A DNA stretch of 64,000 bases from Brevibacillus laterosporus. GTDB taxonomy: Bacteria; Bacillota; Bacilli; Brevibacillales; Brevibacillaceae. The stretch covers positions 2,846,001 to 2,910,000 of the forward strand of contig CP033464.1 in assembly GCA_007833815.1 (NCBI GenBank), given 5' to 3'. A program made the translations under genes and the position numbers. Shown here piece after piece: positions 1 through 64,000 of the stretch (positions within the stretch are counted from its first letter, which is position 1; each line of letters starts with the position of its first letter). A model generated the notes under the pieces. It was given only the letters and a program-made list of their open reading frames with translations. It did not search any database and was not told the origin of the DNA.

Positions 1-1314
1 CTTCGAAAAAACGACCTTCCAAAAGCATTGGGCAACTATCCATATCTGACGAATCAACGATCTCATGAATACCGTGCGCTTCTTAACACGATCTTGGATG
101 GTTTCAAGAACCTTCCTTACCTTCCGTCGCAAATCCATAATATGGCGCTACGTCAGGCTGAACGCTTTATACTGGAAAGAATTGAACCGGATGGAACCTT
201 GTACAGCTATTTCACTTCCACGTTTCTTATGATATTCGCTCTACTTTCCCTTGGATATTCGGCCAATCATCCAGTGATCACCCGTGCGATTTCAGGGCTG
301 AAAGCAATGACTTGCCTGACCAATGGACATTTCCATATTCAGATTGCGACATCAACGGTCTGGAATACCGCTTTATTGGCTCATGCTATGCAAGCAACCG
401 GGGTCTCTGTATCTGAGCCTACAGTTCAAAACGCTGGCCGCTATTTACTCTCTCGCCAGCATCATAAATATGGTGATTGGATGATGAAAAATCCTTTTGT
501 TTTACCAGGGGGATGGGGTTTTTCCGATATCAATACCATCAATCCCGACGTCGATGACACAACGGCTTCATTAAGAGTAATAAGCAAATTAAGAGAAACA
601 GACCCGACCTTCCACCATTCATGGGATCGAGGTCTCAATTGGCTGTTATCGATGCAAAACGCCGATGGAGGCTGGCCGGCATTTGAGAAAAATACGGATA
701 AAAGAATAGTAAACTGGCTTCCCTTCGATGCGGCAGACGCAGTTAGTACAGACCCTTCTACGGCAGATTTAACAGGTAGGACTTTGGAGTTTCTCGGCAA
801 CAGTGCAGGATTTACCATCGGCCATCCCCAGATTCAAAGAGGGGTGGAGTGGCTTTTAAGCAACCAAGAAGCCAACGGCTTTTGGTACGGACGTTGGGGC
901 ATTTCTTACATTTACGGCACATGGGCCGCTGCTACCGGCCTAATTGCTGTCGGAGTCTCTTCCGAACATCCTGCAATTCAGAAAGCTGTACAGTGGTTAT
1001 TAAAAATCCAGAATGAAGACGGGGGGTGGGGAGAGTCATGTAAGAGCGATATTGTTAAAACATATGTTTCTTTAGGTGTCAGTACACCTTCTCAAACCGC
1101 GTGGGGAGTGGATGCCCTCATTTCAGTGTTCCATAAACCAATTCCGGCGATTGAACGTGGAATTCAATTTTTAATTGATTCCGAAAAAAATCAGGACTGG
1201 ACGCTCTCCTATCCGACAGGAACCGGATTACCCGGCGGTATTTACTTTCACTACCACAGCTACCGGTACATTTGGCCTTTGCTTGCTTTAGGTAATTATA
1301 AAAAGAAATATTAA
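1..1314 (+). CDS. sqhC: Squalene-hopene cyclase / sporulenol synthase, 3' part
   Basis: The reading frame is open from the window edge, so the N-terminal part lies outside; about 437 residues are visible of a family usually near 620-630. It carries the catalytic DVDD acid motif of class II triterpene cyclases (codons at 547-558) and QW repeats such as QNADGGW and QNEDGGWG, which stabilise the alpha/alpha barrel. The family cyclises squalene to hopene, or in spore formers tetraprenyl-beta-curcumene to sporulenol, at the membrane. The TTG at position 28 is an internal codon, not the start. An intrinsic terminator follows. The choice between hopene and sporulenol cannot be made from this part. 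Confidence 0.93.
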   Translation, partial: LRKNDLPKALGNYPYLTNQRSHEYRALLNTILDGFKNLPYLPSQIHNMALRQAERFILERIEPDGTLYSYFTSTFLMIFALLSLGYSANHPVITRAISGLKAMTCLTNGHFHIQIATSTVWNTALLAHAMQATGVSVSEPTVQNAGRYLLSRQHHKYGDWMMKNPFVLPGGWGFSDINTINPDVDDTTASLRVISKLRETDPTFHHSWDRGLNWLLSMQNADGGWPAFEKNTDKRIVNWLPFDAADAVSTDPSTADLTGRTLEFLGNSAGFTIGHPQIQRGVEWLLSNQEANGFWYGRWGISYIYGTWAAATGLIAVGVSSEHPAIQKAVQWLLKIQNEDGGWGESCKSDIVKTYVSLGVSTPSQTAWGVDALISVFHKPIPAIERGIQFLIDSEKNQDWTLSYPTGTGLPGGIYFHYHSYRYIWPLLALGNYKKKY

Positions 1315-1429
1315 ATATCTCTTTATGTCAAAAATGGACAATGTTCTTAACAAATTAGTTGAAAAAAATTTTATTGTACTCGAAACGGTTGTATCACGTA
1401 AACAACAATTGGATATAATTGTATTACAT

Positions 1430-1452
1430 AGACCCGAATAAGGGTCTTTTTT
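1430..1452 (+). terminator. Intrinsic terminator after the cyclase gene
   Basis: A six-base-pair stem (AGACCC/GGGTCT) with a six-base loop is followed by a run of T. It lies about 115 bases after the cyclase stop. The rest of the gap up to 1585 shows nothing recognisable. Confidence 0.6.
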
Positions 1453-1585
1453 AGTGTCCATTATTCGGGTTAAAGCCCAAGATCCATATGGTGTGTTTTT
1501 AGATGAGGGTTAACCGAGCTATTGTCCGCTCAATGTAATGGGAAGTTTTTGTTGTTCTGGTATTCGTTGATTTCAAATGGTGCAT

Positions 1586-2236
1586 TCATTTAATCAATTC
1601 AGTAAAAACTACCAATCTTTTTGCATGTTCTTGTGTCTTCTTATTAAATTTTCCTGAACAAGTTATAAGATTCAGATGAGATGTAACTGATTCGCCAAAT
1701 ATCTTTTCCAATGGAGCCTCTTTCGTATTAAAGGAAGTTATTTCTTTTACCACATAAATAAGCTGATCATTGTTTGTATTTGACACGAAAACTTGATCAC
1801 CAGGTTTCAATTTTTTTAAATGATAAAAGATCGCTGGGCCCGTATAATGATCAAAATGACCAGCAATAACAGCACTACCGTTTTCACCTGGTTTTGTCCA
1901 AGGAGATAAAATACCTACTTTGTTAAAAGCCTTCGGAACGTCCATACTTCCTTCCGTTGTTATACCCACCGTTTCTATTACCGTATCTAAATCAATAGAA
2001 GGGATTCGCAGACGATTTGGTATGAAGCCCTTGGCCTTCATTTCCATTTTTGTCTCTGAGTTTCTTGGATGGGTGACAAGATTCGTTTTTTCCGCATATG
2101 ATTGCTTTTCTTTTACCTGAGGTGATGATTGTTCAATAGTAAGAGGAGTAGAAACTTTGGGATTTTTCGCTATATCAGCAGAGTTTGAGCATCCGGTCAG
2201 TAAACCTATCATTATAGCGAGGAAAACTCTTCTCAT
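1586..2236 (-). CDS. Sortase, class F-like, with lipoprotein-type N-terminus
   Basis: The protein has an N-terminal signal ending in LLTGCSN, which resembles a lipobox and suggests membrane anchoring, then a spacer, then a sortase barrel. The catalytic His is in IAGHFD, the catalytic Cys in LITCSG and the Arg in AKRLVVF. The GENGSAVIAGH block resembles class F (SrtF) sortases. Sortases cut a short C-terminal signal and transfer the protein to an amine acceptor in the cell wall. I chose the ATG at 2236 because GAGGT lies seven bases upstream; a GTG at 2260 has no such site. The upstream codirectional gene encodes a small MPKTG protein, a candidate substrate. Sortase identity is firm, class assignment less so. 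Confidence 0.88.
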   Translation of the reverse strand: MRRVFLAIMIGLLTGCSNSADIAKNPKVSTPLTIEQSSPQVKEKQSYAEKTNLVTHPRNSETKMEMKAKGFIPNRLRIPSIDLDTVIETVGITTEGSMDVPKAFNKVGILSPWTKPGENGSAVIAGHFDHYTGPAIFYHLKKLKPGDQVFVSNTNNDQLIYVVKEITSFNTKEAPLEKIFGESVTSHLNLITCSGKFNKKTQEHAKRLVVFTELIK

Positions 2237-2353
2237 CCAAAATACCTCATATTCATACACTGCTTTCTTTTTCAGTTTTTTGAAATTGCACCAAGGAGTA
2301 TCTGCAACTTAGATCTCCTTGGTGGATAATACAAAAAGCTTATTTCTTACTTA

Positions 2354-2548
2354 TTAATTACTTGCACCACCCATGCCTGTTTTAGGCATACCTTTAATAT
2401 GGAATTTATGATGCTTTTGAGACATTGTTTTCACTTTGTGATGTTTCTTAACGTGATGTTTCTTATGATGCCCATCTTCCATAGCAAATGCTGAAGCGCT
2501 GGAAAGCATAAAACAGATTGCAAGTGAAGTAGCTAAAAATTTTTTCAT
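2354..2548 (-). CDS. Small secreted His-rich protein with MPKTG sortase-like motif
   Basis: A 64-residue precursor with a typical signal peptide (MKKFLATSLAI...ASAFA), then a short mature region of His-His/Lys-Lys pairs, then MPKTG close to the C-terminus. The motif resembles the LPxTG sorting signal, but the tail after it is only six residues (MGGASN), with no membrane segment or positive end. The start at 2548 follows a good AAGGAAG site; a longer in-frame form from 2590 is less likely. It is codirectional with the sortase gene about 117 bases downstream. The His-rich core may bind metal ions; this is inference. No family name recognised. Confidence 0.75.
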   Translation of the reverse strand: MKKFLATSLAICFMLSSASAFAMEDGHHKKHHVKKHHKVKTMSQKHHKFHIKGMPKTGMGGASN

Positions 2549-2805
2549 TTTATTCTTCCTTTCGATTTTTAATTTTGTATTGCATTCCATATGGTCCCCA
2601 CTCGAGAACTATGTATGACAGTAAAATATTCCTAGGTAATCATCATTCGGCTAAAGCTATCTAATTGAAATTGGAAATGGAAAATGAATCCTAAATATTA
2701 GAGACAGTCTATGGATAAATTATTCAATGAATGGCTTCGATAAGGAAGGTATTTGTCCACATTACAGGAACTGGATGATATTGTGAAATGTAGGGGAACT
2801 CAAAA

Positions 2806-3900
2806 ATGAAAAAAATATTTTGGATTCTTGTTACTTTTGTAATTGTTTCCATAGGCAATACAAAAGAAGTTAAAGCTGAGCATAAGGATATTGAACGTCT
2901 GTTACAAATCATGTATAAAGAGCGTTCGAAGGCCATGATCACCATGGATTACGGACAAATCACACCCTATTATCTTTCTACTCAAAAGAGAAGCCAATTT
3001 GCACTTGAACATGAAAAGCAAAGAAGTGCTTATATTCATGCATGGGGATCAAAGAGGAATCTATCATTTATCGATGCTGAGTGTAAAATTAAGATTGGCC
3101 ATATCAAACGAGTAGGTAATAAAGCAAAGATTTTTTTAATACAATCACAAACCATATCGTACCAACATCAAGGCAGCTCATTTAATCCGCAAAAATTTGG
3201 TATTGGAACACGTCATTTCTTGACTTTGGAGCAAAAAGATAACAAGTGGTATCTTGTAAAAGAATGGTACCTTGACCCGTTGGAGGAAAATATTAATTTG
3301 ATTCCTGTTTCAAAAGAGTCAGTTACGAAGCAAGATCTACCTGCATATAATCATGACAAGAAAAGAAGAAAATATAACCGGAAAAGGGCAGTTTCCTATG
3401 CGGAAAAGTATGCTGGATCAGCTTCCATGGCAGGAAACCAAAATCGATACAATCCAAAATACGCTGATTATACATACGAAGGAGGAGATTGTACGAATTT
3501 CACTTCTCAAGTATTAGGAGATCCAACAGAAGGTGGGGGATTGCCTATGCGTGGAAAGTGGTTTTATCAAAAAGAAGGTAGCGTTGCTTGGATAAGAACG
3601 GATGCCTTATATCAGTTCCTTATTTATAGCGGGTATGGAAGATTAATTACGCGGGGGACCTACGAAGAAGTAGCTAAACCGAACAAGAAATTTCCTCAAG
3701 CTGCACTTTCACAATTAAAACCAGGCGATTTAATTGCTTATGAGCTTGAAGGTAATATCGACCACTTTTCCATTGTAACCTCGAGAGATGAACAAGGTTA
3801 TATATTGGTAAACTCCCATTCAGCTGATCGTTACCATGTACCGTGGGATTTAGGGTGGGATAATAAAACAAAATTCTACTTGATCCACATTAATGATTGA
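2806..3900 (+). CDS. Secreted protein with C-terminal putative amidase domain (Amidase_6)
   Basis: 364 residues with an N-terminal hydrophobic signal (MKKIFWILVTFVIV), a middle region of about 165 residues without recognised motif, and a C-terminal domain from about residue 195. That domain begins RAVSYAEKYAG and carries GGDCTNFTSQ, the Cys-containing signature of Amidase_6 (PF12671), with a later His in DHFSIVTS as the probable partner. Such proteins are thought to be exported cell-wall amidases or cysteine peptidases; the substrate is not known. It stands between the sortase pair and a flippase-type transporter in a stretch of envelope genes. The ATG at 2806 has a modest GGGGAAC site. Confidence 0.82.
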   Translation: MKKIFWILVTFVIVSIGNTKEVKAEHKDIERLLQIMYKERSKAMITMDYGQITPYYLSTQKRSQFALEHEKQRSAYIHAWGSKRNLSFIDAECKIKIGHIKRVGNKAKIFLIQSQTISYQHQGSSFNPQKFGIGTRHFLTLEQKDNKWYLVKEWYLDPLEENINLIPVSKESVTKQDLPAYNHDKKRRKYNRKRAVSYAEKYAGSASMAGNQNRYNPKYADYTYEGGDCTNFTSQVLGDPTEGGGLPMRGKWFYQKEGSVAWIRTDALYQFLIYSGYGRLITRGTYEEVAKPNKKFPQAALSQLKPGDLIAYELEGNIDHFSIVTSRDEQGYILVNSHSADRYHVPWDLGWDNKTKFYLIHIND

Positions 3901-3979
3901 AGTAAGAATTTTTATGGTATAGCATAGGACAGCCCCACATAAATATTCCTTAATGAAAACTCTAATAAGGAGTAATATG

Positions 3980-5452
3980 ATGGGGCTTACTCTAATTATA
4001 CGTCAATTCCTTTTACGAAGTGGCCTTTTATTTCTAGTCAAAACAATTGGTGCAATCGGACGAATTTTGTTATTCCGTTTTTTTGGTGCAGAAGGTATGG
4101 GGTTGTATCAAATGGTATATGCCTTCTATGGATTAGTCTTAACATTAGTTACCGCAGGACTCCCTACTTCCCTTTCCTTATCAACAGCTAAAAATGTTCA
4201 TAATGGAATTCAATTACTTAAGATATCCGTTATATTTTCATGTCTATTAGGAGGAGTAGCGACAATAATATCATATACGTACGCGGAGACAATTGCCAGT
4301 TGGTATGGGGACTCGGAATTAACGTGGGCCATTCGACTATTGTCTCCAGTTTTTCTATTTGTACCTCATCTTCACTTGCTACGCGGTTTTTTCCAGGGTA
4401 TTGAATTATATGGAGTTATCTCCTTTTCAGAGCTAATTGAGCAAGTAGTGCGAATTATAACAATGCTTATCTTAGTGAATCTTTGGTTTTCGTATGGAGT
4501 ATCCATTGCCGTTGGCGGTGCAATACTAGGAGCTGTACTTGGTGGGTTGTGTGCCCTTCTTTTTTTTATAGGGGTATTTATTTATTATTATAAAAAGCTA
4601 CGTTACAACAGTTTACGCTCCCCTTATCACAATACTGAAATATCTAGTTTTCTGAAAATTTCTTTTAGTGTTCTTGCAACAAGACTTCTTCTTCCTCTAA
4701 CGGACTTTATCGACTCGCTATTAATTCCCAACCGTTTAATGCATTCGGGTTTAACTGCACATCAATCTACCATCATTTACGGTGAAATAACAGGTATGGC
4801 TTTAACCATTGTCTATTTGCCTACGATGGTAACCTCAGCTTTTCTACATGTGATCATTCCTAAAATTGCTGGAAATTGGGAAAAAAACAACCTCAAGCAG
4901 TTCAAGAACCGTGTCAATAAAGCTATGAATGCAGGGTGGCTATGGGGAATTAGTACATCTTTATATTTCTTTTTATATGGGCAGAACATTTCAGAAGCTA
5001 TCACGGGAAATGGATCTCTAACTTATCCACTCATTTGTTTATCTCTAATCCCTCTGTTATCAGGAATTCGAGATATATCGACCAACATATTGTGGGTAAA
5101 AGGTAGGGAAAAAGCCCCGTTAGTAGGGGTTGTATTAGGTTCTTTCGTTTCAATAATCATAAACTATTGTCTAGTCGGGATTCCCTCCTATCAATATAGT
5201 GGAATTGTTATTGGAATTTTGTCATTTGAAATAATCTCCTTAATTTGGAATATAAAATATATTAAGTCCTTTTTATCATTGGCAATATACATTGAATCTG
5301 TAATATTTCTTGGCTTGTTTTATGCACTTGCAAACATTCTAGAACGTCTCCCGTTTAGTAATTTATTCATACATGGAGTACTTTATTTTGGGTGTTTATC
5401 CATATACTTTCTTCTACGCTTTTCAAAGAATGTAATTTATATTAGTAGATAA
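3980..5452 (+). CDS. MATE/MOP-superfamily flippase, SpoVB/polysaccharide export type
   Basis: About 490 residues, almost wholly hydrophobic, with roughly 12-14 predicted membrane segments. The N-terminal region (KTIGAIGRILLFRFFGAEGMGLYQM) and the following AGLPTSLS are typical of SpoVB/MurJ-like members of the MOP superfamily. These flip lipid-linked sugars or move envelope precursors across the membrane; in Bacillus SpoVB is needed for the spore cortex. I chose the ATG at 3980 because AAGGAG lies seven bases upstream; the ATG at 3977 is equally in frame. The substrate cannot be inferred, and more than one paralogue is usual in these genomes. Confidence 0.85.
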   Translation: MGLTLIIRQFLLRSGLLFLVKTIGAIGRILLFRFFGAEGMGLYQMVYAFYGLVLTLVTAGLPTSLSLSTAKNVHNGIQLLKISVIFSCLLGGVATIISYTYAETIASWYGDSELTWAIRLLSPVFLFVPHLHLLRGFFQGIELYGVISFSELIEQVVRIITMLILVNLWFSYGVSIAVGGAILGAVLGGLCALLFFIGVFIYYYKKLRYNSLRSPYHNTEISSFLKISFSVLATRLLLPLTDFIDSLLIPNRLMHSGLTAHQSTIIYGEITGMALTIVYLPTMVTSAFLHVIIPKIAGNWEKNNLKQFKNRVNKAMNAGWLWGISTSLYFFLYGQNISEAITGNGSLTYPLICLSLIPLLSGIRDISTNILWVKGREKAPLVGVVLGSFVSIIINYCLVGIPSYQYSGIVIGILSFEIISLIWNIKYIKSFLSLAIYIESVIFLGLFYALANILERLPFSNLFIHGVLYFGCLSIYFLLRFSKNVIYISR

Positions 5453-5453
5453 A

Positions 5454-5480
5454 GTTATCGCTGTGATAACACGGTTTTTT
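5454..5480 (+). terminator. Possible weak intrinsic terminator
   Basis: A six-base-pair stem (GTTATC/GATAAC) just after the flippase stop is followed, four bases later, by six T. The stem is short, so this may allow read-through into the NlpC/P60 gene. Confidence 0.4.
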
Positions 5481-5558
5481 ATTTTGGAAGGCTTTTACTA
5501 ATGGAAAATAACTAGTACTTTGATAGGATTGTGTGAGAAAAGAAGGGAGGATTTAGGT

Positions 5559-6122
5559 ATGATTTCAAAAATAAAAAACAACTCAATCCTAATAAAGTCT
5601 TTTTTATTTATATGTTCGATTAGTCTTCTTTTTACCTGTAGCTCTGCTTTTGCGAATGCGGTAAATGATGGAATTGCAAATACAAAGCCCAAATGGGAAG
5701 AGACTGCAGATCATATTATTTCTTTAGGAAAAACGTATATGGGGACCCCTTATGTATACGGTGCTGAACGTTTTCAAGATAAAACATTTGATTGTTCTTC
5801 CTATGTTCAGTATCTGTATGGAAAATTTGGTATTCCTTTAGGATGGAACTCTAGAGAGCAAGCAAAACAGGGAACCTGGGTTCCATTCGACCAAATTCAT
5901 AAGGGAGATCTTCTATTTTTTGCAGATGAAGATTTCCCGAATGAAACTGGTTTGAATAAAGTTCGTCATGTTGGAATTTATATGGGAAATGGAAAAATTC
6001 TCCATACTTACGAGGAGGGAATTGGAGTAATCATTAGTGATCTTCGAAACGATAAATTAGAAGGTAACTACTGGTACAACTACTTCCTTTTTGCAAAAAG
6101 AGTTCTTCCTGAAAAAAACTAA
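5559..6122 (+). CDS. Secreted NlpC/P60 cysteine peptidase (peptidoglycan hydrolase)
   Basis: About 187 residues. A signal segment (SFLFICSISLLFTC) ends near SSAFA, then a single NlpC/P60 domain. Catalytic Cys is in FDCSSYVQYLYG, the His in RHVGIYMG, and a third polar residue is likely His in ILHTYEEG. NlpC/P60 enzymes usually cut D-gamma-glutamyl-meso-diaminopimelate links in peptidoglycan. There is no SH3b or LysM domain, so it is a minimal single-domain hydrolase. The ATG at 5559 has GGGAGG eight bases upstream; a TTG at 5520 lacks a site. Envelope neighbours agree with a wall-remodelling role, perhaps in sporulation or germination. Confidence 0.9.
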   Translation: MISKIKNNSILIKSFLFICSISLLFTCSSAFANAVNDGIANTKPKWEETADHIISLGKTYMGTPYVYGAERFQDKTFDCSSYVQYLYGKFGIPLGWNSREQAKQGTWVPFDQIHKGDLLFFADEDFPNETGLNKVRHVGIYMGNGKILHTYEEGIGVIISDLRNDKLEGNYWYNYFLFAKRVLPEKN

Positions 6123-6322
6123 ATTTTATAATGGCTTGTAGATTGAAACTAACCTCATGAACCAGATTAGCTCCTACGTAAAAATTGGAGTTAAGGTTGA
6201 ATGGGGTATTTTTATGTCGAGAAGGAAGTATCAAGAAAAATAATGGAATAGTCAAAAGCCTGCATGTAATAGGTATACGTATTTATGGAATTGGTCAAAA
6301 CTGTATTTGAGGTGAACTAACC

Positions 6323-7033
6323 ATGCATGAATATATTGAAATTATAGGGCGAACAATCATTTCAATTTTTCTACTTTTACTTATAGCGAGAGTTCTAGGG
6401 AAGCAGACAGTTTCTAATATGACATTTCACGATTTTGTGACCGGGATTACTCTTGGAGCTATTGCAGCCAATCTTGCATTTAATGAAAAAATTGGATCGT
6501 TGGAATTAATTTTGTCTTTAGTAGTATTTACAGGTACCTCATATTTGCTATCAATTTTAGCTATTAAGATACAAAAAATCAGAAAATGGATATCAGGAGA
6601 ACCAACAGTACTTATTGAAAATGGAAAGATTTTAGAGGAGAATATGAGGACAAATAAATATACATTGGACTCACTTAACCAATCTCTTCGTCAAAAAGAT
6701 ATTTTTGATATCCAAGAAGTTCAGTATGCCATTATAGAGAGTAATGGAAAATTATCTGTTCAAAAGAAAGAGGAATTCCAAAGTGTAACAAAAAAAGATT
6801 TGAAGGTATCTACAGGAAAAAAAGGAAGCTTTCCAGTTGAGTTAATTATGGATGGGGAAATTATGGAGAAAAATTTACTTGAAAATAATTTATCAGATGA
6901 ATGGTTATATAAGGAAATGAGTTGTATTGGAAAGAATCTAAATGAGATATTTTATGCTGTAAAAACAACGAATGGGAAAATTGTTTTTGACTTCTACGCA
7001 GATCAGATAAAATCTCCTATAGATAAAGAGTAG
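6323..7033 (+). CDS. DUF421 membrane protein, YetF-like
   Basis: 236 residues with about three N-terminal membrane segments (TIISIFLLLLIARVLGKQ, then FVTGITLGAIAANLAF, then LILSLVVFTGTSYLL) and a cytoplasmic C-terminal domain containing the typical PTVLIENGKILEENM block. This is DUF421 (PF04239), represented by YetF, YrbG and YkjA. Function is unknown, but YetF-like genes occur in the spoVA2mob operons linked to extreme spore heat resistance. It converges on the minus-strand spoVA genes. Unlike the second copy at 9398 it has no DUF1657 tail. Start ATG is preceded by GAGGTGA. Confidence 0.88.
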   Translation: MHEYIEIIGRTIISIFLLLLIARVLGKQTVSNMTFHDFVTGITLGAIAANLAFNEKIGSLELILSLVVFTGTSYLLSILAIKIQKIRKWISGEPTVLIENGKILEENMRTNKYTLDSLNQSLRQKDIFDIQEVQYAIIESNGKLSVQKKEEFQSVTKKDLKVSTGKKGSFPVELIMDGEIMEKNLLENNLSDEWLYKEMSCIGKNLNEIFYAVKTTNGKIVFDFYADQIKSPIDKE

Positions 7034-7126
7034 AAAATCCAGATAACAAAAATGTTGATACAATTACAATTAAATCTTTTTAGGTTATTCACTTTTAAAG
7101 GATTACAACAAGTAATAGTAATTGAA

Positions 7127-7168
7127 AAAGAGGTTAGAAAAGAGGAAATCCACTTTTCTAACCTCTTT
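7127..7168 (-). terminator. Terminator of the spoVA-type operon
   Basis: A perfect 16-base inverted repeat (7127-7142 with 7153-7168) with a ten-base loop lies immediately after the DUF1657 stop; on the minus strand the stem runs into TTTTTC. The AAAG side also makes it a possible bidirectional terminator for the converging DUF421 gene. Confidence 0.8.
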
Positions 7169-7172
7169 CACG

Positions 7173-7379
7173 TTAGAATCCTTTATACTGCGGTTCTTCT
7201 TGTTCTAATTGTTGTACACGAGTTTCTAATTGATCAATAATTGTTTGCGTTTGTTCAGCAGATTGAGTAAAAACTTTTTTGGCTTGCTTATTTTCTGTAC
7301 TTAGCGCAAAAGTTTCTAAATTAGCTTGAGCACCTTTTAAACTAGCTAATGTTTGTTTTACGGATGAAGCTACTGTCAT
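7173..7379 (-). CDS. DUF1657 small protein of the spoVA-type operon
   Basis: 68 residues, mostly helical and hydrophilic. The block LKGAQANLETFALSTENKQA followed by FTQSAEQTQTIIDQL is typical of DUF1657 (PF07870). Members are found beside spoVA genes, including mobile spoVA2mob operons, and are expected to be made in the forespore. No enzymatic motif is present. It is the last gene of the spoVAC-AD-AE-DUF1657 operon. The same domain is fused to the end of the DUF421 protein at 9398, which suggests that the two parts work together. Confidence 0.88.
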   Translation of the reverse strand: MTVASSVKQTLASLKGAQANLETFALSTENKQAKKVFTQSAEQTQTIIDQLETRVQQLEQEEPQYKGF

Positions 7380-7407
7380 TCATATCACCTCCGCGTTTAG
7401 TATGTCA

Positions 7408-7761
7408 CTATCCTTTTGGTTTAAATACAAGTGCGCCCAAAAATCCAAAAATAATTGCGGCAGAAATACCAGCGCTTGTCACTTCAAAGATGCCTGTAAC
7501 AATCCCGATAATTCCATCTCTTTCCATCTCTGACATTGCTCCATGAACAAGTGCATTCCCAAAACTTGTGATAGGAACGGTTACGCCAGCTCCAGCCCAT
7601 TTAATTAATGGCTCGTACAATCCAAGTCCATCCATAATGGCTCCTATTACCACGAGTGTGGACATTGTATGAGCTGGTGTTAATTTAGCCACATCCATTA
7701 ATAACTGTCCAATGACGCAAATGATGCCGCCAACAATAAACGCCCAAATAAAAATACTCAT
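7408..7761 (-). CDS. spoVAE: Stage V sporulation protein AE (SpoVAEb type)
   Basis: 117 residues with about four hydrophobic segments, including [19 protein letters not shown] and [18 protein letters not shown], the latter a SpoVA signature shared with SpoVAC. SpoVA proteins form the inner spore membrane channel that moves dipicolinic acid with calcium into the spore and releases it on germination. The start overlaps the spoVAD stop by four bases, showing translational coupling. This is the short membrane AEb form; the separate soluble AEa form is absent here, as in spoVA2mob operons. Confidence 0.92.
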
Positions 7762-8771
7762 TCATTTTCCCCTCTCTCGATAGCCACAGCATGTGCTATG
7801 CAAGGAATGCTCTCATTTTGTTGAAAACTGAGAGGTGAAAGCAAGGCACCTGTCGCTACGACTAAAATTCGATTCCAGTCGCCTTTGAGCAATCGATTAA
7901 GTAAATGACCATATGTAACAGTTGCACAGCAGGCACAACCACTACCTCCTGAAAAAACCTCTTGATGGTCGTTATAAATGTGAAGCCCACAATCCGTAAA
8001 GGCTTCTTCACGTATTGAAAAACCGTGTTTCTTCAATAATTTCCCCGCAATGTGATGACCAACTTTTCCAAGATCACCGGTCGCTATTAAATCATAATAA
8101 TCGGGTTCTATTTGCATATCTCGAAAATGAGCCTGTATCGTATCTACGGCGGCAGGTGCCATAGCTGCCCCCATATTGAAGGGATCAGTCAGTCCCATAT
8201 CCACAACCTTACCAATTGTAGCAGAAACAATTTTTGGACCCGTACCATTGGGTGCAACAACTGCAGCGGCTGCTCCGGTTACCGTCCATTGTGCAGAGGG
8301 AGGCTTCTGAGAACCATACTCTGTGGGGTACCGGTACTGTTTCTCGGCAGTTGCATTATGGCTACAAGTACCAGTGAGGACATAATTAGCTGATTGGCTA
8401 TCTATTAATTGAGCGGCTAATGCTAATCCTTCCATGGATGTTGAGCAAGCGCCAAATACCCCTAGAAAAGGGACTCCAACTGTGCGTGCAGAAAAGCTTG
8501 AGGAGATAATTTGATTCATTAAATCGCCTGAAATGAGATAATTGATATCGCCTTTCTGTAACTGAGCTTTTTCCACAGCAAGGTTGCATGCCTCTTCTAA
8601 CATGATTTTTTCTGCTTTTTCAAAACTGTCTTGTCCGAGCCAAATATCACCATGGAGAATGTCAAAGTCATTCGCAATTTTCCCTTCTGCTTCAAAGGGG
8701 CCACCAATCGTAGCTGTTGATAAAATAGTTGGTTTGCTTGGAAAAATCCAAGATTGATGTCCTTTTAGCAT
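7758..8771 (-). CDS. spoVAD: Stage V sporulation protein AD, thiolase-fold dipicolinate-binding protein
   Basis: 337 residues, the usual length. The protein has the thiolase-like fold and the [15 protein letters not shown] segment around the position where thiolases hold their nucleophile, and [17 protein letters not shown] near the end. SpoVAD sits on the outer face of the inner spore membrane and binds dipicolinic acid for uptake during sporulation. It begins one base after the spoVAC stop, so the two are coupled. As a second-type spoVA set it may supplement a normal chromosomal spoVA operon elsewhere. Confidence 0.95.
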
Positions 8772-8772
8772 C

Positions 8773-9249
8773 CTAAGAACCCCCTATAGAAGTAATTACC
8801 CATTTAAGTAGGGCAATAAAAAAGGCAGCGACTACTCCGAAAACAATAACGGAACCCGCTAATTTAAACATATTGCCACCAACTCCGAGTACGTAGCCTT
8901 CACTTTTGTGCTCAATAGCAGCTGATGCGATAGAATTAGCGAATCCGGTAACTGGCACAGCCGTTCCAGCACCTGCAAATTGCCCCAGTTTATCATAGAC
9001 GCCAAAACCAGTGAGAAGAACAGAGATGGCAATAAGCACTGCAGATGTCGGATTTCCAGCAGTCTTTTCGTCAAAGTGAAAAAAGTGTATAAAGAAGGTT
9101 TGAATAAATTGACCGAGTAAGCAAATGGAGCCACCAACCCAAAATGCTCTAATGCAATTTTTAAGAACGGGTCTAGATGGTTCCAGCCTTTTTGCAAACG
9201 CTTGGTATTCTATTTGTGTTGCTGTTAGCTTTTTATTTTTTGTAGCCAT
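8773..9249 (-). CDS. spoVAC: Stage V sporulation protein AC
   Basis: 158 residues with a charged N-terminus and four to five membrane segments; GAGTAVPVTGFANSIASAA is the SpoVA signature also present in SpoVAE. SpoVAC is known as a mechanosensitive membrane component of the dipicolinate channel and is central to its release during germination. It is the first gene of the minus-strand operon, with GGAG in a good Shine-Dalgarno position before the ATG. A candidate sigma-G promoter lies just upstream. Confidence 0.93.
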   Translation of the reverse strand: MATKNKKLTATQIEYQAFAKRLEPSRPVLKNCIRAFWVGGSICLLGQFIQTFFIHFFHFDEKTAGNPTSAVLIAISVLLTGFGVYDKLGQFAGAGTAVPVTGFANSIASAAIEHKSEGYVLGVGGNMFKLAGSVIVFGVVAAFFIALLKWVITSIGGS

Positions 9250-9285
9250 CTCTGTCTCCTTCTACTTTAAAATGGTAATTATCAT

Positions 9286-9315
9286 TAACTTGGAATAAAT
9301 AACCACTTTTTATAC
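9286..9315 (-). promoter_or_regulatory. Candidate sigma-G (forespore) promoter for spoVAC
   Basis: Read on the minus strand, GTATA (-35) and CAAGTTA (-10) are separated by 18 bases, close to the sigma-G pattern GHATR-18-CATWHTA with two mismatches in the -10. It lies about 37 bases before the spoVAC start. SpoVA operons are normally sigma-G dependent, which supports the reading, but the match is imperfect. Confidence 0.4.
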
Positions 9316-9397
9316 CTCTGTTTTATATATAAAAAAATCAAAATTACACAATCTATGAGTACAGGTAGTAATAGAAGGACATAAGGAGAGGGTATCA

Positions 9398-10258
9398 TTG
9401 GCTGGTATTTGGGAAGTTTTTCTGAGATCATTCTTTACGCTTTTTTCTCTATTGTTCTTAACACGACTAATGGGGAAGCGCCAAATAGCTCAAGCTACTT
9501 TTTTTGAATATATAGTAGGAGTAACAATTGGTTCCATTGCGGGTGTCATTTCCACTGATGTTGAGGATAATTTCATTAATGGGTTTGTCAGTATGTTAAT
9601 TTGGGCTCTTGTGCCTTTTCTTCTTAGTTATCTCTCAGTCAAAAGTAAAATAGTAAACGATCTTATTGAAGGAAATGCTCGTGTCCTCATTAAAAACGGG
9701 AAAATTATGGAGGAAAACCTAAAGAAAGAAAATTATTCAGGAGAAGAATTACTAGAGCAGCTTCGCCTTAAAAATATATTTTCTGTGGCTGAAGTGGAGT
9801 TTGCTGCATTAGAACAAAATGGTCATGTTAGCGTATTATTAAAAAAAGAAAATCAACCACTCACACAAAAAGATTTGAATATAAAACCTGCACCCATCAA
9901 AGAACCACAAACGGTTATTCTGGATGGAAATATTCTGTTAGAGCCATTGGCAAACACAGGCTTGTCCAAAAGGTGGCTTTTTATGACTTTAAATAAATTG
10001 GGAATTCCAGTAGATAACGTATATATGGGTCAAGTTGATAGTTATGGGCAATTACATGTGGATTTATATGATGATCAAATTACTGTGCCAATTCCACAAG
10101 AGAAACCATTAACATTATCCATTCTAAAAAAGTGTCAAGCGGATCTAGAAACTTTTACACTTGAAACAAAAAATAAATTAGCCAAACAGGAATATGAACA
10201 GAGCGCGAAACATTTAAAACAAATTGTAGATAATGTAAAGCCGTTTTTACAATCGTAA
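9398..10258 (+). CDS. DUF421-DUF1657 fusion membrane protein (YetF-like)
   Basis: 286 residues. The N-terminal part matches DUF421: membrane segments FTLFSLLFLTRLMGKRQ, FEYIVGVTIGSIAGV and LIWALVPFLLSYLS, then ARVLIKNGKIMEENL. The last 50 residues (LKKCQADLETFTLETKNKLA and on) match DUF1657, which at 7173 is a separate gene. The gene starts with TTG after a strong AAGGAGAGG and is divergent from spoVAC. The same fusion is known from spoVA2mob operons. Molecular function is unknown; a role in spore membrane properties is inferred from the setting. Confidence 0.88.
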   Translation: MAGIWEVFLRSFFTLFSLLFLTRLMGKRQIAQATFFEYIVGVTIGSIAGVISTDVEDNFINGFVSMLIWALVPFLLSYLSVKSKIVNDLIEGNARVLIKNGKIMEENLKKENYSGEELLEQLRLKNIFSVAEVEFAALEQNGHVSVLLKKENQPLTQKDLNIKPAPIKEPQTVILDGNILLEPLANTGLSKRWLFMTLNKLGIPVDNVYMGQVDSYGQLHVDLYDDQITVPIPQEKPLTLSILKKCQADLETFTLETKNKLAKQEYEQSAKHLKQIVDNVKPFLQS

Positions 10259-10321
10259 TAAGACATTCACTCAGGCTAGTTATCATCTGGAATAACCAAT
10301 CGAATATGGTAAGTAACTATC

Positions 10322-10356
10322 AAAAGAGACAATGGTGTAATTTCCTTGTCTCTTTT
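10322..10356 (+). terminator. Intrinsic terminator after the DUF421-DUF1657 gene
   Basis: A perfect 11-base inverted repeat (10322-10332 with 10346-10356) ends in TTTT, about 65 bases after the stop. The gap from 10357 to 10640 has no gene that I can support; a weaker stem-loop (GGGGCTG/CAGCTCT, 10507-10525) with seven T after it suggests another transcript end. Confidence 0.65.
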
Positions 10357-10644
10357 GGCCATCCATTAACATACCATTGCGATGGTTCTCCATATTGCTA
10401 AAAAACCTAGTCACCAATTTTAAAAAGAGTGACGTTTTTTCAACCTCTGTGATGAACACATCCCTATCTCGTATTGATTATGATTGCTTTCATCCATTAA
10501 TTTTTGGAGGGGCTGAAAAACAGCTCTTTTTTTATTGAGTTAAAGAACAGCATCGTGTAAAGAGGAAAATTCGAAGCATGGGCTTACGTGTTATTTTCAT
10601 TTCAACAGGAATGTGAAAAGGAGGATGATAGAAACAAAGAAAAA

Positions 10645-10684
10645 AACCAATTAATGATAAGAAATATCATCAATTGGTTTTTTT
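10645..10684 (-). terminator. Bidirectional terminator beyond the SET-domain gene
   Basis: AACCAATT at 10645 pairs with AATTGGTT at 10672, with an inner TGATA/TATCA stem; T runs flank both sides (A run on the left, T run on the right). It lies about 20 bases beyond the stop of the minus-strand gene. Confidence 0.7.
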
Positions 10685-10703
10685 CTTTGCGATTATTGCC
10701 TTT

Positions 10704-11087
10704 TTACTTATCAAACCATAGTGGATCTTCGTTGTCGATATCACCATTATAGTTGATTAGTACCTCTTCTCCTGATTTTATATCTGTGTAAGCATAGAAA
10801 TCAATCGTGATGTTCTCAAAGTTATTTTCATAAGTGGCATTGGGATTATATGAGTGGTTAAACAGCATACCATAACCTAAGAGGAGTGCAGTATGATTCT
10901 CACCATACTCAAACGCGTAGTCAGCAAGGAGTGTTTTCTCTATGAAAACATGCTCCTCATTCGGATAAGGAATCACCGGTGCCGCATGTATAAGCTCACC
11001 TTTTCTTATATCACGTGTCGCGAAAACTCCTCTATTGAACTCACCATTACTAAGTGTGGAATTTTTTATTTCAATCATGTTAGTCAT
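10704..11087 (-). CDS. SET-domain protein
   Basis: 127 residues, a minimal SET domain: GRGVFAT-like start (NRGVFATRDIRKGE), the conserved LFNHSYNPNATY block and the final GEEVLINYNGD. SET domains transfer a methyl group from S-adenosylmethionine to lysine; bacterial stand-alone forms have mostly unknown protein targets. Size and motifs match the short SET proteins common in Bacillales. It has its own terminator and an AAGGA site eight bases before the ATG, so it is probably a single-gene unit. Confidence 0.85.
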   Translation of the reverse strand: MTNMIEIKNSTLSNGEFNRGVFATRDIRKGELIHAAPVIPYPNEEHVFIEKTLLADYAFEYGENHTALLLGYGMLFNHSYNPNATYENNFENITIDFYAYTDIKSGEEVLINYNGDIDNEDPLWFDK

Positions 11088-11404
11088 CTACTCGTTCCTT
11101 CTATATTGATTATCTTTATAAGCTTACTAGTTCATAAGGATGAAAGCAACTAATTTAACTAATCAATCTTAGAGGTTTTATAAATTTGAATTGAAATCCG
11201 TATAAATAATTTATTTCAAAATATTGTAAAATATTAATAAAATAATATACTTTATTTATATGCTTTATTTTTAACAATAACTTGTGGGTGAGAGGAGTGT
11301 TCTACATGTTAGCTACTTTATCTCTAGTTGTTATTGTTTCACTATCACTTTTTTGCGCGGGTATATCATCATCCAAATCTTGTCTGATAGGAAGGAGAGG
11401 TAAT

Positions 11405-12655
11405 ATGAAGAAAACGTTGTTATTCTTGGTTATTTCATTGATGATATGTGCTTGTATGAAGCCTTTACCTGTAGTAAACGCGGAAGAGTTATCAGAAAAT
11501 AACAACAATAGACCAATCATTCTTGTTAATGGCTTTCTTGGTTGGGGAAGAGAAGAAATACTAGGATTCAAGTATTGGGGTGGCTTACATGATATACAAG
11601 AAAAGTTAAAAAAAGATGGCTACCAGGTATTTACTTCAGAAATTGGTCCCGTTTCAAGTAATTGGGACCGTGCTTGTGAGTTATATGCTCAAATAAATGG
11701 AGGAACAGTAGATTATGGAGCGGCCCATGCTGATGAACATGGACATGCCCGCTTTGGGCGTACTTATGAAGGGTTTGTGTTGAACTGGAATGAAAACAAC
11801 AAAGTTCATCTAGTTGGCCATAGTATGGGAGGACAAACAGCGCGTACTCTTGTCCAATTACTAAAAGAAGGGAATCGTGAGGAAAAAGAATATGCAAATC
11901 AGCGTTCTGAAGTGGAGATTTCTCCATTGTTTGAAGGAGGAAAATCATTTGTCCGGAGTGTCACTACAATTGCAACTCCTCATAATGGGACAACTTTAGC
12001 TGACGGTATAAGTACGTTTATTCCGTTTGCTAAGGAGCTTCTTGTTGCTACCGCTTTTTTTGTGCATAGTTCTGATTTAATATTTTATGATTTTAAATTG
12101 GATCAATGGGGAATTAAGAAAAATAAAGGTGAATCGTTTCTCAATTATTCAAAGCGTGTATGGAATAGTTCAATTTGGAAAGAAACAAAAGATACTAGTC
12201 AATGGGATCTTAGTACAGATGGGGCCAGAGAATTAAATAGCTGGGTAAAGGCTCAACCAGATGTATTTTATTTTTCTTATAGTGCTAGTGCCACAAAAGC
12301 TGGAATCTTGACAGGAGTGCATATTCCAACCTTGACAATGAATAAAGCATTAATGGGAAATGCTTTATTCATGGGATCATATATACGAAATGAACAAAAC
12401 CGACCGATTATTGATGCATCCTGGTGGGAAAATGATGGAGTAATTAATACAATTTCCATGATGGGTCCATCAACAGATGAAATTGTTTCGTATAATCAGA
12501 TTGCACAAATCGGAAAGTGGAATTATTTAGGTAAAAAAGTAGACTGGGATCATCTAGATCTTATTGGATTAAGCATATCTGATACATTTGGCTTCTCTGA
12601 TATTACTGCTTTTTATCGAGGTATTGCCGAAATGGTAACAGCTTTACCAGAATAA
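11405..12655 (+). CDS. Secreted triacylglycerol lipase, family I.5 (thermoalkalophilic type)
   Basis: 416 residues from the chosen ATG. After a signal peptide (KTLLFLVISLMICACM), the mature part shows PIILVNGFLGWGREE, the oxyanion region, the nucleophile motif GHSMGGQTAR (most relatives have AHSQGG), YGAAHADEHGHARFGR and SSNWDRACE, all typical of Geobacillus lipases such as BTL2. Catalytic Asp is probably in WDLSTDGAREL and His in WDHLDLIG. The family splits long-chain triglycerides and holds Zn and Ca. The chosen start has AAGGAGAGG four bases upstream. An in-frame ATG at 11306, also with a site, would add a second hydrophobic stretch of about 33 residues, so the start is open. Confidence 0.93.
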   Translation: MKKTLLFLVISLMICACMKPLPVVNAEELSENNNNRPIILVNGFLGWGREEILGFKYWGGLHDIQEKLKKDGYQVFTSEIGPVSSNWDRACELYAQINGGTVDYGAAHADEHGHARFGRTYEGFVLNWNENNKVHLVGHSMGGQTARTLVQLLKEGNREEKEYANQRSEVEISPLFEGGKSFVRSVTTIATPHNGTTLADGISTFIPFAKELLVATAFFVHSSDLIFYDFKLDQWGIKKNKGESFLNYSKRVWNSSIWKETKDTSQWDLSTDGARELNSWVKAQPDVFYFSYSASATKAGILTGVHIPTLTMNKALMGNALFMGSYIRNEQNRPIIDASWWENDGVINTISMMGPSTDEIVSYNQIAQIGKWNYLGKKVDWDHLDLIGLSISDTFGFSDITAFYRGIAEMVTALPE

Positions 12656-12907
12656 AGGGATACTTTTCAGATGGTCCCTCGGAACCTTTCCACTTGGCAA
12701 AGAAAAGGCGATTGAATCGATACTTAAGAATTTATTTGTTTTCCCCAGATATAGTGAATGTAGGTGAATCGGTTATTAGCTCATGGTACCAAAAGCTTTC
12801 TTGTAGTAAGTTATGTTTATATGACATGTTTTGCTAGTTTCCTACTGTGTCCTTTTTCAACAACTTCATAACAACATGGTCAAACAAAATGTAGATTATC
12901 AACGCAA

Positions 12908-12937
12908 CGGTTGGTCGTACCCGGGTACCGCCAACCG
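12908..12937. repeat. 30-base imperfect palindrome
   Basis: Arms CGGTTGG and CCAACCG enclose a perfect 12-base core palindrome (GTACCCGGGTAC), with two mismatched positions on each side. It lies in the 470-base gap between lipase and GNAT gene. No known site was recognised. Confidence 0.7.
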
Positions 12938-13039
12938 AATGCGAAAATAGTACGTTAAGACCTTAGCGGACATAAATTTTCTGATATACTTACTACGTTA
13001 GTGAACATGAATAGCCAATTTATAGCACTTTCATGTCAC

Positions 13040-13085
13040 CATAGTACCAAGTAGCGGTCATTTGTGATCGTTAGTTGGTACTATG
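13040..13085. repeat. Long near-perfect hairpin upstream of the GNAT gene
   Basis: CATAGTACCAA (13040-13050) pairs with TTGGTACTATG (13075-13085). Inside, a single G-G mismatch is followed by nine more pairs, two of them G-T, closing on a TTTG tetraloop, so about 20 of 21 positions can pair. A weaker outer stem (TAGCCA/TGGCTA) surrounds it. It ends about 42 bases before the GNAT start. No T run follows, so it is not a plain terminator. Confidence 0.75.
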
Positions 13086-13127
13086 TGAAACAATGGCTAA
13101 TATTGGCCCAGCAAAGGATGGCGAAAT

Positions 13128-13703
13128 ATGAATACATTGCTACAATTTCCTCAGGAAGATTGCCCTATACCGATTAAAGAACAAATAATCACATTAATGC
13201 GACGTGAGTGGCCTCAAGCGTTCGAATGTATGGGGGAGAATATACTTTGGCCAAGTAATCCAGAAATTCATCCAACCTCTTTAGTTCTTATTGAGAACCA
13301 CATAGTAATCAGTCACATTGCTGTTTCTTGGAAATATATAAAACATCAAGGACAAACTTATAAAGTGTTTGGACTAAGTGAGGTCATGACAAACCCTTCT
13401 TATCGCAATCAAGGATTCGGTTTAAAGCTTGTAAAAGAAGCTGTTTCATTTATAGAAAAAAATGATCCAGATATCGGCATATTTACTTGTAAGCCGCCTT
13501 TGGTTTACTTCTATAATCAAGGCGGATGGGAACATATAAAAAATACAAACCTTATCGGCGGGACACGTAATAAGCCTTTTCGAAGTGATTCTTTAGGTCT
13601 GTCTACGATGATACGTTTTTTCTCAAATAAAGCTCAGCAGAATCGACCTGCTTTTGAGGAAACTGATGTTTATCTTGAGTTAGGTGAAAAGATGCTGTGG
13701 TAA
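13128..13703 (+). CDS. GNAT-family N-acetyltransferase
   Basis: 191 residues with a single GNAT fold. VFGLSEVMTNPSYRNQGFGLKLV includes the acetyl-CoA-binding R/Q-x-x-G-x-G/A motif, and VYFYNQGGW matches motif B. Such enzymes transfer acetyl from acetyl-CoA to an amine; the substrate is not evident. It is different from the larger acetyltransferase in the biosynthetic operon. It stands alone, after a long hairpin and before a transposase-like relic, so the locus may have been acquired. The ATG has no strong site; the start is the only Met near the N-terminus. Confidence 0.8.
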   Translation: MNTLLQFPQEDCPIPIKEQIITLMRREWPQAFECMGENILWPSNPEIHPTSLVLIENHIVISHIAVSWKYIKHQGQTYKVFGLSEVMTNPSYRNQGFGLKLVKEAVSFIEKNDPDIGIFTCKPPLVYFYNQGGWEHIKNTNLIGGTRNKPFRSDSLGLSTMIRFFSNKAQQNRPAFEETDVYLELGEKMLW

Positions 13704-13723
13704 CCAAAAATTGCGGCAAGTTC

Positions 13724-13876
13724 AGCAGAACTGATATAACCCCATCGCCATTTTTTTATGGCTACGTTTTGTGTCCCCGGTGTCCATAGCAGAGAAGGAG
13801 TGTTACGCCAATATGAGTAGATGGAGTAGTCTTTATCTGCTATCAGCAACATCTGTTTGGACAAATGAAGTGCCAC
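13724..13876 (-). pseudogene. Possible transposase relic (IS4-family-like)
   Basis: A minus-strand stretch reads HLSKQMLLIADKDYSIYSYW and then TPSLLW. This resembles the LLLADRxFxSxxLW...GADLLWR block of IS4-type DDE transposases, where D is catalytic. Only about 50 codons can be followed and no insertion-sequence ends are seen, so it would be a fragment. Chance resemblance is possible. Confidence 0.3.
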
Positions 13877-13961
13877 AGGAGATAAAATTATATTCGTTCG
13901 AGAGTTGAAAGATGAAGCTTACGTTCGACACGTCAATGACAAAAATATCATCAATAGAAAA

Positions 13962-13983
13962 GCAGTAGGATTATTCCTACTGC
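13962..13983 (-). terminator. Terminator beyond the NhaC-family gene
   Basis: GCAGTAGGA and TCCTACTGC form a nine-base-pair stem with a four-base loop; on the minus strand TTTTCT follows. It lies about 105 bases beyond the transporter stop. Confidence 0.65.
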
Positions 13984-14087
13984 CTCTTAAACTACCACTA
14001 TTTAGCTATTGTTCTTTCATTTTATTGATTCTGCCGAAATAAGTAGCATTTTTTCTTTTGGTTCGTTTTTATGGTATGAGAGTACAA

Positions 14088-15437
14088 TTAAGTTGTCTCG
14101 TACAGGACATCCTCTTTCTCATTATGCTGTTTTATGATACTATCTTTCTTTGTTTCCGATGAAAAACGTGGAAAGTTAATCATAATTGAAATAATGCCAC
14201 AAACAGCAACTAGCATTGGATAAAAAGCATACGGCAATAGATCGATTGGTGACAGTGAAGCAAATCCCGCTGCGGTTAACATTTGAGCCCCGTACGGAAT
14301 GATCCCTTGTACGCTACAAGAAAATAAATCTAGTAAGCTCGCCGATTTTCTCGGATCAATCTCATATTGATCTGAAATATTTTTAGCAAGCGGCCCTGCA
14401 AAAATAATAGCAATTGTATTATTAGCTGTACACATATTTGTCATGCTCACAAGCCCAGCAATTCCAAATTCTGCTCCCTTCTTCGAACGAATGTTGCGCG
14501 TCAATACATTCATTAGATAATGAATCCCGCCATTATGTTGAATAATCTCAATCATTCCACCAATTAACATTGTTAATAACACGAGCTCCATCATTCCGCT
14601 AATTCCTACTGTGACATTTTTGAAGAAAGTTGCAAGTGTGTAGCTTCCATCTACCATACCGATAATACCTGATAATACAGTTCCTCCTGCCAGAACGACT
14701 AGGACATTCCATCCAAGTAAGGCTGCAATCAGCACTCCTGCATACGGTAAAATTTTCACCCAATTGAACGTACCTGTTACCATATTTGTATGATTTCCTA
14801 ATGTAAGAACGACTAAAAGTATGATCGTTATAATAGCAGCTGGTAATACAATTAAAAAGTTTGTTTTGAATTTATCTTTCATTTCCGTTCCTTGCGTGCG
14901 TACGGCGGCAATTGTCGTATCAGATATAAATGATAAATTATCACCGAACATCGCTCCTCCAACAACTGTTGCAATTGTGAGGGCGATCGAGATATCTGTT
15001 TGTTCGCTAATCCCTATTGCAATTGGCGCTAATGCAGCAATAGTCCCCATAGATGTCCCCATCGCTAACGAGATAAATGCAGCGATTATAAATAAGCCTA
15101 CAACTACGAAACCTTGAGGTAAAACGGAAAGAGCTAAGTTCACTGTAGCTTCAACGCTGCCCATGCCTTTTGCTGCTTGGGAAAACGCTCCTGCCAATAC
15201 AAAGATTAATAGCATAATTATGATATTAGGATTGCCGGCCCCTTTAGCAAACCGTTCTACCTTTGTCGTAAAGGTTTCATTTCTATTCATCGCTAATGCA
15301 ACTGTAACTGCAATCAAAATAGCAACTATGATGGGAAGCTGATAAAAATCTCCTGTAATAACTCCAGAGCCTATAAATAGTACTAAAAATATACCGAGCG
15401 GCAATAATGCCAACGCACTTCCTTTTGTCTGTTTCAT
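14088..15437 (-). CDS. metT: NhaC-family transporter, probable methionine transporter MetT
   Basis: 449 residues with about 11-12 membrane segments. The segments LAMGTSMGTIAALAPIAIGI, GGAMFGDNLSFISDTTIAA and NMCTANNTIAIIFAGPLA are those of the NhaC Na+/H+ antiporter superfamily. The leader is a SAM-I riboswitch with a terminator, so the gene is switched on when S-adenosylmethionine is low. S-box-controlled members of this family have been assigned as methionine transporters (MetT), which I take as the best reading; a Na+/H+ antiporter proper is the alternative. The start has AGAGGTG in position. Confidence 0.8.
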   Translation of the reverse strand: MKQTKGSALALLPLGIFLVLFIGSGVITGDFYQLPIIVAILIAVTVALAMNRNETFTTKVERFAKGAGNPNIIIMLLIFVLAGAFSQAAKGMGSVEATVNLALSVLPQGFVVVGLFIIAAFISLAMGTSMGTIAALAPIAIGISEQTDISIALTIATVVGGAMFGDNLSFISDTTIAAVRTQGTEMKDKFKTNFLIVLPAAIITIILLVVLTLGNHTNMVTGTFNWVKILPYAGVLIAALLGWNVLVVLAGGTVLSGIIGMVDGSYTLATFFKNVTVGISGMMELVLLTMLIGGMIEIIQHNGGIHYLMNVLTRNIRSKKGAEFGIAGLVSMTNMCTANNTIAIIFAGPLAKNISDQYEIDPRKSASLLDLFSCSVQGIIPYGAQMLTAAGFASLSPIDLLPYAFYPMLVAVCGIISIMINFPRFSSETKKDSIIKQHNEKEDVLYETT

Positions 15438-15470
15438 ACTAACACCTCTCTATTACTAAACTTTTCCTTC

Positions 15471-15509
15471 AAAAAATGAAGAAGACCTCTTCTTATGAGA
15501 AGAGGTCTT
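15471..15509 (-). terminator. Riboswitch-controlled terminator before metT
   Basis: On the minus strand a 12-base-pair stem (15482-15493 with 15498-15509) with a four-base loop is followed by CTTCATTTTTT. Its first arm (CTCTTCTCAT) is complementary to the 3' side of the riboswitch P1 helix (ATGAGAAGAG), so antiterminator and terminator exclude each other. Confidence 0.9.
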
Positions 15510-15530
15510 ATATAAGATATAAGAAACACT

Positions 15531-15640
15531 CTTCTCATCTTTCAAGCACATTGCTTGCTGGATTTGGCACAGCACTCTAATTACGAGTCCGCTGCCGAGG
15601 CATCAAAGGGCCAGTCCCTCCGCCTCTCTAGATAAGAAGG
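15531..15640 (-). ncRNA. SAM-I (S-box) riboswitch aptamer
   Basis: On the minus strand the order is CTTATCtAGAGaGGCGGAGGG, then ACTGGCCCTTTGATGCC, then CGGCAGCGGAC, then GTGCTGTGCCAAATCC and a closing helix that ends in GATGAGAAG. These are the conserved S-box blocks, including the kink-turn, the CCxxxGATGCC segment and the CGGCA pseudoknot partner. The P1 helix pairs CTTCTTATCT with AGATGAGAAG. It binds S-adenosylmethionine and then favours the downstream terminator, so transporter expression falls when SAM is plentiful. Confidence 0.95.
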
Positions 15641-15700
15641 TTTCATATTTTATTTTCTATCACTAAGCTTTTTTTACTTTACTCGTTGATAAACAAAATG

Positions 15701-15868
15701 TCAAATGTTTTTAATATAGGATTCTTTTTTTGTTACTAAGCGTTCGTCTGTTCTCATTTGAAATTCCTCCCATTTCAACCCAAAAAACTTATTTACCGCA
15801 CAACAAATTTCCAGGCATAATTTCAAAGTTGGATTATATTTTCCCTTTTCAATAAGACGAATCGTAAT
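15701..15868 (-). pseudogene. 3' remnant of an XRE-type HTH regulator
   Basis: The 55-codon frame reads TIRLIEKGKYNPTLKLCLEI, then CCAVNKFFGLKWEEF and ends in ESYIKNI before a stop. This matches the C-terminal half of small XRE regulators, where the recognition helix region usually reads SRQTIxxIExGKYNPSL. A stop codon directly precedes the visible part and no N-terminal half is found upstream, so the gene looks truncated. It lies between the metT leader and pepT. Confidence 0.6.
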
Positions 15869-15945
15869 TTATGGATGATAATCAATGAATCTTACATTGT
15901 TCACGACATTTACATCAACGTAATAATGTCTTTTAGGTCGTTGAG

Positions 15946-15973
15946 TTGATGGAACAGTTACAGTCAGTATAAA
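15946..15973 (+). promoter_or_regulatory. Candidate sigma-A promoter for pepT
   Basis: TTGATG and TATAAA are 16 bases apart, about 65 bases before the pepT start. It is a fair match to the sigma-A consensus, without other support. A second -10-like TATAAT occurs closer to the gene. Confidence 0.35.
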
Positions 15974-16039
15974 TGGTAATATCGTCCAGTAAGCGGTATA
16001 ATAAAAAAAGATTCAATGAAAACAAGGGAGTGAATTTGA

Positions 16040-17272
16040 TTGAAGCAAGCAATCATAGATCGCTTTACAAGATATGTAAAAGTGGACACCCAATCCAACG
16101 ACGAGAGCCATACAGTCCCGTCAACAGCAGGACAAATTGAGTTAGGTAAAATGCTAGTCGAAGAATTAAAAGCGACGGGACTATCGGAAGTCACGATGGA
16201 TGAAAATGGATATGTAATGGCGACACTCCCTGCAAATACGCACAAGCAGGTTCCAGTGATCGGCTTTTTAGCTCATCTGGATACTGCCACGGATTTTATA
16301 GGTAAAAATGTCAATCCGCAAGTCCACGAAAATTTTGATGGCAAAGCTATTATACTAAATCAAGGACTTGGCGTTGTTTTAACTCCCGAATTATTCCCAG
16401 AGTTGCCGTCCTATAAAGGTCATACACTGATAACTACTGATGGAACAACATTGCTCGGAGCAGATGATAAAGCTGGAATTACTGAAATAGTAACGGCAAT
16501 GGATTATCTATTGAAACACCCGGAAATCAAGCATGGAAAAATCAGAGTGGCATTCACCCCTGACGAAGAAATCAGCCGAGGACCGGCTCATTTTGACGTA
16601 GCTGCATTTGGCGCAGAATTTGGGTATACGATAGATGGTGGAGCACTAGGTGGATTGGAGTATGAAAGCTTTAATGCCGCTGGAGTCAAGCTCACCTTTA
16701 AAGGAATTAGCACGCATCCTGGAACAGCCAAGGATAAAATGCTTAACGCAAGTAAGCTAGCGATGGAATTTCATGGACAACTCCCCGCAGCAGAAGCACC
16801 GGAGTATACGGATGGCTACGAGGGCTTTTACCACCTTATCTCAGTACATGGTGATGTTGAACAAAGTAAATCTCATTACATAATCAGAGACTTTGATCAA
16901 GATAACTTTAACGCCCGAAAAGAGAAAGTGGCGGGTATCGTGAAACAGATGCAGGAGAAATACGGAGCAGAAAATATCATTATCGAGATGAAAGATCAGT
17001 ACTATAATATGCGTGATAAAATAGAACCGGTCAGGGAAGTTGTTGATATTGCTTATGAAGCAATGAAAAACCTCGATATCGAGCCAGTAATCAGCCCGAT
17101 CCGAGGCGGTACGGATGGTTCCCAATTATCGTATATGGGTCTTCCAACACCAAATATTTTTACCGGTGGGGAAAATTATCATGGTAAATTCGAATATGTT
17201 TCTGTAGATAATATGGAAAAAGCGGTTCAAGTTATTATCGAAATAGCACGCTTGTTTGAAGAAAAAGCATAA
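16040..17272 (+). CDS. pepT: Peptidase T (tripeptide aminopeptidase)
   Basis: 410 residues, the usual length. The zinc ligands of the M20B family are visible: His in GFLAHLDTA, Asp in [10 protein letters not shown], Glu in [10 protein letters not shown], Asp in [11 protein letters not shown], and His late in [12 protein letters not shown]. It removes the N-terminal residue from tripeptides in the cytoplasm, the last step in using peptides. It starts with TTG after an AAGGGAG site. It has its own terminator and is probably transcribed alone. Confidence 0.96.
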
Positions 17273-17302
17273 AGAAATTGGTCTGGAGTCTCTTTGATAT
17301 TA

Positions 17303-17375
17303 TCCCCGTAGGGTCAACAGGTAATGGAGTTCATGTGAACATGGATACATTGCTGTTGACCCTACGGGGATTTTC
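17303..17375 (+). terminator. Strong terminator after pepT
   Basis: A perfect 18-base inverted repeat (17303-17320 with 17353-17370) is followed by TTTTCTT. The loop itself contains a smaller GTTCA/TGAAC hairpin. It probably also stops transcription from the converging azlCD operon. Confidence 0.85.
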
Positions 17376-17423
17376 TTATGAAATACCCGGAAATCATAAG
17401 TCAAAATCTGCTTCTAAGATAAA

Positions 17424-17750
17424 TTAGGTAGTGAATAATCTCAATAAACCCATAAGAATAACGCCAAAAATTACGGTTACAGCTAAGCTTTTCGTTCGTA
17501 AAGCTAATAATAGAGTAGGAACGATAGCAATGAGTGTTAACCAATTTATTTCTATAGAATGACTAGTCTTTATAATGACATTTTCTACAACGAGTGCTGT
17601 AAGGATACAGATAGGTATAAAAGAAAGCCATTTTAGTACAGGATCAGGTAAATGTAAATTTCGTACCACTAAAAATGGTAAAATTCGTGGGACTACTGTG
17701 ACGATAGTACATCCAAGTATCACAAAGAAAATAGATTGATTCACACTCAT
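17424..17750 (-). CDS. azlD: AzlD-family branched-chain amino acid export subunit
   Basis: 108 residues with four hydrophobic segments; the N-terminal VTVVPRILPFLVV and KWLSFIPICILTALV are typical of AzlD (PF05437). AzlD works with AzlC as a two-part exporter for branched-chain amino acids and toxic analogues such as azaleucine. Its start overlaps the azlC stop by four bases. Confidence 0.93.
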   Translation of the reverse strand: MSVNQSIFFVILGCTIVTVVPRILPFLVVRNLHLPDPVLKWLSFIPICILTALVVENVIIKTSHSIEINWLTLIAIVPTLLLALRTKSLAVTVIFGVILMGLLRLFTT

Positions 17751-18472
17751 TTATCTGTCACCACCCCAATAGTAGCTACAATAATCGTAGACAAAATAAC
17801 AGCAACATGGGAAGGTACAAAAAAAGATAATACCAGCATGGCTATTATCATATATGCAATCAGCCAGAGAGAATGTTTGAGTTTTGAAGGTTTCATATTA
17901 TGCAACTGTAATACTAGTAAAGCCACAAACATAGCTGTTAAAGCAAAATCTAATCCAAATACCATTGGATTCGTAATCCATTTTCCAAGAATTGCTCCTA
18001 GCATACACGAAGCTATCCAAATGATATAAGCTGTAAGATTTAATCCATTCATCCAACGATCATTAATCTGTTCTCCCTTGGTAATTTTATTTATGGCAAC
18101 ACCAAACGACTCATCTGTAACTAATGCACCAATACCAATGTTTTTTAATAAAGAATATTTTGTAAAATATGGGGCGAGTGTTGCGCTTAATAAAAAATTA
18201 CGTAGGTTTACAATAAAAGTTGTTACAATAATTGCTGATGAGGGACTATTAGTTGCTAGTAGAGCACAAATGATAAATTGAGCAGATCCAGCATAAACCA
18301 AAGCTGATAATAATGTAATTTCTAAGATACTCAGGTGGGAAGATACCCCTATAACACCAGCTGCAAGCCCAATGCTGATGTAGCCTAACAATGTAGGGAT
18401 ACAATCTTTTACACCTTGTAAGAATGTTGAAGCATTACTTTCATCGATGCTTGACGCTTTTACCATATTCAT
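17747..18472 (-). CDS. azlC: AzlC-family branched-chain amino acid export permease
   Basis: About 241 residues with seven to eight membrane segments. TLLSALVYAGSAQFI and TFIVNLRNFLLSATLAPYF are signature blocks of AzlC (PF03591), and ALVTDESFGVA follows as expected. It is the main membrane subunit with AzlD; the pair exports branched-chain amino acids. I prefer the ATG at 18472, nine bases after AGAGG; an ATG at 18481 touches the site. Confidence 0.93.
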   Translation of the reverse strand: MNMVKASSIDESNASTFLQGVKDCIPTLLGYISIGLAAGVIGVSSHLSILEITLLSALVYAGSAQFIICALLATNSPSSAIIVTTFIVNLRNFLLSATLAPYFTKYSLLKNIGIGALVTDESFGVAINKITKGEQINDRWMNGLNLTAYIIWIASCMLGAILGKWITNPMVFGLDFALTAMFVALLVLQLHNMKPSKLKHSLWLIAYMIIAMLVLSFFVPSHVAVILSTIIVATIGVVTDK

Positions 18473-18771
18473 TGTTACCATCCTCTGTTGTCTATTTAGC
18501 TTCTATTCATCTCATGATTTTTAAAAATAAAAGTAGAGGCAGTGCGTTCCATGTTGTTAAAAACTACATTTTATCAAGGGAATATAAAGTTAGCAACTAC
18601 TTTGAATCTTTTAAATTCTTTAGTGCCAAGATAGATACTTGGTTCTTTTTTATATCATATTATTATCAGAAGCGTATATAGTATTTTCACTAAATATATG
18701 GTATAAAAAGTGATGTTAAATCCGATATATAATTTATACAAGATTGCTACATAGATAAGCAGGTGAATCAA

Positions 18772-20730
18772 ATGAATGCGAGACAAATAGAAATCTTGCG
18801 TATCTTATTAACTCAATCCGATCAGCATGTATTAATACAAGAAATTGCAGAGAAAGTCGGTTGCTCCGAAAAGACCATTCGTAATGATTTTAAAAGGATT
18901 CAAGACTATCTTAGGGAACATTCACATGCTACCATAATCCGAAAACCGGGATTAGGTGTTTTTTTAGAAATAGAAGATCATGAAAAAACAAGCTTATTTC
19001 ACAAACTACTCATGGTGAATCATCCAGTTAAATATGAATCTGATGAAAAAATGATTCTTGAAATAGCTTATCAGTTATTAATGAACGTAAAGCCGATAAT
19101 AGCGCAGGATCTTGCTTCCCAATATTTTGTGAATAAAGCGGTCATTAAAAAAAGTTTGGATAAAATCGAAAATTGGCTCAAGGCTTGGGGCCTAACATTG
19201 ATTTCTAAGCAAAAAGTAGGCCTCATAATTGAAGGGAATGAAAAGGATAAAAGAACGGCATTAGCTCGATTATCCCAGTTGACCAACAATTCCCAGCTAA
19301 GTGATTCATTTATTAAAGAACAATTTTCGTCTCATGAGGTTGAGATTGTAAGAAATGCATTAAAAGAGCTACAAAAGGAACATTCCATCTTTTTTACGGA
19401 TGAAACGTTTGAAGGATTGATTGTACATGCACTCCTGATGATTAGGCGGACAAAGCTTAAACAGCCTATTACCCTCTCTGAAAAAGAAAGATCTCTTCTA
19501 CAGAATAAAAAAGAATATGAATGGACTTCTGAATTCCTCAAACAACTAGAACGTGCTTTTGCAGTGAGGTTTCCGGAAGTGGAAATTACTTATTTAGCAT
19601 TACATATTTTAGGAGGGAAAGTTCGTTATCAACAAAGGAACGAAACATCTGAAATAGATGATCTTACTAAAGATAACCCTGTTCTTTCTCAGCTTCTGCT
19701 TCTATTGATCCAGCGTATGTCCGAGTTCAATATGATTGAATTTACAAATGATGAAACCTTGATAAACGGCTTGAAGGTTCATTTATATACAACCTTAAAT
19801 CGCCTCAATTACGGACTTTCTGTATCGAATCCGATGCTGAGTGATATAAAAAGAATGTATCCTTATATGTTTGATATGGTGCTTTGCGCATTAGAAGAAG
19901 TAAATCAATCGCTATCTCTTTCGATACCTGAGGAGGAAGCGGCCTATCTCGTCCTACATTTTCAAGCGTCCATTGAACGATTCAATAGCATCAGGAAAAA
20001 AACGAAGGAAGCTGTCATCGTTTGCCATATGGGAATTGGAATGTCTCAGCTCTTACGAACAAAGCTTGAACGGAAATTTATTTCGATCAATATTATAGCG
20101 TGCATAGCGAAGGCTGACGTAAAAGAGTATCTTGCTAATCATGACGTCGACTTTGTTGTATCTACTGTTTCTCTGCCTGAAGTAAATCTCCCTTATCTTG
20201 TTGTATCTCCTTTGTTAGAAGCAACGGAAGAAAAGAGACTGGAGAATTTTATCAAACAGCTTGATGAACCAATTCAACAAGCACCAAAAGAATCTGTGCT
20301 TTTGAAGTTTACCACACCATTTTTAGTGTTTTTGCAGCAGGATGTAGAGCATCGTTATGAGTTAATCGAGATGCTTGCCACTGTCTTGTATGAAAAAGGC
20401 TTTGTGGAAAAAGAATATACGCATCATGCAATTACCCGGGAAAGAATGTCAGCTACGAACATTGGTGCAGGTGTTGCTATTCCACATGGAAACCCCAAAC
20501 TGATTAAACATTCAGCGATTGCCATTGCTACATTACATGAACCGATTGAATGGGGACCTGAGAAAGTATCACTCGTATTTATGCTGGCAGTTAAGAATGA
20601 TAATCAAGAAGATACAAAACAGCTATTTCGTGAATTGTCGTTTATCAGTGAACAACCTGCCTTTATTCAAACACTCATGAAGGAAACAGACACCATGCAA
20701 TTTTTATCTCATTTACACAAAAAAAAATAA
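18772..20730 (+). CDS. manR: PRD-containing activator of a PTS operon, ManR type
   Basis: About 652 residues in the order HTH_11 (RQIEILRILLTQ...CSEKTIRNDFKRI), Mga-like helix-turn-helix, two PTS-regulation domains (VRNALKELQK..., VLHFQASIERF), a galactitol-type EIIB-like domain (VIVCHMGIGMSQLL, where family members usually have a phosphorylatable Cys), and a C-terminal EIIA with NIGAGVAIPHGNP. Such regulators activate sigma-A promoters and are switched by PTS phosphorylation. Its length, and manP directly downstream, agree with Bacillus ManR. In IIB the usual C follows V-I-V here as Cys in VCHMG. Start chosen at ATG 18772 after AGGTG. Confidence 0.88.
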   Translation: MNARQIEILRILLTQSDQHVLIQEIAEKVGCSEKTIRNDFKRIQDYLREHSHATIIRKPGLGVFLEIEDHEKTSLFHKLLMVNHPVKYESDEKMILEIAYQLLMNVKPIIAQDLASQYFVNKAVIKKSLDKIENWLKAWGLTLISKQKVGLIIEGNEKDKRTALARLSQLTNNSQLSDSFIKEQFSSHEVEIVRNALKELQKEHSIFFTDETFEGLIVHALLMIRRTKLKQPITLSEKERSLLQNKKEYEWTSEFLKQLERAFAVRFPEVEITYLALHILGGKVRYQQRNETSEIDDLTKDNPVLSQLLLLLIQRMSEFNMIEFTNDETLINGLKVHLYTTLNRLNYGLSVSNPMLSDIKRMYPYMFDMVLCALEEVNQSLSLSIPEEEAAYLVLHFQASIERFNSIRKKTKEAVIVCHMGIGMSQLLRTKLERKFISINIIACIAKADVKEYLANHDVDFVVSTVSLPEVNLPYLVVSPLLEATEEKRLENFIKQLDEPIQQAPKESVLLKFTTPFLVFLQQDVEHRYELIEMLATVLYEKGFVEKEYTHHAITRERMSATNIGAGVAIPHGNPKLIKHSAIAIATLHEPIEWGPEKVSLVFMLAVKNDNQEDTKQLFRELSFISEQPAFIQTLMKETDTMQFLSHLHKKK

Positions 20731-20773
20731 CATCATTCATCTTTCTTTGCCTATTTCAGAGTAATAAAATCGA

Positions 20774-20796
20774 TTTTTCCGGAAACAACGGAAAAA
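20774..20796. promoter_or_regulatory. Inverted repeat between manR and manP, candidate activator site
   Basis: TTTTTCCG (20774-20781) and CGGAAAAA (20789-20796) form a perfect eight-base inverted repeat with a seven-base spacer, about 80 bases before the manP start. Its place upstream of the promoter region suits an activator site for the PRD regulator encoded just before. This is inferred from position only. Confidence 0.35.
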
Positions 20797-20835
20797 AACT
20801 AAACTTTTATCTCAAGGATTTCGCAGTATAGTATG

Positions 20836-20849
20836 TGTAAGCGATTTCG
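20836..20849 (+). promoter_or_regulatory. cre-like catabolite repression site
   Basis: The 14 bases TGTAAGCGATTTCG fit the CcpA box pattern TGWNANCGNTNNCA except for the last base. It lies about 25 bases before manP, where CcpA could block transcription when glucose is present. Confidence 0.4.
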
Positions 20850-20872
20850 AAATAGATAAAGGGGGATTAGTG

Positions 20873-22813
20873 ATGAAACTCTTAGCGATTACTTCATGTC
20901 CTAATGGGATTGCCCATACGTATATGGCGGCAGAAAATCTACAAAAAGCTGCCGATAAATTAGGAATTCAAATGAAAGTTGAAACGCAAGGCTCTATTGG
21001 AGTAGAAAATAAACTTACAGAACAGGATATTCGTGAAGCGGACGGTATCATTATCGCAGCTGATAAAACGGTTGATAAAGATCGATTCATTGGAAAGAAA
21101 GTATTGCTTGTTGGGGTTCAAGATGGTATTCGTAAACCTCAAGAATTAATTAAATTAGTAATAAGTGGAGAAGTACCTGTCTATCAAGCCCAATCAAAAT
21201 CTATCGAGAACAATAGTAGTGAGAAAGCTGATAAACAAAATTCGGTTTATCGTCATTTGATGAGTGGTGTATCATACATGGTCCCATTCATCGTTATCGG
21301 TGGATTATTAATCGCTATTGCGTTAACACTTGGGGGAGAAAAGACACCTGGTGGTTTGGTGATACCGGATGCTTCATTCTGGAAGACAATTGAAAAGCTT
21401 GGTGCTGCATCATTTACTTTCATGGTTCCTATTCTTGCCGGTTTCATTGCCTTTAGTATTGCCGACAGACCAGGTCTTGCTCCCGGTATGATTGGTGGAT
21501 TCATTGCAGCGAATGGTAGTTTTTATGGAAGTGCGGCTGGTGCCGGTTTTATTGGTGGTATTATTGCAGGTTTTCTGGCTGGTTACGTAGCATTAGGAAT
21601 TAAAAACATAAAAGTTCCAAAAGCAATTCAGCCTATTATGCCGATTATTATCATTCCAGTATTTGCGTCACTTATTGTAGGTCTGGTATTTGTTTATGTG
21701 ATAGGCGCACCTATAGCCCAAGTTTTTGAGTCGTTAACAGCATGGTTATCAAGTATGCAAGGTACAAGCTCCATTCTTTTAGCCCTTATTTTAGGTGCTA
21801 TGATTTCCTTTGATATGGGCGGTCCGGTTAATAAAGTTGCTTTCCTTTTCGGTTCTGCCATGATTGCAGAAGGTAACTACGATATCATGGGATCGATTGC
21901 AGTTGCTATCTGTATTCCTCCGATTGGTATGGGTTTAGCTACTTTCTTAGGTAAGAAAAAATATCAGGATGCAGAAAGAGAAGCGGGTAAAGCAACATTT
22001 ACAATGGGGTTATTTGGAATCACGGAAGGAGCCATTCCGTTTGCAGCTCAAGATCCATTCCGTGTTATCCCAAGTATTATGATTGGTTCGATGGTAGGCT
22101 CGGTTATTGCAATGATGGGACATGTTGGAGATAAAGTAGCACATGGAGGTCCAATCGTTGCAGTTCTTGGAGCTGTTGATAATGTGTTGATGTTCTTTAT
22201 CGCCGTCATTGTTGGTGCGATTGTAACAGCTGTTTTAGTCAATATCTTAAAAAAAGATATACAAAAAGTAGATGTTCTAGAAACACAGGCAGTAGCGGAA
22301 TCTATACCTCAACGACACCTTCTAAAAGAAGAAAAAAAAGCGACAACGGTGGAAATCAAAAAATTGACGGATATCACCAGTCTAGAGCTTATTGATGTAA
22401 ACGTAGCGGGATCAACACGTGATGAGGTCATTGATGAAATGATTCAAAAATTAGATAGCGCTGGAGCTATTAGTTCTATTTCAGATTTCAAACAAGCGAT
22501 ACTAAGCCGCGAACAAGAAAGTTCCACAGGAATTGGTATGAACATTGCCATCCCTCATGGAAAATCAGATGCAGTCAAAAAAACAAGTGTGGTATTTGGA
22601 CTTAAAAGTGACGGAGTAGACTGGACGAGCCTTGATGGTACAGATGCAAAGCTCATTTTTATGATCGCTGTTCCTAAAGAAAGTGAAGGAAATGAACACT
22701 TGAAAATTCTTCAGATGCTCTCTCGAAAGCTCATGGATGAAAGCTTTAGAGAACAATTATTGTCTATTAAAACAAAAGAAGAAGCGTATCAACTATTAGA
22801 GACTATTGAGTAA
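20873..22813 (+). CDS. manP: PTS mannose/fructose-type transporter EIIBCA
   Basis: 646 residues in the order IIB (LLAITSCPNGIAHTYMA, phospho-Cys in SCPNG), membrane IIC (residues about 120-460), IIA at the C-terminus with active His in IAIPHGKSD. The B-C-A order and the neighbouring manR point to mannose ManP rather than fructose FruA, which in Bacillus is A-B-C. It takes up and phosphorylates the sugar. The expected isomerase gene manA is not here, since a terminator follows. The ATG at 20873 has GGGGG seven bases upstream; the GTG at 20870 is less good. Confidence 0.9.
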   Translation: MKLLAITSCPNGIAHTYMAAENLQKAADKLGIQMKVETQGSIGVENKLTEQDIREADGIIIAADKTVDKDRFIGKKVLLVGVQDGIRKPQELIKLVISGEVPVYQAQSKSIENNSSEKADKQNSVYRHLMSGVSYMVPFIVIGGLLIAIALTLGGEKTPGGLVIPDASFWKTIEKLGAASFTFMVPILAGFIAFSIADRPGLAPGMIGGFIAANGSFYGSAAGAGFIGGIIAGFLAGYVALGIKNIKVPKAIQPIMPIIIIPVFASLIVGLVFVYVIGAPIAQVFESLTAWLSSMQGTSSILLALILGAMISFDMGGPVNKVAFLFGSAMIAEGNYDIMGSIAVAICIPPIGMGLATFLGKKKYQDAEREAGKATFTMGLFGITEGAIPFAAQDPFRVIPSIMIGSMVGSVIAMMGHVGDKVAHGGPIVAVLGAVDNVLMFFIAVIVGAIVTAVLVNILKKDIQKVDVLETQAVAESIPQRHLLKEEKKATTVEIKKLTDITSLELIDVNVAGSTRDEVIDEMIQKLDSAGAISSISDFKQAILSREQESSTGIGMNIAIPHGKSDAVKKTSVVFGLKSDGVDWTSLDGTDAKLIFMIAVPKESEGNEHLKILQMLSRKLMDESFREQLLSIKTKEEAYQLLETIE

Positions 22814-22832
22814 ATACAGATATAGTATAATC

Positions 22833-22874
22833 GAGGCCTTTTCTCCTTACGTAAGGGGAGAGGGCCTCAAATTT
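22833..22874 (+). terminator. Terminator after manP
   Basis: GAGGCC at 22833 pairs with GGCCTC, with an inner CTCCTTAC/GTAAGGGGAG stem, followed by AATTTTTC. It marks the end of the manR-manP unit. Confidence 0.85.
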
Positions 22875-23061
22875 TTCATCGTAAAGATGAGCCTGATTGA
22901 GTATTCATGTGTCTTTTCTTATACTATTTTGAAAGAAAGCAAGGATAGAGAGAGGTAGCCGGAACAGATGGATTTTCGTTCTGTAAACAAATGCGGGATA
23001 CAGTGAGTGGTCCCATCTTGTATTAAGCGGCAAACCCGTTACATTAGAATGATAAGAAATC

Positions 23062-23107
23062 AAAACAGGCTATTCGATCGATGTGGGTCGGATAGCCTGT
23101 TTTTTTA
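23062..23107 (+). terminator. Orphan intrinsic terminator upstream of the biosynthetic operon
   Basis: AAAACAGGCTAT (about 23063-23074) pairs with the later ATAGCCTGTTTT and is followed by six to seven T. No gene with a supportable product ends here: the stretch 22875-23061 has no convincing reading frame. It may end an untranslated transcript or protect the operon from read-through. Confidence 0.7.
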
Positions 23108-23312
23108 GGGTGTAATACGTTCCCTTTTATCTAACAGTGCCAGATCAGGTGCTCAGGCTTTGGACAAAATCATTAGTGATATGTAGGAGCATGTTATGTG
23201 GTGAAATATGGAATGAAAAGGGAAGCAGATAGGTATAAAAGAGTAGCTAAACACAGAAAAAGGAAAAAAATTCAAAATGAGACTTTATTAATGTAGTATA
23301 ATTTTAGTTTTT

Positions 23313-23343
23313 TTGATATATTTGGAATAAGATGGAATATAAT
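23313..23343 (+). promoter_or_regulatory. Candidate promoter of the biosynthetic operon
   Basis: TTGATA and TATAAT are 19 bases apart. The distance to the first start codon (23613) would give a leader of about 260 bases. A second TATAAT-like box lies at 23544. The rest of the gap 23108-23612 has no supportable gene. The choice between promoters is uncertain. Confidence 0.35.
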
Positions 23344-23612
23344 CCATAACTTTTTCAACTTTGCGTGACCTAACTTCATTTAGCCTAAGAAAGTTTTTGG
23401 GGGTAAGATTCCATTATTTTTTGGAGTTATCTCGAAGAAACGCTACATACATGGGACTGGTTCCAGGATGGTTCCTCCTATCTCTTAAGGAGACACGATT
23501 TACAATAAGGATTCGGTGAAATGGTTTTTGGATTTAGGCTTTGTATAATTGCCGGTTTTACAAGAAATGGACGGCTGATGAAGATATCGGATACGAAAAG
23601 AGGGAGAAAATC

Positions 23613-24659
23613 ATGGAAAAAGAAATAAAATGCGTGATTTGGGACTTGGACAATACGATTTGGGAAGGGATTTTGCTAGAATCCTCCCATGTTCAGCTTC
23701 GTCCCGGGATTGTGGAGATTATCAAAGAATTAGACTCACGTGGTATCCTGCATTCTATCGCTAGCAAGAATGATTTTGAGTTAGCGTACGAAAAGCTGAA
23801 GGAGTTTGGGATCGCTGAATATTTCCTCTATCCCCAGATTAATTGGAATGCCAAATCAGCGAATATCTCTACTATACAAAAAAACGTAAATATCGGCATA
23901 GATACCATCTTATTTATTGACGATCAACCGTTTGAGCGTGACGAGGTAAGTAGCGTTCATTCACAAGTTACTTGCATGAGTGATACTGAATATACAAATC
24001 TTATTTATCATCCTCGTCTCAACCCTACATTTATCACGGAAGATTCGAAAAGACGTCGACATATGTATCTGGAAGATATCATACGTAACGAAGAAGAACA
24101 ATCATTTGTGGGGCCGCAAGAATCCTTTCTCGCTTCTCTTGAGATGAAGTTTATCATCTCAGAAGCACAAGAAGAAGATCTCAAACGCGCTGAAGAGCTA
24201 ACCATTCGTACCAATCAATTGAACTCAACAGGGATTACCTATGATTATGATGAACTGAACGCTTTTCGCACCAATGATAAATATAAATTATTTGTATGTG
24301 AACTCACGGATAAGTACGGATCTTACGGCAAAATTGGATTATCACTTGTGGAAATAACCGAGGAAGCATGGCATGTCAAGCTTCTTCTCATGTCTTGCCG
24401 GGTCATGTCTAGGGGTGTTGGTACGGTACTTCTTAGCCATATTATGCAAGAAGCCAAGGAAGAAGGAAAAATGTTGCTTGCTGACTTCCGCAAGACAGAC
24501 CGGAACCGCATGATGTACGCGACTTACCGCTTCGCTAACTTCAAGGAAATTTCTTCTGATGATGAAGGGAATGTCGTTTTCGAAAATGATTTGTCTATGA
24601 TTCAACCGTTTCCGCCTTATATCTACGTAAAAGTAAATCACGTTATCAAAAAGAGATAA
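23613..24659 (+). CDS. FkbH-like HAD-family glyceryl-ACP synthase (ZmaN-like)
   Basis: 348 residues from the ATG with GGGAG upstream. HAD motifs are complete: nucleophile in VIWDLDNTIWEG, motif II in SIASKND, and the acidic pair in LFIDDQPFERDEV. The C-terminal half (VMSRGVGTVLLSHIM) is GNAT-like, as in other FkbH proteins. These enzymes take 1,3-bisphosphoglycerate and load a dephosphorylated glyceryl group onto an ACP, the first step to hydroxymalonyl- or methoxymalonyl-ACP. No O-methyltransferase is nearby, so hydroxymalonyl is the likely end point. It is the first gene of the operon; the carrier is probably the ACP at 25873. Confidence 0.93.
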   Translation: MEKEIKCVIWDLDNTIWEGILLESSHVQLRPGIVEIIKELDSRGILHSIASKNDFELAYEKLKEFGIAEYFLYPQINWNAKSANISTIQKNVNIGIDTILFIDDQPFERDEVSSVHSQVTCMSDTEYTNLIYHPRLNPTFITEDSKRRRHMYLEDIIRNEEEQSFVGPQESFLASLEMKFIISEAQEEDLKRAEELTIRTNQLNSTGITYDYDELNAFRTNDKYKLFVCELTDKYGSYGKIGLSLVEITEEAWHVKLLLMSCRVMSRGVGTVLLSHIMQEAKEEGKMLLADFRKTDRNRMMYATYRFANFKEISSDDEGNVVFENDLSMIQPFPPYIYVKVNHVIKKR

Positions 24660-24688
24660 TAAAACGGAAAGAACAGGAGATATACCGT

Positions 24689-25837
24689 ATGAAGATAAGT
24701 GTGCAACAATCAGATATTTTAGTTGAAGTGGAGCGATTTTCTGAAGAAAGGATTCATCCATACGCGAAAGAGTTTGAGTTGAACGAAGAATTGCCCTCTG
24801 AACTTATTAGGGAAATGGGGGAGAAAGGATACCTCACTGCCAGTATTCCCAAAGAGTACGGAGGTCTAGGTCTTGATCCAGTGCAATTTGGACTGTTTAT
24901 AGAGCAAATAGGGAAATCCTGCAATTCCATACGTGAATTGATTACCGTTCACAACTCGCTCGTAGGTGAAACGATTGTGCGATGGGGAACGAAAGAGCAA
25001 AAAGAGAAATGGCTCCCGTTAATGACGCAAGGCAAAAGAATAGCCGCTTTTGCACTCAGTGAACCTAATGTAGGTACAGATGCTAGAAATGTAGAGACAC
25101 ATTATCGAAAAGAAGGTAACCAGTACATGATCACAGGGGTGAAAAAATGGATTTCCTTCGCCGATATTGCAGACGTATTTCTCGTCATTGCGGCTCATGA
25201 AGAGGAAGGACAAGTCACTGCTTTTTTGGTGGAGCGCGAATGGGAAGGGATAAAAACGACACGTATGACCGGACTGTTGGCAAGCAAGGCATCTCATATC
25301 GCAGAAGTTGAATTTATGGACGTTGTGGTTCCAGCAGAAAATGTGCTTGGCCCTGTTGGTGGAGGGTTTAGCTACATTGCCTCATATGGGCTTGATCACG
25401 GACGCTATAACATCGCTTGGGGAGCTGTAGCGATTGCTCAAGCTTCACTGGAAGCGATGATCTCCTATTCGCGTAAGAGGACACAGTTTGGGAAGAAGCT
25501 GTGTGAGTTTGACCTCATGCAGGCGATCATTGCTGATGCGACAACAAAAATTCACGCAGCGCGCGCTCTTTGTCTCCATGCTGGAAGGATGCGATTGAAG
25601 AGGGATCCTGATTCGATAATGGAAACCACCATGGCGAAATACTTTTCTTCGAAGATGGTAATGGAAGTAACCACGGATGCAGTGCAAGCACATGGTGGAA
25701 ATGGTTTTTCCAACCAGTATCCGGTGGAGCGCTTCTTCCGCGAAGCCAAGCTTCTAGAAATTATCGAGGGAACATCACAGGTTTTGCAACTCATGATTGC
25801 CCAACATTCGATAAGCAAAAACTATGAAAAGCGATAA
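24689..25837 (+). CDS. Acyl-CoA dehydrogenase-family enzyme (ZmaE-like)
   Basis: 382 residues, full length for the flavin-dependent acyl-CoA dehydrogenase family. Signature parts are FALSEPNVGTDARN in the FAD region, KASHIAEVEF, and IIEGTSQVLQL near the end with the usual catalytic Glu. In the zwittermicin pathway two such enzymes act on ACP-bound substrates and oxidise the aldehyde formed by the 3-hydroxyacyl dehydrogenase, giving hydroxymalonyl- or aminomalonyl-ACP. Beside the FkbH gene and the first ACP, this copy most likely serves the glyceryl-derived branch. Which paralogue serves which branch is inferred from order only. Confidence 0.88.
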   Translation: MKISVQQSDILVEVERFSEERIHPYAKEFELNEELPSELIREMGEKGYLTASIPKEYGGLGLDPVQFGLFIEQIGKSCNSIRELITVHNSLVGETIVRWGTKEQKEKWLPLMTQGKRIAAFALSEPNVGTDARNVETHYRKEGNQYMITGVKKWISFADIADVFLVIAAHEEEGQVTAFLVEREWEGIKTTRMTGLLASKASHIAEVEFMDVVVPAENVLGPVGGGFSYIASYGLDHGRYNIAWGAVAIAQASLEAMISYSRKRTQFGKKLCEFDLMQAIIADATTKIHAARALCLHAGRMRLKRDPDSIMETTMAKYFSSKMVMEVTTDAVQAHGGNGFSNQYPVERFFREAKLLEIIEGTSQVLQLMIAQHSISKNYEKR

Positions 25838-25872
25838 AATTCATAACCAATAAATGAATTGAGGGATGAGTG

Positions 25873-26127
25873 ATGACGGTACGGGAAAAAGTACGCCAAT
25901 TTATTGAAAGTAATCTTGTAATCTTTGAAGATCATGTCGAAATTAGCGATGATGACAATATCTTTGAACTTGGCTTTGTAAACTCGCTATTTGCTATGAG
26001 AATGCTTACATTTGTTGAGGAAGAATTCGTCATCACCATAGACAATGATGAACTTGACCTTATAAATTTTAGTTCCGTAAGCAATATCGTGCGTTTAATT
26101 GAGAAAAAACTAGGAACAAGAGTGTAA
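25873..26127 (+). CDS. Acyl carrier protein for hydroxymalonyl unit (ZmaD-like)
   Basis: 84 residues with the four-helix carrier pattern. The phosphopantetheine Ser is in LGFVNSLFAMRM, where the usual Asp before Ser is Asn. The second carrier of the operon shares this unusual V-N-S-L-F-A block, so both belong to the FkbJ/ZmaD type. It would hold the glyceryl and then hydroxymalonyl group. ATG at 25873 is seven bases after GAGGG; a GTG at 25870 is possible. A 116-base gap without a gene follows. Confidence 0.9.
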   Translation: MTVREKVRQFIESNLVIFEDHVEISDDDNIFELGFVNSLFAMRMLTFVEEEFVITIDNDELDLINFSSVSNIVRLIEKKLGTRV

Positions 26128-26243
26128 TGCTGCTTTCTTTTCTGATCTTCGTTGGATAGGAGGGTATTGTAGACGGCATAGGAGAGTGGCACAAAATGAA
26201 CAAAGATTCATGTTAAAACAACAACTTATAAGGGAGAAAAAAT

Positions 26244-27470
26244 ATGTTGAACTTAATCTTCATGTTTCCAGGAGTGGGCTCCCATTATTTTGGAATGGGT
26301 AAAACACTTTATGACAACTTTCCAGTGGCGAAGCTCGCTTTTGAAGAAGCCAGTGACGCCGTAAAAATTGACTTAGCTAAGCTATGTTTTTCTCCTGACT
26401 ACAAAGATGAACTGCAAAAATTAAAAAATTCGCAAATAGCTCTTGTTTGTGTTGGTGTGACAACTTACCGAGTTTTTATGGAAGAAATGGGGATTTCGCC
26501 AGCTTTTTCGATGGGATATAGTCTGGGGGAGTATTCGGCACTTGTTTGTGCGGGTGCGATTCAGTTTGGGGATGCTCTTCAAATGGTGCTGGAACGTGGT
26601 GATGTTGTAAATGATGTAGCTAAGAGGATCGCAGGTACGATGGCTTGGGTGACAAATATTGATTCACAAACCGTTAAGAAGATTTGTGAGGAAGTATCGC
26701 AAGCAGGAGACGAAGTATATGTATCCGCCTACGACTCACCTCTTAAAACATCTATCTCAGGGACTAACATTGCCATTCGCAAAGCGGGAGAGAAAGTTGT
26801 CGAAGCCGGCGGAATTGCCATCCCGATAAAAATGTCAGGTCCGTTTCACAGTCCGCTGATGAAAGAGGCTGCGAACAGCTTCCAAGGAATTTTGAGCAAT
26901 TATAACTACCAACAGCCGCAATATCCGGTCATATCTAATTACACCGCACATCCGTTCACAGATCGCGCAAGTATTTCCAAAAATCTAGCATTGCAGCTCG
27001 TTTCACCAATTCGTTGGCAAGAATCGCTACACTATGGGCTTTCGCTAGGAGCCGACATAGCAATCGAGCTTGGACCGAAAACAGTGCTGAAGTATCTGCT
27101 GGAGAATAATACGAAGGAATTTCCCGTATATTCGTTTGACAAAGCTCAAGACCTACAGGTGATAAAAAATGCTTTCTTTTTCACGGAAGAAGAGTACATG
27201 CCCCTTATTGCCAAGTGTCTCGCAGCAGTGGTAAGCACTAAAAACTATAACAAGAACAATAATGAGTATGAGGAATCAGTTGTGCAAACATTTGAACAAG
27301 TGCAAAACATGTATGAGCAGTTGGCGGAAACCAAGACTCTGGCACAAAAAGAACATGCGGTAGCCGCAATCAATATGCTCCAATCTGCATTACTAGCAAA
27401 GAATCTGCCTGAGGGGAAACGTGCATACCAAGTGAAAAAAGTGCTTGGGCATAAGAATTTTTCGAACTAG
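26244..27470 (+). CDS. Discrete trans-acting acyltransferase (ZmaF-like)
   Basis: 408 residues. The first 300 are a malonyl-CoA:ACP transacylase-type fold: FMFPGVGSHYFGMG at the start, nucleophile Ser in MGYSLGEYSALV, and the second catalytic His in SGPFHSPLM. The last 110 residues form an extra helical region not present in FabD. In zwittermicin A synthesis the equivalent ZmaF moves aminomalonyl from its ACP to the PKS. Here one PKS module has an AT that lost its Ser (gene at 39330), so this enzyme probably loads that module. Placement between the two extender-branch gene groups supports this. Confidence 0.88.
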   Translation: MLNLIFMFPGVGSHYFGMGKTLYDNFPVAKLAFEEASDAVKIDLAKLCFSPDYKDELQKLKNSQIALVCVGVTTYRVFMEEMGISPAFSMGYSLGEYSALVCAGAIQFGDALQMVLERGDVVNDVAKRIAGTMAWVTNIDSQTVKKICEEVSQAGDEVYVSAYDSPLKTSISGTNIAIRKAGEKVVEAGGIAIPIKMSGPFHSPLMKEAANSFQGILSNYNYQQPQYPVISNYTAHPFTDRASISKNLALQLVSPIRWQESLHYGLSLGADIAIELGPKTVLKYLLENNTKEFPVYSFDKAQDLQVIKNAFFFTEEEYMPLIAKCLAAVVSTKNYNKNNNEYEESVVQTFEQVQNMYEQLAETKTLAQKEHAVAAINMLQSALLAKNLPEGKRAYQVKKVLGHKNFSN

Positions 27471-27509
27471 CTTACAATCACTTTGTTATACAAAAAGGAG
27501 AATGATAGA

Positions 27510-28364
27510 ATGCTTCAAAATATAGGTATCATCGGATCAGGAACAATGGGGATTGGTATGGTTGTCGATCTTGCCCTTCACGGAATTAGGTCCGTTCTCG
27601 TAGATGTATCGGAAGAAACGTTGGAAAAGGCGAAAAAAGAGATATTACATACGGTTCGTTTCGCTCCCTTGGTTAAGAAGGACGTAAAGAAAATGACTCC
27701 AGAGCAAGTAATAGAGCTGGTATCTTTTACGACTACTTTAGAAGATGTTGGAGAATGTGATTTTATTGTAGAAAATGTAACGGAAAACTGGGAGATAAAA
27801 CATGCAGTCTATATGGAACTAGATCGTATTTGTAAACCGGATGTATGCTTTGCAGTCAATACTTCTTGCATCTCCATTACAAAGGTTGGTGGTGTGACGA
27901 AGCGCCCTGATAAGGTTATCGGCATGCACTTTATGAACCCTGTTTTTATGAAGCCTTCCATTGAAGTTATTAAAGGTTGTTTTACGTCACAAGAGACCAT
28001 CGATATTGCGGAATCGTTCCTCTCACAGTTGGACAAAGATGCAATTATCGTCAATGACTTACCTGGATTCGTATCCAATCGCATTTCTCACCTATTTATG
28101 AATGAGGCAGCATTTGTAGTGCAAGATCAAGTAGCGACGCCCAAGCAAGTAGACGAGATTTTTAAAAAATGCTTCGGACATACTATGGGTCCACTTGAAA
28201 CGGCAGATTTAATAGGCTTGGACACGGTACTGGATTCTTTGGGAGTGTTGTATGACAACTACCAGGATTCAAAATTTCGCGCGGCTCCACTTCTTCGCAA
28301 AATGGTGGATGCAGGATTGTTTGGTAGAAAAGCTGGAAAAGGTTTTTACGATTATTCGAAATAA
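27510..28364 (+). CDS. 3-hydroxyacyl-CoA dehydrogenase-family enzyme (ZmaG-like)
   Basis: 284 residues from the ATG at 27510 (AAGGAG upstream). N-terminal Rossmann motif GIIGSGTMGIGM binds NAD; the catalytic His is in IGMHFMNPV, with NTSCISIT before it and NDLPGFVSNRI after it, as in 3-hydroxyacyl-CoA dehydrogenases. In the zwittermicin pathway one such enzyme oxidises the primary hydroxyl of both glyceryl-ACP and seryl-ACP to the aldehyde. The single copy between the two branches fits a shared role. Confidence 0.9.
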   Translation: MLQNIGIIGSGTMGIGMVVDLALHGIRSVLVDVSEETLEKAKKEILHTVRFAPLVKKDVKKMTPEQVIELVSFTTTLEDVGECDFIVENVTENWEIKHAVYMELDRICKPDVCFAVNTSCISITKVGGVTKRPDKVIGMHFMNPVFMKPSIEVIKGCFTSQETIDIAESFLSQLDKDAIIVNDLPGFVSNRISHLFMNEAAFVVQDQVATPKQVDEIFKKCFGHTMGPLETADLIGLDTVLDSLGVLYDNYQDSKFRAAPLLRKMVDAGLFGRKAGKGFYDYSK

Positions 28365-28397
28365 TAAAGCCAGGTAAAAGAGAGAGGATGAATCTTT

Positions 28398-28646
28398 ATG
28401 ACGACGTTAACAACTGAAAAAATGATTAGCGATTACATTTTGGAGCATGTAAACGTTGAGGAGCTGGACTATGATCTTCTGATTTTTGATGAAGGGTTGG
28501 TCAATTCTTTATTCGCAATTCAACTCATGACATACCTTGAAAAGACGTTCAGTATCAAAATTACGATGGATGATCTGGATTTTGAGAACTACCGCTCCAT
28601 TAACGCTATTTCTAATTTTGTGAAAAGCAAACAGAGCGGGGTGTAA
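28398..28646 (+). CDS. Acyl carrier protein for aminomalonyl unit (ZmaH-like)
   Basis: 82 residues. Carrier Ser is in EGLVNSLFAIQLM, again with Asn in place of the common Asp. It has the same length and block as the ACP at 25873 but diverged flanks, as expected if each is recognised by its own loading enzyme. With the Ser-activating adenylation protein at 29823 it should form seryl-ACP, oxidised to aminomalonyl-ACP. The next gene starts two bases after the stop. Confidence 0.9.
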   Translation: MTTLTTEKMISDYILEHVNVEELDYDLLIFDEGLVNSLFAIQLMTYLEKTFSIKITMDDLDFENYRSINAISNFVKSKQSGV

Positions 28647-28648
28647 GC

Positions 28649-29815
28649 ATGCTTACTTTGTTGACTACTAATCAAAAGGGCTACTACGATCAATTTCTTA
28701 CATTCGCTCAAGAACATGTAGAACCATACGCAAACCAGTGGGACAACTCCGAGAAAATCCCGCAGGATATCATCGACAAGTCTGCGAAGGCAGGCTTTCT
28801 TGGAGGAACATTGCCTGTCGAATACAAGGGTCAGGGATGGGACTTTGTTACTTATGGATTGCTGAACGAAGCTATTGGCCGTTTCAGCATTTCTCTCAGC
28901 GGGTTGTTTAACGTACACACAATGGTTGCGCACACACTGTTGAAATGGGGAACAGAGGAACAGAAATCACGTTGGCTTCCACCTCTCTCTACAGGTAAAA
29001 AAATCGCAGCTCTGGCGCTGACCGAACCAGGAGCGGGCAGTGATTTGCAAATGATGGAAACCAGTTATACGGAGCAGGGCGATTATTTTCTCTTAAACGG
29101 TAAAAAGCAGTGGATTACCTTTGGTGCAGCTGCAGATGTTCTACTCGTCTTTGGAAAGATGGAAGGAAAACCTGTTGCTTGCCTCGTTGAAAAAGACACA
29201 CCGGGATTGACTATCACACCAATTCGAGGAATGCTTGGCTTCAAAGCGTCTCATTTGGCGATTTTAGAATTCAATAACTGCGTGATTCCAAAGGAAAATA
29301 TGGTTGGTAAACCAAACTTTGCGCTGTCTTATCTCGCTCCTTACGCACTAGAATTCGGTCGCATTAGCATCGCTTTTGCTTCGCTAGGGCTTTTGCGAGG
29401 TTGTTTGGAAATCTGCGGTTCTCATGTAATGGAACGAAAAGCGTTTAACGCCCGCTTAATCGATCACGGAATGATTTCACATTTTATTGCTGATATGGGT
29501 GTTGATTATGAAGCAACCGCTCATCTCTGCATTGCATCTTGTAAGGCGAAGGATGAACATTCGCCGGAAGCTACTGAAAAAATCATGATTGCCAAATACT
29601 TCGCATCCCGTGCTGGAGCTAGACACTCTGCTAACGCAGTCCAGATTATGGGCGCGATGGGGTGCAACGAGGACTTTTCGGTTTCTAGATTTTACAGAGA
29701 TTCCAAGACGATGGAAATCGTGGAAGGCAGTAATCAGATTCATCAGATGATTCTTGGCTCAAGCTTTGCCAAAAAAGCGAGAAGAACGCTGGTTAGCGTG
29801 AAAACAGAAGGGTAG
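28649..29815 (+). CDS. Acyl-CoA dehydrogenase-family enzyme (ZmaI-like)
   Basis: 388 residues of the acyl-CoA dehydrogenase family, a diverged paralogue of the product at 24689. ALTEPGAGSDLQ is the FAD-region signature, GFKASHLAILEF follows, and IVEGSNQIHQM near the end holds the catalytic Glu position. By order it belongs to the aminomalonyl branch: coupled to the second ACP two bases upstream and to the Ser adenylation gene eight bases downstream. It would finish the conversion of seryl-ACP to aminomalonyl-ACP. Confidence 0.88.
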   Translation: MLTLLTTNQKGYYDQFLTFAQEHVEPYANQWDNSEKIPQDIIDKSAKAGFLGGTLPVEYKGQGWDFVTYGLLNEAIGRFSISLSGLFNVHTMVAHTLLKWGTEEQKSRWLPPLSTGKKIAALALTEPGAGSDLQMMETSYTEQGDYFLLNGKKQWITFGAAADVLLVFGKMEGKPVACLVEKDTPGLTITPIRGMLGFKASHLAILEFNNCVIPKENMVGKPNFALSYLAPYALEFGRISIAFASLGLLRGCLEICGSHVMERKAFNARLIDHGMISHFIADMGVDYEATAHLCIASCKAKDEHSPEATEKIMIAKYFASRAGARHSANAVQIMGAMGCNEDFSVSRFYRDSKTMEIVEGSNQIHQMILGSSFAKKARRTLVSVKTEG

Positions 29816-29822
29816 AGTCCAT

Positions 29823-31415
29823 ATGAGCAAATCGAACTTATTTGTTTCCGATTCCGATAGACAGCAAATCATGTTCATGCTTAGCAATACCAAAGCGGAT
29901 TATCCCATAGATAAAACGATCTATCAATTATTTGAAGAACGGGTGGCTGTTGCACCAGATGCGATTGCTGCCATTTGCAAGGATCAAGCGATTACTTATC
30001 AAGAGTTGAATAACAAAGCAAACCAATTGGCGAGACATATTCGCTCTCACGGTGTAGATTCTGATCATATCGTGGCAATCATGCTAGAGCGTTCACTTGA
30101 AATGATTATAGGTATCTTTGCCATTATGAAGGCAGGTGGCGCATACTTGCCAATTACACCGTCCAATCCTGAGAAGCGGATTCGCTATATGCTGGAGGAC
30201 AGCGGCTCTAAGCTGATGTTGACCAAAGGGAACGTCATGCATTCGTATGACATACCGACAATTCATGTTGATAATGAGAATCTTTACAAGGGTTGCTCTG
30301 ATAATCTGTCATTGGTTAATGACCCGAAAGATCTTGCTTATGTTATTTATACATCGGGTTCGACTGGAAAACCAAAAGGTGTAATGATTGAACATCACTC
30401 TCTGGTGAATCGATTACACTGGATGCAGCACGCCTATCCTATCGATGTGAATGATACGATTATGCAAAAAACGCCTTTTGGCTTCGACGTCTCTGTATGG
30501 GAAATGTTCTGGTGGTCTATGGTTGGAGCAAAGGTCTGCTTCCTGTTACCTAATTTTGAACGTTTTCCGCAAGCGATTGTAGAGACTGCCCGGAAGAATC
30601 AAATTAGTGTGATGCACTTCGTACCTTCTATGATGAACGCTTTTCTAAATTATCTTCAAGACGCAGGTGATGAAGAAATTCATCGATTGCGTTTCTTGAA
30701 ACGCGTTTTTGTCAGTGGGGAAGCCTTAACACCTATCCATGTGAAAAAATTTAATCAAATTCTGTATGAAACCAACGGAACCAGACTGACAAACTTGTAT
30801 GGACCGACGGAAGCGACAATCGACGTAACCTACTATGATTGCCCGGTGGATGGGGTAATCAAGAAGGTTCCGATTGGAAAACCGATACACAACACAAGCA
30901 TGTATATTGTTGAAGAAGATCAATTGCAACCGTTTGGAGAGTCAGGGGAGCTATGCATCGGTGGAGTAGGGCTTGCCCGCGGCTATTTGAATAATCCAAC
31001 CCTGACGTCGGAAAAATTCGTTGACAATCCGTTTATACCTGGAGAAAAGATGTACAAGACTGGAGATTTGGCTCGTCTGCTTCCCGATGGAAACATTGAA
31101 TATATGGGGAGACTGGATCATCAGGTGAAAATCCGAGGATTACGAATCGAACTTGGCGAGATTGAAGCGACAATAGCCGATTACGATGCGATCGATCAGT
31201 GTATTGTAACGGTCAATGAACAATCAGAAACAATCGTCCATCTTGTGGCATATGTGGTTCCAAAAAGAGAGTTTGCGGTAGCCGACTTAAAAAAATTTGT
31301 CAAAGACCGCTTACCTGAATACATGGTTCCCAGCATTTACATAACGCTTGAATCGTTGCCGTTAACTTCCAATGGCAAGATTGATCGAAAATCTTTGCCT
31401 GATCCGCAAGCATAG
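29823..31415 (+). CDS. Stand-alone serine adenylation domain (ZmaJ-like)
   Basis: 530 residues, one NRPS adenylation domain without carrier or condensation part. Core motifs: YVIYTSGSTGKPKG (A3), NLYGPTEATID (A5), YKTGDLAR (A7) and NGKIDRKSLP with the A10 Lys. The specificity residues I read are D-V-W-H-F-S-L-I-D-K (from FDVSVWE, MHFVPS, VFVSGEA, LYGPTEATID), the serine code known from EntF. It would activate L-Ser and load the ACP at 28398 for aminomalonyl formation. The C-terminal end PDPQA is short, so no PCP was lost. Confidence 0.93.
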   Translation: MSKSNLFVSDSDRQQIMFMLSNTKADYPIDKTIYQLFEERVAVAPDAIAAICKDQAITYQELNNKANQLARHIRSHGVDSDHIVAIMLERSLEMIIGIFAIMKAGGAYLPITPSNPEKRIRYMLEDSGSKLMLTKGNVMHSYDIPTIHVDNENLYKGCSDNLSLVNDPKDLAYVIYTSGSTGKPKGVMIEHHSLVNRLHWMQHAYPIDVNDTIMQKTPFGFDVSVWEMFWWSMVGAKVCFLLPNFERFPQAIVETARKNQISVMHFVPSMMNAFLNYLQDAGDEEIHRLRFLKRVFVSGEALTPIHVKKFNQILYETNGTRLTNLYGPTEATIDVTYYDCPVDGVIKKVPIGKPIHNTSMYIVEEDQLQPFGESGELCIGGVGLARGYLNNPTLTSEKFVDNPFIPGEKMYKTGDLARLLPDGNIEYMGRLDHQVKIRGLRIELGEIEATIADYDAIDQCIVTVNEQSETIVHLVAYVVPKREFAVADLKKFVKDRLPEYMVPSIYITLESLPLTSNGKIDRKSLPDPQA

Positions 31416-31447
31416 GAAACGATCCTCTTAAAAAGGCAGGTTATGAA

Positions 31448-34400
31448 ATGGCATATTCAGAAAAAATAAGCAGAAATAACGTTGAAGATATCATGGGGCT
31501 GTCTCCCCTGCAAGAAGGGATGTTATTTCACTTTTTAAAAGAGCCTGAATTGGAGCAGTATCATGAGCAACTGTCGCTGATGATTTCAGGAAAGTTGGAT
31601 TTAGCCCTTTTTAAACAAGCTTGGAACGATGTCATTCAAGCTAATGAAATGTTACGAACTCTATATAGATGGAGAGAAGTTAATCAGCCCGTTCAAATCA
31701 TCTTAAAGGAGCATCAGCTAGCATTTGATTATTACGATTACTCTGACTTAGATACTACTGAGCAAACAGAACGGATTGCTAAACAAAAAGAAGCGGATCT
31801 TCGGAAACAATTTACTCTTCTAGAGGTTCCTTTCCGGATTGAGCTTTATAAAATGGCTACTGACCGTTATCAAATGGTAATCAGCAATCACCACATCTTG
31901 TATGACGGATGGAGTAACGGCATTATCTTACAAGAATTTTTTCAACGATACCACAGTTTGGAGATAGGACAGCTCTCCTCGTTACCACGCAAGCCTAAGT
32001 ACAAGGAATACATCAAATGGTTGGAAAATCAAGATCATGAAAAACAGAATGCTTTTTGGAAAGAGTATTTGGAAGGTTTTAATACGCAGACTTCGCTTGC
32101 GATTAAAAAACGTAATGCTGTAAAGAAAGGGGATGTCGTCAAGCACAAGATCACGTTGGATCATTTCGTGGCATCGCAAATCGCATCATTTTGCAAAGAA
32201 CACCAAGTCACGGTGGCGTCACTGTTCTACGCAGCATGGGGACTTCTGCTCAATCGATACAACAATACGGATGACGTGATTTTTGGTACAACGGTTTCAG
32301 GACGCTCGGGAAATATTGAGGGTCTCGAAAAAGTCGTTGGACTGTTTATTAACACGCTTCCGCTTCGTTTTAAAACAGATACTGAAAAAGATCTACTTTC
32401 TTATACCAAACAAGTCAACCAAGCCATTCAACTAAGAACCCAATTTGAAAGCACGTCGCTCGTGAATATAAAACAGGCGAGTCAACTTGATAAGAAGGAG
32501 GAGCTTTTCGATACGCTACTCGTCATTGAAAACTATCCGTTAAACAAACAACTGCTTCAGGAGAACCAAGGCTTACGTGTAACTTCATATGAGATTCACG
32601 AGATAACAAATTATGATTTGACAGTTGCAGTGGAATTATTTGAGGAAACTAATATGGTTTTCACCTACGAGCAGACGTTATTTGATCGAGATGTCGTGGA
32701 GCGCATGGCGCAACATTATTCAAGGATTATTGCGCAGATCATACAAAGCCCAACGAAACGTTTTGTCGAGCTAGAGCTTTTTTCTACGGGGGAACTTGAG
32801 GAGCTAGAAGCATGGAATCAAACCAATGCTTGGTATGCCTACGATCAACCGATATATCGACTATTCAGTGAACAGGCAAAGCGTACACCTGAGAAGATTG
32901 CCGTCATTTGCGGTGAAGTAACTCTCACTTATCGTCAATTGGACGAACGTACCAATCAATTGGCACGCACGCTTCGTCAATATGGAGTAGGAGCAGATGC
33001 AATTGTAGGAATTTGCATGGAGCGTTCTGTGGAAATGATTGTCGGGTTGTTAGCGATTGCTAAAGCAGGCGGAGCGTATTTGCCGATTGATCCCAAAATT
33101 CCTCTTGAACGTCTCAGCTATATTCTGGAGGATAGTGGCACGAAGCTGGTTGTCACTCAGCATGAATTTATAAATAAATTCGCTAAGGAATGCGATACTC
33201 TCAATCTGGATGACAAGGACATCTATCACTCTGATGGGAACTCCTTGGATGATATAAGCGGCCCGAGAAATCTAGCCTATGTGATCTATACATCCGGTTC
33301 TACTGGAAAGCCTAAAGGGGTATGCATTGAGCACCACTCAGTCGTAAATCGTTTGAACTGGATGCAAAAGGCCTACCCGATTAGCTCCGAAGATGTGATT
33401 CTACAGAAAACGCCGTATGTGTTTGATGTATCCGTTTGGGAGCTGTTCTGGTGGGCCATGCAGGGAGCGACGGTTTCTTTTCTCGCACCAGGTCAAGAAG
33501 GGAATCCCGAATGCATTGTAGAGACGATTCAACGTGACAAGGTTACGACGATGCATTTCGTTCCTTCCATGCTGCATGTCTTTCTGGAGTTTACCGAAGC
33601 CTTTGACCAAGCAGACAAGCTGAGAAGCTTACAACGAGTGTTTGCTAGTGGAGAAGCATTGGGCGTTCATTTGGTGAAACGTTTCAATTCACTGCTTTAT
33701 GATCGGTATAAAGCGCAATTAATCAATCTGTATGGGCCGACTGAGGCATGCGTGGACGTGTCGTTTTTCAATTGCTCACCTTGGATTGACTATGAAAAGG
33801 TGCCAATCGGTAAGCCGATTGACAATACTCAGTTCTTAGTCCTAGATCGTAATCTTATGCTACAGCCAGTAGGCGTCCCAGGTCAGCTGTGCATTTCGGG
33901 TGTGGGACTTGCTCGCGGATATGCTAACAAACCCGAGTTGACCCGTGAGAAATTCATAGATCATCCGTTCGATACGGGAAAGAGGCTATATCTGACAGGA
34001 GACCTCGCCAGATGGTTGTCGGACGGTAACATCGAATATCTGGGCCGCATCGACTATCAGGTTAAAGTACGCGGATTCCGCATCGAGCTTGGAGAAATTG
34101 AGCATCAGCTGCTTGATTTTCCTAGCATGAAGGAAGTTGTTGTACTGGTAAAACAAGATAAAAAGGAAGACGATTATCTTGTTGCTTACGTGGTGTGCGA
34201 AGAGGAACTAAACGCGGCAGAGGTAAAGCAATTTCTACTGAAACGTCTTCCTGAATACATGGTTCCAAATACTTTTATTCGCATCGAAGAAATGCCTTTG
34301 ACCACCAATGGCAAGCTTGATCGCAAAGCATTGCCTGTTCCACAGGTAACCGAATTGACTCAGAAAGCGACTTATGTTAAACCACAAACAGAAATAGAAC

Positions 34401-35827
34401 GGAAGATCGCCGATATTTACAAGGAAGTACTAGAAGTAGAGAGTGTTGGTTTATACGATAACTTCTTTGACATCGGTGGAAATTCGCTGAAGCTGATTCG
34501 TATATACAGTCGACTCAGCAAGGCTTTGGGAAAAGAACTGACAGTCGCAACACTATTTCGCTATCCGACAGTAGCTTCGCTCACTCAATATCTGGCACAA
34601 GCAGATACAGAGATAGAGAAGGAGGCAAAGGATACCAAGCGAAAGCTGTCACGTCAATTAAACCAAGAATCTCCACATGGAGTGAATGACGGAAAGGGTC
34701 AGGACGTCGCTGTGATTGGGATGGCGGGACGGTTCCCAGGAGCAAAGAATATTGATGAGTTCTGGAATAATTTGAAAAATGGGATCGAAAGTATTCGTTT
34801 TTTCACGGATGAGGAACTTCTTGAAGCAGGGGCTGACACTGAGTTGATAAAGCGCTCAAACTATGTGAAGGCAAAGGGCTATCTTGACGATTTCGAATAT
34901 TTTGATGCCTCCTTGTTTGACTATATGCCAAAAGAAGCGGAATTGATGGATCCACAATTGCGACTACTGCATGAGTGCGCTTGGGAAGCATTGGAACATG
35001 CAGGTTACTTAAGCGATGAAAGTCCTGACCGTATCGGTACATTCGTTGGGGCATCTTCCAATTTTCATTGGCTCCATCAGGTGGCACGCCAAAACCAAAA
35101 CTCGCTGGAAGAGTTTTCTGCGATGCTACTTAATGAAAAGGACTTTTTTAGCACTCGCCTTTCCTACAAGTTAAACCTGAAAGGACCAAGTGTGACAGTG
35201 CAAACCGCATGTTCGACATCTTTGGTAGCGATTAATATGGCTTATCAGGAACTGATTCAAGGGAACTGCGAGATTGCAATTGCTGGGGGTGTTGGGATTA
35301 CTTATCCACCAAAAACGGGATATTTATATGAGGACGGAATGATTCACTCCCCTGATGGCCACTGCCGTGCGTTTGACAAGGATGCCAATGGAACGATTGG
35401 CGGGAACGGTATTGGGATTGTCGTGTTGAAGAGGCTTCATGCTGCAGTGTTAGATGGTGACACAATCCATGCAGTCATAAAAGGGGGAGCGATCAATAAT
35501 GATGGAATAGATAAGGTCGGATTTACTGCCCCTGGGGTGACAGGACAAGCGGCAGTCATTCATGAAGCGCAGATACAGGCAGCGATCGAATCGGAAAGCA
35601 TCAGTTACGTAGAAGCGCATGGAACAGGGACTGCACTAGGCGATCCAATTGAGCTTGAAGCATTACGACTAGCCTTTCAAACAGATAAAAAAGGATACTG
35701 CGCAATCGGTTCAGTAAAAACTAACATCGGTCATCTCGATGCCGCTGCTGGCGTAGCCGGCTTTATTAAAACAGTACTTTCACTTCAACATGAACTGCTT
35801 CCCCGAGTTTGCACTACAACTCAGTGA
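31448..35827 (+). CDS. NRPS-PKS, first part: C-A(Ser)-PCP-KS (frameshifted)
   Basis: 1459 codons. Condensation domain at about 10-440 with HHILYDG (148-154); adenylation domain at about 475-960 with TSGSTGKPKG near 615 and code D-V-W-H-F-S-L-V-D-K, again serine; PCP with GGNSLKL near 1013; ketosynthase from about 1086 with active Cys in TACSTS, His in EAHGTGT and NIGHLD. The KS breaks off inside its last part, and the frame ends in RVCTTTQ instead of the expected SLHYNSVNP. One missing base in the C run at 35801 restores the frame to the next reading frame. The intact gene would give one protein of about 2630 residues. This module joins Ser to a malonyl-type unit. Confidence 0.93.
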   Translation: MAYSEKISRNNVEDIMGLSPLQEGMLFHFLKEPELEQYHEQLSLMISGKLDLALFKQAWNDVIQANEMLRTLYRWREVNQPVQIILKEHQLAFDYYDYSDLDTTEQTERIAKQKEADLRKQFTLLEVPFRIELYKMATDRYQMVISNHHILYDGWSNGIILQEFFQRYHSLEIGQLSSLPRKPKYKEYIKWLENQDHEKQNAFWKEYLEGFNTQTSLAIKKRNAVKKGDVVKHKITLDHFVASQIASFCKEHQVTVASLFYAAWGLLLNRYNNTDDVIFGTTVSGRSGNIEGLEKVVGLFINTLPLRFKTDTEKDLLSYTKQVNQAIQLRTQFESTSLVNIKQASQLDKKEELFDTLLVIENYPLNKQLLQENQGLRVTSYEIHEITNYDLTVAVELFEETNMVFTYEQTLFDRDVVERMAQHYSRIIAQIIQSPTKRFVELELFSTGELEELEAWNQTNAWYAYDQPIYRLFSEQAKRTPEKIAVICGEVTLTYRQLDERTNQLARTLRQYGVGADAIVGICMERSVEMIVGLLAIAKAGGAYLPIDPKIPLERLSYILEDSGTKLVVTQHEFINKFAKECDTLNLDDKDIYHSDGNSLDDISGPRNLAYVIYTSGSTGKPKGVCIEHHSVVNRLNWMQKAYPISSEDVILQKTPYVFDVSVWELFWWAMQGATVSFLAPGQEGNPECIVETIQRDKVTTMHFVPSMLHVFLEFTEAFDQADKLRSLQRVFASGEALGVHLVKRFNSLLYDRYKAQLINLYGPTEACVDVSFFNCSPWIDYEKVPIGKPIDNTQFLVLDRNLMLQPVGVPGQLCISGVGLARGYANKPELTREKFIDHPFDTGKRLYLTGDLARWLSDGNIEYLGRIDYQVKVRGFRIELGEIEHQLLDFPSMKEVVVLVKQDKKEDDYLVAYVVCEEELNAAEVKQFLLKRLPEYMVPNTFIRIEEMPLTTNGKLDRKALPVPQVTELTQKATYVKPQTEIERKIADIYKEVLEVESVGLYDNFFDIGGNSLKLIRIYSRLSKALGKELTVATLFRYPTVASLTQYLAQADTEIEKEAKDTKRKLSRQLNQESPHGVNDGKGQDVAVIGMAGRFPGAKNIDEFWNNLKNGIESIRFFTDEELLEAGADTELIKRSNYVKAKGYLDDFEYFDASLFDYMPKEAELMDPQLRLLHECAWEALEHAGYLSDESPDRIGTFVGASSNFHWLHQVARQNQNSLEEFSAMLLNEKDFFSTRLSYKLNLKGPSVTVQTACSTSLVAINMAYQELIQGNCEIAIAGGVGITYPPKTGYLYEDGMIHSPDGHCRAFDKDANGTIGGNGIGIVVLKRLHAAVLDGDTIHAVIKGGAINNDGIDKVGFTAPGVTGQAAVIHEAQIQAAIESESISYVEAHGTGTALGDPIELEALRLAFQTDKKGYCAIGSVKTNIGHLDAAAGVAGFIKTVLSLQHELLPRVCTTTQ
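35801..35804 (+). other. Frameshift site inside a ketosynthase (CCCC run)
   Basis: With one added C the codons would read Leu-Pro-Pro-Ser-Leu-His-Tyr-Asn, exactly like the two other KS domains of the operon (QLPPTLHFN and QIPASLHFE). With four C the frame ends 23 bases on. Both parts are otherwise intact, so this is one deleted base, either in the DNA or in the reading of a homopolymer. Confidence 0.92.
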
Positions 35828-38800
35828 ATCCAAAAATCGATTTTGCAAACAGTCCATTTTTTGTAAATAATCAGATCACCGCATGGCAACGAGGAATAAT
35901 CCCACGTCGCGCAGGTGTCAGCTCATTTGGCATGGGTGGTACCAATGCCCATGTGATTCTAGAAGAAGCACCAAAAGCCGTCAATTACCCTGAGAATCGT
36001 GATTGGAAGCTACTAATGCTTTCAGCTAAAACCGAAACTGCCTTGAAAAAGGCGGCAGAAAATTTACAGAGCTATCTAAATGCCAAGCCTGACGTAAACC
36101 TTTCAGATGTTGCCTATACATTACAGGTTGGACGCAAAACCTTTCCATATCGAAAAGTGATTGTGGCAAATCATGCCCAAGAGGCGGCTGTGTTGCTTGG
36201 TCTCCCAGATATGGATAAGGTGATGACCAAACAAGTTGCCAAGCGTAATCGTTCTGTTACGTTTATGTTTTCTGGACAGGGTTCACAGTACATCAATATG
36301 GGGCTCAGGTTGTATCAAAAAGAAGAATTATTCCGTACTATCGTGGATACCTGCTCTGAATTACTCAGACCTATAATTGGCTACGATATACGGGAAATCA
36401 TCTATCCGTCTGAACACAAAATGGAATGGGCGTCTGAAATGTTGACGCAGACGGAAGTGACACAGGTTGTTCTCTTTACGGTGGAATATGCTTTGGCGCA
36501 AACATTAATGAAATGGGGTATACAGCCACAGGCAATGATCGGTCACAGCATCGGTGAATACGTTGCAGCTTGCATAGCAGGTGTGTTCTCACTAGAAGAT
36601 GCGCTAAAACTGGTGACGATGCGAGGCAAACTCATGCAGTCAATGCCAACAGGGGCGATGCTCAGTGTACGACTCACCGAATCAGCTCTTCTTCCGCTTA
36701 TTCCTGCGGATGTGTCACTAGCCGCAGTAAATAGCTCAGCCTTATGTGTCGTTTCAGGAAGTCATGAAGCGATTGAGACATGCAAAGCATTGTTAATAGA
36801 AAAAGGAGTAGAGCACAGTCAGTTGCATACTTCTCATGCTTTCCATTCAGCGATGATGGAGGGAATATTGACTGAGTTTGAATCGGTGGTTCGCACGATT
36901 GAACTTCGTGAGCCGAAGATTCCCTATCTCTCTAATGTGACAGGTACTTGGATTTCTATAGAGGATGCGACTGACCCCATGTATTGGGTGAAGCATTTGC
37001 GAGGAACGGTTAAGTTTGCTACAGGTGTCAAGGAACTGTTGGACAACGAGCAAGCCATGTTTATTGAGGTAGGGCCAGGGCGCGTACTCAGCATGTTTGT
37101 TCATCGACACGCCGACAAAAAACCGAACCACTTTGTCACCAACTTGCTACCTCATCCACAGGAACAAATTGCTGAAGATTTGCTTTTTTATAGAAAAATA
37201 GCTCAGTTATGGCTGGAAGGTGTACAGATAGATTGGCGTGCATTCTATGAAAATGAACAGCGGAGAAGAATTCCGCTTCCTGCTTATCCGTTTGAACGGA
37301 AACGCTTTTGGACGTGGACGGAAGCTACTCCTACCTCCAGTAAAGCTCATAATCTTTTGCAAGAAAACGTGATTGGCAAAAAAACGAATATAGCAGATTG
37401 GTTTTATGTACCCTCATGGGAACGAGTCAATTTGCCTGAAGTTGAAGAAAATCGTCTCGCTTTGGAATCCGTGCTAATTTTTGCAGACGAAACTTCGATA
37501 AGCCAGTGTTTGCTAGAAAAACTCCAGCAGACAAACTCAAATATTGTCGTTGTTCGTACAGATACTATGTATTGCAAATTAAACGATCGCAGTTTTGCAA
37601 TCCATCCGTGTGAAGCAAGCCACTATGACGAGATGCTCCGTGAGATGAAAGAAACGGGATTTACACCAACCAAGGTGTTGCACCTGTGGAGTTTGAGCGA
37701 GGGAGAGTATCATGGGCTTGATTGGAAACGAGTAGAGCTAACGCTCGATGTCGGATTTTACAGTCTCGTTTCTTTTGCACAGGCTCTCGGTAGACATATG
37801 ATTACCGATCCGCTTGATATTCTTGTCGTGACCAATAACACACAAGAGGTAACAGGGGAGGAAGAGCTACAGCCTGAAAAAGCGACGGTGCTTGGATTTG
37901 TTAAAATTGCACCTTTAGAATACTCCAATCTCCAATGCCGCAATATTGATATTCTATGTACCTCAGAGCCTCGTAAGCAGGAAAAAGTGGTTCAACAACT
38001 ATTAGAGGAGCTGGAGATTGTATCAGAGGATAAAGTCGTCGCCTATCGCAACAATTATCGATGGGTACAGATTATGAAAAAATCATACAGGGAATCTCTC
38101 ATGACGACCCCGCGACTCAAACGGTATGGAGTTTACCTGATAACGGGTGGCATGGGCGGTATGGGCTTTGCCATCGCTAAAGACTTTGCCAAGACCTATC
38201 AAGCCAAGCTGATTCTGATTGGCCGTTCGGAATTTCCGACACGTGAAAAATGGAATAATTGGCTAAACAGCCATGCAGAAGATAACACAGTCAGCCAAAA
38301 AATCAGAGAGATTCTCCTATTGGAAAGCTATGGAGCAGAAGTTTTCATTGCCAGAGCGGATGTATCGAATCAACTGCAAATGGCTGAGGTCATCCATTGT
38401 GCGATTGAGCGTTTCGGTGGAATCAACGGTGTGGTTCACGCTGCTGGAATTGCCGACTATGCAGGATTAATTCAAAATCGGACGCGTGAAACGGTCGAGA
38501 CAATTCTCGCACCGAAGATACAAGGAACGCTTACCCTTGATTATCTGTTGAGTGAACAAAAGCTGGATTTTTTCATCCTCTGCTCCTCCATAGGTAACGT
38601 TTCCTATCATCGCAAGATCGGACAAGTCGCCTATAACGTAGCGAATGAATTCCTTGACGCCTATGCCTTCTATAAAACGGCACGCGACGGCGTTTACACC
38701 GTGGCAATTAACTGGCCTGATTGGCAAGAGGTGGGAATGTCTATTGAGTCGGCAAAATATTGGGCGAAAGCTCTCAACAGTAATGTGGAGGCCATACTCC

Positions 38801-39333
38801 AAGACGGATTGAGTCCATCTGAGGGAGTGGAAGTTCTCAAACGTGCTTTGCACAATTCTTCTCCACAGGTGGTGGTCTCGTCGGAAGACTTGATTAAGAA
38901 GCTTGCTGAAGGCTCTGCACATTTCCAAGCCGTATTGGAAAAAGGACAGTTTTCACGTGAAATAAGTCAGCGTCCAGAACTCTCCACCCACTACGTCGCC
39001 CCGAAGAGTGAAATTGAAGGAAAGCTTGCGAATATTTGGCAAAAGATGTTCGGCATTGAGCAAGTCGGTATACATGATAACTTCTTTGATTTAGGAGCAA
39101 GCTCGCTCGACTTGATACAGGTTAATAGAAGGGTAAAAGAATTGCTCAACCTTGATATATCGGTTGTGACGATGTATGAATACCCGACGATTGCATCACT
39201 TGCCGCTTATTTAAGTCAGGAAATGTCGGCGGATAAACAGGTAACGCGGGAGCAAATAAAATCGGATGAGTTGAACAAATCTAAACAACTCATGAAGAGC
39301 ACAATATTAAAAATGGGGCGGTCCACAAAATGA
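35809..39333 (+). CDS. NRPS-PKS, second part: KS end-AT(malonyl)-KR-ACP
   Basis: 1174 codons; the TTG at its 5' end is not a real start but the continuation of the preceding KS. KS end (NSPFFVNNQ, GMGGTNAHVILEEAP), then AT with FMFSGQGSQ, nucleophile in IGHSIGEYVA (about 244) and HAFHS (about 342), the pattern of malonyl-CoA-specific AT. Then KR with GVYLITGGMGGMG (about 774), Ser in LCSSIGN and Tyr in AYNVAN; no LDD motif is present, so an A-type hydroxyl is more likely. ACP at the end with LGASSLDL (about 1099). The product overlaps the next gene by four bases (ATGA). Confidence 0.92.
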   Translation: MHYNSVNPKIDFANSPFFVNNQITAWQRGIIPRRAGVSSFGMGGTNAHVILEEAPKAVNYPENRDWKLLMLSAKTETALKKAAENLQSYLNAKPDVNLSDVAYTLQVGRKTFPYRKVIVANHAQEAAVLLGLPDMDKVMTKQVAKRNRSVTFMFSGQGSQYINMGLRLYQKEELFRTIVDTCSELLRPIIGYDIREIIYPSEHKMEWASEMLTQTEVTQVVLFTVEYALAQTLMKWGIQPQAMIGHSIGEYVAACIAGVFSLEDALKLVTMRGKLMQSMPTGAMLSVRLTESALLPLIPADVSLAAVNSSALCVVSGSHEAIETCKALLIEKGVEHSQLHTSHAFHSAMMEGILTEFESVVRTIELREPKIPYLSNVTGTWISIEDATDPMYWVKHLRGTVKFATGVKELLDNEQAMFIEVGPGRVLSMFVHRHADKKPNHFVTNLLPHPQEQIAEDLLFYRKIAQLWLEGVQIDWRAFYENEQRRRIPLPAYPFERKRFWTWTEATPTSSKAHNLLQENVIGKKTNIADWFYVPSWERVNLPEVEENRLALESVLIFADETSISQCLLEKLQQTNSNIVVVRTDTMYCKLNDRSFAIHPCEASHYDEMLREMKETGFTPTKVLHLWSLSEGEYHGLDWKRVELTLDVGFYSLVSFAQALGRHMITDPLDILVVTNNTQEVTGEEELQPEKATVLGFVKIAPLEYSNLQCRNIDILCTSEPRKQEKVVQQLLEELEIVSEDKVVAYRNNYRWVQIMKKSYRESLMTTPRLKRYGVYLITGGMGGMGFAIAKDFAKTYQAKLILIGRSEFPTREKWNNWLNSHAEDNTVSQKIREILLLESYGAEVFIARADVSNQLQMAEVIHCAIERFGGINGVVHAAGIADYAGLIQNRTRETVETILAPKIQGTLTLDYLLSEQKLDFFILCSSIGNVSYHRKIGQVAYNVANEFLDAYAFYKTARDGVYTVAINWPDWQEVGMSIESAKYWAKALNSNVEAILQDGLSPSEGVEVLKRALHNSSPQVVVSSEDLIKKLAEGSAHFQAVLEKGQFSREISQRPELSTHYVAPKSEIEGKLANIWQKMFGIEQVGIHDNFFDLGASSLDLIQVNRRVKELLNLDISVVTMYEYPTIASLAAYLSQEMSADKQVTREQIKSDELNKSKQLMKSTILKMGRSTK

Positions 39334-42300
39334 CGAAAAAAGAGGAACAAACTCATCGTACTGGATTGGAAATTGCCGTCATTGGAATCGCAGGTAGATT
39401 TCCAGGAGCTGATAACCTAGAACAGTATTGGGAAAATCTTAAAAATAGTGTCGAGACAATCTCTGTCTTTACCGATGAAGAATTACGTATGGCGGGAATT
39501 GATCCCGCCCTCTTGCAAAAACCAAACTATGTAAAAGCAAAAGGATACATCGAAGACATTGAACTGTTTGATCCTGGTTTCTTCGGTTATTCTCCACGTG
39601 AAGTGGAGATTATGGACCCGCAGATTCGCCTTCTCCAAGAATGTAGTTGGCAAGCGTTAGAGGATGCCGGCTATGACCCGAAATCCTATGAAGGTCTAAT
39701 AGGTTTATATGTTGGGGCGGCATCCAACTACGAGTGGGTGGCACAGTCCCCACTCATGAAAAACGATGGCGGGGCTGAATTACATGAAGCGGGAACGCTT
39801 TGCTACAAAGATGCGATAAGTACCCTTACTTCTTATAAACTAGGACTAAAAGGGCCAAGCTTTACGATGTACACGGCGTGCTCTACCTCTATGCTCAGCA
39901 TCCACTTGGCTTGCCGCGCACTGCTCACTGGGGAGTGTCACATTGCTTTAGCGGGCGGTGTACGTGTCTCATATCCAAACAAAAAAGGCTATCTCTACGA
40001 GCAGGGGCTTACTTCTTCGCCGGACGGACATGTTCGCGCATTCGATGCTGATGCTGGCGGGGCAGTATTTAGTGATGGGGTTGGAATGGTTGTCCTGAAA
40101 CGACTTGAAGATGCGATTGCTGACGGAGACAATATATCGGCTGTGATTAAAGGATCTGCCGTAAACAACGATGGAGCGCGCAAAGTAGGTTACACTGCGC
40201 CAAGCGTAGAGGGACAGTCAGAGGTCATCTTGGCTGCTCAGCATCTTGCGGAGGTGGAGCCAGAAAGTATCAGTTACATCGAAACTCACGGTACGGCCAC
40301 TAACCTGGGTGATACCATTGAATTTGAAGCCCTTAAACGAGCATTTCAGACCGAACAAAAAAGTTTCTGCGGAATCGGTTCGGTTAAATCCAACATTGGG
40401 CACCTTGACACGGCGGCAGGAGTGGCTGGTTTTTTAAAGACAGTACTAGCGTTAAAGCATAAGCAACTTCCACCAACGCTCCACTTTAATCGTCCTAATC
40501 CTAGGATTAATCTTGTGAACAGTCCATTCTATGTTGTTAAGGGGTTGCAGGATTGGGAGCATGAGGGCTATCCACTGCGCGCTGGTGTTAGTGCTTTTGG
40601 ATACGGAGGAACCAACGTTCATGTAATTTTGGAAGAAGCACCTATAATTGAAAGCGAATGTAGTCAAAGCGATCAATACGTTTTTCCATTGTCCGCACGT
40701 TCTTTGACTGCATTGGACAACGCTGCAAATCAGTTGGCGGATTATCTCAGCAATCAACTAAAAGTAGAGTTAGCTGATGTAGCATACACGTTGCAGGTTG
40801 GACGCAGAGAGTTCCCATATCGCAGAGCCATTGTTGCAACCAATCGAGAGGAAGCAATTGATTCGCTTCTAGCAAGAAAAGGTAATGCTACGCTGGCAGT
40901 GGTTCATCAACCTGACGTTATCTTCATGTTTCATAAGCATGGTTTTTCAGATGTTACCTTTTTGCTGGATCTGTATTCATCAGAGCCTACGTTCAAAAAT
41001 GCACTAGATCGTTGCTTCGACCAGGTGCAAATGATTACGGGCTACGACTTACGCAATGTATTGTTTCCACAATATAACCTCGATGATATTGCACTCGTTC
41101 TAAAACAACCAGAAATTTCGGAAGTGGTTTCATTCGTCTTGCAATACGCACTTGCTTCCTTATTTATCGCTCGGGGAGTGGCACCTACGGCGATGATTGG
41201 ATTTGGTATAGGGGAATACGTGAGTGCAGTACTAGGGGAAGTCATGACTCTTGAGGATGTGTTATCCCTAGTTACTGCCCGTGGAAAGGTTATCTATTCT
41301 CAAACGGCGACAGTAGACGACTTCCAGCGATTAGCTCAAGACATACGGTTGCAATCTCCACGACTTCCTTTTATCTCAAGCGTCACAGGTACCTGGATTA
41401 ACGATCAACAAGCAACTGACTATGGCTACTGGGTACGTCAAATTTATGAGCAGGCGGATGAAGGCATAGGTTTAGAGGAAGTAGCGAAAAATGCCGATGT
41501 GTTATTCCTACAATTGTTTGCTTCCAGCGAACAACGCAATCGATTAGCAAAATGTCTTGCCGACAGAGAAGAACGAATCGTGTCTGTAATTGATCAAGAA
41601 GAAGGTAACGGTGAGACCAGTCAGGTCTATCAATCACTTGGCACACTCTGGTCACTCGGAAAAACACCAGAGTGGAAGAGTTTCTATGAAGGAGAAAAAA
41701 GATGCCGTGTACCTCTTCCAACCTATCCATTCGAAAAACAACGCTATTGGCCTGAGCAGAATTCTATTACCACTCATACTGCCATGCAAAAAACACAAAA
41801 GTTGCAAAAAAATGAGAACATGGCGGAGTGGTTCTACCTCCCGACATGGGAACCTTCCACTTTCACAGCGGAAAAAGAGAATAAAGAGAGAAGAAAATAT
41901 CTGATCTTTACCGATGAAGCGGGAATGGGAAATAAGGTAGCCAACCGTTTGAAAGAAACGGGACATCAGGTTTTAACAGTTGAATATGGGGCTGCTTACA
42001 GCAAAAAAACAGAAAGGGAATACGTCATCCAAGCGAGTGAGGAAAATGATTATAAACGGTTGTTCCAAGACCTTCGCAATAATGATAATCTTCCTCAGGA
42101 GATCATTCACATGTGGAATGTGAACAAGGAAGATATAGGCACTGCCTCTATGGAGCTCGGCTATTATTCGCTCATTCACTTAGTAAAGGCAATTTCTGGG
42201 CAAAATATGATCGCTCCACTCCAAATATCCGTAATAACGAATCACATGCAGAAAGTGACAGATACGGATATCGTTCAACCTGAAAAGGCGATGTTGCTTG

Positions 42301-45300
42301 CACCCGTCAAAGTTATACCGCAGGAGTTTCAAAATATCCGGTGCCGAAGCATTGATATGGTGGAGACGATAGAACAAAGCTTGAGCCAGGATGCGGTCAT
42401 TGAACAACTGTTTACGGAGCTTGCTAGCGAGATTGTGGACACAGTTGTTGCGTATCGTAACAAGGAGCGTTACGTGCGCACCTTTAACCAGGTTCCCGTT
42501 GACCAATTAGCTGCAACACTTTCCTTAGGTATCGAGGAAACTGCACCGCAATTGCGTAAACAAGGAGTCTATCTGATTACAGGTGGGCTTGGCGGCATTG
42601 GCACCAAACTGGCCGAATACCTAGCAAAAACCGTGCAAGCAAAACTAGTACTTTTGGGGCGTTCACAATTGCCACCGCGTACAGAATGGGAAACGTGGCT
42701 TGCAAACCACGAAGAAAAAGACGACACAAGCTTAAAAATTCGTCACATCCAGCAGATGGAAGAGTATGGGGCAGAAGTACTCGTAATCAGTGCCAATGTT
42801 GTAGATGAAAATCAGATGCGTGATGTCATTGCTCAAGCGGAAGAGAAGTTCGGTGCAATTCATGGGGTAATCCATGCTGCGGGAATTCTTCGGGTGAAGT
42901 CAGCTCAATGCATGATGGAAAAGATTAGCAAAGAAGAATGCGAGGAACAGTTCCTGCCGAAATTATATGGAACATTGACGCTGGAAAAAGTTCTGCGTGA
43001 CAAACCACTTGATTTCTGCCTGCTTGTGTCATCCTTATCACCGATCCTTGGGGGACTAGGATTCGTGGCGTACGCTGCAGCTAATCTCTATCTTGACGCC
43101 TTTGCTGAAAAGCAGAGTGTATTGAATCCAAACCGATGGATCAGTGTAAATTGGGGTGATTGGCAATACACTGGAAGGGAGTACGAAAAAACTTTTGTTA
43201 GCGAAAGCATCGAACTTCTTGAGATGACCCCTACAGAAGGAACCAAAACGTTCCAATGCGTGTTAGGTCTTGGGGGAGTTCATCAGGTCATCATTTCATC
43301 AGGGAATTTATACAGTCGTATTAACCAATGGATCAAGCTGGAGGCTCTACGCGAAGAAGGGCCGAGTGTGAGTGTTAAAAGTAAAGCCTCAAAACAGCAG
43401 AACCGTATCCGCAACATGGAAAATAAGCTGAAGATTTCCGAAATAGAGCAAATGATTTCCGAAATATGGATGGATTTTTACCGTGTGGATAGCGTTAATC
43501 CAGCAGAAAGCTTCTTTCAATTGGGAGCTACCTCACTAGACATCATCCAAATTCACAATAAGATTGTTAAAACTCTGGAAAGACATATACCAATCGAGGT
43601 AATGTTTGAATTTCCGACCATCGAACTACTGGCTAAACATCTGAGCGGTGGAGAAGCAGTGGAGGAAATGGAGGAAGTTTCGAAAGGAAATAAAAACAGC
43701 ACAAGGAAAATGAGTGGCGATATCGCTGTAATTGGCATGGCAGGACGCTTCCCGGGAGCACAGGATATTTACGCATTCTGGGAGAATCTGAAAAACGGAG
43801 TGGAATCAGTCGTTTTTTTCACTGACGAAGAACTTAAAGAAGCCGGCGTAGACCCCGCTCAATCTAGTTTGCCGAACTATGTAAAGGCCAAGGGCTATCT
43901 TGAAGGAGCCGAGTATTTCGATTCCGCCTTTTTCGACTACACTCCAAAAGATGCTATGTTGATGGACCCTCAGCTTCGTGTTTTCCATGAATGTACATGG
44001 GCGGCATTCGAACACGCAGGTTATAACATTGATTCCTACAAAGGATCTGTCGGGGTATTTGCGGGAGCGTCGCCAAATTTATACTGGCAGGTTATGGCCA
44101 CGTTGGCTGAAGCGAATGAACCATCAGGACAATTCCTCGCATCGCTATTAAACGACAAAGACTCTTTAAGTACACAGATCTCATATAAATTGAATCTCAA
44201 AGGGCCGAGCTCTAACATTTTTACAGGCTGCTCTACTTCGCTTGTATCGATTATTTCTGCTTGCCAAGCACTATCAAACGGACAATGCGATATGGCAATA
44301 GCCGGGGGCATTACCCTTACACAACCGGATAAAGCAGGTTACATCTATGAAGAAGGAATGCTGTTCGCAGTAGACGGGCATTGCCGAAGCTTCGATGAAA
44401 AGGCAAGTGGAATGCTGTTTGGCGATGGAGTGGGTGTCGTTGTCCTAAAATCGTTGGAGGACGCAGTAGCCGACGGGGATTTTATCCATGCAGTAATCAG
44501 AGGATCGGCCATTAACAACGATGGTAATCGTAAAGTTGGCTACACGGCACCGAGCGTGGAGGGACAAGCGGAAGTAATCCGTGCTGCACACTCCAGTGCA
44601 AATGTCGAACCCAATAGTATCACCTATATAGAGACTCATGGAACAGCTACCAAATTGGGTGACACGATTGAGATCAGTGCCTTGAAGCAAGCGTTTAACT
44701 CAGAAAAACGCCAATATTGTGCAATTGGCTCGGTGAAATCGAATGTTGGTCATCTTAACGCTGCTTCAGGTGTGGCTGGTTTTATCAAAGTTGTCATGTC
44801 TATGCAAAACCGTCAAATTCCAGCGAGCTTGCATTTTGAAACGCCGAATAAACAAATTGATTTCGATAACAGTCCTTTTTTCGTCAACACACAGTTGCGA
44901 GAATGGAAATCAGAGGAATATCCGCTACGCGGAGGAGTCAGTTCGTTTGGTATCGGTGGTACTAACGCGCATATTGTTCTTGAAGAAGCATCACCCAAAT
45001 CTATTTCTGGCGATTCCCTACGCGGATGGAAAATGCTCGTCCTCTCCGCTAAAACGGTATCGTCATTGGATCGGATGACACAGAACCTGGGTAACTATCT
45101 GGGTAAACATCCTGACGTCAATCTGGCTGATGTCTCCTATACGCTACAGATAGGCAGAAAACCGTTTAGGTATAGACGCACTGTCCTTTGCCAAAGCGTC
45201 GAGGAAGCAAGTGAACTGCTTCTGTCCATAGACACTCATAAAATAGACACAGTTATGGCAAAGGGAGAAAATCGTCCCGTCGTATTCATGTTCTCTGGTC

Positions 45301-48300
45301 AAGGTTCCCAATATGTCAACATGGGACGGGATCTGTATGAGCAGGAGCCGCAGTTCCGTGCAGAAATGGACAAATGCTTTGCTATCCTTGAACCAATGCT
45401 AGGTTATGACCTGAGAAACGTTTTGTTTCCGACTGCCAACGAGGATGAGGCCAGAACGAAGATTAACAAAAATGAATGTGGCCAACCGTTACTCTTCATT
45501 TTTGAATACGCGCTTTCCCAGCTTCTCATGCAATGGGGGATACAACCGTCGGCCGTAATTGGCTATAGCTTCGGTGAGTATGTGGCTGCGACCATCGCAG
45601 GAGTATTCACGCTTCAGGACGTCTTAAAACTGATTGTTGAACGCGGACGACTAATGAACAAAGTGTCCGGTGCTATGCTAAGCGTGCCGCTAAACGCTAA
45701 AGAAACAAGTGCAAGAATGGCCGATTTTATAACGAAACATAGCGAAGCCGACATTCGTGCGATATCCTTGGCGATTGATAATGGGCCATCCAGCATTGTG
45801 TCAGGATCAGAAAAAGCGATCAAAGAGTTTGAGCTAGAGTTGCGGGCAAACCGCCTGTTGTGCATGCGAGTACCGAGTGAACATGCGGCTCACTCCATTG
45901 TTCTCGATCCAATTCTTGAAGATTTTGAGCAGATGATACGGACAATTCCGCTCCAAGAGCCAGAGATTCCATATATCTCGAATGTGACAGGTACATGGGT
46001 AACAGCTGAACAAGTACAAGATCCGATGTATTGGGTAACCCATATGCGAGAAACCGTGCGATTTGCTGATGGAATTGAGGTACTCAAACAAGATAAGGAC
46101 AGCGTTTTTGTTGAGATCGGACCGAGTAGAGACTTAAGCGTACTGCTCAACCGTTTCTTCGAGGGAGAGCCGGAACGGATTTTGCATACGACCAAACACC
46201 CACAACAAAAAATCTCTGATGTGTATTTCTTATTGACTAAGCTTGCCCGCTTGTGGGCATTGGGAGTATTTGTAGACTGGACAAACTTCTACGCAGATGA
46301 AGAACGTCAACGCATCCCTCTACCAACATATTCCTTTGAACCTACTAGTTACAAGATACAAGCTAATCCGTTTGAATTAAGTCAGAGATTGACTAAAAAG
46401 AAGCCACAGCTTCACAAAAAAGAAAATATCAGCGAATGGTTCTACACACCGCAGTGGTCTTCTGTGCCACTTCGGAAGGCGAAAGGTAGTGAATCGCTAG
46501 CAGAGCAAAGATGGCTAATTTTTGCTGATGAGAGTGGACTAGGTACAAAAGTGGCAACTGGTATTGAAACTGTAGCGAAATCGGTTGTAATTGTCAAAGC
46601 AGGCGAATCCTTCTCAAAATTGGCCGAAAATTGCTATCAGTTGAATCTGAAAGAAGAAGACCACTATTTGAAGCTACTAAGCGAACTTAGCAAGGAAGAA
46701 AAACTGCCAACGCGTATCGCTCATTTTTTAGGAGTTACAACAACGGAGCAAAATGCTGCTTCCAACTTGTCTGATTTCCAAAATCGAGGTTTCTACAGCC
46801 TGTTTCACTTGGTTAAATCGCTTGTCGGCAAGCAGACAAATGATCAGATAGATATCAAGGTAATTAGCAACAATGTTCATGAAATACTCGGCGATGAAAC
46901 ATTGGTTCCGGAGAAAGCCACCGTGCTTGCCACAGCAATAGTTGCGCCACAGGAGTATTCGTACTTGAATTGCTCCCATATTGACATCGTTTCTCCAGAT
47001 ATGGGAAGCAAGCGAGAGGAAAAGCTTGTTGAACAACTAATAGCTGAGTGTTGTGCTCCCTCCTCCGATAAACTTATTGCTTATCGAGGGAAGAACCGTT
47101 GGGTACAAGGCTATGTATCGCATACGATCGACAATGTGATAGAAAATACATCCCCACTTCGCCAAAAAGGCGTTTACCTGATTACGGGAGGTTTAGGCGG
47201 TATCGGCCTTATCCTAGCGGAATACCTGGTTAAGACCGTACAAGCTAAATTAATCCTTACGGGGCGCTCAGGCTTACCTGCTCATGAAGATTGGAAAGAG
47301 TGGTTGGAGACTCATGATGAAAATAATCTAATCACCCAAAAAATCCGCAAACTGGAAGAGCTGGAACAGTTGGGCGGAGAAGTTCTTGTATGTTCTTGTG
47401 ATGTCGCGGATAAAGAGCAAATGCAGGCTGTTATCACACAAGCAGAGCAACTTTTTGGTCCGATTAACGGAGTCATTCACGGAGCGGGTGTTTTGGGAGG
47501 CAACACCTTTAATCTAATCAAGGAACTCCATGTAGCGGACTGTGAAGAACAATTCCATTCCAAAATGTACGGTTTGCGTGTGCTCTCGGAAGTTCTTTGC
47601 GACAAACAGCTTGATTTCTGCCTGTTAATGTCTTCCATTGCTTCTGTATTGGGTGGGCTTGGTTTCACTGCATACTCTGCTGCTAACCTGTACATGGATT
47701 ACTTTGTACAAAAGTATAACAAAGACGCGCTTGTACCGTGGATAAGCGTGAACTGGAGCGACTGGAAATACTGGAATGACGCTGAAAAGGACACAAGTGT
47801 TGGAGGAAGCATCTGGGAACTCTCGATGTTGCCAGAAGAAGGAGTTCAAGCATTCCACCGCATATTGGCCTCAGGGGAAACTTGGATAGCCAACTCTCCA
47901 GGTGATTTACAAGTGCGGATCGACCAGTGGGTTCATCTACAGTCGCTTCGTAGTGAAGAGGAAGATGACACAGATATAACACTGCTCCATGCCAGACCAG
48001 CTTTAATGAGTCCTTATGTGGAACCGCGTACGGAATTAGAAAAAGAGCTGGTTGAGATTTGGCAGAAAATTTTCCGTGTAAATCAAATTGGGATAGAAGA
48101 CGACTTCTTTGAACTTGGCGGTGACTCACTCAAAGGCATTACCCTTGTTTCACGCATTCATAAAGAACTGAATGTGGAAATACCGGTTGCACAGCTGTTT
48201 GATACACCGACCATTGAAAAACTCTCTACACATATCAATAACGCCGAGAGAAGCGGGTACCTTTCTATCGACGTAGCGGCAAAAAAAGAAGCATATGACC

Positions 48301-49613
48301 TTTCCTCAGCGCAGAAACGTTTTTACGTTTTGCATCGTCTTCATCCAACTAGCACAGCGTACAACGATACGGCTACCGTATTGCTGGAAGGCGAGCTTGA
48401 TTTGAAGAGACTGGAACTATCCTTTAAAAATGTAATTCAACGTCATGAAGTGTTCCGCACGTCCATCCAAATGATTGATGATGAGCCAAAACAATTCATT
48501 CACGACGAAGTAGAATTTGAATTAATGTACGTAGAAGCGAAAGAAACGGAAGCTCCACAGCTTGTGCGTAATTTTATCAGAGCATTTAATTTGGAAATCG
48601 CGCCGTTTTTGCGCATAGGGGTCGTGAGGCTTCATGAGACCAAGCACATTCTGATTGTCGATATTCACCACATCATAACGGACGGTGTTTCTTTTGACAT
48701 CTTTGTAAGGGATCTCATGAAACTTTACTCTGGTGAAGAACTTCCACAGCTCCGCATCCAATACAAAGACTACGCAGAGTGGCAAAACAGTGAAAGAGAG
48801 CAAGAAGTGGTTAAAAAACAGAAGGAGTACTGGATGAACCGTTTCGAAGATCAAATCCCTGTACTCAACCTACCTACAGACTATTCGAGACCGGAAATGT
48901 CAAACTTTGTGGGAGATACGCTGTCATTTGAGATCAATCAAGAACTGACTGACAAGATAAGAAAGCTTGTGAGCCAAGAAGAATCTACTTTATATATCGT
49001 ACTGTTAGCAATCTACAATGCTCTTTTGCATAAATATACGGGACAGGAAGATATAGTTGTCGGCTCTCCAATTGCTGGTAGACCGCATGCTGATTTACAG
49101 AACATCATGGGAGTTTTCGTCAACATGCTTCCGATGCGCAACCAGCCGAAAGGAGAGAGAACGTTTAAAACCTTTTTGGCGGAAGTGAAAGAAAACTCTC
49201 TGAAAGCTTTTGAAAATCAAAAGTATCAGTATGAAGATTTGGTCCTTAGCCTCGGACTGCAAGGTAATATTACTCGCAATCCACTGTTCGATGTAATGTT
49301 TGTCTTACAAAACATGGATACTGAGAAGCTGGAGTTCAATGGACTTCATGTATCTCCGTTTGAATTCGGTCACCAGCGAGCCCAAGTAGACCTGCTACTT
49401 CGTGCGGTTGAAGCTCAGGATAAGCTGGAGATGACCATCGAATATTCTACTGAGCTATTTAGACGGGGGACTATGGAGAAGTTTGTCCAACGCTATCTTG
49501 AACTTCTGGAGCAAGTTGCTTCGAATGTCCAAATAAAGCTTCAGGATATCACAGTTTCACATGACTTCGAAGAACTCGTGTTGCAAATTGACCAAGGGGA
49601 TTTCAATTTTTAA
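39330..49613 (+). CDS. PKS-NRPS: KS-AT(inactive)-KR-ACP-KS-AT-KR-PCP-C
   Basis: 3427 residues. Module 1: KS (13-430; TACSTS, ETHGTAT, NIGHLD), a shrunken AT-like region (530-740) in which GFGIGEY replaces GHSxGEY and the segment with the catalytic His motif is absent, KR (from 1079; SSLSPILGG, Tyr in AYAAAN), ACP (GATSLD, about 1397). Module 2: KS (1464-1890; TGCSTS), complete AT (from 1984; GYSFGEY near 2077, HAAH near 2184), KR (from 2614; SSIASVLGG, AYSAAN), PCP (GGDSLKG, about 2930). A full condensation domain with HHIITDG (about 3112) ends the protein. Module 1 must be loaded in trans; module 2 probably takes an unusual extender. No LDD motif in either KR. Confidence 0.95.
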   Translation: MTKKEEQTHRTGLEIAVIGIAGRFPGADNLEQYWENLKNSVETISVFTDEELRMAGIDPALLQKPNYVKAKGYIEDIELFDPGFFGYSPREVEIMDPQIRLLQECSWQALEDAGYDPKSYEGLIGLYVGAASNYEWVAQSPLMKNDGGAELHEAGTLCYKDAISTLTSYKLGLKGPSFTMYTACSTSMLSIHLACRALLTGECHIALAGGVRVSYPNKKGYLYEQGLTSSPDGHVRAFDADAGGAVFSDGVGMVVLKRLEDAIADGDNISAVIKGSAVNNDGARKVGYTAPSVEGQSEVILAAQHLAEVEPESISYIETHGTATNLGDTIEFEALKRAFQTEQKSFCGIGSVKSNIGHLDTAAGVAGFLKTVLALKHKQLPPTLHFNRPNPRINLVNSPFYVVKGLQDWEHEGYPLRAGVSAFGYGGTNVHVILEEAPIIESECSQSDQYVFPLSARSLTALDNAANQLADYLSNQLKVELADVAYTLQVGRREFPYRRAIVATNREEAIDSLLARKGNATLAVVHQPDVIFMFHKHGFSDVTFLLDLYSSEPTFKNALDRCFDQVQMITGYDLRNVLFPQYNLDDIALVLKQPEISEVVSFVLQYALASLFIARGVAPTAMIGFGIGEYVSAVLGEVMTLEDVLSLVTARGKVIYSQTATVDDFQRLAQDIRLQSPRLPFISSVTGTWINDQQATDYGYWVRQIYEQADEGIGLEEVAKNADVLFLQLFASSEQRNRLAKCLADREERIVSVIDQEEGNGETSQVYQSLGTLWSLGKTPEWKSFYEGEKRCRVPLPTYPFEKQRYWPEQNSITTHTAMQKTQKLQKNENMAEWFYLPTWEPSTFTAEKENKERRKYLIFTDEAGMGNKVANRLKETGHQVLTVEYGAAYSKKTEREYVIQASEENDYKRLFQDLRNNDNLPQEIIHMWNVNKEDIGTASMELGYYSLIHLVKAISGQNMIAPLQISVITNHMQKVTDTDIVQPEKAMLLAPVKVIPQEFQNIRCRSIDMVETIEQSLSQDAVIEQLFTELASEIVDTVVAYRNKERYVRTFNQVPVDQLAATLSLGIEETAPQLRKQGVYLITGGLGGIGTKLAEYLAKTVQAKLVLLGRSQLPPRTEWETWLANHEEKDDTSLKIRHIQQMEEYGAEVLVISANVVDENQMRDVIAQAEEKFGAIHGVIHAAGILRVKSAQCMMEKISKEECEEQFLPKLYGTLTLEKVLRDKPLDFCLLVSSLSPILGGLGFVAYAAANLYLDAFAEKQSVLNPNRWISVNWGDWQYTGREYEKTFVSESIELLEMTPTEGTKTFQCVLGLGGVHQVIISSGNLYSRINQWIKLEALREEGPSVSVKSKASKQQNRIRNMENKLKISEIEQMISEIWMDFYRVDSVNPAESFFQLGATSLDIIQIHNKIVKTLERHIPIEVMFEFPTIELLAKHLSGGEAVEEMEEVSKGNKNSTRKMSGDIAVIGMAGRFPGAQDIYAFWENLKNGVESVVFFTDEELKEAGVDPAQSSLPNYVKAKGYLEGAEYFDSAFFDYTPKDAMLMDPQLRVFHECTWAAFEHAGYNIDSYKGSVGVFAGASPNLYWQVMATLAEANEPSGQFLASLLNDKDSLSTQISYKLNLKGPSSNIFTGCSTSLVSIISACQALSNGQCDMAIAGGITLTQPDKAGYIYEEGMLFAVDGHCRSFDEKASGMLFGDGVGVVVLKSLEDAVADGDFIHAVIRGSAINNDGNRKVGYTAPSVEGQAEVIRAAHSSANVEPNSITYIETHGTATKLGDTIEISALKQAFNSEKRQYCAIGSVKSNVGHLNAASGVAGFIKVVMSMQNRQIPASLHFETPNKQIDFDNSPFFVNTQLREWKSEEYPLRGGVSSFGIGGTNAHIVLEEASPKSISGDSLRGWKMLVLSAKTVSSLDRMTQNLGNYLGKHPDVNLADVSYTLQIGRKPFRYRRTVLCQSVEEASELLLSIDTHKIDTVMAKGENRPVVFMFSGQGSQYVNMGRDLYEQEPQFRAEMDKCFAILEPMLGYDLRNVLFPTANEDEARTKINKNECGQPLLFIFEYALSQLLMQWGIQPSAVIGYSFGEYVAATIAGVFTLQDVLKLIVERGRLMNKVSGAMLSVPLNAKETSARMADFITKHSEADIRAISLAIDNGPSSIVSGSEKAIKEFELELRANRLLCMRVPSEHAAHSIVLDPILEDFEQMIRTIPLQEPEIPYISNVTGTWVTAEQVQDPMYWVTHMRETVRFADGIEVLKQDKDSVFVEIGPSRDLSVLLNRFFEGEPERILHTTKHPQQKISDVYFLLTKLARLWALGVFVDWTNFYADEERQRIPLPTYSFEPTSYKIQANPFELSQRLTKKKPQLHKKENISEWFYTPQWSSVPLRKAKGSESLAEQRWLIFADESGLGTKVATGIETVAKSVVIVKAGESFSKLAENCYQLNLKEEDHYLKLLSELSKEEKLPTRIAHFLGVTTTEQNAASNLSDFQNRGFYSLFHLVKSLVGKQTNDQIDIKVISNNVHEILGDETLVPEKATVLATAIVAPQEYSYLNCSHIDIVSPDMGSKREEKLVEQLIAECCAPSSDKLIAYRGKNRWVQGYVSHTIDNVIENTSPLRQKGVYLITGGLGGIGLILAEYLVKTVQAKLILTGRSGLPAHEDWKEWLETHDENNLITQKIRKLEELEQLGGEVLVCSCDVADKEQMQAVITQAEQLFGPINGVIHGAGVLGGNTFNLIKELHVADCEEQFHSKMYGLRVLSEVLCDKQLDFCLLMSSIASVLGGLGFTAYSAANLYMDYFVQKYNKDALVPWISVNWSDWKYWNDAEKDTSVGGSIWELSMLPEEGVQAFHRILASGETWIANSPGDLQVRIDQWVHLQSLRSEEEDDTDITLLHARPALMSPYVEPRTELEKELVEIWQKIFRVNQIGIEDDFFELGGDSLKGITLVSRIHKELNVEIPVAQLFDTPTIEKLSTHINNAERSGYLSIDVAAKKEAYDLSSAQKRFYVLHRLHPTSTAYNDTATVLLEGELDLKRLELSFKNVIQRHEVFRTSIQMIDDEPKQFIHDEVEFELMYVEAKETEAPQLVRNFIRAFNLEIAPFLRIGVVRLHETKHILIVDIHHIITDGVSFDIFVRDLMKLYSGEELPQLRIQYKDYAEWQNSEREQEVVKKQKEYWMNRFEDQIPVLNLPTDYSRPEMSNFVGDTLSFEINQELTDKIRKLVSQEESTLYIVLLAIYNALLHKYTGQEDIVVGSPIAGRPHADLQNIMGVFVNMLPMRNQPKGERTFKTFLAEVKENSLKAFENQKYQYEDLVLSLGLQGNITRNPLFDVMFVLQNMDTEKLEFNGLHVSPFEFGHQRAQVDLLLRAVEAQDKLEMTIEYSTELFRRGTMEKFVQRYLELLEQVASNVQIKLQDITVSHDFEELVLQIDQGDFNF

Positions 49614-49812
49614 AAGAGAGAGGAACGCCTGAGATGACTAGGTTTCTTACTTTGTCTAAGACTGAAAGGGATTCCTATCTTATTGAACAATGAGTGAACC
49701 GATTGCAAATAAAGAAAGTAAAAACATGTAGGACAAGCCTGGGAGGATGGTGCTTCCTGCACCATCCGGCTATGTCCGCCCAGTGATGAAGGGAAGCAGG
49801 AGGGAACATATT

Positions 49813-50847
49813 ATGGAATTTTGTTGGGCATTACCGGTTGTCCCGACGGATCAATACCAAGAGCTGTATCGGGCGTATACGGATCAAGCTTTGCGTGCTG
49901 AAAAAAATAACTTTGACGGAGTGCTTGTTTCTAGCACTCCAACTTCAGTTGATCCCTTTATTGCATCAACCAAGATCGGATTGGAAACAACCAGTATCCG
50001 CATACTGTTAGCGCAAAACACTAATCATGTTTTGCCAACTTACACGGCTAAAGCATTGAATACTCTCAATCAGATGATCAACCATCGGGCCGATGTCAAT
50101 GTGATTACAGGCAGTTCCAGCATTGCCCTTTCCCGTGAAACTCTTGCCGATCCGCATTTGACCAGGTATCAACGCACTAAAGAGTTTATGGAGATCATAC
50201 AGTTACTTCGAAGGGGAACCGCCAGTTACAAAGGGGATTTTTTCCAAATAAGCAATTGCGACATGTACCCCAAGGAGAATGTAGAGAAGAAAGGACGCTA
50301 TTTCGTTGCGGGGAGCTCTGAGGAAGCGATGAAAATAGCCGCTCATTTTGGAGATGCGTATATTCTGTATGCGTGCGAGCTCGATTTGATTACAAAACAC
50401 TACAACAAAGTCAAACAGATGGCGATAGAAAAGGGAAGGAGCATTTCCTTCGGCGTCCTTGTTGATATCATTGCAAGAGAAACAAGCGAAGAAGCGTGGC
50501 ATGCGGCGCATGAACTATTGGAAAATACATCACCAATTACCAAGCGCATAACACGTGCGTTTCTAAAAACCTCTGATTCTGTAGGACTCGGAAGATATAA
50601 AGACCTGACCGCTGAAAACAACTATATGGTAGGCGAAAATCTTTGGGGCGGACTCAGCCAAGTGAACCCGTCGAATTCGATTTCGATCGTTGGCAGTTAT
50701 GAAGAGGTCATTGAAACACTAAAAAAATATCATGATGCTGGCGCAGAATATTTCCTACTGACCAGTCTGTTACAAGACAACGAAATCGAGCGAATTGGAC
50801 AAAACATTATCCCGCAGCTAAAAAGAATAAAAGTAACGATAGATTAA
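49813..50847 (+). CDS. Luciferase-like flavin-dependent monooxygenase (LLM class)
   Basis: 344 residues from the ATG at 49813 (AGGAGGG upstream). The sequence fits bacterial luciferase/alkanesulfonate monooxygenase barrels: ALRAEKNNFDGVLVS at the start, RILLAQNTNHVLPTYTAK, VNVITGSSS, and RYQRTKEFMEIIQLLRRG followed by YKGDFFQI. These use reduced FMN and O2 to hydroxylate or cleave C-S or C-N bonds. In hybrid NRPS-PKS operons they often hydroxylate the chain while bound to a carrier. The substrate here is not known. The gap 49614-49812 has no supportable gene. Confidence 0.88.
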   Translation: MEFCWALPVVPTDQYQELYRAYTDQALRAEKNNFDGVLVSSTPTSVDPFIASTKIGLETTSIRILLAQNTNHVLPTYTAKALNTLNQMINHRADVNVITGSSSIALSRETLADPHLTRYQRTKEFMEIIQLLRRGTASYKGDFFQISNCDMYPKENVEKKGRYFVAGSSEEAMKIAAHFGDAYILYACELDLITKHYNKVKQMAIEKGRSISFGVLVDIIARETSEEAWHAAHELLENTSPITKRITRAFLKTSDSVGLGRYKDLTAENNYMVGENLWGGLSQVNPSNSISIVGSYEEVIETLKKYHDAGAEYFLLTSLLQDNEIERIGQNIIPQLKRIKVTID

Positions 50848-50906
50848 AATCATGTATAACCCAATGAGAAAAGCCATGTTCAATATTTTTAGGAGGAAGA
50901 TTGGTT

Positions 50907-51920
50907 ATGTTGAAATCATCAACAGAAAATCCCTATGTTCTTATAAATATAGAACCATTAAAGAATGTTGAAAATAATTGCATTGAAGATGTAATTACAT
51001 CCATTGCTCGATGGCTTACTCGCAACCACGAGTGCATGTTTGCTGAATCGTGGAAATTCACTTTTGAACCCAATGAGAATCCAACTGATCGATTAGGAGA
51101 TCAGCTAATCATTCCCTCGAATAACTTTTTGGTTCTTCTCCAGCAGTATCATGGCATTCAAGGAACTGTCTACCATACACAGATGGAAGACGAAATGTAT
51201 GAAATAATCCAAACCGAGCTAACTTCCGGTTTTCCGATTGTGGCTACGATGAATTCCTTTTGGGTTCCCTGGGATAAAAACTATCAGAAGGAACATACCA
51301 TTCATTCATTTATGATTGTGGGAATAAATTCCAAAACACGCGATCTCTATTGTACAGACCCTTATTTTATGCAAAGAGAGGTGCTGTTGTCGCGGATAAA
51401 TTTTATCAAGGGGTACAAACATTTGACGACGTTCTCTCTTGTGCATGATGAGCAGATCAATCCTGAACAAGTAATCGGAGAGTTGGCTGAGACGCTTTCC
51501 ACTGAAATGCAACTTGGAAAGTCGTTTTCAGACATGGAAAAATTTGCTGACGTTTTACTGAAAACCTTTGATTTGCAACGAGAGACGGAAGGGTATGACA
51601 AAAACTTTGATGACATTCCGTTGATAAACAACTTGGCGGATATTGCAAATGGACGGCTTAAATACGCACATCTCTTGTCTTTTATCGCTTCGCATTATTA
51701 TCCGAGTTTACAACCTTTTGTGGAAGAAATGAAAAAGGTAGGGAACAATTGGAACGTTATTCGAGGCATTGTCATAAAGATGCATCTCACAAAAAGATGT
51801 ACAGACACCATACTAGAGAAGCTTTCCAGCAAAATCATAGAGGTGTCACAGGATGAAAAGCGCTTTGCGGCACAATTGCTTGATGAATTCAATCGACTCT
51901 TGTTGCAAAATAGAGCTTAA
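50907..51920 (+). CDS. BtrH-like acyltransferase / cysteine-protease-fold protein
   Basis: About 337 residues. NNCIEDVI near the N-terminus (Cys about 25), IHSFMIVGIN (His about 131) and YCTDPYF (Asp about 151) are the Cys-His-Asp positions of the BtrH N-terminal family (butirosin BtrH), which has a C39-peptidase-like fold. BtrH moves an acyl chain from an ACP to the amine of an aminoglycoside. The C-terminal half is helical, as in that family. In a line without thioesterase it is the best candidate for moving the finished chain to an amine or water; this is inference. I chose the ATG at 50907 over the TTG at 50901, which lies too close to AGGAGG. Confidence 0.75.
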   Translation: MLKSSTENPYVLINIEPLKNVENNCIEDVITSIARWLTRNHECMFAESWKFTFEPNENPTDRLGDQLIIPSNNFLVLLQQYHGIQGTVYHTQMEDEMYEIIQTELTSGFPIVATMNSFWVPWDKNYQKEHTIHSFMIVGINSKTRDLYCTDPYFMQREVLLSRINFIKGYKHLTTFSLVHDEQINPEQVIGELAETLSTEMQLGKSFSDMEKFADVLLKTFDLQRETEGYDKNFDDIPLINNLADIANGRLKYAHLLSFIASHYYPSLQPFVEEMKKVGNNWNVIRGIVIKMHLTKRCTDTILEKLSSKIIEVSQDEKRFAAQLLDEFNRLLLQNRA

Positions 51921-51935
51921 TTAGAAGGGGATATA

Positions 51936-53102
51936 TTGAAAACTCACAAAAGAAAGGAAATATTAGACATGATTTATGAACTTCCTGTTCAAGAATACGA
52001 TAGGATTAAGAGTATTTTTTATGATCAAACCAATCATCCCATCATTTGGGGCATCATTAATGGGAATAATCAAGGAAAAGTATATGTGGATGACTTAAAA
52101 AGTCCGAGGACAGCATTGATCTGGGCAAAGTTTGAAATTTTTTTACTTGGTGGAGACAAAGAGAACGAATCATTTAATAAGAATCTCGAATTTTTCATCC
52201 GCGAAAGGATTGCTCCAGAGAGTTTGCAGATTGGTGACATTGCTTTTCAGTTGGAGTTCCCTCAGTCGAATACGTGCGAAAGCAAAGTGGTGGATAAGCT
52301 TATAAACTATCTGCCTAAAGCATATGGACGTTGTGCTTTCACTTTTAATGAAGCTAAGTATCGAGAGCTTACAAATTGGCATAATCGGGTTCCTTCGGGT
52401 TATTGCGTTGAAAAAATTACCCCAGAATTGATCGATCGCGACAAAGAGGGCAGGATTCGGGAAGAGTTGGAGAATTTCTGGGTTTCCCCGGAGGTTTTTT
52501 TCAAGAAAGGCATTGGCTATTGTACGATGCAGGGAAATAAGGTAATTAGCAGTTGTCTCTCTGTTTATGCAAGCGAAGGAAATATAGAGATCGGTATTAA
52601 CACCTACGATTCCCAACATCGCAATAAGGGATTGGCGACATTGGCTGCGAGAGCTGTGTTAGATGAGTGTCTTCAACGTGGAGTGACTCCCCATTGGAAG
52701 ACAGAAAATTTCCGCTATGCGTCAATAAAGCTAGCGAATAAATTAGGCTTTGAAAACCGTCGCGATTATAAGGCGTATTATTTCTTCTACCGTGATCTCG
52801 ATAACTTCGTGAGCAGTGCCTATTACCATCTAAAAGAATTTGGCGATATCCTTGTCGCTAAAGACTATGTAAACAGGGCAAAAGGACTTGGTGAACTAGA
52901 AGACTGGCATTGCTTTCACGTTGCTTGTGGCTTTGCTGTGGCTGGCGAAACTGCCACTGCTCTTGCCTACCTAGAACAAGCAGTTGACAAGGGATGGAGA
53001 GATACTGATGATGTGCGTTTTGAAAATGATTTGAAAACTTTGCATGGATCAAAAGAATGGGAGATTCTCAATAAAAGGCTGTTTTCGTCTGAAGGTAAAT
53101 AA
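51936..53102 (+). CDS. Two-lobed GNAT acetyltransferase, probable self-resistance (ZmaR/PamZ-like)
   Basis: 388 residues starting with TTG after GAAGGGG. An N-terminal lobe of about 150 residues is followed by a GNAT domain with acetyl-CoA-binding motif HRNKGLATLAARAV (about 228) and NLxSIKLANKLGF-like motif B (RYASIKLANKLGF). The last 75 residues (CGFAVAGETATALAYLEQAV) look like one TPR hairpin. Zwittermicin, edeine and paenilamicin clusters each hold an acetyltransferase of this sort (ZmaR, PamZ) that acetylates an amine of the drug and protects the producer. The same job is likely here; modification during synthesis is the alternative. Confidence 0.85.
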   Translation: MKTHKRKEILDMIYELPVQEYDRIKSIFYDQTNHPIIWGIINGNNQGKVYVDDLKSPRTALIWAKFEIFLLGGDKENESFNKNLEFFIRERIAPESLQIGDIAFQLEFPQSNTCESKVVDKLINYLPKAYGRCAFTFNEAKYRELTNWHNRVPSGYCVEKITPELIDRDKEGRIREELENFWVSPEVFFKKGIGYCTMQGNKVISSCLSVYASEGNIEIGINTYDSQHRNKGLATLAARAVLDECLQRGVTPHWKTENFRYASIKLANKLGFENRRDYKAYYFFYRDLDNFVSSAYYHLKEFGDILVAKDYVNRAKGLGELEDWHCFHVACGFAVAGETATALAYLEQAVDKGWRDTDDVRFENDLKTLHGSKEWEILNKRLFSSEGK

Positions 53103-53170
53103 AATGGACATAACACATGTGGCATGCTACGCAGGAGAAGGAGAACTTCTTATCGGGGGAGATGCAATCA

Positions 53171-56100
53171 ATGGGTAACATAAACGTGTCAGAAGATAGG
53201 GTAATAGTTGCGAATCAGAAGACCAAAGAAAGAGAGTATTGGCAGATGAAGTTGTCGGGAGAGGTAACAGAGTGTCACTTTCCCTACGATCAAAAAAATC
53301 AAGAGAACCATAGTGGACAAAGAGATTATGTAAAATGTGTCGTCGATGGATTTTCTTTTAACCAATTAACGAAGCTGTCCAACGGTTCTGACATACGTCT
53401 ACACATGATATTGACATCTGTTTTGAACGTTCTTTTATACAAATATACGGGCCATACGGACATCACTGTAGTCTCCCCTGTGTTAAAGCAGGAGACGGAA
53501 GCAAATTTTATCAATACGGTTCTTGTTCTGCGCAATCAATTGAGAGATACCATGACATATAAAGAATTGTTGTTAATGACTAAAGAAATGTTAAATGAAG
53601 CCACTCAGAATCAAAATTTCCCCATTTTATCTTTATATGAGCAGATTATGGGGTATTCCATGTCAGATAAATCAGCTCTCTACCATGTTGGCACCCTACT
53701 TGAGAACATTCACGATCAAAGCTATTTAGTTTCAAACCAACCAGAAGTCCTGTTCTCATTCTTAAAAACAAATGACAGCCTAGAGCTTGAGATTACATTC
53801 TCGACTGACCGATACCACAGGGCTAGTGTTGAAAGAATAGCTACCCACTACAGGGGGCTACTGCAATATGTCCTCGATAATCTTGATGCGCCATTGTCTG
53901 AAATAGACATGCTTTCGGAGGATGAGAAGCTTCAAATCTGTGATTTTAACAATACGCATATTGAATTCCCCATGGAGAAAAATTTATATGACCTTTTTGC
54001 ATTGCAAGCTGAAAAAACTCCGAACGCAATCGCTTTGGCTGATGACAACCGTCAGCTAACCTATGCTGAGCTGAAAGAAAGGGCAACTCAAGCGGCGCAC
54101 TTGTTACAGGAAAAAGGCATCCATTCAGAAAAAATAGTAGGTGTGATGCTGAAGCGTAACATAGACGTAGTAGTTGCGATTCTAGCTATTTTGCAAGCTG
54201 GAGGCGCATATTTGCCGATCAATCCGTTTCTGCCACAAAATCGCATTCTATCCATGCTGGATGACACTCAAAGTCCTCTTCTAATCACCAATGAGGAGTT
54301 CGTTTCTGCCAATTCTTTTATGGTAGAACTTTCAGGCTTGGAAGTGTTAAGTGTCAATGAACTTCTCTCATATAAAACGAGTGATGCAAAAGGATTTTGC
54401 AGGGCAAATCCGTCCAATCTTGCTTACATTATCTTCACATCTGGTTCAACAGGTAAGCCGAAAGGTACGATGATCGAGCAACGAAGCGTTGTTAACCTTA
54501 TTTGGGGACTTAATCGGGAATTATATGGCACATATCCAAATCCTTTGCGAGTAGCTATGGTGTCGCCGCTTGAGTTTGATGGGTCAATCCAAAATATGTT
54601 TGGTGCTCTGTTAAACGGTCATAGCCTGTATATCGTCCCAGAAGATGCACGTGTTGAGGGAGATAAATTGATTGCTTTCTACCGTAAGCACCAAGTGGAA
54701 CTCTCAGACGGTACGCCGACACATCTACGCATTTTGGGGGAGTGCTTACACAATAAAACGGCTGATTTACCTCTCAAGCACTTTCTCATTGCTGGCGAAG
54801 CGCTTACGCCACAAGTGGTAGCGAATTTTATTCGTCATTTCCCAAATGACCAACCCAAAATAATCAATGCTTATGGTCCGACGGAAACTTGCGTGGACTC
54901 CACATGCTACCATGTAATATCGGAAGAAATTGATCAAGTGAGCAATATTTCCATTGGGCGGCCACTGGCTAATCAACAGGTATTTATCGTAAACGCGAGC
55001 GATCAGCTTCAACCGATTGGAATCCCTGGTGAGCTATGCATCGCAGGTGAGGGGTTGGCTAGAGGCTATTTGCATCGTCCTGAGTTAACCGAAATGAAGT
55101 TTACACAAAATCCATTTGTTAACCTATTGCCCCAATCTGGTAAACGGATGTACAGAACTGGTGATTTGGCAAGATGGCTTCCTGATGGAAATATCGAATA
55201 TTTGGGTCGATTGGACGAGCAAGTAAAAATACGTGGCATTCGCATCGAAATGGGCGAAATTGAAAGCAGGCTTCTTACTTATCCAGGGATTAGAGAAGCA
55301 GTTGTGAACACATTGGAAAACGGAACTTCTCAAGAAACCTATCTGTGTGCTTATGTCGTGGCAGACGATGCAGTAGTTGCAAGAGATGTGCGCGAGTTTC
55401 TCTCCAAAGAATTACCTATCTACATGGTACCTACCTACATAATGCAAATGGACAAGCTGCCTATTACCTCAAACGGAAAACTAAATAAGAAAATGCTCCC
55501 TCATCCTGAGGAAGTATTTGAACATATGTCCAACGTACAGTATGTCTCTGCGCGCAATGAAACGGAAGCGAAACTTGTGGAAATCTGGCAGAACATACTC
55601 TCAAAAGAACGGATTGGTGTTCATGAGAATTTTTTTGAGCTGGGTGGCCATTCGTTGAATACGACGACGCTTGTTTCGCGCATCATGAAGATTTTCCATG
55701 TTGAAGTCCCCTTACAGGTGATCTTCCAGCATCCGACGATTGAGGAGCTTGCCATTTATATTGAACAGGGAGAGAAAAAGCAGTATCAGGCAATTGATCT
55801 TGCAAAAAAACGGGATTACTATCCGGTTTCATCTGCACAACAGCGTCTTTTTGTCATGAATAAATTTGATGGAGTAGGGACTAGCTACAATATTCCGGGA
55901 GCGCTTCTCGTTGAAGGAGAGCTTGAACGAAAACGATTCGAACAAGCCATTCTAGAGTTGGTGCAACGTCATGAAAGCCTGCGAACCTCGTTTATTTTCC
56001 TAGATGGAGTACCAGTGCAAAAAGTGCAAGATCATGCCACTATCGACATCTGGTTCCATGAAACTACTGAGGAGCAAGTCGAAGCGATCATTGACGAGTT

Positions 56101-58903
56101 CATACAGCCATTTGATTTGCGAGAGGCTCCTTTACTTCGTGTCGGGTTGGTAAAACTCAACGAATACCGCCATTTGTTGCTCTTCGATATGCACCATGTC
56201 ATTTCCGATGGAGTTTCGATGATGATTTTGCAACAGGATTTCATCCGTCTCTACGCCCAAGAGCAGCTTTCACCCTTATCAATTCAATATAAGGATTACG
56301 CGGCATGGCAGCGTAAGCGCATGGAAAGTGATGAGATGAAGCATCAAAAAGCCTTCTGGTTAAAGACTTTTGAAGGAGAAATTCCGATTCTGCAACTGCC
56401 TACTGACTTCCCTAGATCAGCAAAACAAAGCTTCATCGGTAACCGTGTTATTCAGCGTATTCCAGACTCACTCGCGAAGCAGTTGAGTGGTTTTGCTAAA
56501 TCGACGGGAACTACCTTGTATATTGTCTTACTAGCCGCTTACAATGTTCTTCTTCACAAATATACGAGACAAACAGAGATCATTGTAGGTTCGCCTATCG
56601 CTGGTCGCGTACACGCAGATACGGAAAAAGTGGTCGGAATGTTTGTCAATACATTGGCGATGAAAAACAATCTAGCCCAAGATAAATCGTTTAGTCACCT
56701 CCTGCAAGAAGTGAAGGAAAACGCCCTACAAGCATACGAAAATCAAGAATATCCATTTGAAGAGCTAGTCAACAAGCTTCAGTTGGAACGTGATAACAGT
56801 CGCAATCCTCTATTTGATACGATGCTTATTATGCAAAATATCCCGTCTTATAGTACAGAAGTAAACACACTTACATTTACTCCCTATGGATATAAACATA
56901 AGACATCCAAATTTGACATTACGTTTGAGATTTTTGAAGAAAAGGATGGGCTTCTGCTTCACGTAGAATACGTCACAAAATTGTTCAAGCAGGATACCAT
57001 TGAGAGAATGATCAACCACTTCTTTGCGATCATGGAGCAAATGCTTAGGAATCCTAGCATTAACATTTCTGAAATAGAGTTGCTCACACACATTGAGAAA
57101 GAGACAATTCTTTATCAATTCAACAATACCAAAGAAGCGTATCCAAAAGATAAACAGGTACACCAGCTATTCGAGGAGCAAGTGACACGCAAGCCGAATC
57201 AAAACGCTCTCATCTTTGAGGATCAAACATATACGTATGAGTTTGTTAACGAACGAGCGAATCAATTAGCGAGAAAATTGCGTGAGATGGGGATTGGAAA
57301 AGAAGATGTGGTTGGTTTACGTTTTGACCGTTCCGTAGAGATGATTCTAGGTATTCTGGCAGTGATGAAAGCAGGTGCTGCTTATGTAGCAATCGATCCT
57401 GACTATCCGGCCGAACATGCACAATACATTCTCGAGGATAGCAAAGCGCAGGTTCTATTTACAGAAACAAAACATCTCGATAGCATTACTTTTTTGGGGC
57501 CAATTCTTGATCTCAAAAACACTGCTCTCTATGAGGGAGACACGGCAAATCTGGAACTGATATCTACGGTGGACAGCCTTGCCTACATCCTATACACATC
57601 TGGTTCTACCGGCAGACCAAAAGGAGTCATGATAGAACATGGCAGTATCGTCAACTACCTATTTGCGATGCAGAAAGATTATCCTATGACAGCAGACGAT
57701 GCCTACCTTCTAAAGACGCCGTATACCTTTGACGTGTCGGTGCTTGAACTGTTCGGATGGTTCATTTCCGGTGGATCGCTGGTGATTCTTGAACCGAGCG
57801 GACACCGCAATCCTAAGAGAATTTTACGTGTCCTTGAGTCTCATAATGTGGCACTTGTCAACTTTGTTCCGTCCATGTTTAAAGTGTTCCTCAACTCAAT
57901 TCACGAGGAGTCAGCTGCGGTTCTCAACAAGTTGAAATACGTACTGGTAGCGGGTGAAGCGATCTCACACGACATTGTAGAGAAATTCTACTCCCTTACG
58001 AAGAACGTTACGCTGGATAATCTCTATGGTCCGACAGAGGGAACCGTCATCGCGACCAGTTTTCCTCTGAAAAAAGCAGGGGAGTACAGCACATTGCCAA
58101 TTGGTAAACCCATTCAAAACGTGCAGGTCTATGTGATGGACGAGTATATTCAATTGGAGCCAATCGGGGTAGTAGGGGAATTGTTTATTGCTGGAGCAGG
58201 TGTAGCGAGAGGCTATTTGAATAAGCCTGAATTGAATGAAGAGAAATTCGTGTCTAACCCGTTTGCACCTAGTGAGAAGATGTACAGAACAGGGGACTTG
58301 GCCAGATGGCTCCCTGATGGAAACATAGAATTTTTGGGACGCATCGATCATCAGGTGAAAATCCGAGGCTATCGTATCGAAATGGAAGAAATCGAAACGA
58401 GACTTCGCTCTTATGAAGGTATCGTTGATGCTGTGGTAGTCGATAAAGATGATTCACTCAGTAATAAACAGCTAGTAGCATACATCGTTTCCCAAAACTC
58501 AATCAACATTAGTGAGGTAAAGCAATATCTCGGTAAACAGCTTCCTGCTTTTATGATTCCAGCCCATTTCATGACACTGGATAAGCTACCGTTAACGGCT
58601 AGTGGAAAAGTAAACCGTCGCGCACTTCAAGATGAGATTCTAATCCCAGCTCCAAAAAAACGAGAGGTGGAGGAACCAAACACGGAATTAGAAATACAAC
58701 TCATGGACATTTGGAAACGTGTACTTGAAATTGAACAAGTTGGTAGTAACGAGGATTTCTTTGAGCTTGGGGGAAATTCACTGCTTGCTGTTACTCTTGA
58801 CTTGGAGATGGAACAAGAGGGCTTAATCTCTGATGATCTCGTTGTCTATGAACATCGAACCATTAAAGCGTTAGCAGCCTTTATAGGGCAAAAAGAGAAA
58901 TAA
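53171..58903 (+). CDS. NRPS: partial C-A-PCP-C-A-PCP
   Basis: About 1910 residues. Residues 1-270 match only the C-terminal half of a condensation domain; HHxxxDG is missing. A1 (about 275-770; FTSGSTGKPKG) has a code I read as D-G-Q-D-L-A-A-V-D-K, nearest to Gln/Glu-type codes. PCP1 has GGHSLN (about 822). C2 has HHVISDG (about 1007) and SSAQQRLFVM. A2 (YTSGSTGRPKG near 1472) has a code I read as D-V-L-N-L-A-L-V-I-K, for which I know no match. PCP2 has GGNSLLA (about 1865). There is no thioesterase, reductase or epimerase domain. Start chosen at 53171, nine bases after GGGGGAG; 53117 and 53162 are in frame alternatives. The full C domain ending the previous megasynthase should serve A1. Confidence 0.93.
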   Translation: MGNINVSEDRVIVANQKTKEREYWQMKLSGEVTECHFPYDQKNQENHSGQRDYVKCVVDGFSFNQLTKLSNGSDIRLHMILTSVLNVLLYKYTGHTDITVVSPVLKQETEANFINTVLVLRNQLRDTMTYKELLLMTKEMLNEATQNQNFPILSLYEQIMGYSMSDKSALYHVGTLLENIHDQSYLVSNQPEVLFSFLKTNDSLELEITFSTDRYHRASVERIATHYRGLLQYVLDNLDAPLSEIDMLSEDEKLQICDFNNTHIEFPMEKNLYDLFALQAEKTPNAIALADDNRQLTYAELKERATQAAHLLQEKGIHSEKIVGVMLKRNIDVVVAILAILQAGGAYLPINPFLPQNRILSMLDDTQSPLLITNEEFVSANSFMVELSGLEVLSVNELLSYKTSDAKGFCRANPSNLAYIIFTSGSTGKPKGTMIEQRSVVNLIWGLNRELYGTYPNPLRVAMVSPLEFDGSIQNMFGALLNGHSLYIVPEDARVEGDKLIAFYRKHQVELSDGTPTHLRILGECLHNKTADLPLKHFLIAGEALTPQVVANFIRHFPNDQPKIINAYGPTETCVDSTCYHVISEEIDQVSNISIGRPLANQQVFIVNASDQLQPIGIPGELCIAGEGLARGYLHRPELTEMKFTQNPFVNLLPQSGKRMYRTGDLARWLPDGNIEYLGRLDEQVKIRGIRIEMGEIESRLLTYPGIREAVVNTLENGTSQETYLCAYVVADDAVVARDVREFLSKELPIYMVPTYIMQMDKLPITSNGKLNKKMLPHPEEVFEHMSNVQYVSARNETEAKLVEIWQNILSKERIGVHENFFELGGHSLNTTTLVSRIMKIFHVEVPLQVIFQHPTIEELAIYIEQGEKKQYQAIDLAKKRDYYPVSSAQQRLFVMNKFDGVGTSYNIPGALLVEGELERKRFEQAILELVQRHESLRTSFIFLDGVPVQKVQDHATIDIWFHETTEEQVEAIIDEFIQPFDLREAPLLRVGLVKLNEYRHLLLFDMHHVISDGVSMMILQQDFIRLYAQEQLSPLSIQYKDYAAWQRKRMESDEMKHQKAFWLKTFEGEIPILQLPTDFPRSAKQSFIGNRVIQRIPDSLAKQLSGFAKSTGTTLYIVLLAAYNVLLHKYTRQTEIIVGSPIAGRVHADTEKVVGMFVNTLAMKNNLAQDKSFSHLLQEVKENALQAYENQEYPFEELVNKLQLERDNSRNPLFDTMLIMQNIPSYSTEVNTLTFTPYGYKHKTSKFDITFEIFEEKDGLLLHVEYVTKLFKQDTIERMINHFFAIMEQMLRNPSINISEIELLTHIEKETILYQFNNTKEAYPKDKQVHQLFEEQVTRKPNQNALIFEDQTYTYEFVNERANQLARKLREMGIGKEDVVGLRFDRSVEMILGILAVMKAGAAYVAIDPDYPAEHAQYILEDSKAQVLFTETKHLDSITFLGPILDLKNTALYEGDTANLELISTVDSLAYILYTSGSTGRPKGVMIEHGSIVNYLFAMQKDYPMTADDAYLLKTPYTFDVSVLELFGWFISGGSLVILEPSGHRNPKRILRVLESHNVALVNFVPSMFKVFLNSIHEESAAVLNKLKYVLVAGEAISHDIVEKFYSLTKNVTLDNLYGPTEGTVIATSFPLKKAGEYSTLPIGKPIQNVQVYVMDEYIQLEPIGVVGELFIAGAGVARGYLNKPELNEEKFVSNPFAPSEKMYRTGDLARWLPDGNIEFLGRIDHQVKIRGYRIEMEEIETRLRSYEGIVDAVVVDKDDSLSNKQLVAYIVSQNSINISEVKQYLGKQLPAFMIPAHFMTLDKLPLTASGKVNRRALQDEILIPAPKKREVEEPNTELEIQLMDIWKRVLEIEQVGSNEDFFELGGNSLLAVTLDLEMEQEGLISDDLVVYEHRTIKALAAFIGQKEK

Positions 58904-58937
58904 ATATCGATGGAGCAGAGAATCGACTGCACATTTA

Positions 58938-58978
58938 AAAAGGGGTACAAACAGGTAATGACTGTTTGTACCCCTTTT
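58938..58978 (+). terminator. Strong terminator closing the biosynthetic operon
   Basis: A perfect 17-base inverted repeat (58938-58954 with 58962-58978) with a seven-base loop, A-rich on the left and T-rich on the right, so it works in both directions. It lies 35 bases after the last NRPS stop and sets the 3' limit of the cluster. Confidence 0.9.
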
Positions 58979-59060
58979 CCATAATATGTTTGCTAGCCTA
59001 GCTATTCAAAAAGCGGCATCTACGATAACTGTTTTTTAAAATGATACATGCTTGATACAT

Positions 59061-60218
59061 CTATCTCCTATACTTTTTACGTATACTTAAAACAATACCA
59101 ATCAGTAACATATTAGAGAGCAAAGAACTACCTCCATAAGATAGAAACGGCAAGGCGATTCCTTTTACTGGCATTAATCCAATTGTCATCCCGATGTTTT
59201 GAAAGGTTTGAAAGGTGAAAACAGCTACAATTCCTGAGCAGACGCAAGCACAAAAAGCATCATTTGATTCATTTCCAATTTTAATCACTCGATACATCAG
59301 AATAAAAAAGAGGGAAACAATCAATACCGCTATTACATATCCCCCTTCTTCTGCAATGGTAGCAAAAATAAAATCCGAATGCTTTTCAGGTATATAAACA
59401 TTTCCTTTTCCAATTCCTTTTCCTTCCAATCCTCCAGAACCAATAGCTAAAAGACTCTGCATGGATTGATAGCCTTCATCTTTAAAGGTGCTAGGGTCAA
59501 GCCAACCCAAGATTCTTTGTTGCCTATGACCACTAAAAAGGGAGAGGACATAATTTTTGAAAACCTCAGGGAGCTGAAAGTATAGATACAACAAAAAGGA
59601 TACAAAGATAGCAGGAATCAAAGAAAGAGCTAAAATTAATTTTGTTTGTAAATTAGCTAGAAAAATAATTGCTACTATAGCAATAAAATATAAAATAACC
59701 ATTCCGGTATCCGGCTGGGTGTATACTAAAAGGGAAGGGACAAGAGTTATTCCAAGCAATTTTCCGATTAATAATAGATCGCTTCCGATGCTTTTAAAGG
59801 TGTGCTTGTTTTGATGTTCCACTACTAGATAACTAGCTAAAAGAATAATAGCAACCTTTAAAAATTCTGATGGTTGAATGGAACCTATCCCTGGTAGTGT
59901 AAACCATCGCTTGGCCCCATTAATAAACGGTGCAATTTTTTCGGGAGCAAATTTAAGAGCTATAATACTTAGAAGGCAAAAACCATAGAAAACCCAAGAA
60001 AATTTCTTAATTTGTTCAGTGTCTAAAACAGACATGTAGAACATGAGAGCAAAACCGATAACATAGTAAACGGTTTGTTTTCCTACAAAGTTTGTTAGCC
60101 CGTATTGGCCTGATTGTTGACTACTATAAATAAATATGAGGCTAGTTGTGAAAAAAACAGCCAGAATTAGCATTATGATCCAGTCTAATTTTTTGAGATG
60201 TTTGATGATCATGTTCAT
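59061..60218 (-). CDS. rodA: RodA/FtsW/SpoVE-family peptidoglycan glycosyltransferase
   Basis: 385 residues with about ten membrane segments. Family signatures are NGAKRWFTLPG, IQPSEFLKVAIILL, TQPDTGMVILY, EKHSDFIFATIAEEGG and LPFLSYGGSSLLSNM. SEDS proteins polymerise lipid II into glycan strands with a partner penicillin-binding protein. The WFTLPG and HSDFIF form suits RodA (elongation) more than FtsW, but paralogues are common in Bacillales. I chose the ATG at 60218, which has AGAGGA seven bases upstream, not the TTG at 60239. No partner PBP gene is adjacent. Confidence 0.88.
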   Translation of the reverse strand: MNMIIKHLKKLDWIIMLILAVFFTTSLIFIYSSQQSGQYGLTNFVGKQTVYYVIGFALMFYMSVLDTEQIKKFSWVFYGFCLLSIIALKFAPEKIAPFINGAKRWFTLPGIGSIQPSEFLKVAIILLASYLVVEHQNKHTFKSIGSDLLLIGKLLGITLVPSLLVYTQPDTGMVILYFIAIVAIIFLANLQTKLILALSLIPAIFVSFLLYLYFQLPEVFKNYVLSLFSGHRQQRILGWLDPSTFKDEGYQSMQSLLAIGSGGLEGKGIGKGNVYIPEKHSDFIFATIAEEGGYVIAVLIVSLFFILMYRVIKIGNESNDAFCACVCSGIVAVFTFQTFQNIGMTIGLMPVKGIALPFLSYGGSSLLSNMLLIGIVLSIRKKYRR

Positions 60219-60239
60219 ATAAAAGTCCTCTATTTTCAA

Positions 60240-60525
60240 AGAAGTATAAGCCTTTGGTTAATCTACTATGTGTTATGCATAGGCTCATATTATAATACGA
60301 ATGATGTAGGCCTGAGGTAACAGAATCAAGCTATATTCATTAAAAATAATTATATTGTATCCTGTTCTTGTAAAAAACGAATAATGTTATTTTATATTCG
60401 ATTATTTTCTCATTTTTAATAAAGAAAGTATATACATGTAATGAAAAAAATAAAATTTGTATCGGTACTAGCTTAAAAAACGTGAAAAGGTATCTCTTTA
60501 GTTTTAACTAGCTTTATTCATAGAG
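60240..60525. other. Intergenic stretch, AT-rich
   Basis: About 290 bases between rodA and the terminator of the stalk-domain gene. It is AT-rich and should hold the rodA promoter on the minus strand. I see no gene or structured RNA here. Confidence 0.5.
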
Positions 60526-60562
60526 AAAGGCACTTGCAAATTATATATTCGCAAGTGCCTTT
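60526..60562 (-). terminator. Terminator of the repeat/stalk-domain gene
   Basis: AAAGGCACTTGC (60526-60537) and GCAAGTGCCTTT (60551-60562) form a 12-base-pair stem just beyond the stop codon; the flanking T tract on the minus strand is short. Confidence 0.75.
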
Positions 60563-60565
60563 TTC

Positions 60566-62617
60566 TTATTTAAAAATAACAACGCTTGAGGATGCTTCAT
60601 CCCAAGCCATATTAAAACGTAAATTGTCTGTAATGGTACGGATTGGTAGCATTGGAATATTGTTTTTTAGTTGAACGGCATCTGTCAGGGTGATATTCTT
60701 ACCATTGATAGTAACGTTTTTTGATCCAACTTTAAAAACCATGGTTGTGTTGCCACTTTTCACGGTAGCACTAGTTTTTGTATAGGATGTGTTTACTTTC
60801 AAACCATCACGAACGAAAGTAGCAGGTACCATCGTGTTTCCATTCACTGTTAATGGTGCAGCAGCCAACGGGAAGGTTTTGCCCTGTGCTTTATAGGAAG
60901 CGGTGCCTACTTTAAAGCTGATCCCATTTTGTGCACCAACCATTACTTGGCGAATGAACAGAGGGTTACGTTCTTCTGAAGTATAGACACCAATATTGTA
61001 AATATTAGAAGCCGATGGCGTTTGAAGCTTAGCATTTTCATTGATCGTTACACTTACTGCTTGACCAGCAGGAAGATTAAGTGATGGATAAATAACAAGA
61101 TTCTGACCACGAGTACCTACAAAGCTAGGGTACGAACCATTGATAGTAATAGCATTAGTTGGAATTGTAGTAGGGACGCGGAAAGAAGTTGGCATCACTA
61201 CTTCAATATAGTCAGCTGTGCTGAGTCCGACTCCCAATGCTTTAATTCCAACTGTCATTCCTGAAATCGCGTTTGGATTAGGTTTACTCAAGCTTACCGT
61301 AGCCGCGCTGTTATTAACAGGCACTGGAGTTGGGGTAGGAGTAGTTGGATTTGTCGGATTTGTTGGCGTCACTGAAGAACCTGAAACGCTAAAAGATTTT
61401 GAACGATAGGTTGTATCTTTATGCTTCACAGCCAATTCATAGCTTCCTGATGTTGATGGGTTCTTAATAAAGGCTTCCATTTTTAACTCAATGCGTGCTT
61501 TATCCGAGCTAGAGAAATTACTTGGCGTGTTCAGGACAATGGTACGGCCAGACACACTTGCTCTGCTAACAGGTGTACCGTTAATTGTTGCCGATGTGTT
61601 GGAAATATACCCAGGTAGCATGTCTTGAGACGGGAATTCGATATAAATATCATTTCCGTATCTTAGCTCATCCTTTAATTTCACTTCCAGGGAGACGCTT
61701 GTACGTGCACCAACCGAGCTGTCTGATAGCGAAACGCTATAGTCGCTGTCAACAGAAGAGGAGCCTTTTTTTACTTCAAATTCTTTGGATGTATACGTTG
61801 TATTTTTATATTCAACATCTATCTTATAGGAAGAACCAGATGATGGGGTTTTAATGCCAGCATCTTTTTTAAATTTGATCTCTAGTTTTTTTGAATCGTT
61901 ATCTTTGGAGCTTGGTTTGATTTTTACGATTTTATTTGAAATGGTTACATCTTTTGGACTGTTACCATTTATTTCTACATCGTCTGTGCTGATTCTGCTT
62001 GGTAACATATTTGAGTTAGGGAAAATTACTTCTATATATTTAGAATCGTCCAATTTGTCTTCTAAACTGATTTTGGATAGCTCAATAGAGGTTTTTTCTT
62101 CCGGATAGCTACTGCCTAAAGAAACAGAGAAGGCATTTTTTTCACTGCCACTTTTGCTAGAAGAGCCTTTGGTGATTTCAATTTTTTCATCATCTTCGCT
62201 CTCGCCATCATCGACAGAGATTTTGTAATCGTCGGCCTTATCAGGGTTAATGACATCTTTAATAGTAATCTCGACATCCTCGCCTTTAGAGATGCCTTTT
62301 TTCAGTTCAATAGTTACTTTTCCGCTCTTAACCTTAACCTCTTCTACATCCTTACCATTTACTTGAACGGAATCCGTTTCTACCTTGCCCAAGTCAAAAT
62401 CAGAATCAAAATCTACGATGATCTTACTACCTGAGGATAGTTTCTTATCTGCTTCAAACTCTATTGTATAGGTAGTTTTCTCACTTGCTTGTTTGTCCTT
62501 GGCTTTGATACTTAAATCTGAAACAGCATAAGCACCTTGTGGAACAGAGAGTAGGGGTGTGATTGCTAGAGTGGTAGCTAGCAGTAAGAATGCGCTTTTC
62601 TTCATTTGTTTCCTCAT
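60566..62617 (-). CDS. Secreted multi-repeat protein with copper amine oxidase-like stalk domain
   Basis: 683 residues from the ATG at 62617 (AGGAGG six bases upstream). Signal peptide ends near GAYA. Four divergent repeats of about 110-120 residues follow, each with a core of the form Y/DIEV-FP...-LP--IS-----I-G- and a closing SY-I-V-YK-T---K-F block. A Pro/Thr linker (NPTTPTPTPVP) separates repeats three and four. The C-terminal 130 residues, with VPATFVRDGL and LPIRTITDNL, are the copper amine oxidase N-terminal (stalk) domain, used as a protein or wall contact module and without enzyme activity. Ser/Lys/Asp-rich, hence soluble and probably surface-located. Function unknown. Confidence 0.85.
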   Translation of the reverse strand: MRKQMKKSAFLLLATTLAITPLLSVPQGAYAVSDLSIKAKDKQASEKTTYTIEFEADKKLSSGSKIIVDFDSDFDLGKVETDSVQVNGKDVEEVKVKSGKVTIELKKGISKGEDVEITIKDVINPDKADDYKISVDDGESEDDEKIEITKGSSSKSGSEKNAFSVSLGSSYPEEKTSIELSKISLEDKLDDSKYIEVIFPNSNMLPSRISTDDVEINGNSPKDVTISNKIVKIKPSSKDNDSKKLEIKFKKDAGIKTPSSGSSYKIDVEYKNTTYTSKEFEVKKGSSSVDSDYSVSLSDSSVGARTSVSLEVKLKDELRYGNDIYIEFPSQDMLPGYISNTSATINGTPVSRASVSGRTIVLNTPSNFSSSDKARIELKMEAFIKNPSTSGSYELAVKHKDTTYRSKSFSVSGSSVTPTNPTNPTTPTPTPVPVNNSAATVSLSKPNPNAISGMTVGIKALGVGLSTADYIEVVMPTSFRVPTTIPTNAITINGSYPSFVGTRGQNLVIYPSLNLPAGQAVSVTINENAKLQTPSASNIYNIGVYTSEERNPLFIRQVMVGAQNGISFKVGTASYKAQGKTFPLAAAPLTVNGNTMVPATFVRDGLKVNTSYTKTSATVKSGNTTMVFKVGSKNVTINGKNITLTDAVQLKNNIPMLPIRTITDNLRFNMAWDEASSSVVIFK

Positions 62618-62896
62618 TGTTTTCCTCCTGAATATCAATAAATTTTGCCTGTAGACAGCAACCTACCCCCTTTTAAGCCAAAAACACAGAGCAAAACAAG
62701 GGAAGTCGTTGATAACCCAAAAGCATATTTTTGGTAATCGTAAATAGAGACGTTAGAGAAAGAGATAAGTTACACAAAAATTGAGAAAAAATAGCTGTTT
62801 TTTTTGCTTAAATGTGTTTCTTCATTAATAAGCACCTTGTTTCAAACAGGAGCTAATGTAGAAGGGTTATTTCGTTTGAATGATAGTACCAATTTC

Positions 62897-62937
62897 CCGA
62901 ATAATAGACAGTGACATGTCTGTTGTTCGGTTTTTTT
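62897..62937 (+). terminator. Orphan terminator-like hairpin
   Basis: CCGAATAATAGACA pairs with TGTCTGTTGTTCGG (with G-T pairs) and seven T follow. The stretch 62618-63045 contains no supportable gene; this hairpin may end a short untranslated transcript or read-through from the divergent promoter region. Confidence 0.5.
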
Positions 62938-63045
62938 CATGAAAAGGCAGGATATACATAGATAGAAGTGATTCAGTAAAACGAACGCGAGAAGATAAGC
63001 GTACAATGAAGTTGCATAAATAGATATGATGACGTATTATATGTT

Positions 63046-63076
63046 AAACAGTACCTCGGTTTATATAGTACTGTTT
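63046..63076. promoter_or_regulatory. Operator-like inverted repeat before padR
   Basis: AAACAGTAC (63046-63054) and GTACTGTTT (63068-63076) are perfect nine-base arms with a 13-base spacer containing a -10-like TATATA. The repeat ends 19 bases before the padR start. PadR proteins usually repress their own promoter through such repeats. Confidence 0.65.
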
Positions 63077-63095
63077 TATGCAAGGTGGTGGAAGG

Positions 63096-63419
63096 ATGAA
63101 CGTACAATTTAAAAAAGGCGTATTAGAGCTATGTGTGCTAGTTTTGTTGGATAAGCAGGATCGTTATGGATATGAGCTGGTACAAAAAATATCCAGCAGG
63201 TTTGAGATTTCGGAGGGAGCTGTGTATCCCCTGTTAAGGAGACTGACGAGTGAAGGGCATTTTACAACTTACTTGCAGGAGTCTTCCGAGGGTCCTCCTC
63301 GAAAATATTATCAAATCACCAGTCAAGGACGAACGTATATGCAACAGCTGGTTGTGGAGTGGAGAATGTTTGCTACTAGTGTCAACATTATCATTGAGGA
63401 GGAAATGAGGGATGAATAA
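63096..63419 (+). CDS. PadR-family transcriptional regulator
   Basis: 107 residues. Winged-helix PadR domain with the hallmark [18 protein letters not shown], then [15 protein letters not shown] and [13 protein letters not shown]. Small PadR proteins of this type (without the C-terminal Vir_act helix bundle) often sit in front of a DUF1700/HAAS membrane protein gene and sense membrane stress or lipophilic compounds. Its stop overlaps the next start by eight bases. ATG at 63096 has AAGGTGG upstream; the ATG at 63078 lies within the operator region. Confidence 0.92.
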
Positions 63420-63966
63420 AGATGCCTTTTTGCATGAATTAAAAACCCGATTATCCGCCATTTCTGATGAAGAGAGAGAAGATATCTTGTACGATTATAC
63501 AGAGCATTTTCAATTTGGGGTGGAAGCAGGGAAAAGTGAAATAGAAATTATTGAAAAGCTGGGTTCAACAAAAATGATCGCCAAGGAATTGTTGGCTACC
63601 TATCATTTGGAAAAGGCAGAAAATCAACCAACGCTTACCAATTTGTTCGGTGTCTTTGTAGCTATGATTGGATTAAGCTTTATGAACCTGATCTTTATAT
63701 TGGGACCTAGTATTGCTATCGTAGGCTTATTAGTAGCTGGATGGGGAATTAGCATAGCATTTATTCTTTCACCAATTCTTGCCGTGCTATCTGTTATCAT
63801 GTTTGACCTTTCATCTCAATGGTTGCAATTATTTGTAGCCATCATCTTATGTGGTGTTGGAATACTGCTGATGAATGGTATGTATTATACTACTGCCTTT
63901 ATGTATAAGCTGTTTATTCGTTATGTAAAGATGAATATTACTATCGTAAAGTCTAAGGCTTTTTAA
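63412..63966 (+). CDS. DUF1700/HAAS-domain membrane protein
   Basis: 184 residues. The N-terminal helical part ([20 protein letters not shown], then [20 protein letters not shown]) is the HAAS/DUF1700 module; three to four membrane segments follow. Such proteins are coupled to padR genes in Firmicutes and are thought to pass envelope signals to the regulator; the mechanism is not known. Overlap with padR by eight bases indicates translational coupling. The operon may go on beyond the window edge, where 34 bases without a start are left. Confidence 0.88.
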
Positions 63967-64000
63967 TGGTATTTATTAATATAGATCAGTTAAAGAAGAT

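Follow-up and report, generated by a model that had tools for sequence, protein, structure and literature searches.

The Brevibacillus laterosporus genome analysed here (G000) carries, within a window of 64,000 nt (the whole stretch of DNA analysed), eight consecutive genes on the + strand (23613–31415) which, together with the core genes that follow them, very probably make aminomalonyl- and hydroxymalonyl-ACP and build a zwittermicin-type chain. The evidence is gene content and order, motifs, adenylation codes and conservation, and each reaction is predicted by analogy with the characterised zma enzymes. Domains were scanned in 33 ORFs of the window, including every ORF of at least 230 aa, and 15 of these are cluster proteins. 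The initial annotation had claimed eight consecutive zwittermicin-type extender genes, and all eight were found by Pfam and TIGR01686 scans, running in one direction; its gene content stands, but the order in which it listed the genes differs slightly from the real one.

The first gene encodes an FkbH-type HAD phosphatase/glyceryl transferase (ZmaN-like, 23613–24659; TIGR01686 266 bits, cut-off 147) and starts at an in-frame ATG at 23613, the mechanical ORF beginning upstream at a TTG (23541). It is followed by Pfam-recognised acyl-CoA dehydrogenase 1 of the hydroxymalonyl branch (ZmaE-like, 24689–25837), ACP 1 (ZmaD-like, 25870–26127; PP-binding), a discrete acyltransferase (AT; ZmaF-like, 26244–27470), a 3-hydroxyacyl-CoA dehydrogenase common to both branches (ZmaG-like, 27483–28364; 3HCDH_N and 3HCDH), ACP 2 (ZmaH-like, 28398–28646; PP-binding), acyl-CoA dehydrogenase 2 of the aminomalonyl branch (ZmaI-like, 28649–29815; Pfam) and a stand-alone adenylation (A) domain (ZmaJ-like, 29823–31415; AMP-binding, 302 bits). 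The A-domain code, DVWHFSLIDK, is identical in five of five homologues, and we take it to specify Ser, in line with the predicted Ser specificity. The combination given for the zma subcluster in passages of PMC6395733 (two ACPs, two acyl-CoA dehydrogenases, a 3-hydroxyacyl-CoA dehydrogenase, FkbH and a Ser A domain) is thereby present in full.

Genome G002 carries all eight cassette genes in identical order at 84–92% identity, with dN/dS values between the two genomes of 0.048–0.119 across all eight, so that the cassette is conserved beyond chance. Four other genomes share the gene set with little change in its order: G002, G135, G225 (Kroppenstedtia guangzhouensis) and G188 (Marininema halotolerans), the last two having FkbH at the far end. 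The FkbH protein is 91% identical in G002 and 62–71% identical in G135, G225, G188 and locus L051, while dehydrogenase 2 shows 56–71% identity in five of the eight named loci. The full two-branch cassette had been described as rare, and a count of 399 Bacilli genomes, scoring the four best candidates per genome, bears this out: a discrete AT of at least 46% identity was found in five, a number that includes G000 itself and G002.

The branch to which each dehydrogenase and ACP belongs is indicated by loci that carry one branch. Hydroxymalonyl genes without the discrete AT occur in five (L018–L022) of twelve loci (L011–L022); in these FkbH-bearing loci the dehydrogenase is closer to dehydrogenase 1 of the window than to dehydrogenase 2 (50–58% vs 31–38%), and the ACP matches ACP 1 better than ACP 2. 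Aminomalonyl genes without FkbH are found in two of the eight named loci (L053 and L054, both Paenibacillus), where the dehydrogenase is 56–59% identical to dehydrogenase 2 vs 34–36% to dehydrogenase 1, and the ACP matches ACP 2 better than ACP 1. The 3-hydroxyacyl-CoA dehydrogenase is also found in single-branch loci of either kind. More distant FkbH loci do not separate the branches, which are therefore assigned from the closer ones: the dehydrogenases of L013, L015 and L016 resemble dehydrogenase 1 no more than dehydrogenase 2, those of L025 and L026 are equally close to each (46 vs 48% and 40 vs 41%, respectively), and that of L027 is slightly closer to dehydrogenase 1 (42 vs 40%).

Downstream, on the same strand, lies a ZmaK-like gene in two parts, the first (31448–35827) encoding C-A(Ser)-T-KS by Pfam (NRPS1; code DVWHFSLVDK) and the second (35809–39333) AT(malonyl)-KR-ACP, and then a ZmaA-like PKS (39330–49613) with the Pfam architecture KS-AT remnant-KR-ACP-KS-AT(hydroxymalonyl)-KR-ACP-C. 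The discrete AT of the cassette has exactly the ZmaF motifs printed in Tables 2 and 3 of PMC4207774 (GYSLG, GPFH and IAI); among its aligned homologues GYSLG and GPFH occur in five of five and IAI in four, G188 having IPI. The AT of the ZmaK-like protein has GHSIG and HAFH, matching the printed ZmaK-AT motifs (PMC4207774), with EHS, as judged by eye, at the KTT position. In the ZmaA-like PKS, the first AT is a remnant (GFGIG) lacking the catalytic Ser and the downstream His motif, and the second has GYSFG and HAAH with LCM, nearly the motifs of ZmaA-AT. Codes and motifs give the line order Ser, malonyl, aminomalonyl (in trans) and hydroxymalonyl, with a KR in every PKS module. This is the order of the zwittermicin polyol, and the core, like the cassette, is of zwittermicin type.

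The remaining cluster genes, also on the + strand, encode a luciferase-like flavin monooxygenase (49747–50847; PF00296, 140 bits), a discrete BtrH/C39-like acyltransferase or peptidase (50901–51920; Peptidase_C39_2 30.6 bits, cut-off 24; BtrH_N 23.3 bits, below its cut-off of 29.7), a ZmaR/PamZ-family N-acetyltransferase (51936–53102; PF12746, 167 bits) and NRPS4 (53117–58903), which by Pfam is a partial C-A1-T-C-A2-T protein with codes DGQDLAAVDK and DVLNLALVIK. The flavin monooxygenase gene directly follows the NRPS4 gene in G135, G225 and G188, whereas in the window two genes intervene. The BtrH-like protein is 43% identical to the front part of a thioesterase (TE)-ended tail NRPS in G225 and is similarly fused in G135; in an alignment the N-terminal Cys is present in five of six sequences (the sixth begins after it) and the His in all six, and a PDB search with this protein gave no meaningful match. 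The best PDB match of the acetyltransferase is 7b3a (E 1.4e-43), which passages of PMC9054821 identify as PamZ, the paenilamicin self-resistance enzyme, 31% identical to ZmaR. The window protein is about 100 residues longer than PamZ, with a TPR end-of-group match (328–376) just at the cut-off. From its sequence family, it likely serves self-resistance. Two sister species (G004 and G005) retain broken remnants of the core with an intact ZmaR/PamZ-type acetyltransferase beside them, which looks like resistance outliving production.

The ZmaK-like gene is frame-broken near 35.8 kb in G000. A natural two-protein arrangement of the split KS/AT gene was considered and rejected, since the gene is a single ORF in G002, G135, G225 and G188. 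If the break is real rather than a sequencing error, the strain may make no product.

In the proposed pathway, FkbH would place a glyceryl group on ACP 1, which the 3-hydroxyacyl-CoA dehydrogenase and dehydrogenase 1 would convert to hydroxymalonyl-ACP 1. The stand-alone A domain would charge ACP 2 with Ser, and the same 3-hydroxyacyl-CoA dehydrogenase, now with dehydrogenase 2, would give aminomalonyl-ACP 2. The discrete AT would supply the PKS module whose built-in AT is dead, and the AT of the ZmaA-like PKS would accept hydroxymalonyl. Ser and malonyl, followed by the two rare units, would then yield the 4,8-diamino-2,3,5,7,9-pentahydroxynonanoyl chain that zwittermicin A contains. With much less certainty, an N-acyl-D-Asn starter may come from an unlinked locus, the flavin monooxygenase may bring about TE-free release by cleaving the final residue so that the chain ends in an amide, and the BtrH-like protein may clear or move a leftover acyl group.

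No N-acyl-D-Asx starter module or D-residue (prodrug) peptidase was found among the 33 window ORFs; homologues of both lie unlinked, about 214 kb off, at locus A (G000:C4:3118820-3126436), which also carries a TE-ended two-module NRPS and is retained in the core-less sisters G004 and G005. No TE was found in the 15 cluster proteins, and NRPS4 ends in a carrier domain, while in G225 and G135 a TE is present on separate tail NRPSs. The pathway could be split over two chromosomal loci and shortened, locus A giving the acyl-D-Asn starter and a prodrug peptidase/exporter, the tail and TE being gone, and the flavin monooxygenase alone releasing an amide by way of a sacrificial last residue; taken as a whole, this scheme seems unlikely.

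The end of the molecule may differ from zwittermicin in another respect. No dedicated carbamoyltransferase was found in G000 or G002; each genome has two carbamoyltransferases, 39% and 28–30% identical to the linked one of G225, that are probably housekeeping enzymes. In G135, G225 and G188, by contrast, a carbamoyltransferase is encoded close to the cluster, as ureidoalanine synthesis would need. The final NRPS modules had been thought unlike zwittermicin, but this may not hold: the three relatives with a cluster-near carbamoyltransferase have similar codes in their last two A domains, and the end of the line may thus be zwittermicin-like in part. The clear differences are absences, the window having no starter, peptidase or TE tail and the genome no dedicated carbamoyltransferase. 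A1 may take ureidoalanine, Gln or diaminopropionate; the calculated [M+H]+ is 397.204 for zwittermicin A itself, 396.209 for the Gln form and 354.198 for the diaminopropionate form. Of the diaminopropionate-synthase-like genes, that of G188 alone is linked to the cluster; the one in G135 is on a different contig, and those of G000 and G002 are unlinked, while none above 34% identity was found in G225. With no dedicated carbamoyltransferase, Gln or diaminopropionate could replace ureidoalanine, giving a zwittermicin analogue, and it is plausible that the product is new.

Methoxymalonyl pathways share FkbH, an ACP and a dehydrogenase pair (passages of PMC6395733), but it is highly improbable that the FkbH branch yields methoxymalonyl-ACP, as in FK520, within a cluster that is not zwittermicin-like. 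There are no methyltransferase domains in the 15 cluster proteins scanned, which, with the Ser-code A domain, upholds the claim that both branches are complete, and the second AT of the ZmaA-like PKS is far nearer the hydroxymalonyl-specific ZmaA-AT (4qbu, its top PDB match) than other solved ATs (491 bits; runner-up 255). A solanimycin-type cluster was rejected as well: the highest-ranking NCBIfam model for the A domain is SolG, but solanimycin, according to passages of its paper, is made without aminomalonyl genes.

It is rather unlikely that a zwittermicin-type pathway has decayed here and makes no product in this strain, the acetyltransferase alone still mattering, although the break in the ZmaK-like gene, the want of starter and tail in the window and the sister species that have already lost the core all fit such a history. 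The ZmaK-like gene is whole in G002, and dN/dS against that genome is 0.048–0.153 for 15 genes or gene parts, including both sides of the break. Also rather doubtful is a different, longer or acylated product, in which NRPS1 would accept a D-residue made by another cluster and the chain would move on from NRPS4 to a further NRPS, so that the end is not an amide. In a tree without support values the NRPS1 C domain groups with those located after epimerisation domains, and this, the carrier-ended NRPS4, the TE-bearing tails of G225 and G135 and the TE-ended NRPS of locus A are consistent with such a product, but no acceptor tail adjoins NRPS4 in the window, and locus A persists in G004 and G005 despite core loss.

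To our knowledge, few pathways use aminomalonyl-ACP or hydroxymalonyl-ACP. The window cluster and its relatives (Marininema, Kroppenstedtia and two more genomes) form a natural series whose members differ independently in branches, starter, tail and resistance gene, permitting tests of extender-unit routing, of a prodrug starter acting from a distant locus and of NRPS release without a TE. For the last, a flavin monooxygenase has been proposed to hydroxylate the last residue in myxothiazol and melithiazol synthesis, leaving an amide (PMC10204066); there it is embedded in an A domain, with Gly as the residue, whereas the window encodes a free-standing protein of uncertain target residue.

Brevibacillus genome surveys list a zwittermicin match (passages of PMC8589628, PMC10313851 and PMC12503217), with figures of 44 and 11, presumably per cent similarity, in the first. 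These passages offer a name and at best a score, with no anatomy to compare, but the clusters are very likely the same or related ones from the same species group. No zma cluster was recognised in plasmids (tblastn), in the genome contig profile search (eight named loci) or in the Bacilli sample (family search), and direct comparison with zma was confined to ZmaA-AT, the printed zma motifs and the gene list. Several features set the cluster apart from zma: the window has neither starter NRPS nor D-residue peptidase nor TE tail, no dedicated carbamoyltransferase was found in the genome, FkbH leads the cassette, the BtrH-like protein is discrete, and the acetyltransferase gene adjoins NRPS4, whereas that of zma lies between E and F. 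The zma gene order D-E-(R)-F-G-H-I-J-K (an excerpt of PMC8368016) is otherwise alike, apart from FkbH, zmaR and a swapped first pair. As in zma, there is a Ser start and, by Pfam family and the PamZ structure match, a ZmaR-type acetyltransferase. The AT motifs are identical for aminomalonyl, nearly so for hydroxymalonyl and alike for malonyl, and the cassette matches in gene set and order the zma subcluster of zwittermicin producers (Bacillus cereus UW85 and B. thuringiensis) outlined in passages of PMC6395733.

The extender cassette consists of eight plus-strand genes (window 23613–31415) which, by their Pfam and NCBIfam families, encode in order an FkbH-type HAD protein, an acyl-CoA dehydrogenase (dehydrogenase 1), an ACP (ACP1), a discrete acyltransferase (AT), a 3-hydroxyacyl-CoA dehydrogenase, a second ACP (ACP2), a second acyl-CoA dehydrogenase (dehydrogenase 2) and an adenylation (A) domain. 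This confirms the run of eight consecutive extender genes proposed in the initial annotation. A PKS/NRPS line follows directly and reaches 58903. By Pfam, it starts with three plus-strand proteins: C-A-T-KS (NRPS1, 31448–35827), AT-KR-ACP (35809–39333) and a large PKS, KS-AT remnant-KR-ACP-KS-AT-KR-ACP-C (39330–49613). Genes for a luciferase-like monooxygenase, a BtrH/C39-like protein, a GNAT acetyltransferase and the last NRPS (NRPS4, a partial C-A-T-C-A-T protein without a thioesterase) lie 3′ of the large PKS, in that order. A smaller contig of this assembly aligns with a B. laterosporus plasmid over 86% of the 12 kb tested, at 86.6% identity, so the genome probably belongs to the B. laterosporus group.

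The discrete AT was found at 46–100% identity in five of 399 Bacilli genomes: the source genome (G000), a relative with the same cluster (G002), a further relative (G135), Kroppenstedtia guangzhouensis (G225) and Marininema halotolerans (G188). Another 33 genomes have matches at E <1e-60 with identities of 41% or less, the best four candidates being scored in each genome. A Clostridia MAG contig (L051) carries most of the cassette and a ZmaK-like gene, while its own dehydrogenase 1 is absent from the 21 kb covered. The ZmaK-like gene, of which NRPS1 is the 5′ half, shows an apparent frame change at about 35.8 kb (window 35800–35830) in the G000 sequence, and is a single ORF in G002, G135, G225 and G188. 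Compared to G002, dN/dS values are 0.048–0.153 over 15 genes or gene parts, including both sides of the frame change (2896 of 3427 codons were compared for the large PKS).

Loci holding one branch alone were used to tell the two branches of the cassette apart. Five of the twelve comparison loci L011–L022 (L018–L022, 19.9 kb each) encode a 3-hydroxyacyl-CoA dehydrogenase, FkbH, an ACP and an acyl-CoA dehydrogenase, without a discrete AT; the ACP is nearer to ACP1, and the acyl-CoA dehydrogenase shows 50–58% identity to dehydrogenase 1 versus 31–38% to dehydrogenase 2. Two of the twelve (L011 and L012) are G002 itself. Dehydrogenase 1 is also favoured by L017 (49 versus 38%) and weakly by L014 (45 versus 41%), while the two identities differ by about 1% at most in L013, L015 and L016; an AT at 31–33% is present in L013, L014 and L017. 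The dehydrogenases of three FkbH-cassette loci on plasmids are approximately equidistant from both. The aminomalonyl branch occurs without FkbH in two of eight named loci, L053 (Paenibacillus sinensis) and L054 (P. tritici), each about 21 kb, as genes for the discrete AT, 3-hydroxyacyl-CoA dehydrogenase, ACP, acyl-CoA dehydrogenase and A domain. Here the ACP fits ACP2, and the acyl-CoA dehydrogenase is 56–59% identical to dehydrogenase 2 versus 34–36% to dehydrogenase 1. Three of the eight named loci showed no cassette, their matches being generic acyl-CoA dehydrogenases at 29–32%.

Motifs of the zma acyltransferases are printed in PMC4207774, the available part of which gives ZmaF as the aminomalonyl-ACP AT, and hydroxymalonyl-ACP and malonyl-CoA as the substrates of ZmaA-AT and ZmaK-AT, respectively. 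The motifs of the discrete AT (GYSLG, GPFH, IAI) are identical to those printed for ZmaF; among its five aligned homologues, GYSLG and GPFH are found in all and IAI in four. In the large PKS, the second AT carries GYSFG, HAAH and LCM, compared to GYSFG, GAAH and MCM in ZmaA-AT, and the AT of 35809–39333 shares GHSIG and HAFH with ZmaK-AT but has EHS (by eye) in place of KTT (PMC4207774). Of the first AT in the large PKS only a remnant is left (GFGIG, with the downstream His motif missing), so that its module would need an AT in trans; no AT motif was found at this position in the large PKSs of G135, G225 and G188. Among PDB sequences, the hydroxymalonyl-type AT matches ZmaA (4qbu) with 491 bits, and the next chain with 255. 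A Tyr-Asn motif is kept in all three KR domains of the window according to a crude pattern, which picked up one of two KRs in each of the large PKSs of G135, G225 and G188. The stand-alone A domain has the code DVWHFSLIDK in all five homologues and the NRPS1 A domain DVWHFSLVDK in three of five (window, G002 and G135), both of which we take to specify Ser. The NRPS1 homologues of G225 and G188 (L044, L047) carry DMWNTGMVHK, not a Ser code, and judging by this code the polyol of these two may start from another amino acid.

Zwittermicin biosynthesis proceeds through a larger precursor, from which ZmaM removes an N-terminal acyl-D-Asp, and a C-terminal pyruvyl-Leu-Met is left upon the ZmaL cut at ZmaB-bound Ala (PMC4207774, in the part available). 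No starter, peptidase or tail was found among the 33 window ORFs scanned, which included all ORFs of at least 230 aa. A tree built from 40 C and E domains, without support values, places the NRPS1 C domain with the five C domains located immediately after E domains in one large NRPS of this genome, so the donor it expects is probably D-configured. About 214 kb past the cluster end, G000 carries a C-A-T-E starter followed by a beta-lactamase-family peptidase/ABC protein (C4:3118820–3126436). The starter has a TPSDF docking tail and the code DLTKIGEVGK, presumably for Asn. The whole of this unlinked, putative prodrug locus (L085, G000:C4:3112063–3126436) comprises a TE-ended two-module NRPS (DLTKVGHIGK, DVFYLGGICK), the starter and the peptidase-ABC protein of 1031 aa. 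Starter, peptidase and the preceding NRPS recur in G002 and in the sister species G004 and G005, and the locus is thus present in four of six Brevibacillus genomes, those with the core or its remnants; in the other two (G001 and G003, peptidase search only), the best matches were a homologue at 51% identity near a different G001 cluster and a partial match at 35%. Two observations speak against a fixed link to the core: the locus is intact in G004 and G005 despite core loss, and G000 has a second starter/peptidase pair (1295377–1302982) with an acceptor NRPS beside it. The region of this second pair (L082–L084, G000:C4:1295377–1325378) looks like a further prodrug-type NRPS cluster, with a cysteine-synthase-like gene nearby.

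The A codes of NRPS4 (DGQDLAAVDK and DVLNLALVIK) correspond to DAQDVAAVDK and DVNNLALVIK in the last NRPS of G135, DAQDIAAVNK and DVINLALVIK in G225, and DAQDIAAVNK and DVPNLSLVFK in G188. A carbamoyltransferase lies near the cluster in G135, G225 and G188 (56, 100 and 30% identity to the G225 query), while G000 and G002 each have two, all distant. On this gene placement, the three relatives look able to carbamoylate a precursor and G000 does not, despite a barely changed code. The tail NRPSs of G225 and G135 have a BtrH-like domain (under the Pfam cut-off) at the front, followed by a carrier domain, by three or four modules and by a TE; the BtrH-like protein of the window is separate, with no tail after it. 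The G135 tail NRPS (L086, 4855 aa) begins with the BtrH-like domain and ends, after four modules, with the TE; three of its four A codes are identical (DFWNIGMVHK). A flavin monooxygenase gene is found directly 3′ of NRPS4 in G135, G225 and G188; in the window and in G002 it sits 3′ of the large PKS and is followed by the BtrH gene. Our best guess for release, by analogy with myxothiazol (PMC10204066, in the part available), is an oxidative splitting of the last residue that would leave an amide.

The PDB chain nearest to the GNAT is 7b3a, PamZ of Paenibacillus larvae, which is related to ZmaR (PMC9054821, available part). G004 and G005 retain an intact copy (377 aa, 79–81% identical) amid broken NRPS4 and BtrH fragments (L093/L094, G004:C1:3335001–3370000; L095, G005:C31:1–20000), with fragments of the monooxygenase and large PKS also beside it in G005. 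Neither genome has a near match to the discrete AT (best 35–36%) or dehydrogenase 2 (best 33–34%). The two sets of remnants are not alike, as compared over a short G005 contig (23 kb) and a partly covered G004 stretch. The dN/dS between the two GNAT copies is 0.085, which may partly reflect selection before core loss, and is 0.128–0.136 against G000 and G002.

Among the listed papers on zwittermicin in Brevibacillus (or laterosporus) or thermoactinomycetes, and in the available parts of those cited here, no analysis of this cluster came up. In the parts available, a table in PMC8589628 lists zwittermicin matches for strains SKDU10 (44) and GI9 (11), the figures presumably being percentages, and PMC10313851 and PMC12503217 name such a match for Brevibacillus. 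The order zmaE-zmaR-zmaF, listed for B. thuringiensis HD521 in the available part of PMC8368016, is resembled by G225 and G188, where the GNAT gene has dehydrogenase 1 on one side and the discrete AT on the other, with FkbH at the opposite extremity of the cluster; unlike this order, the window GNAT adjoins the last NRPS. The cassette and polyol core are very likely of the zwittermicin type, and the variation on that system consists of stripped ends and, possibly, a split of the pathway.
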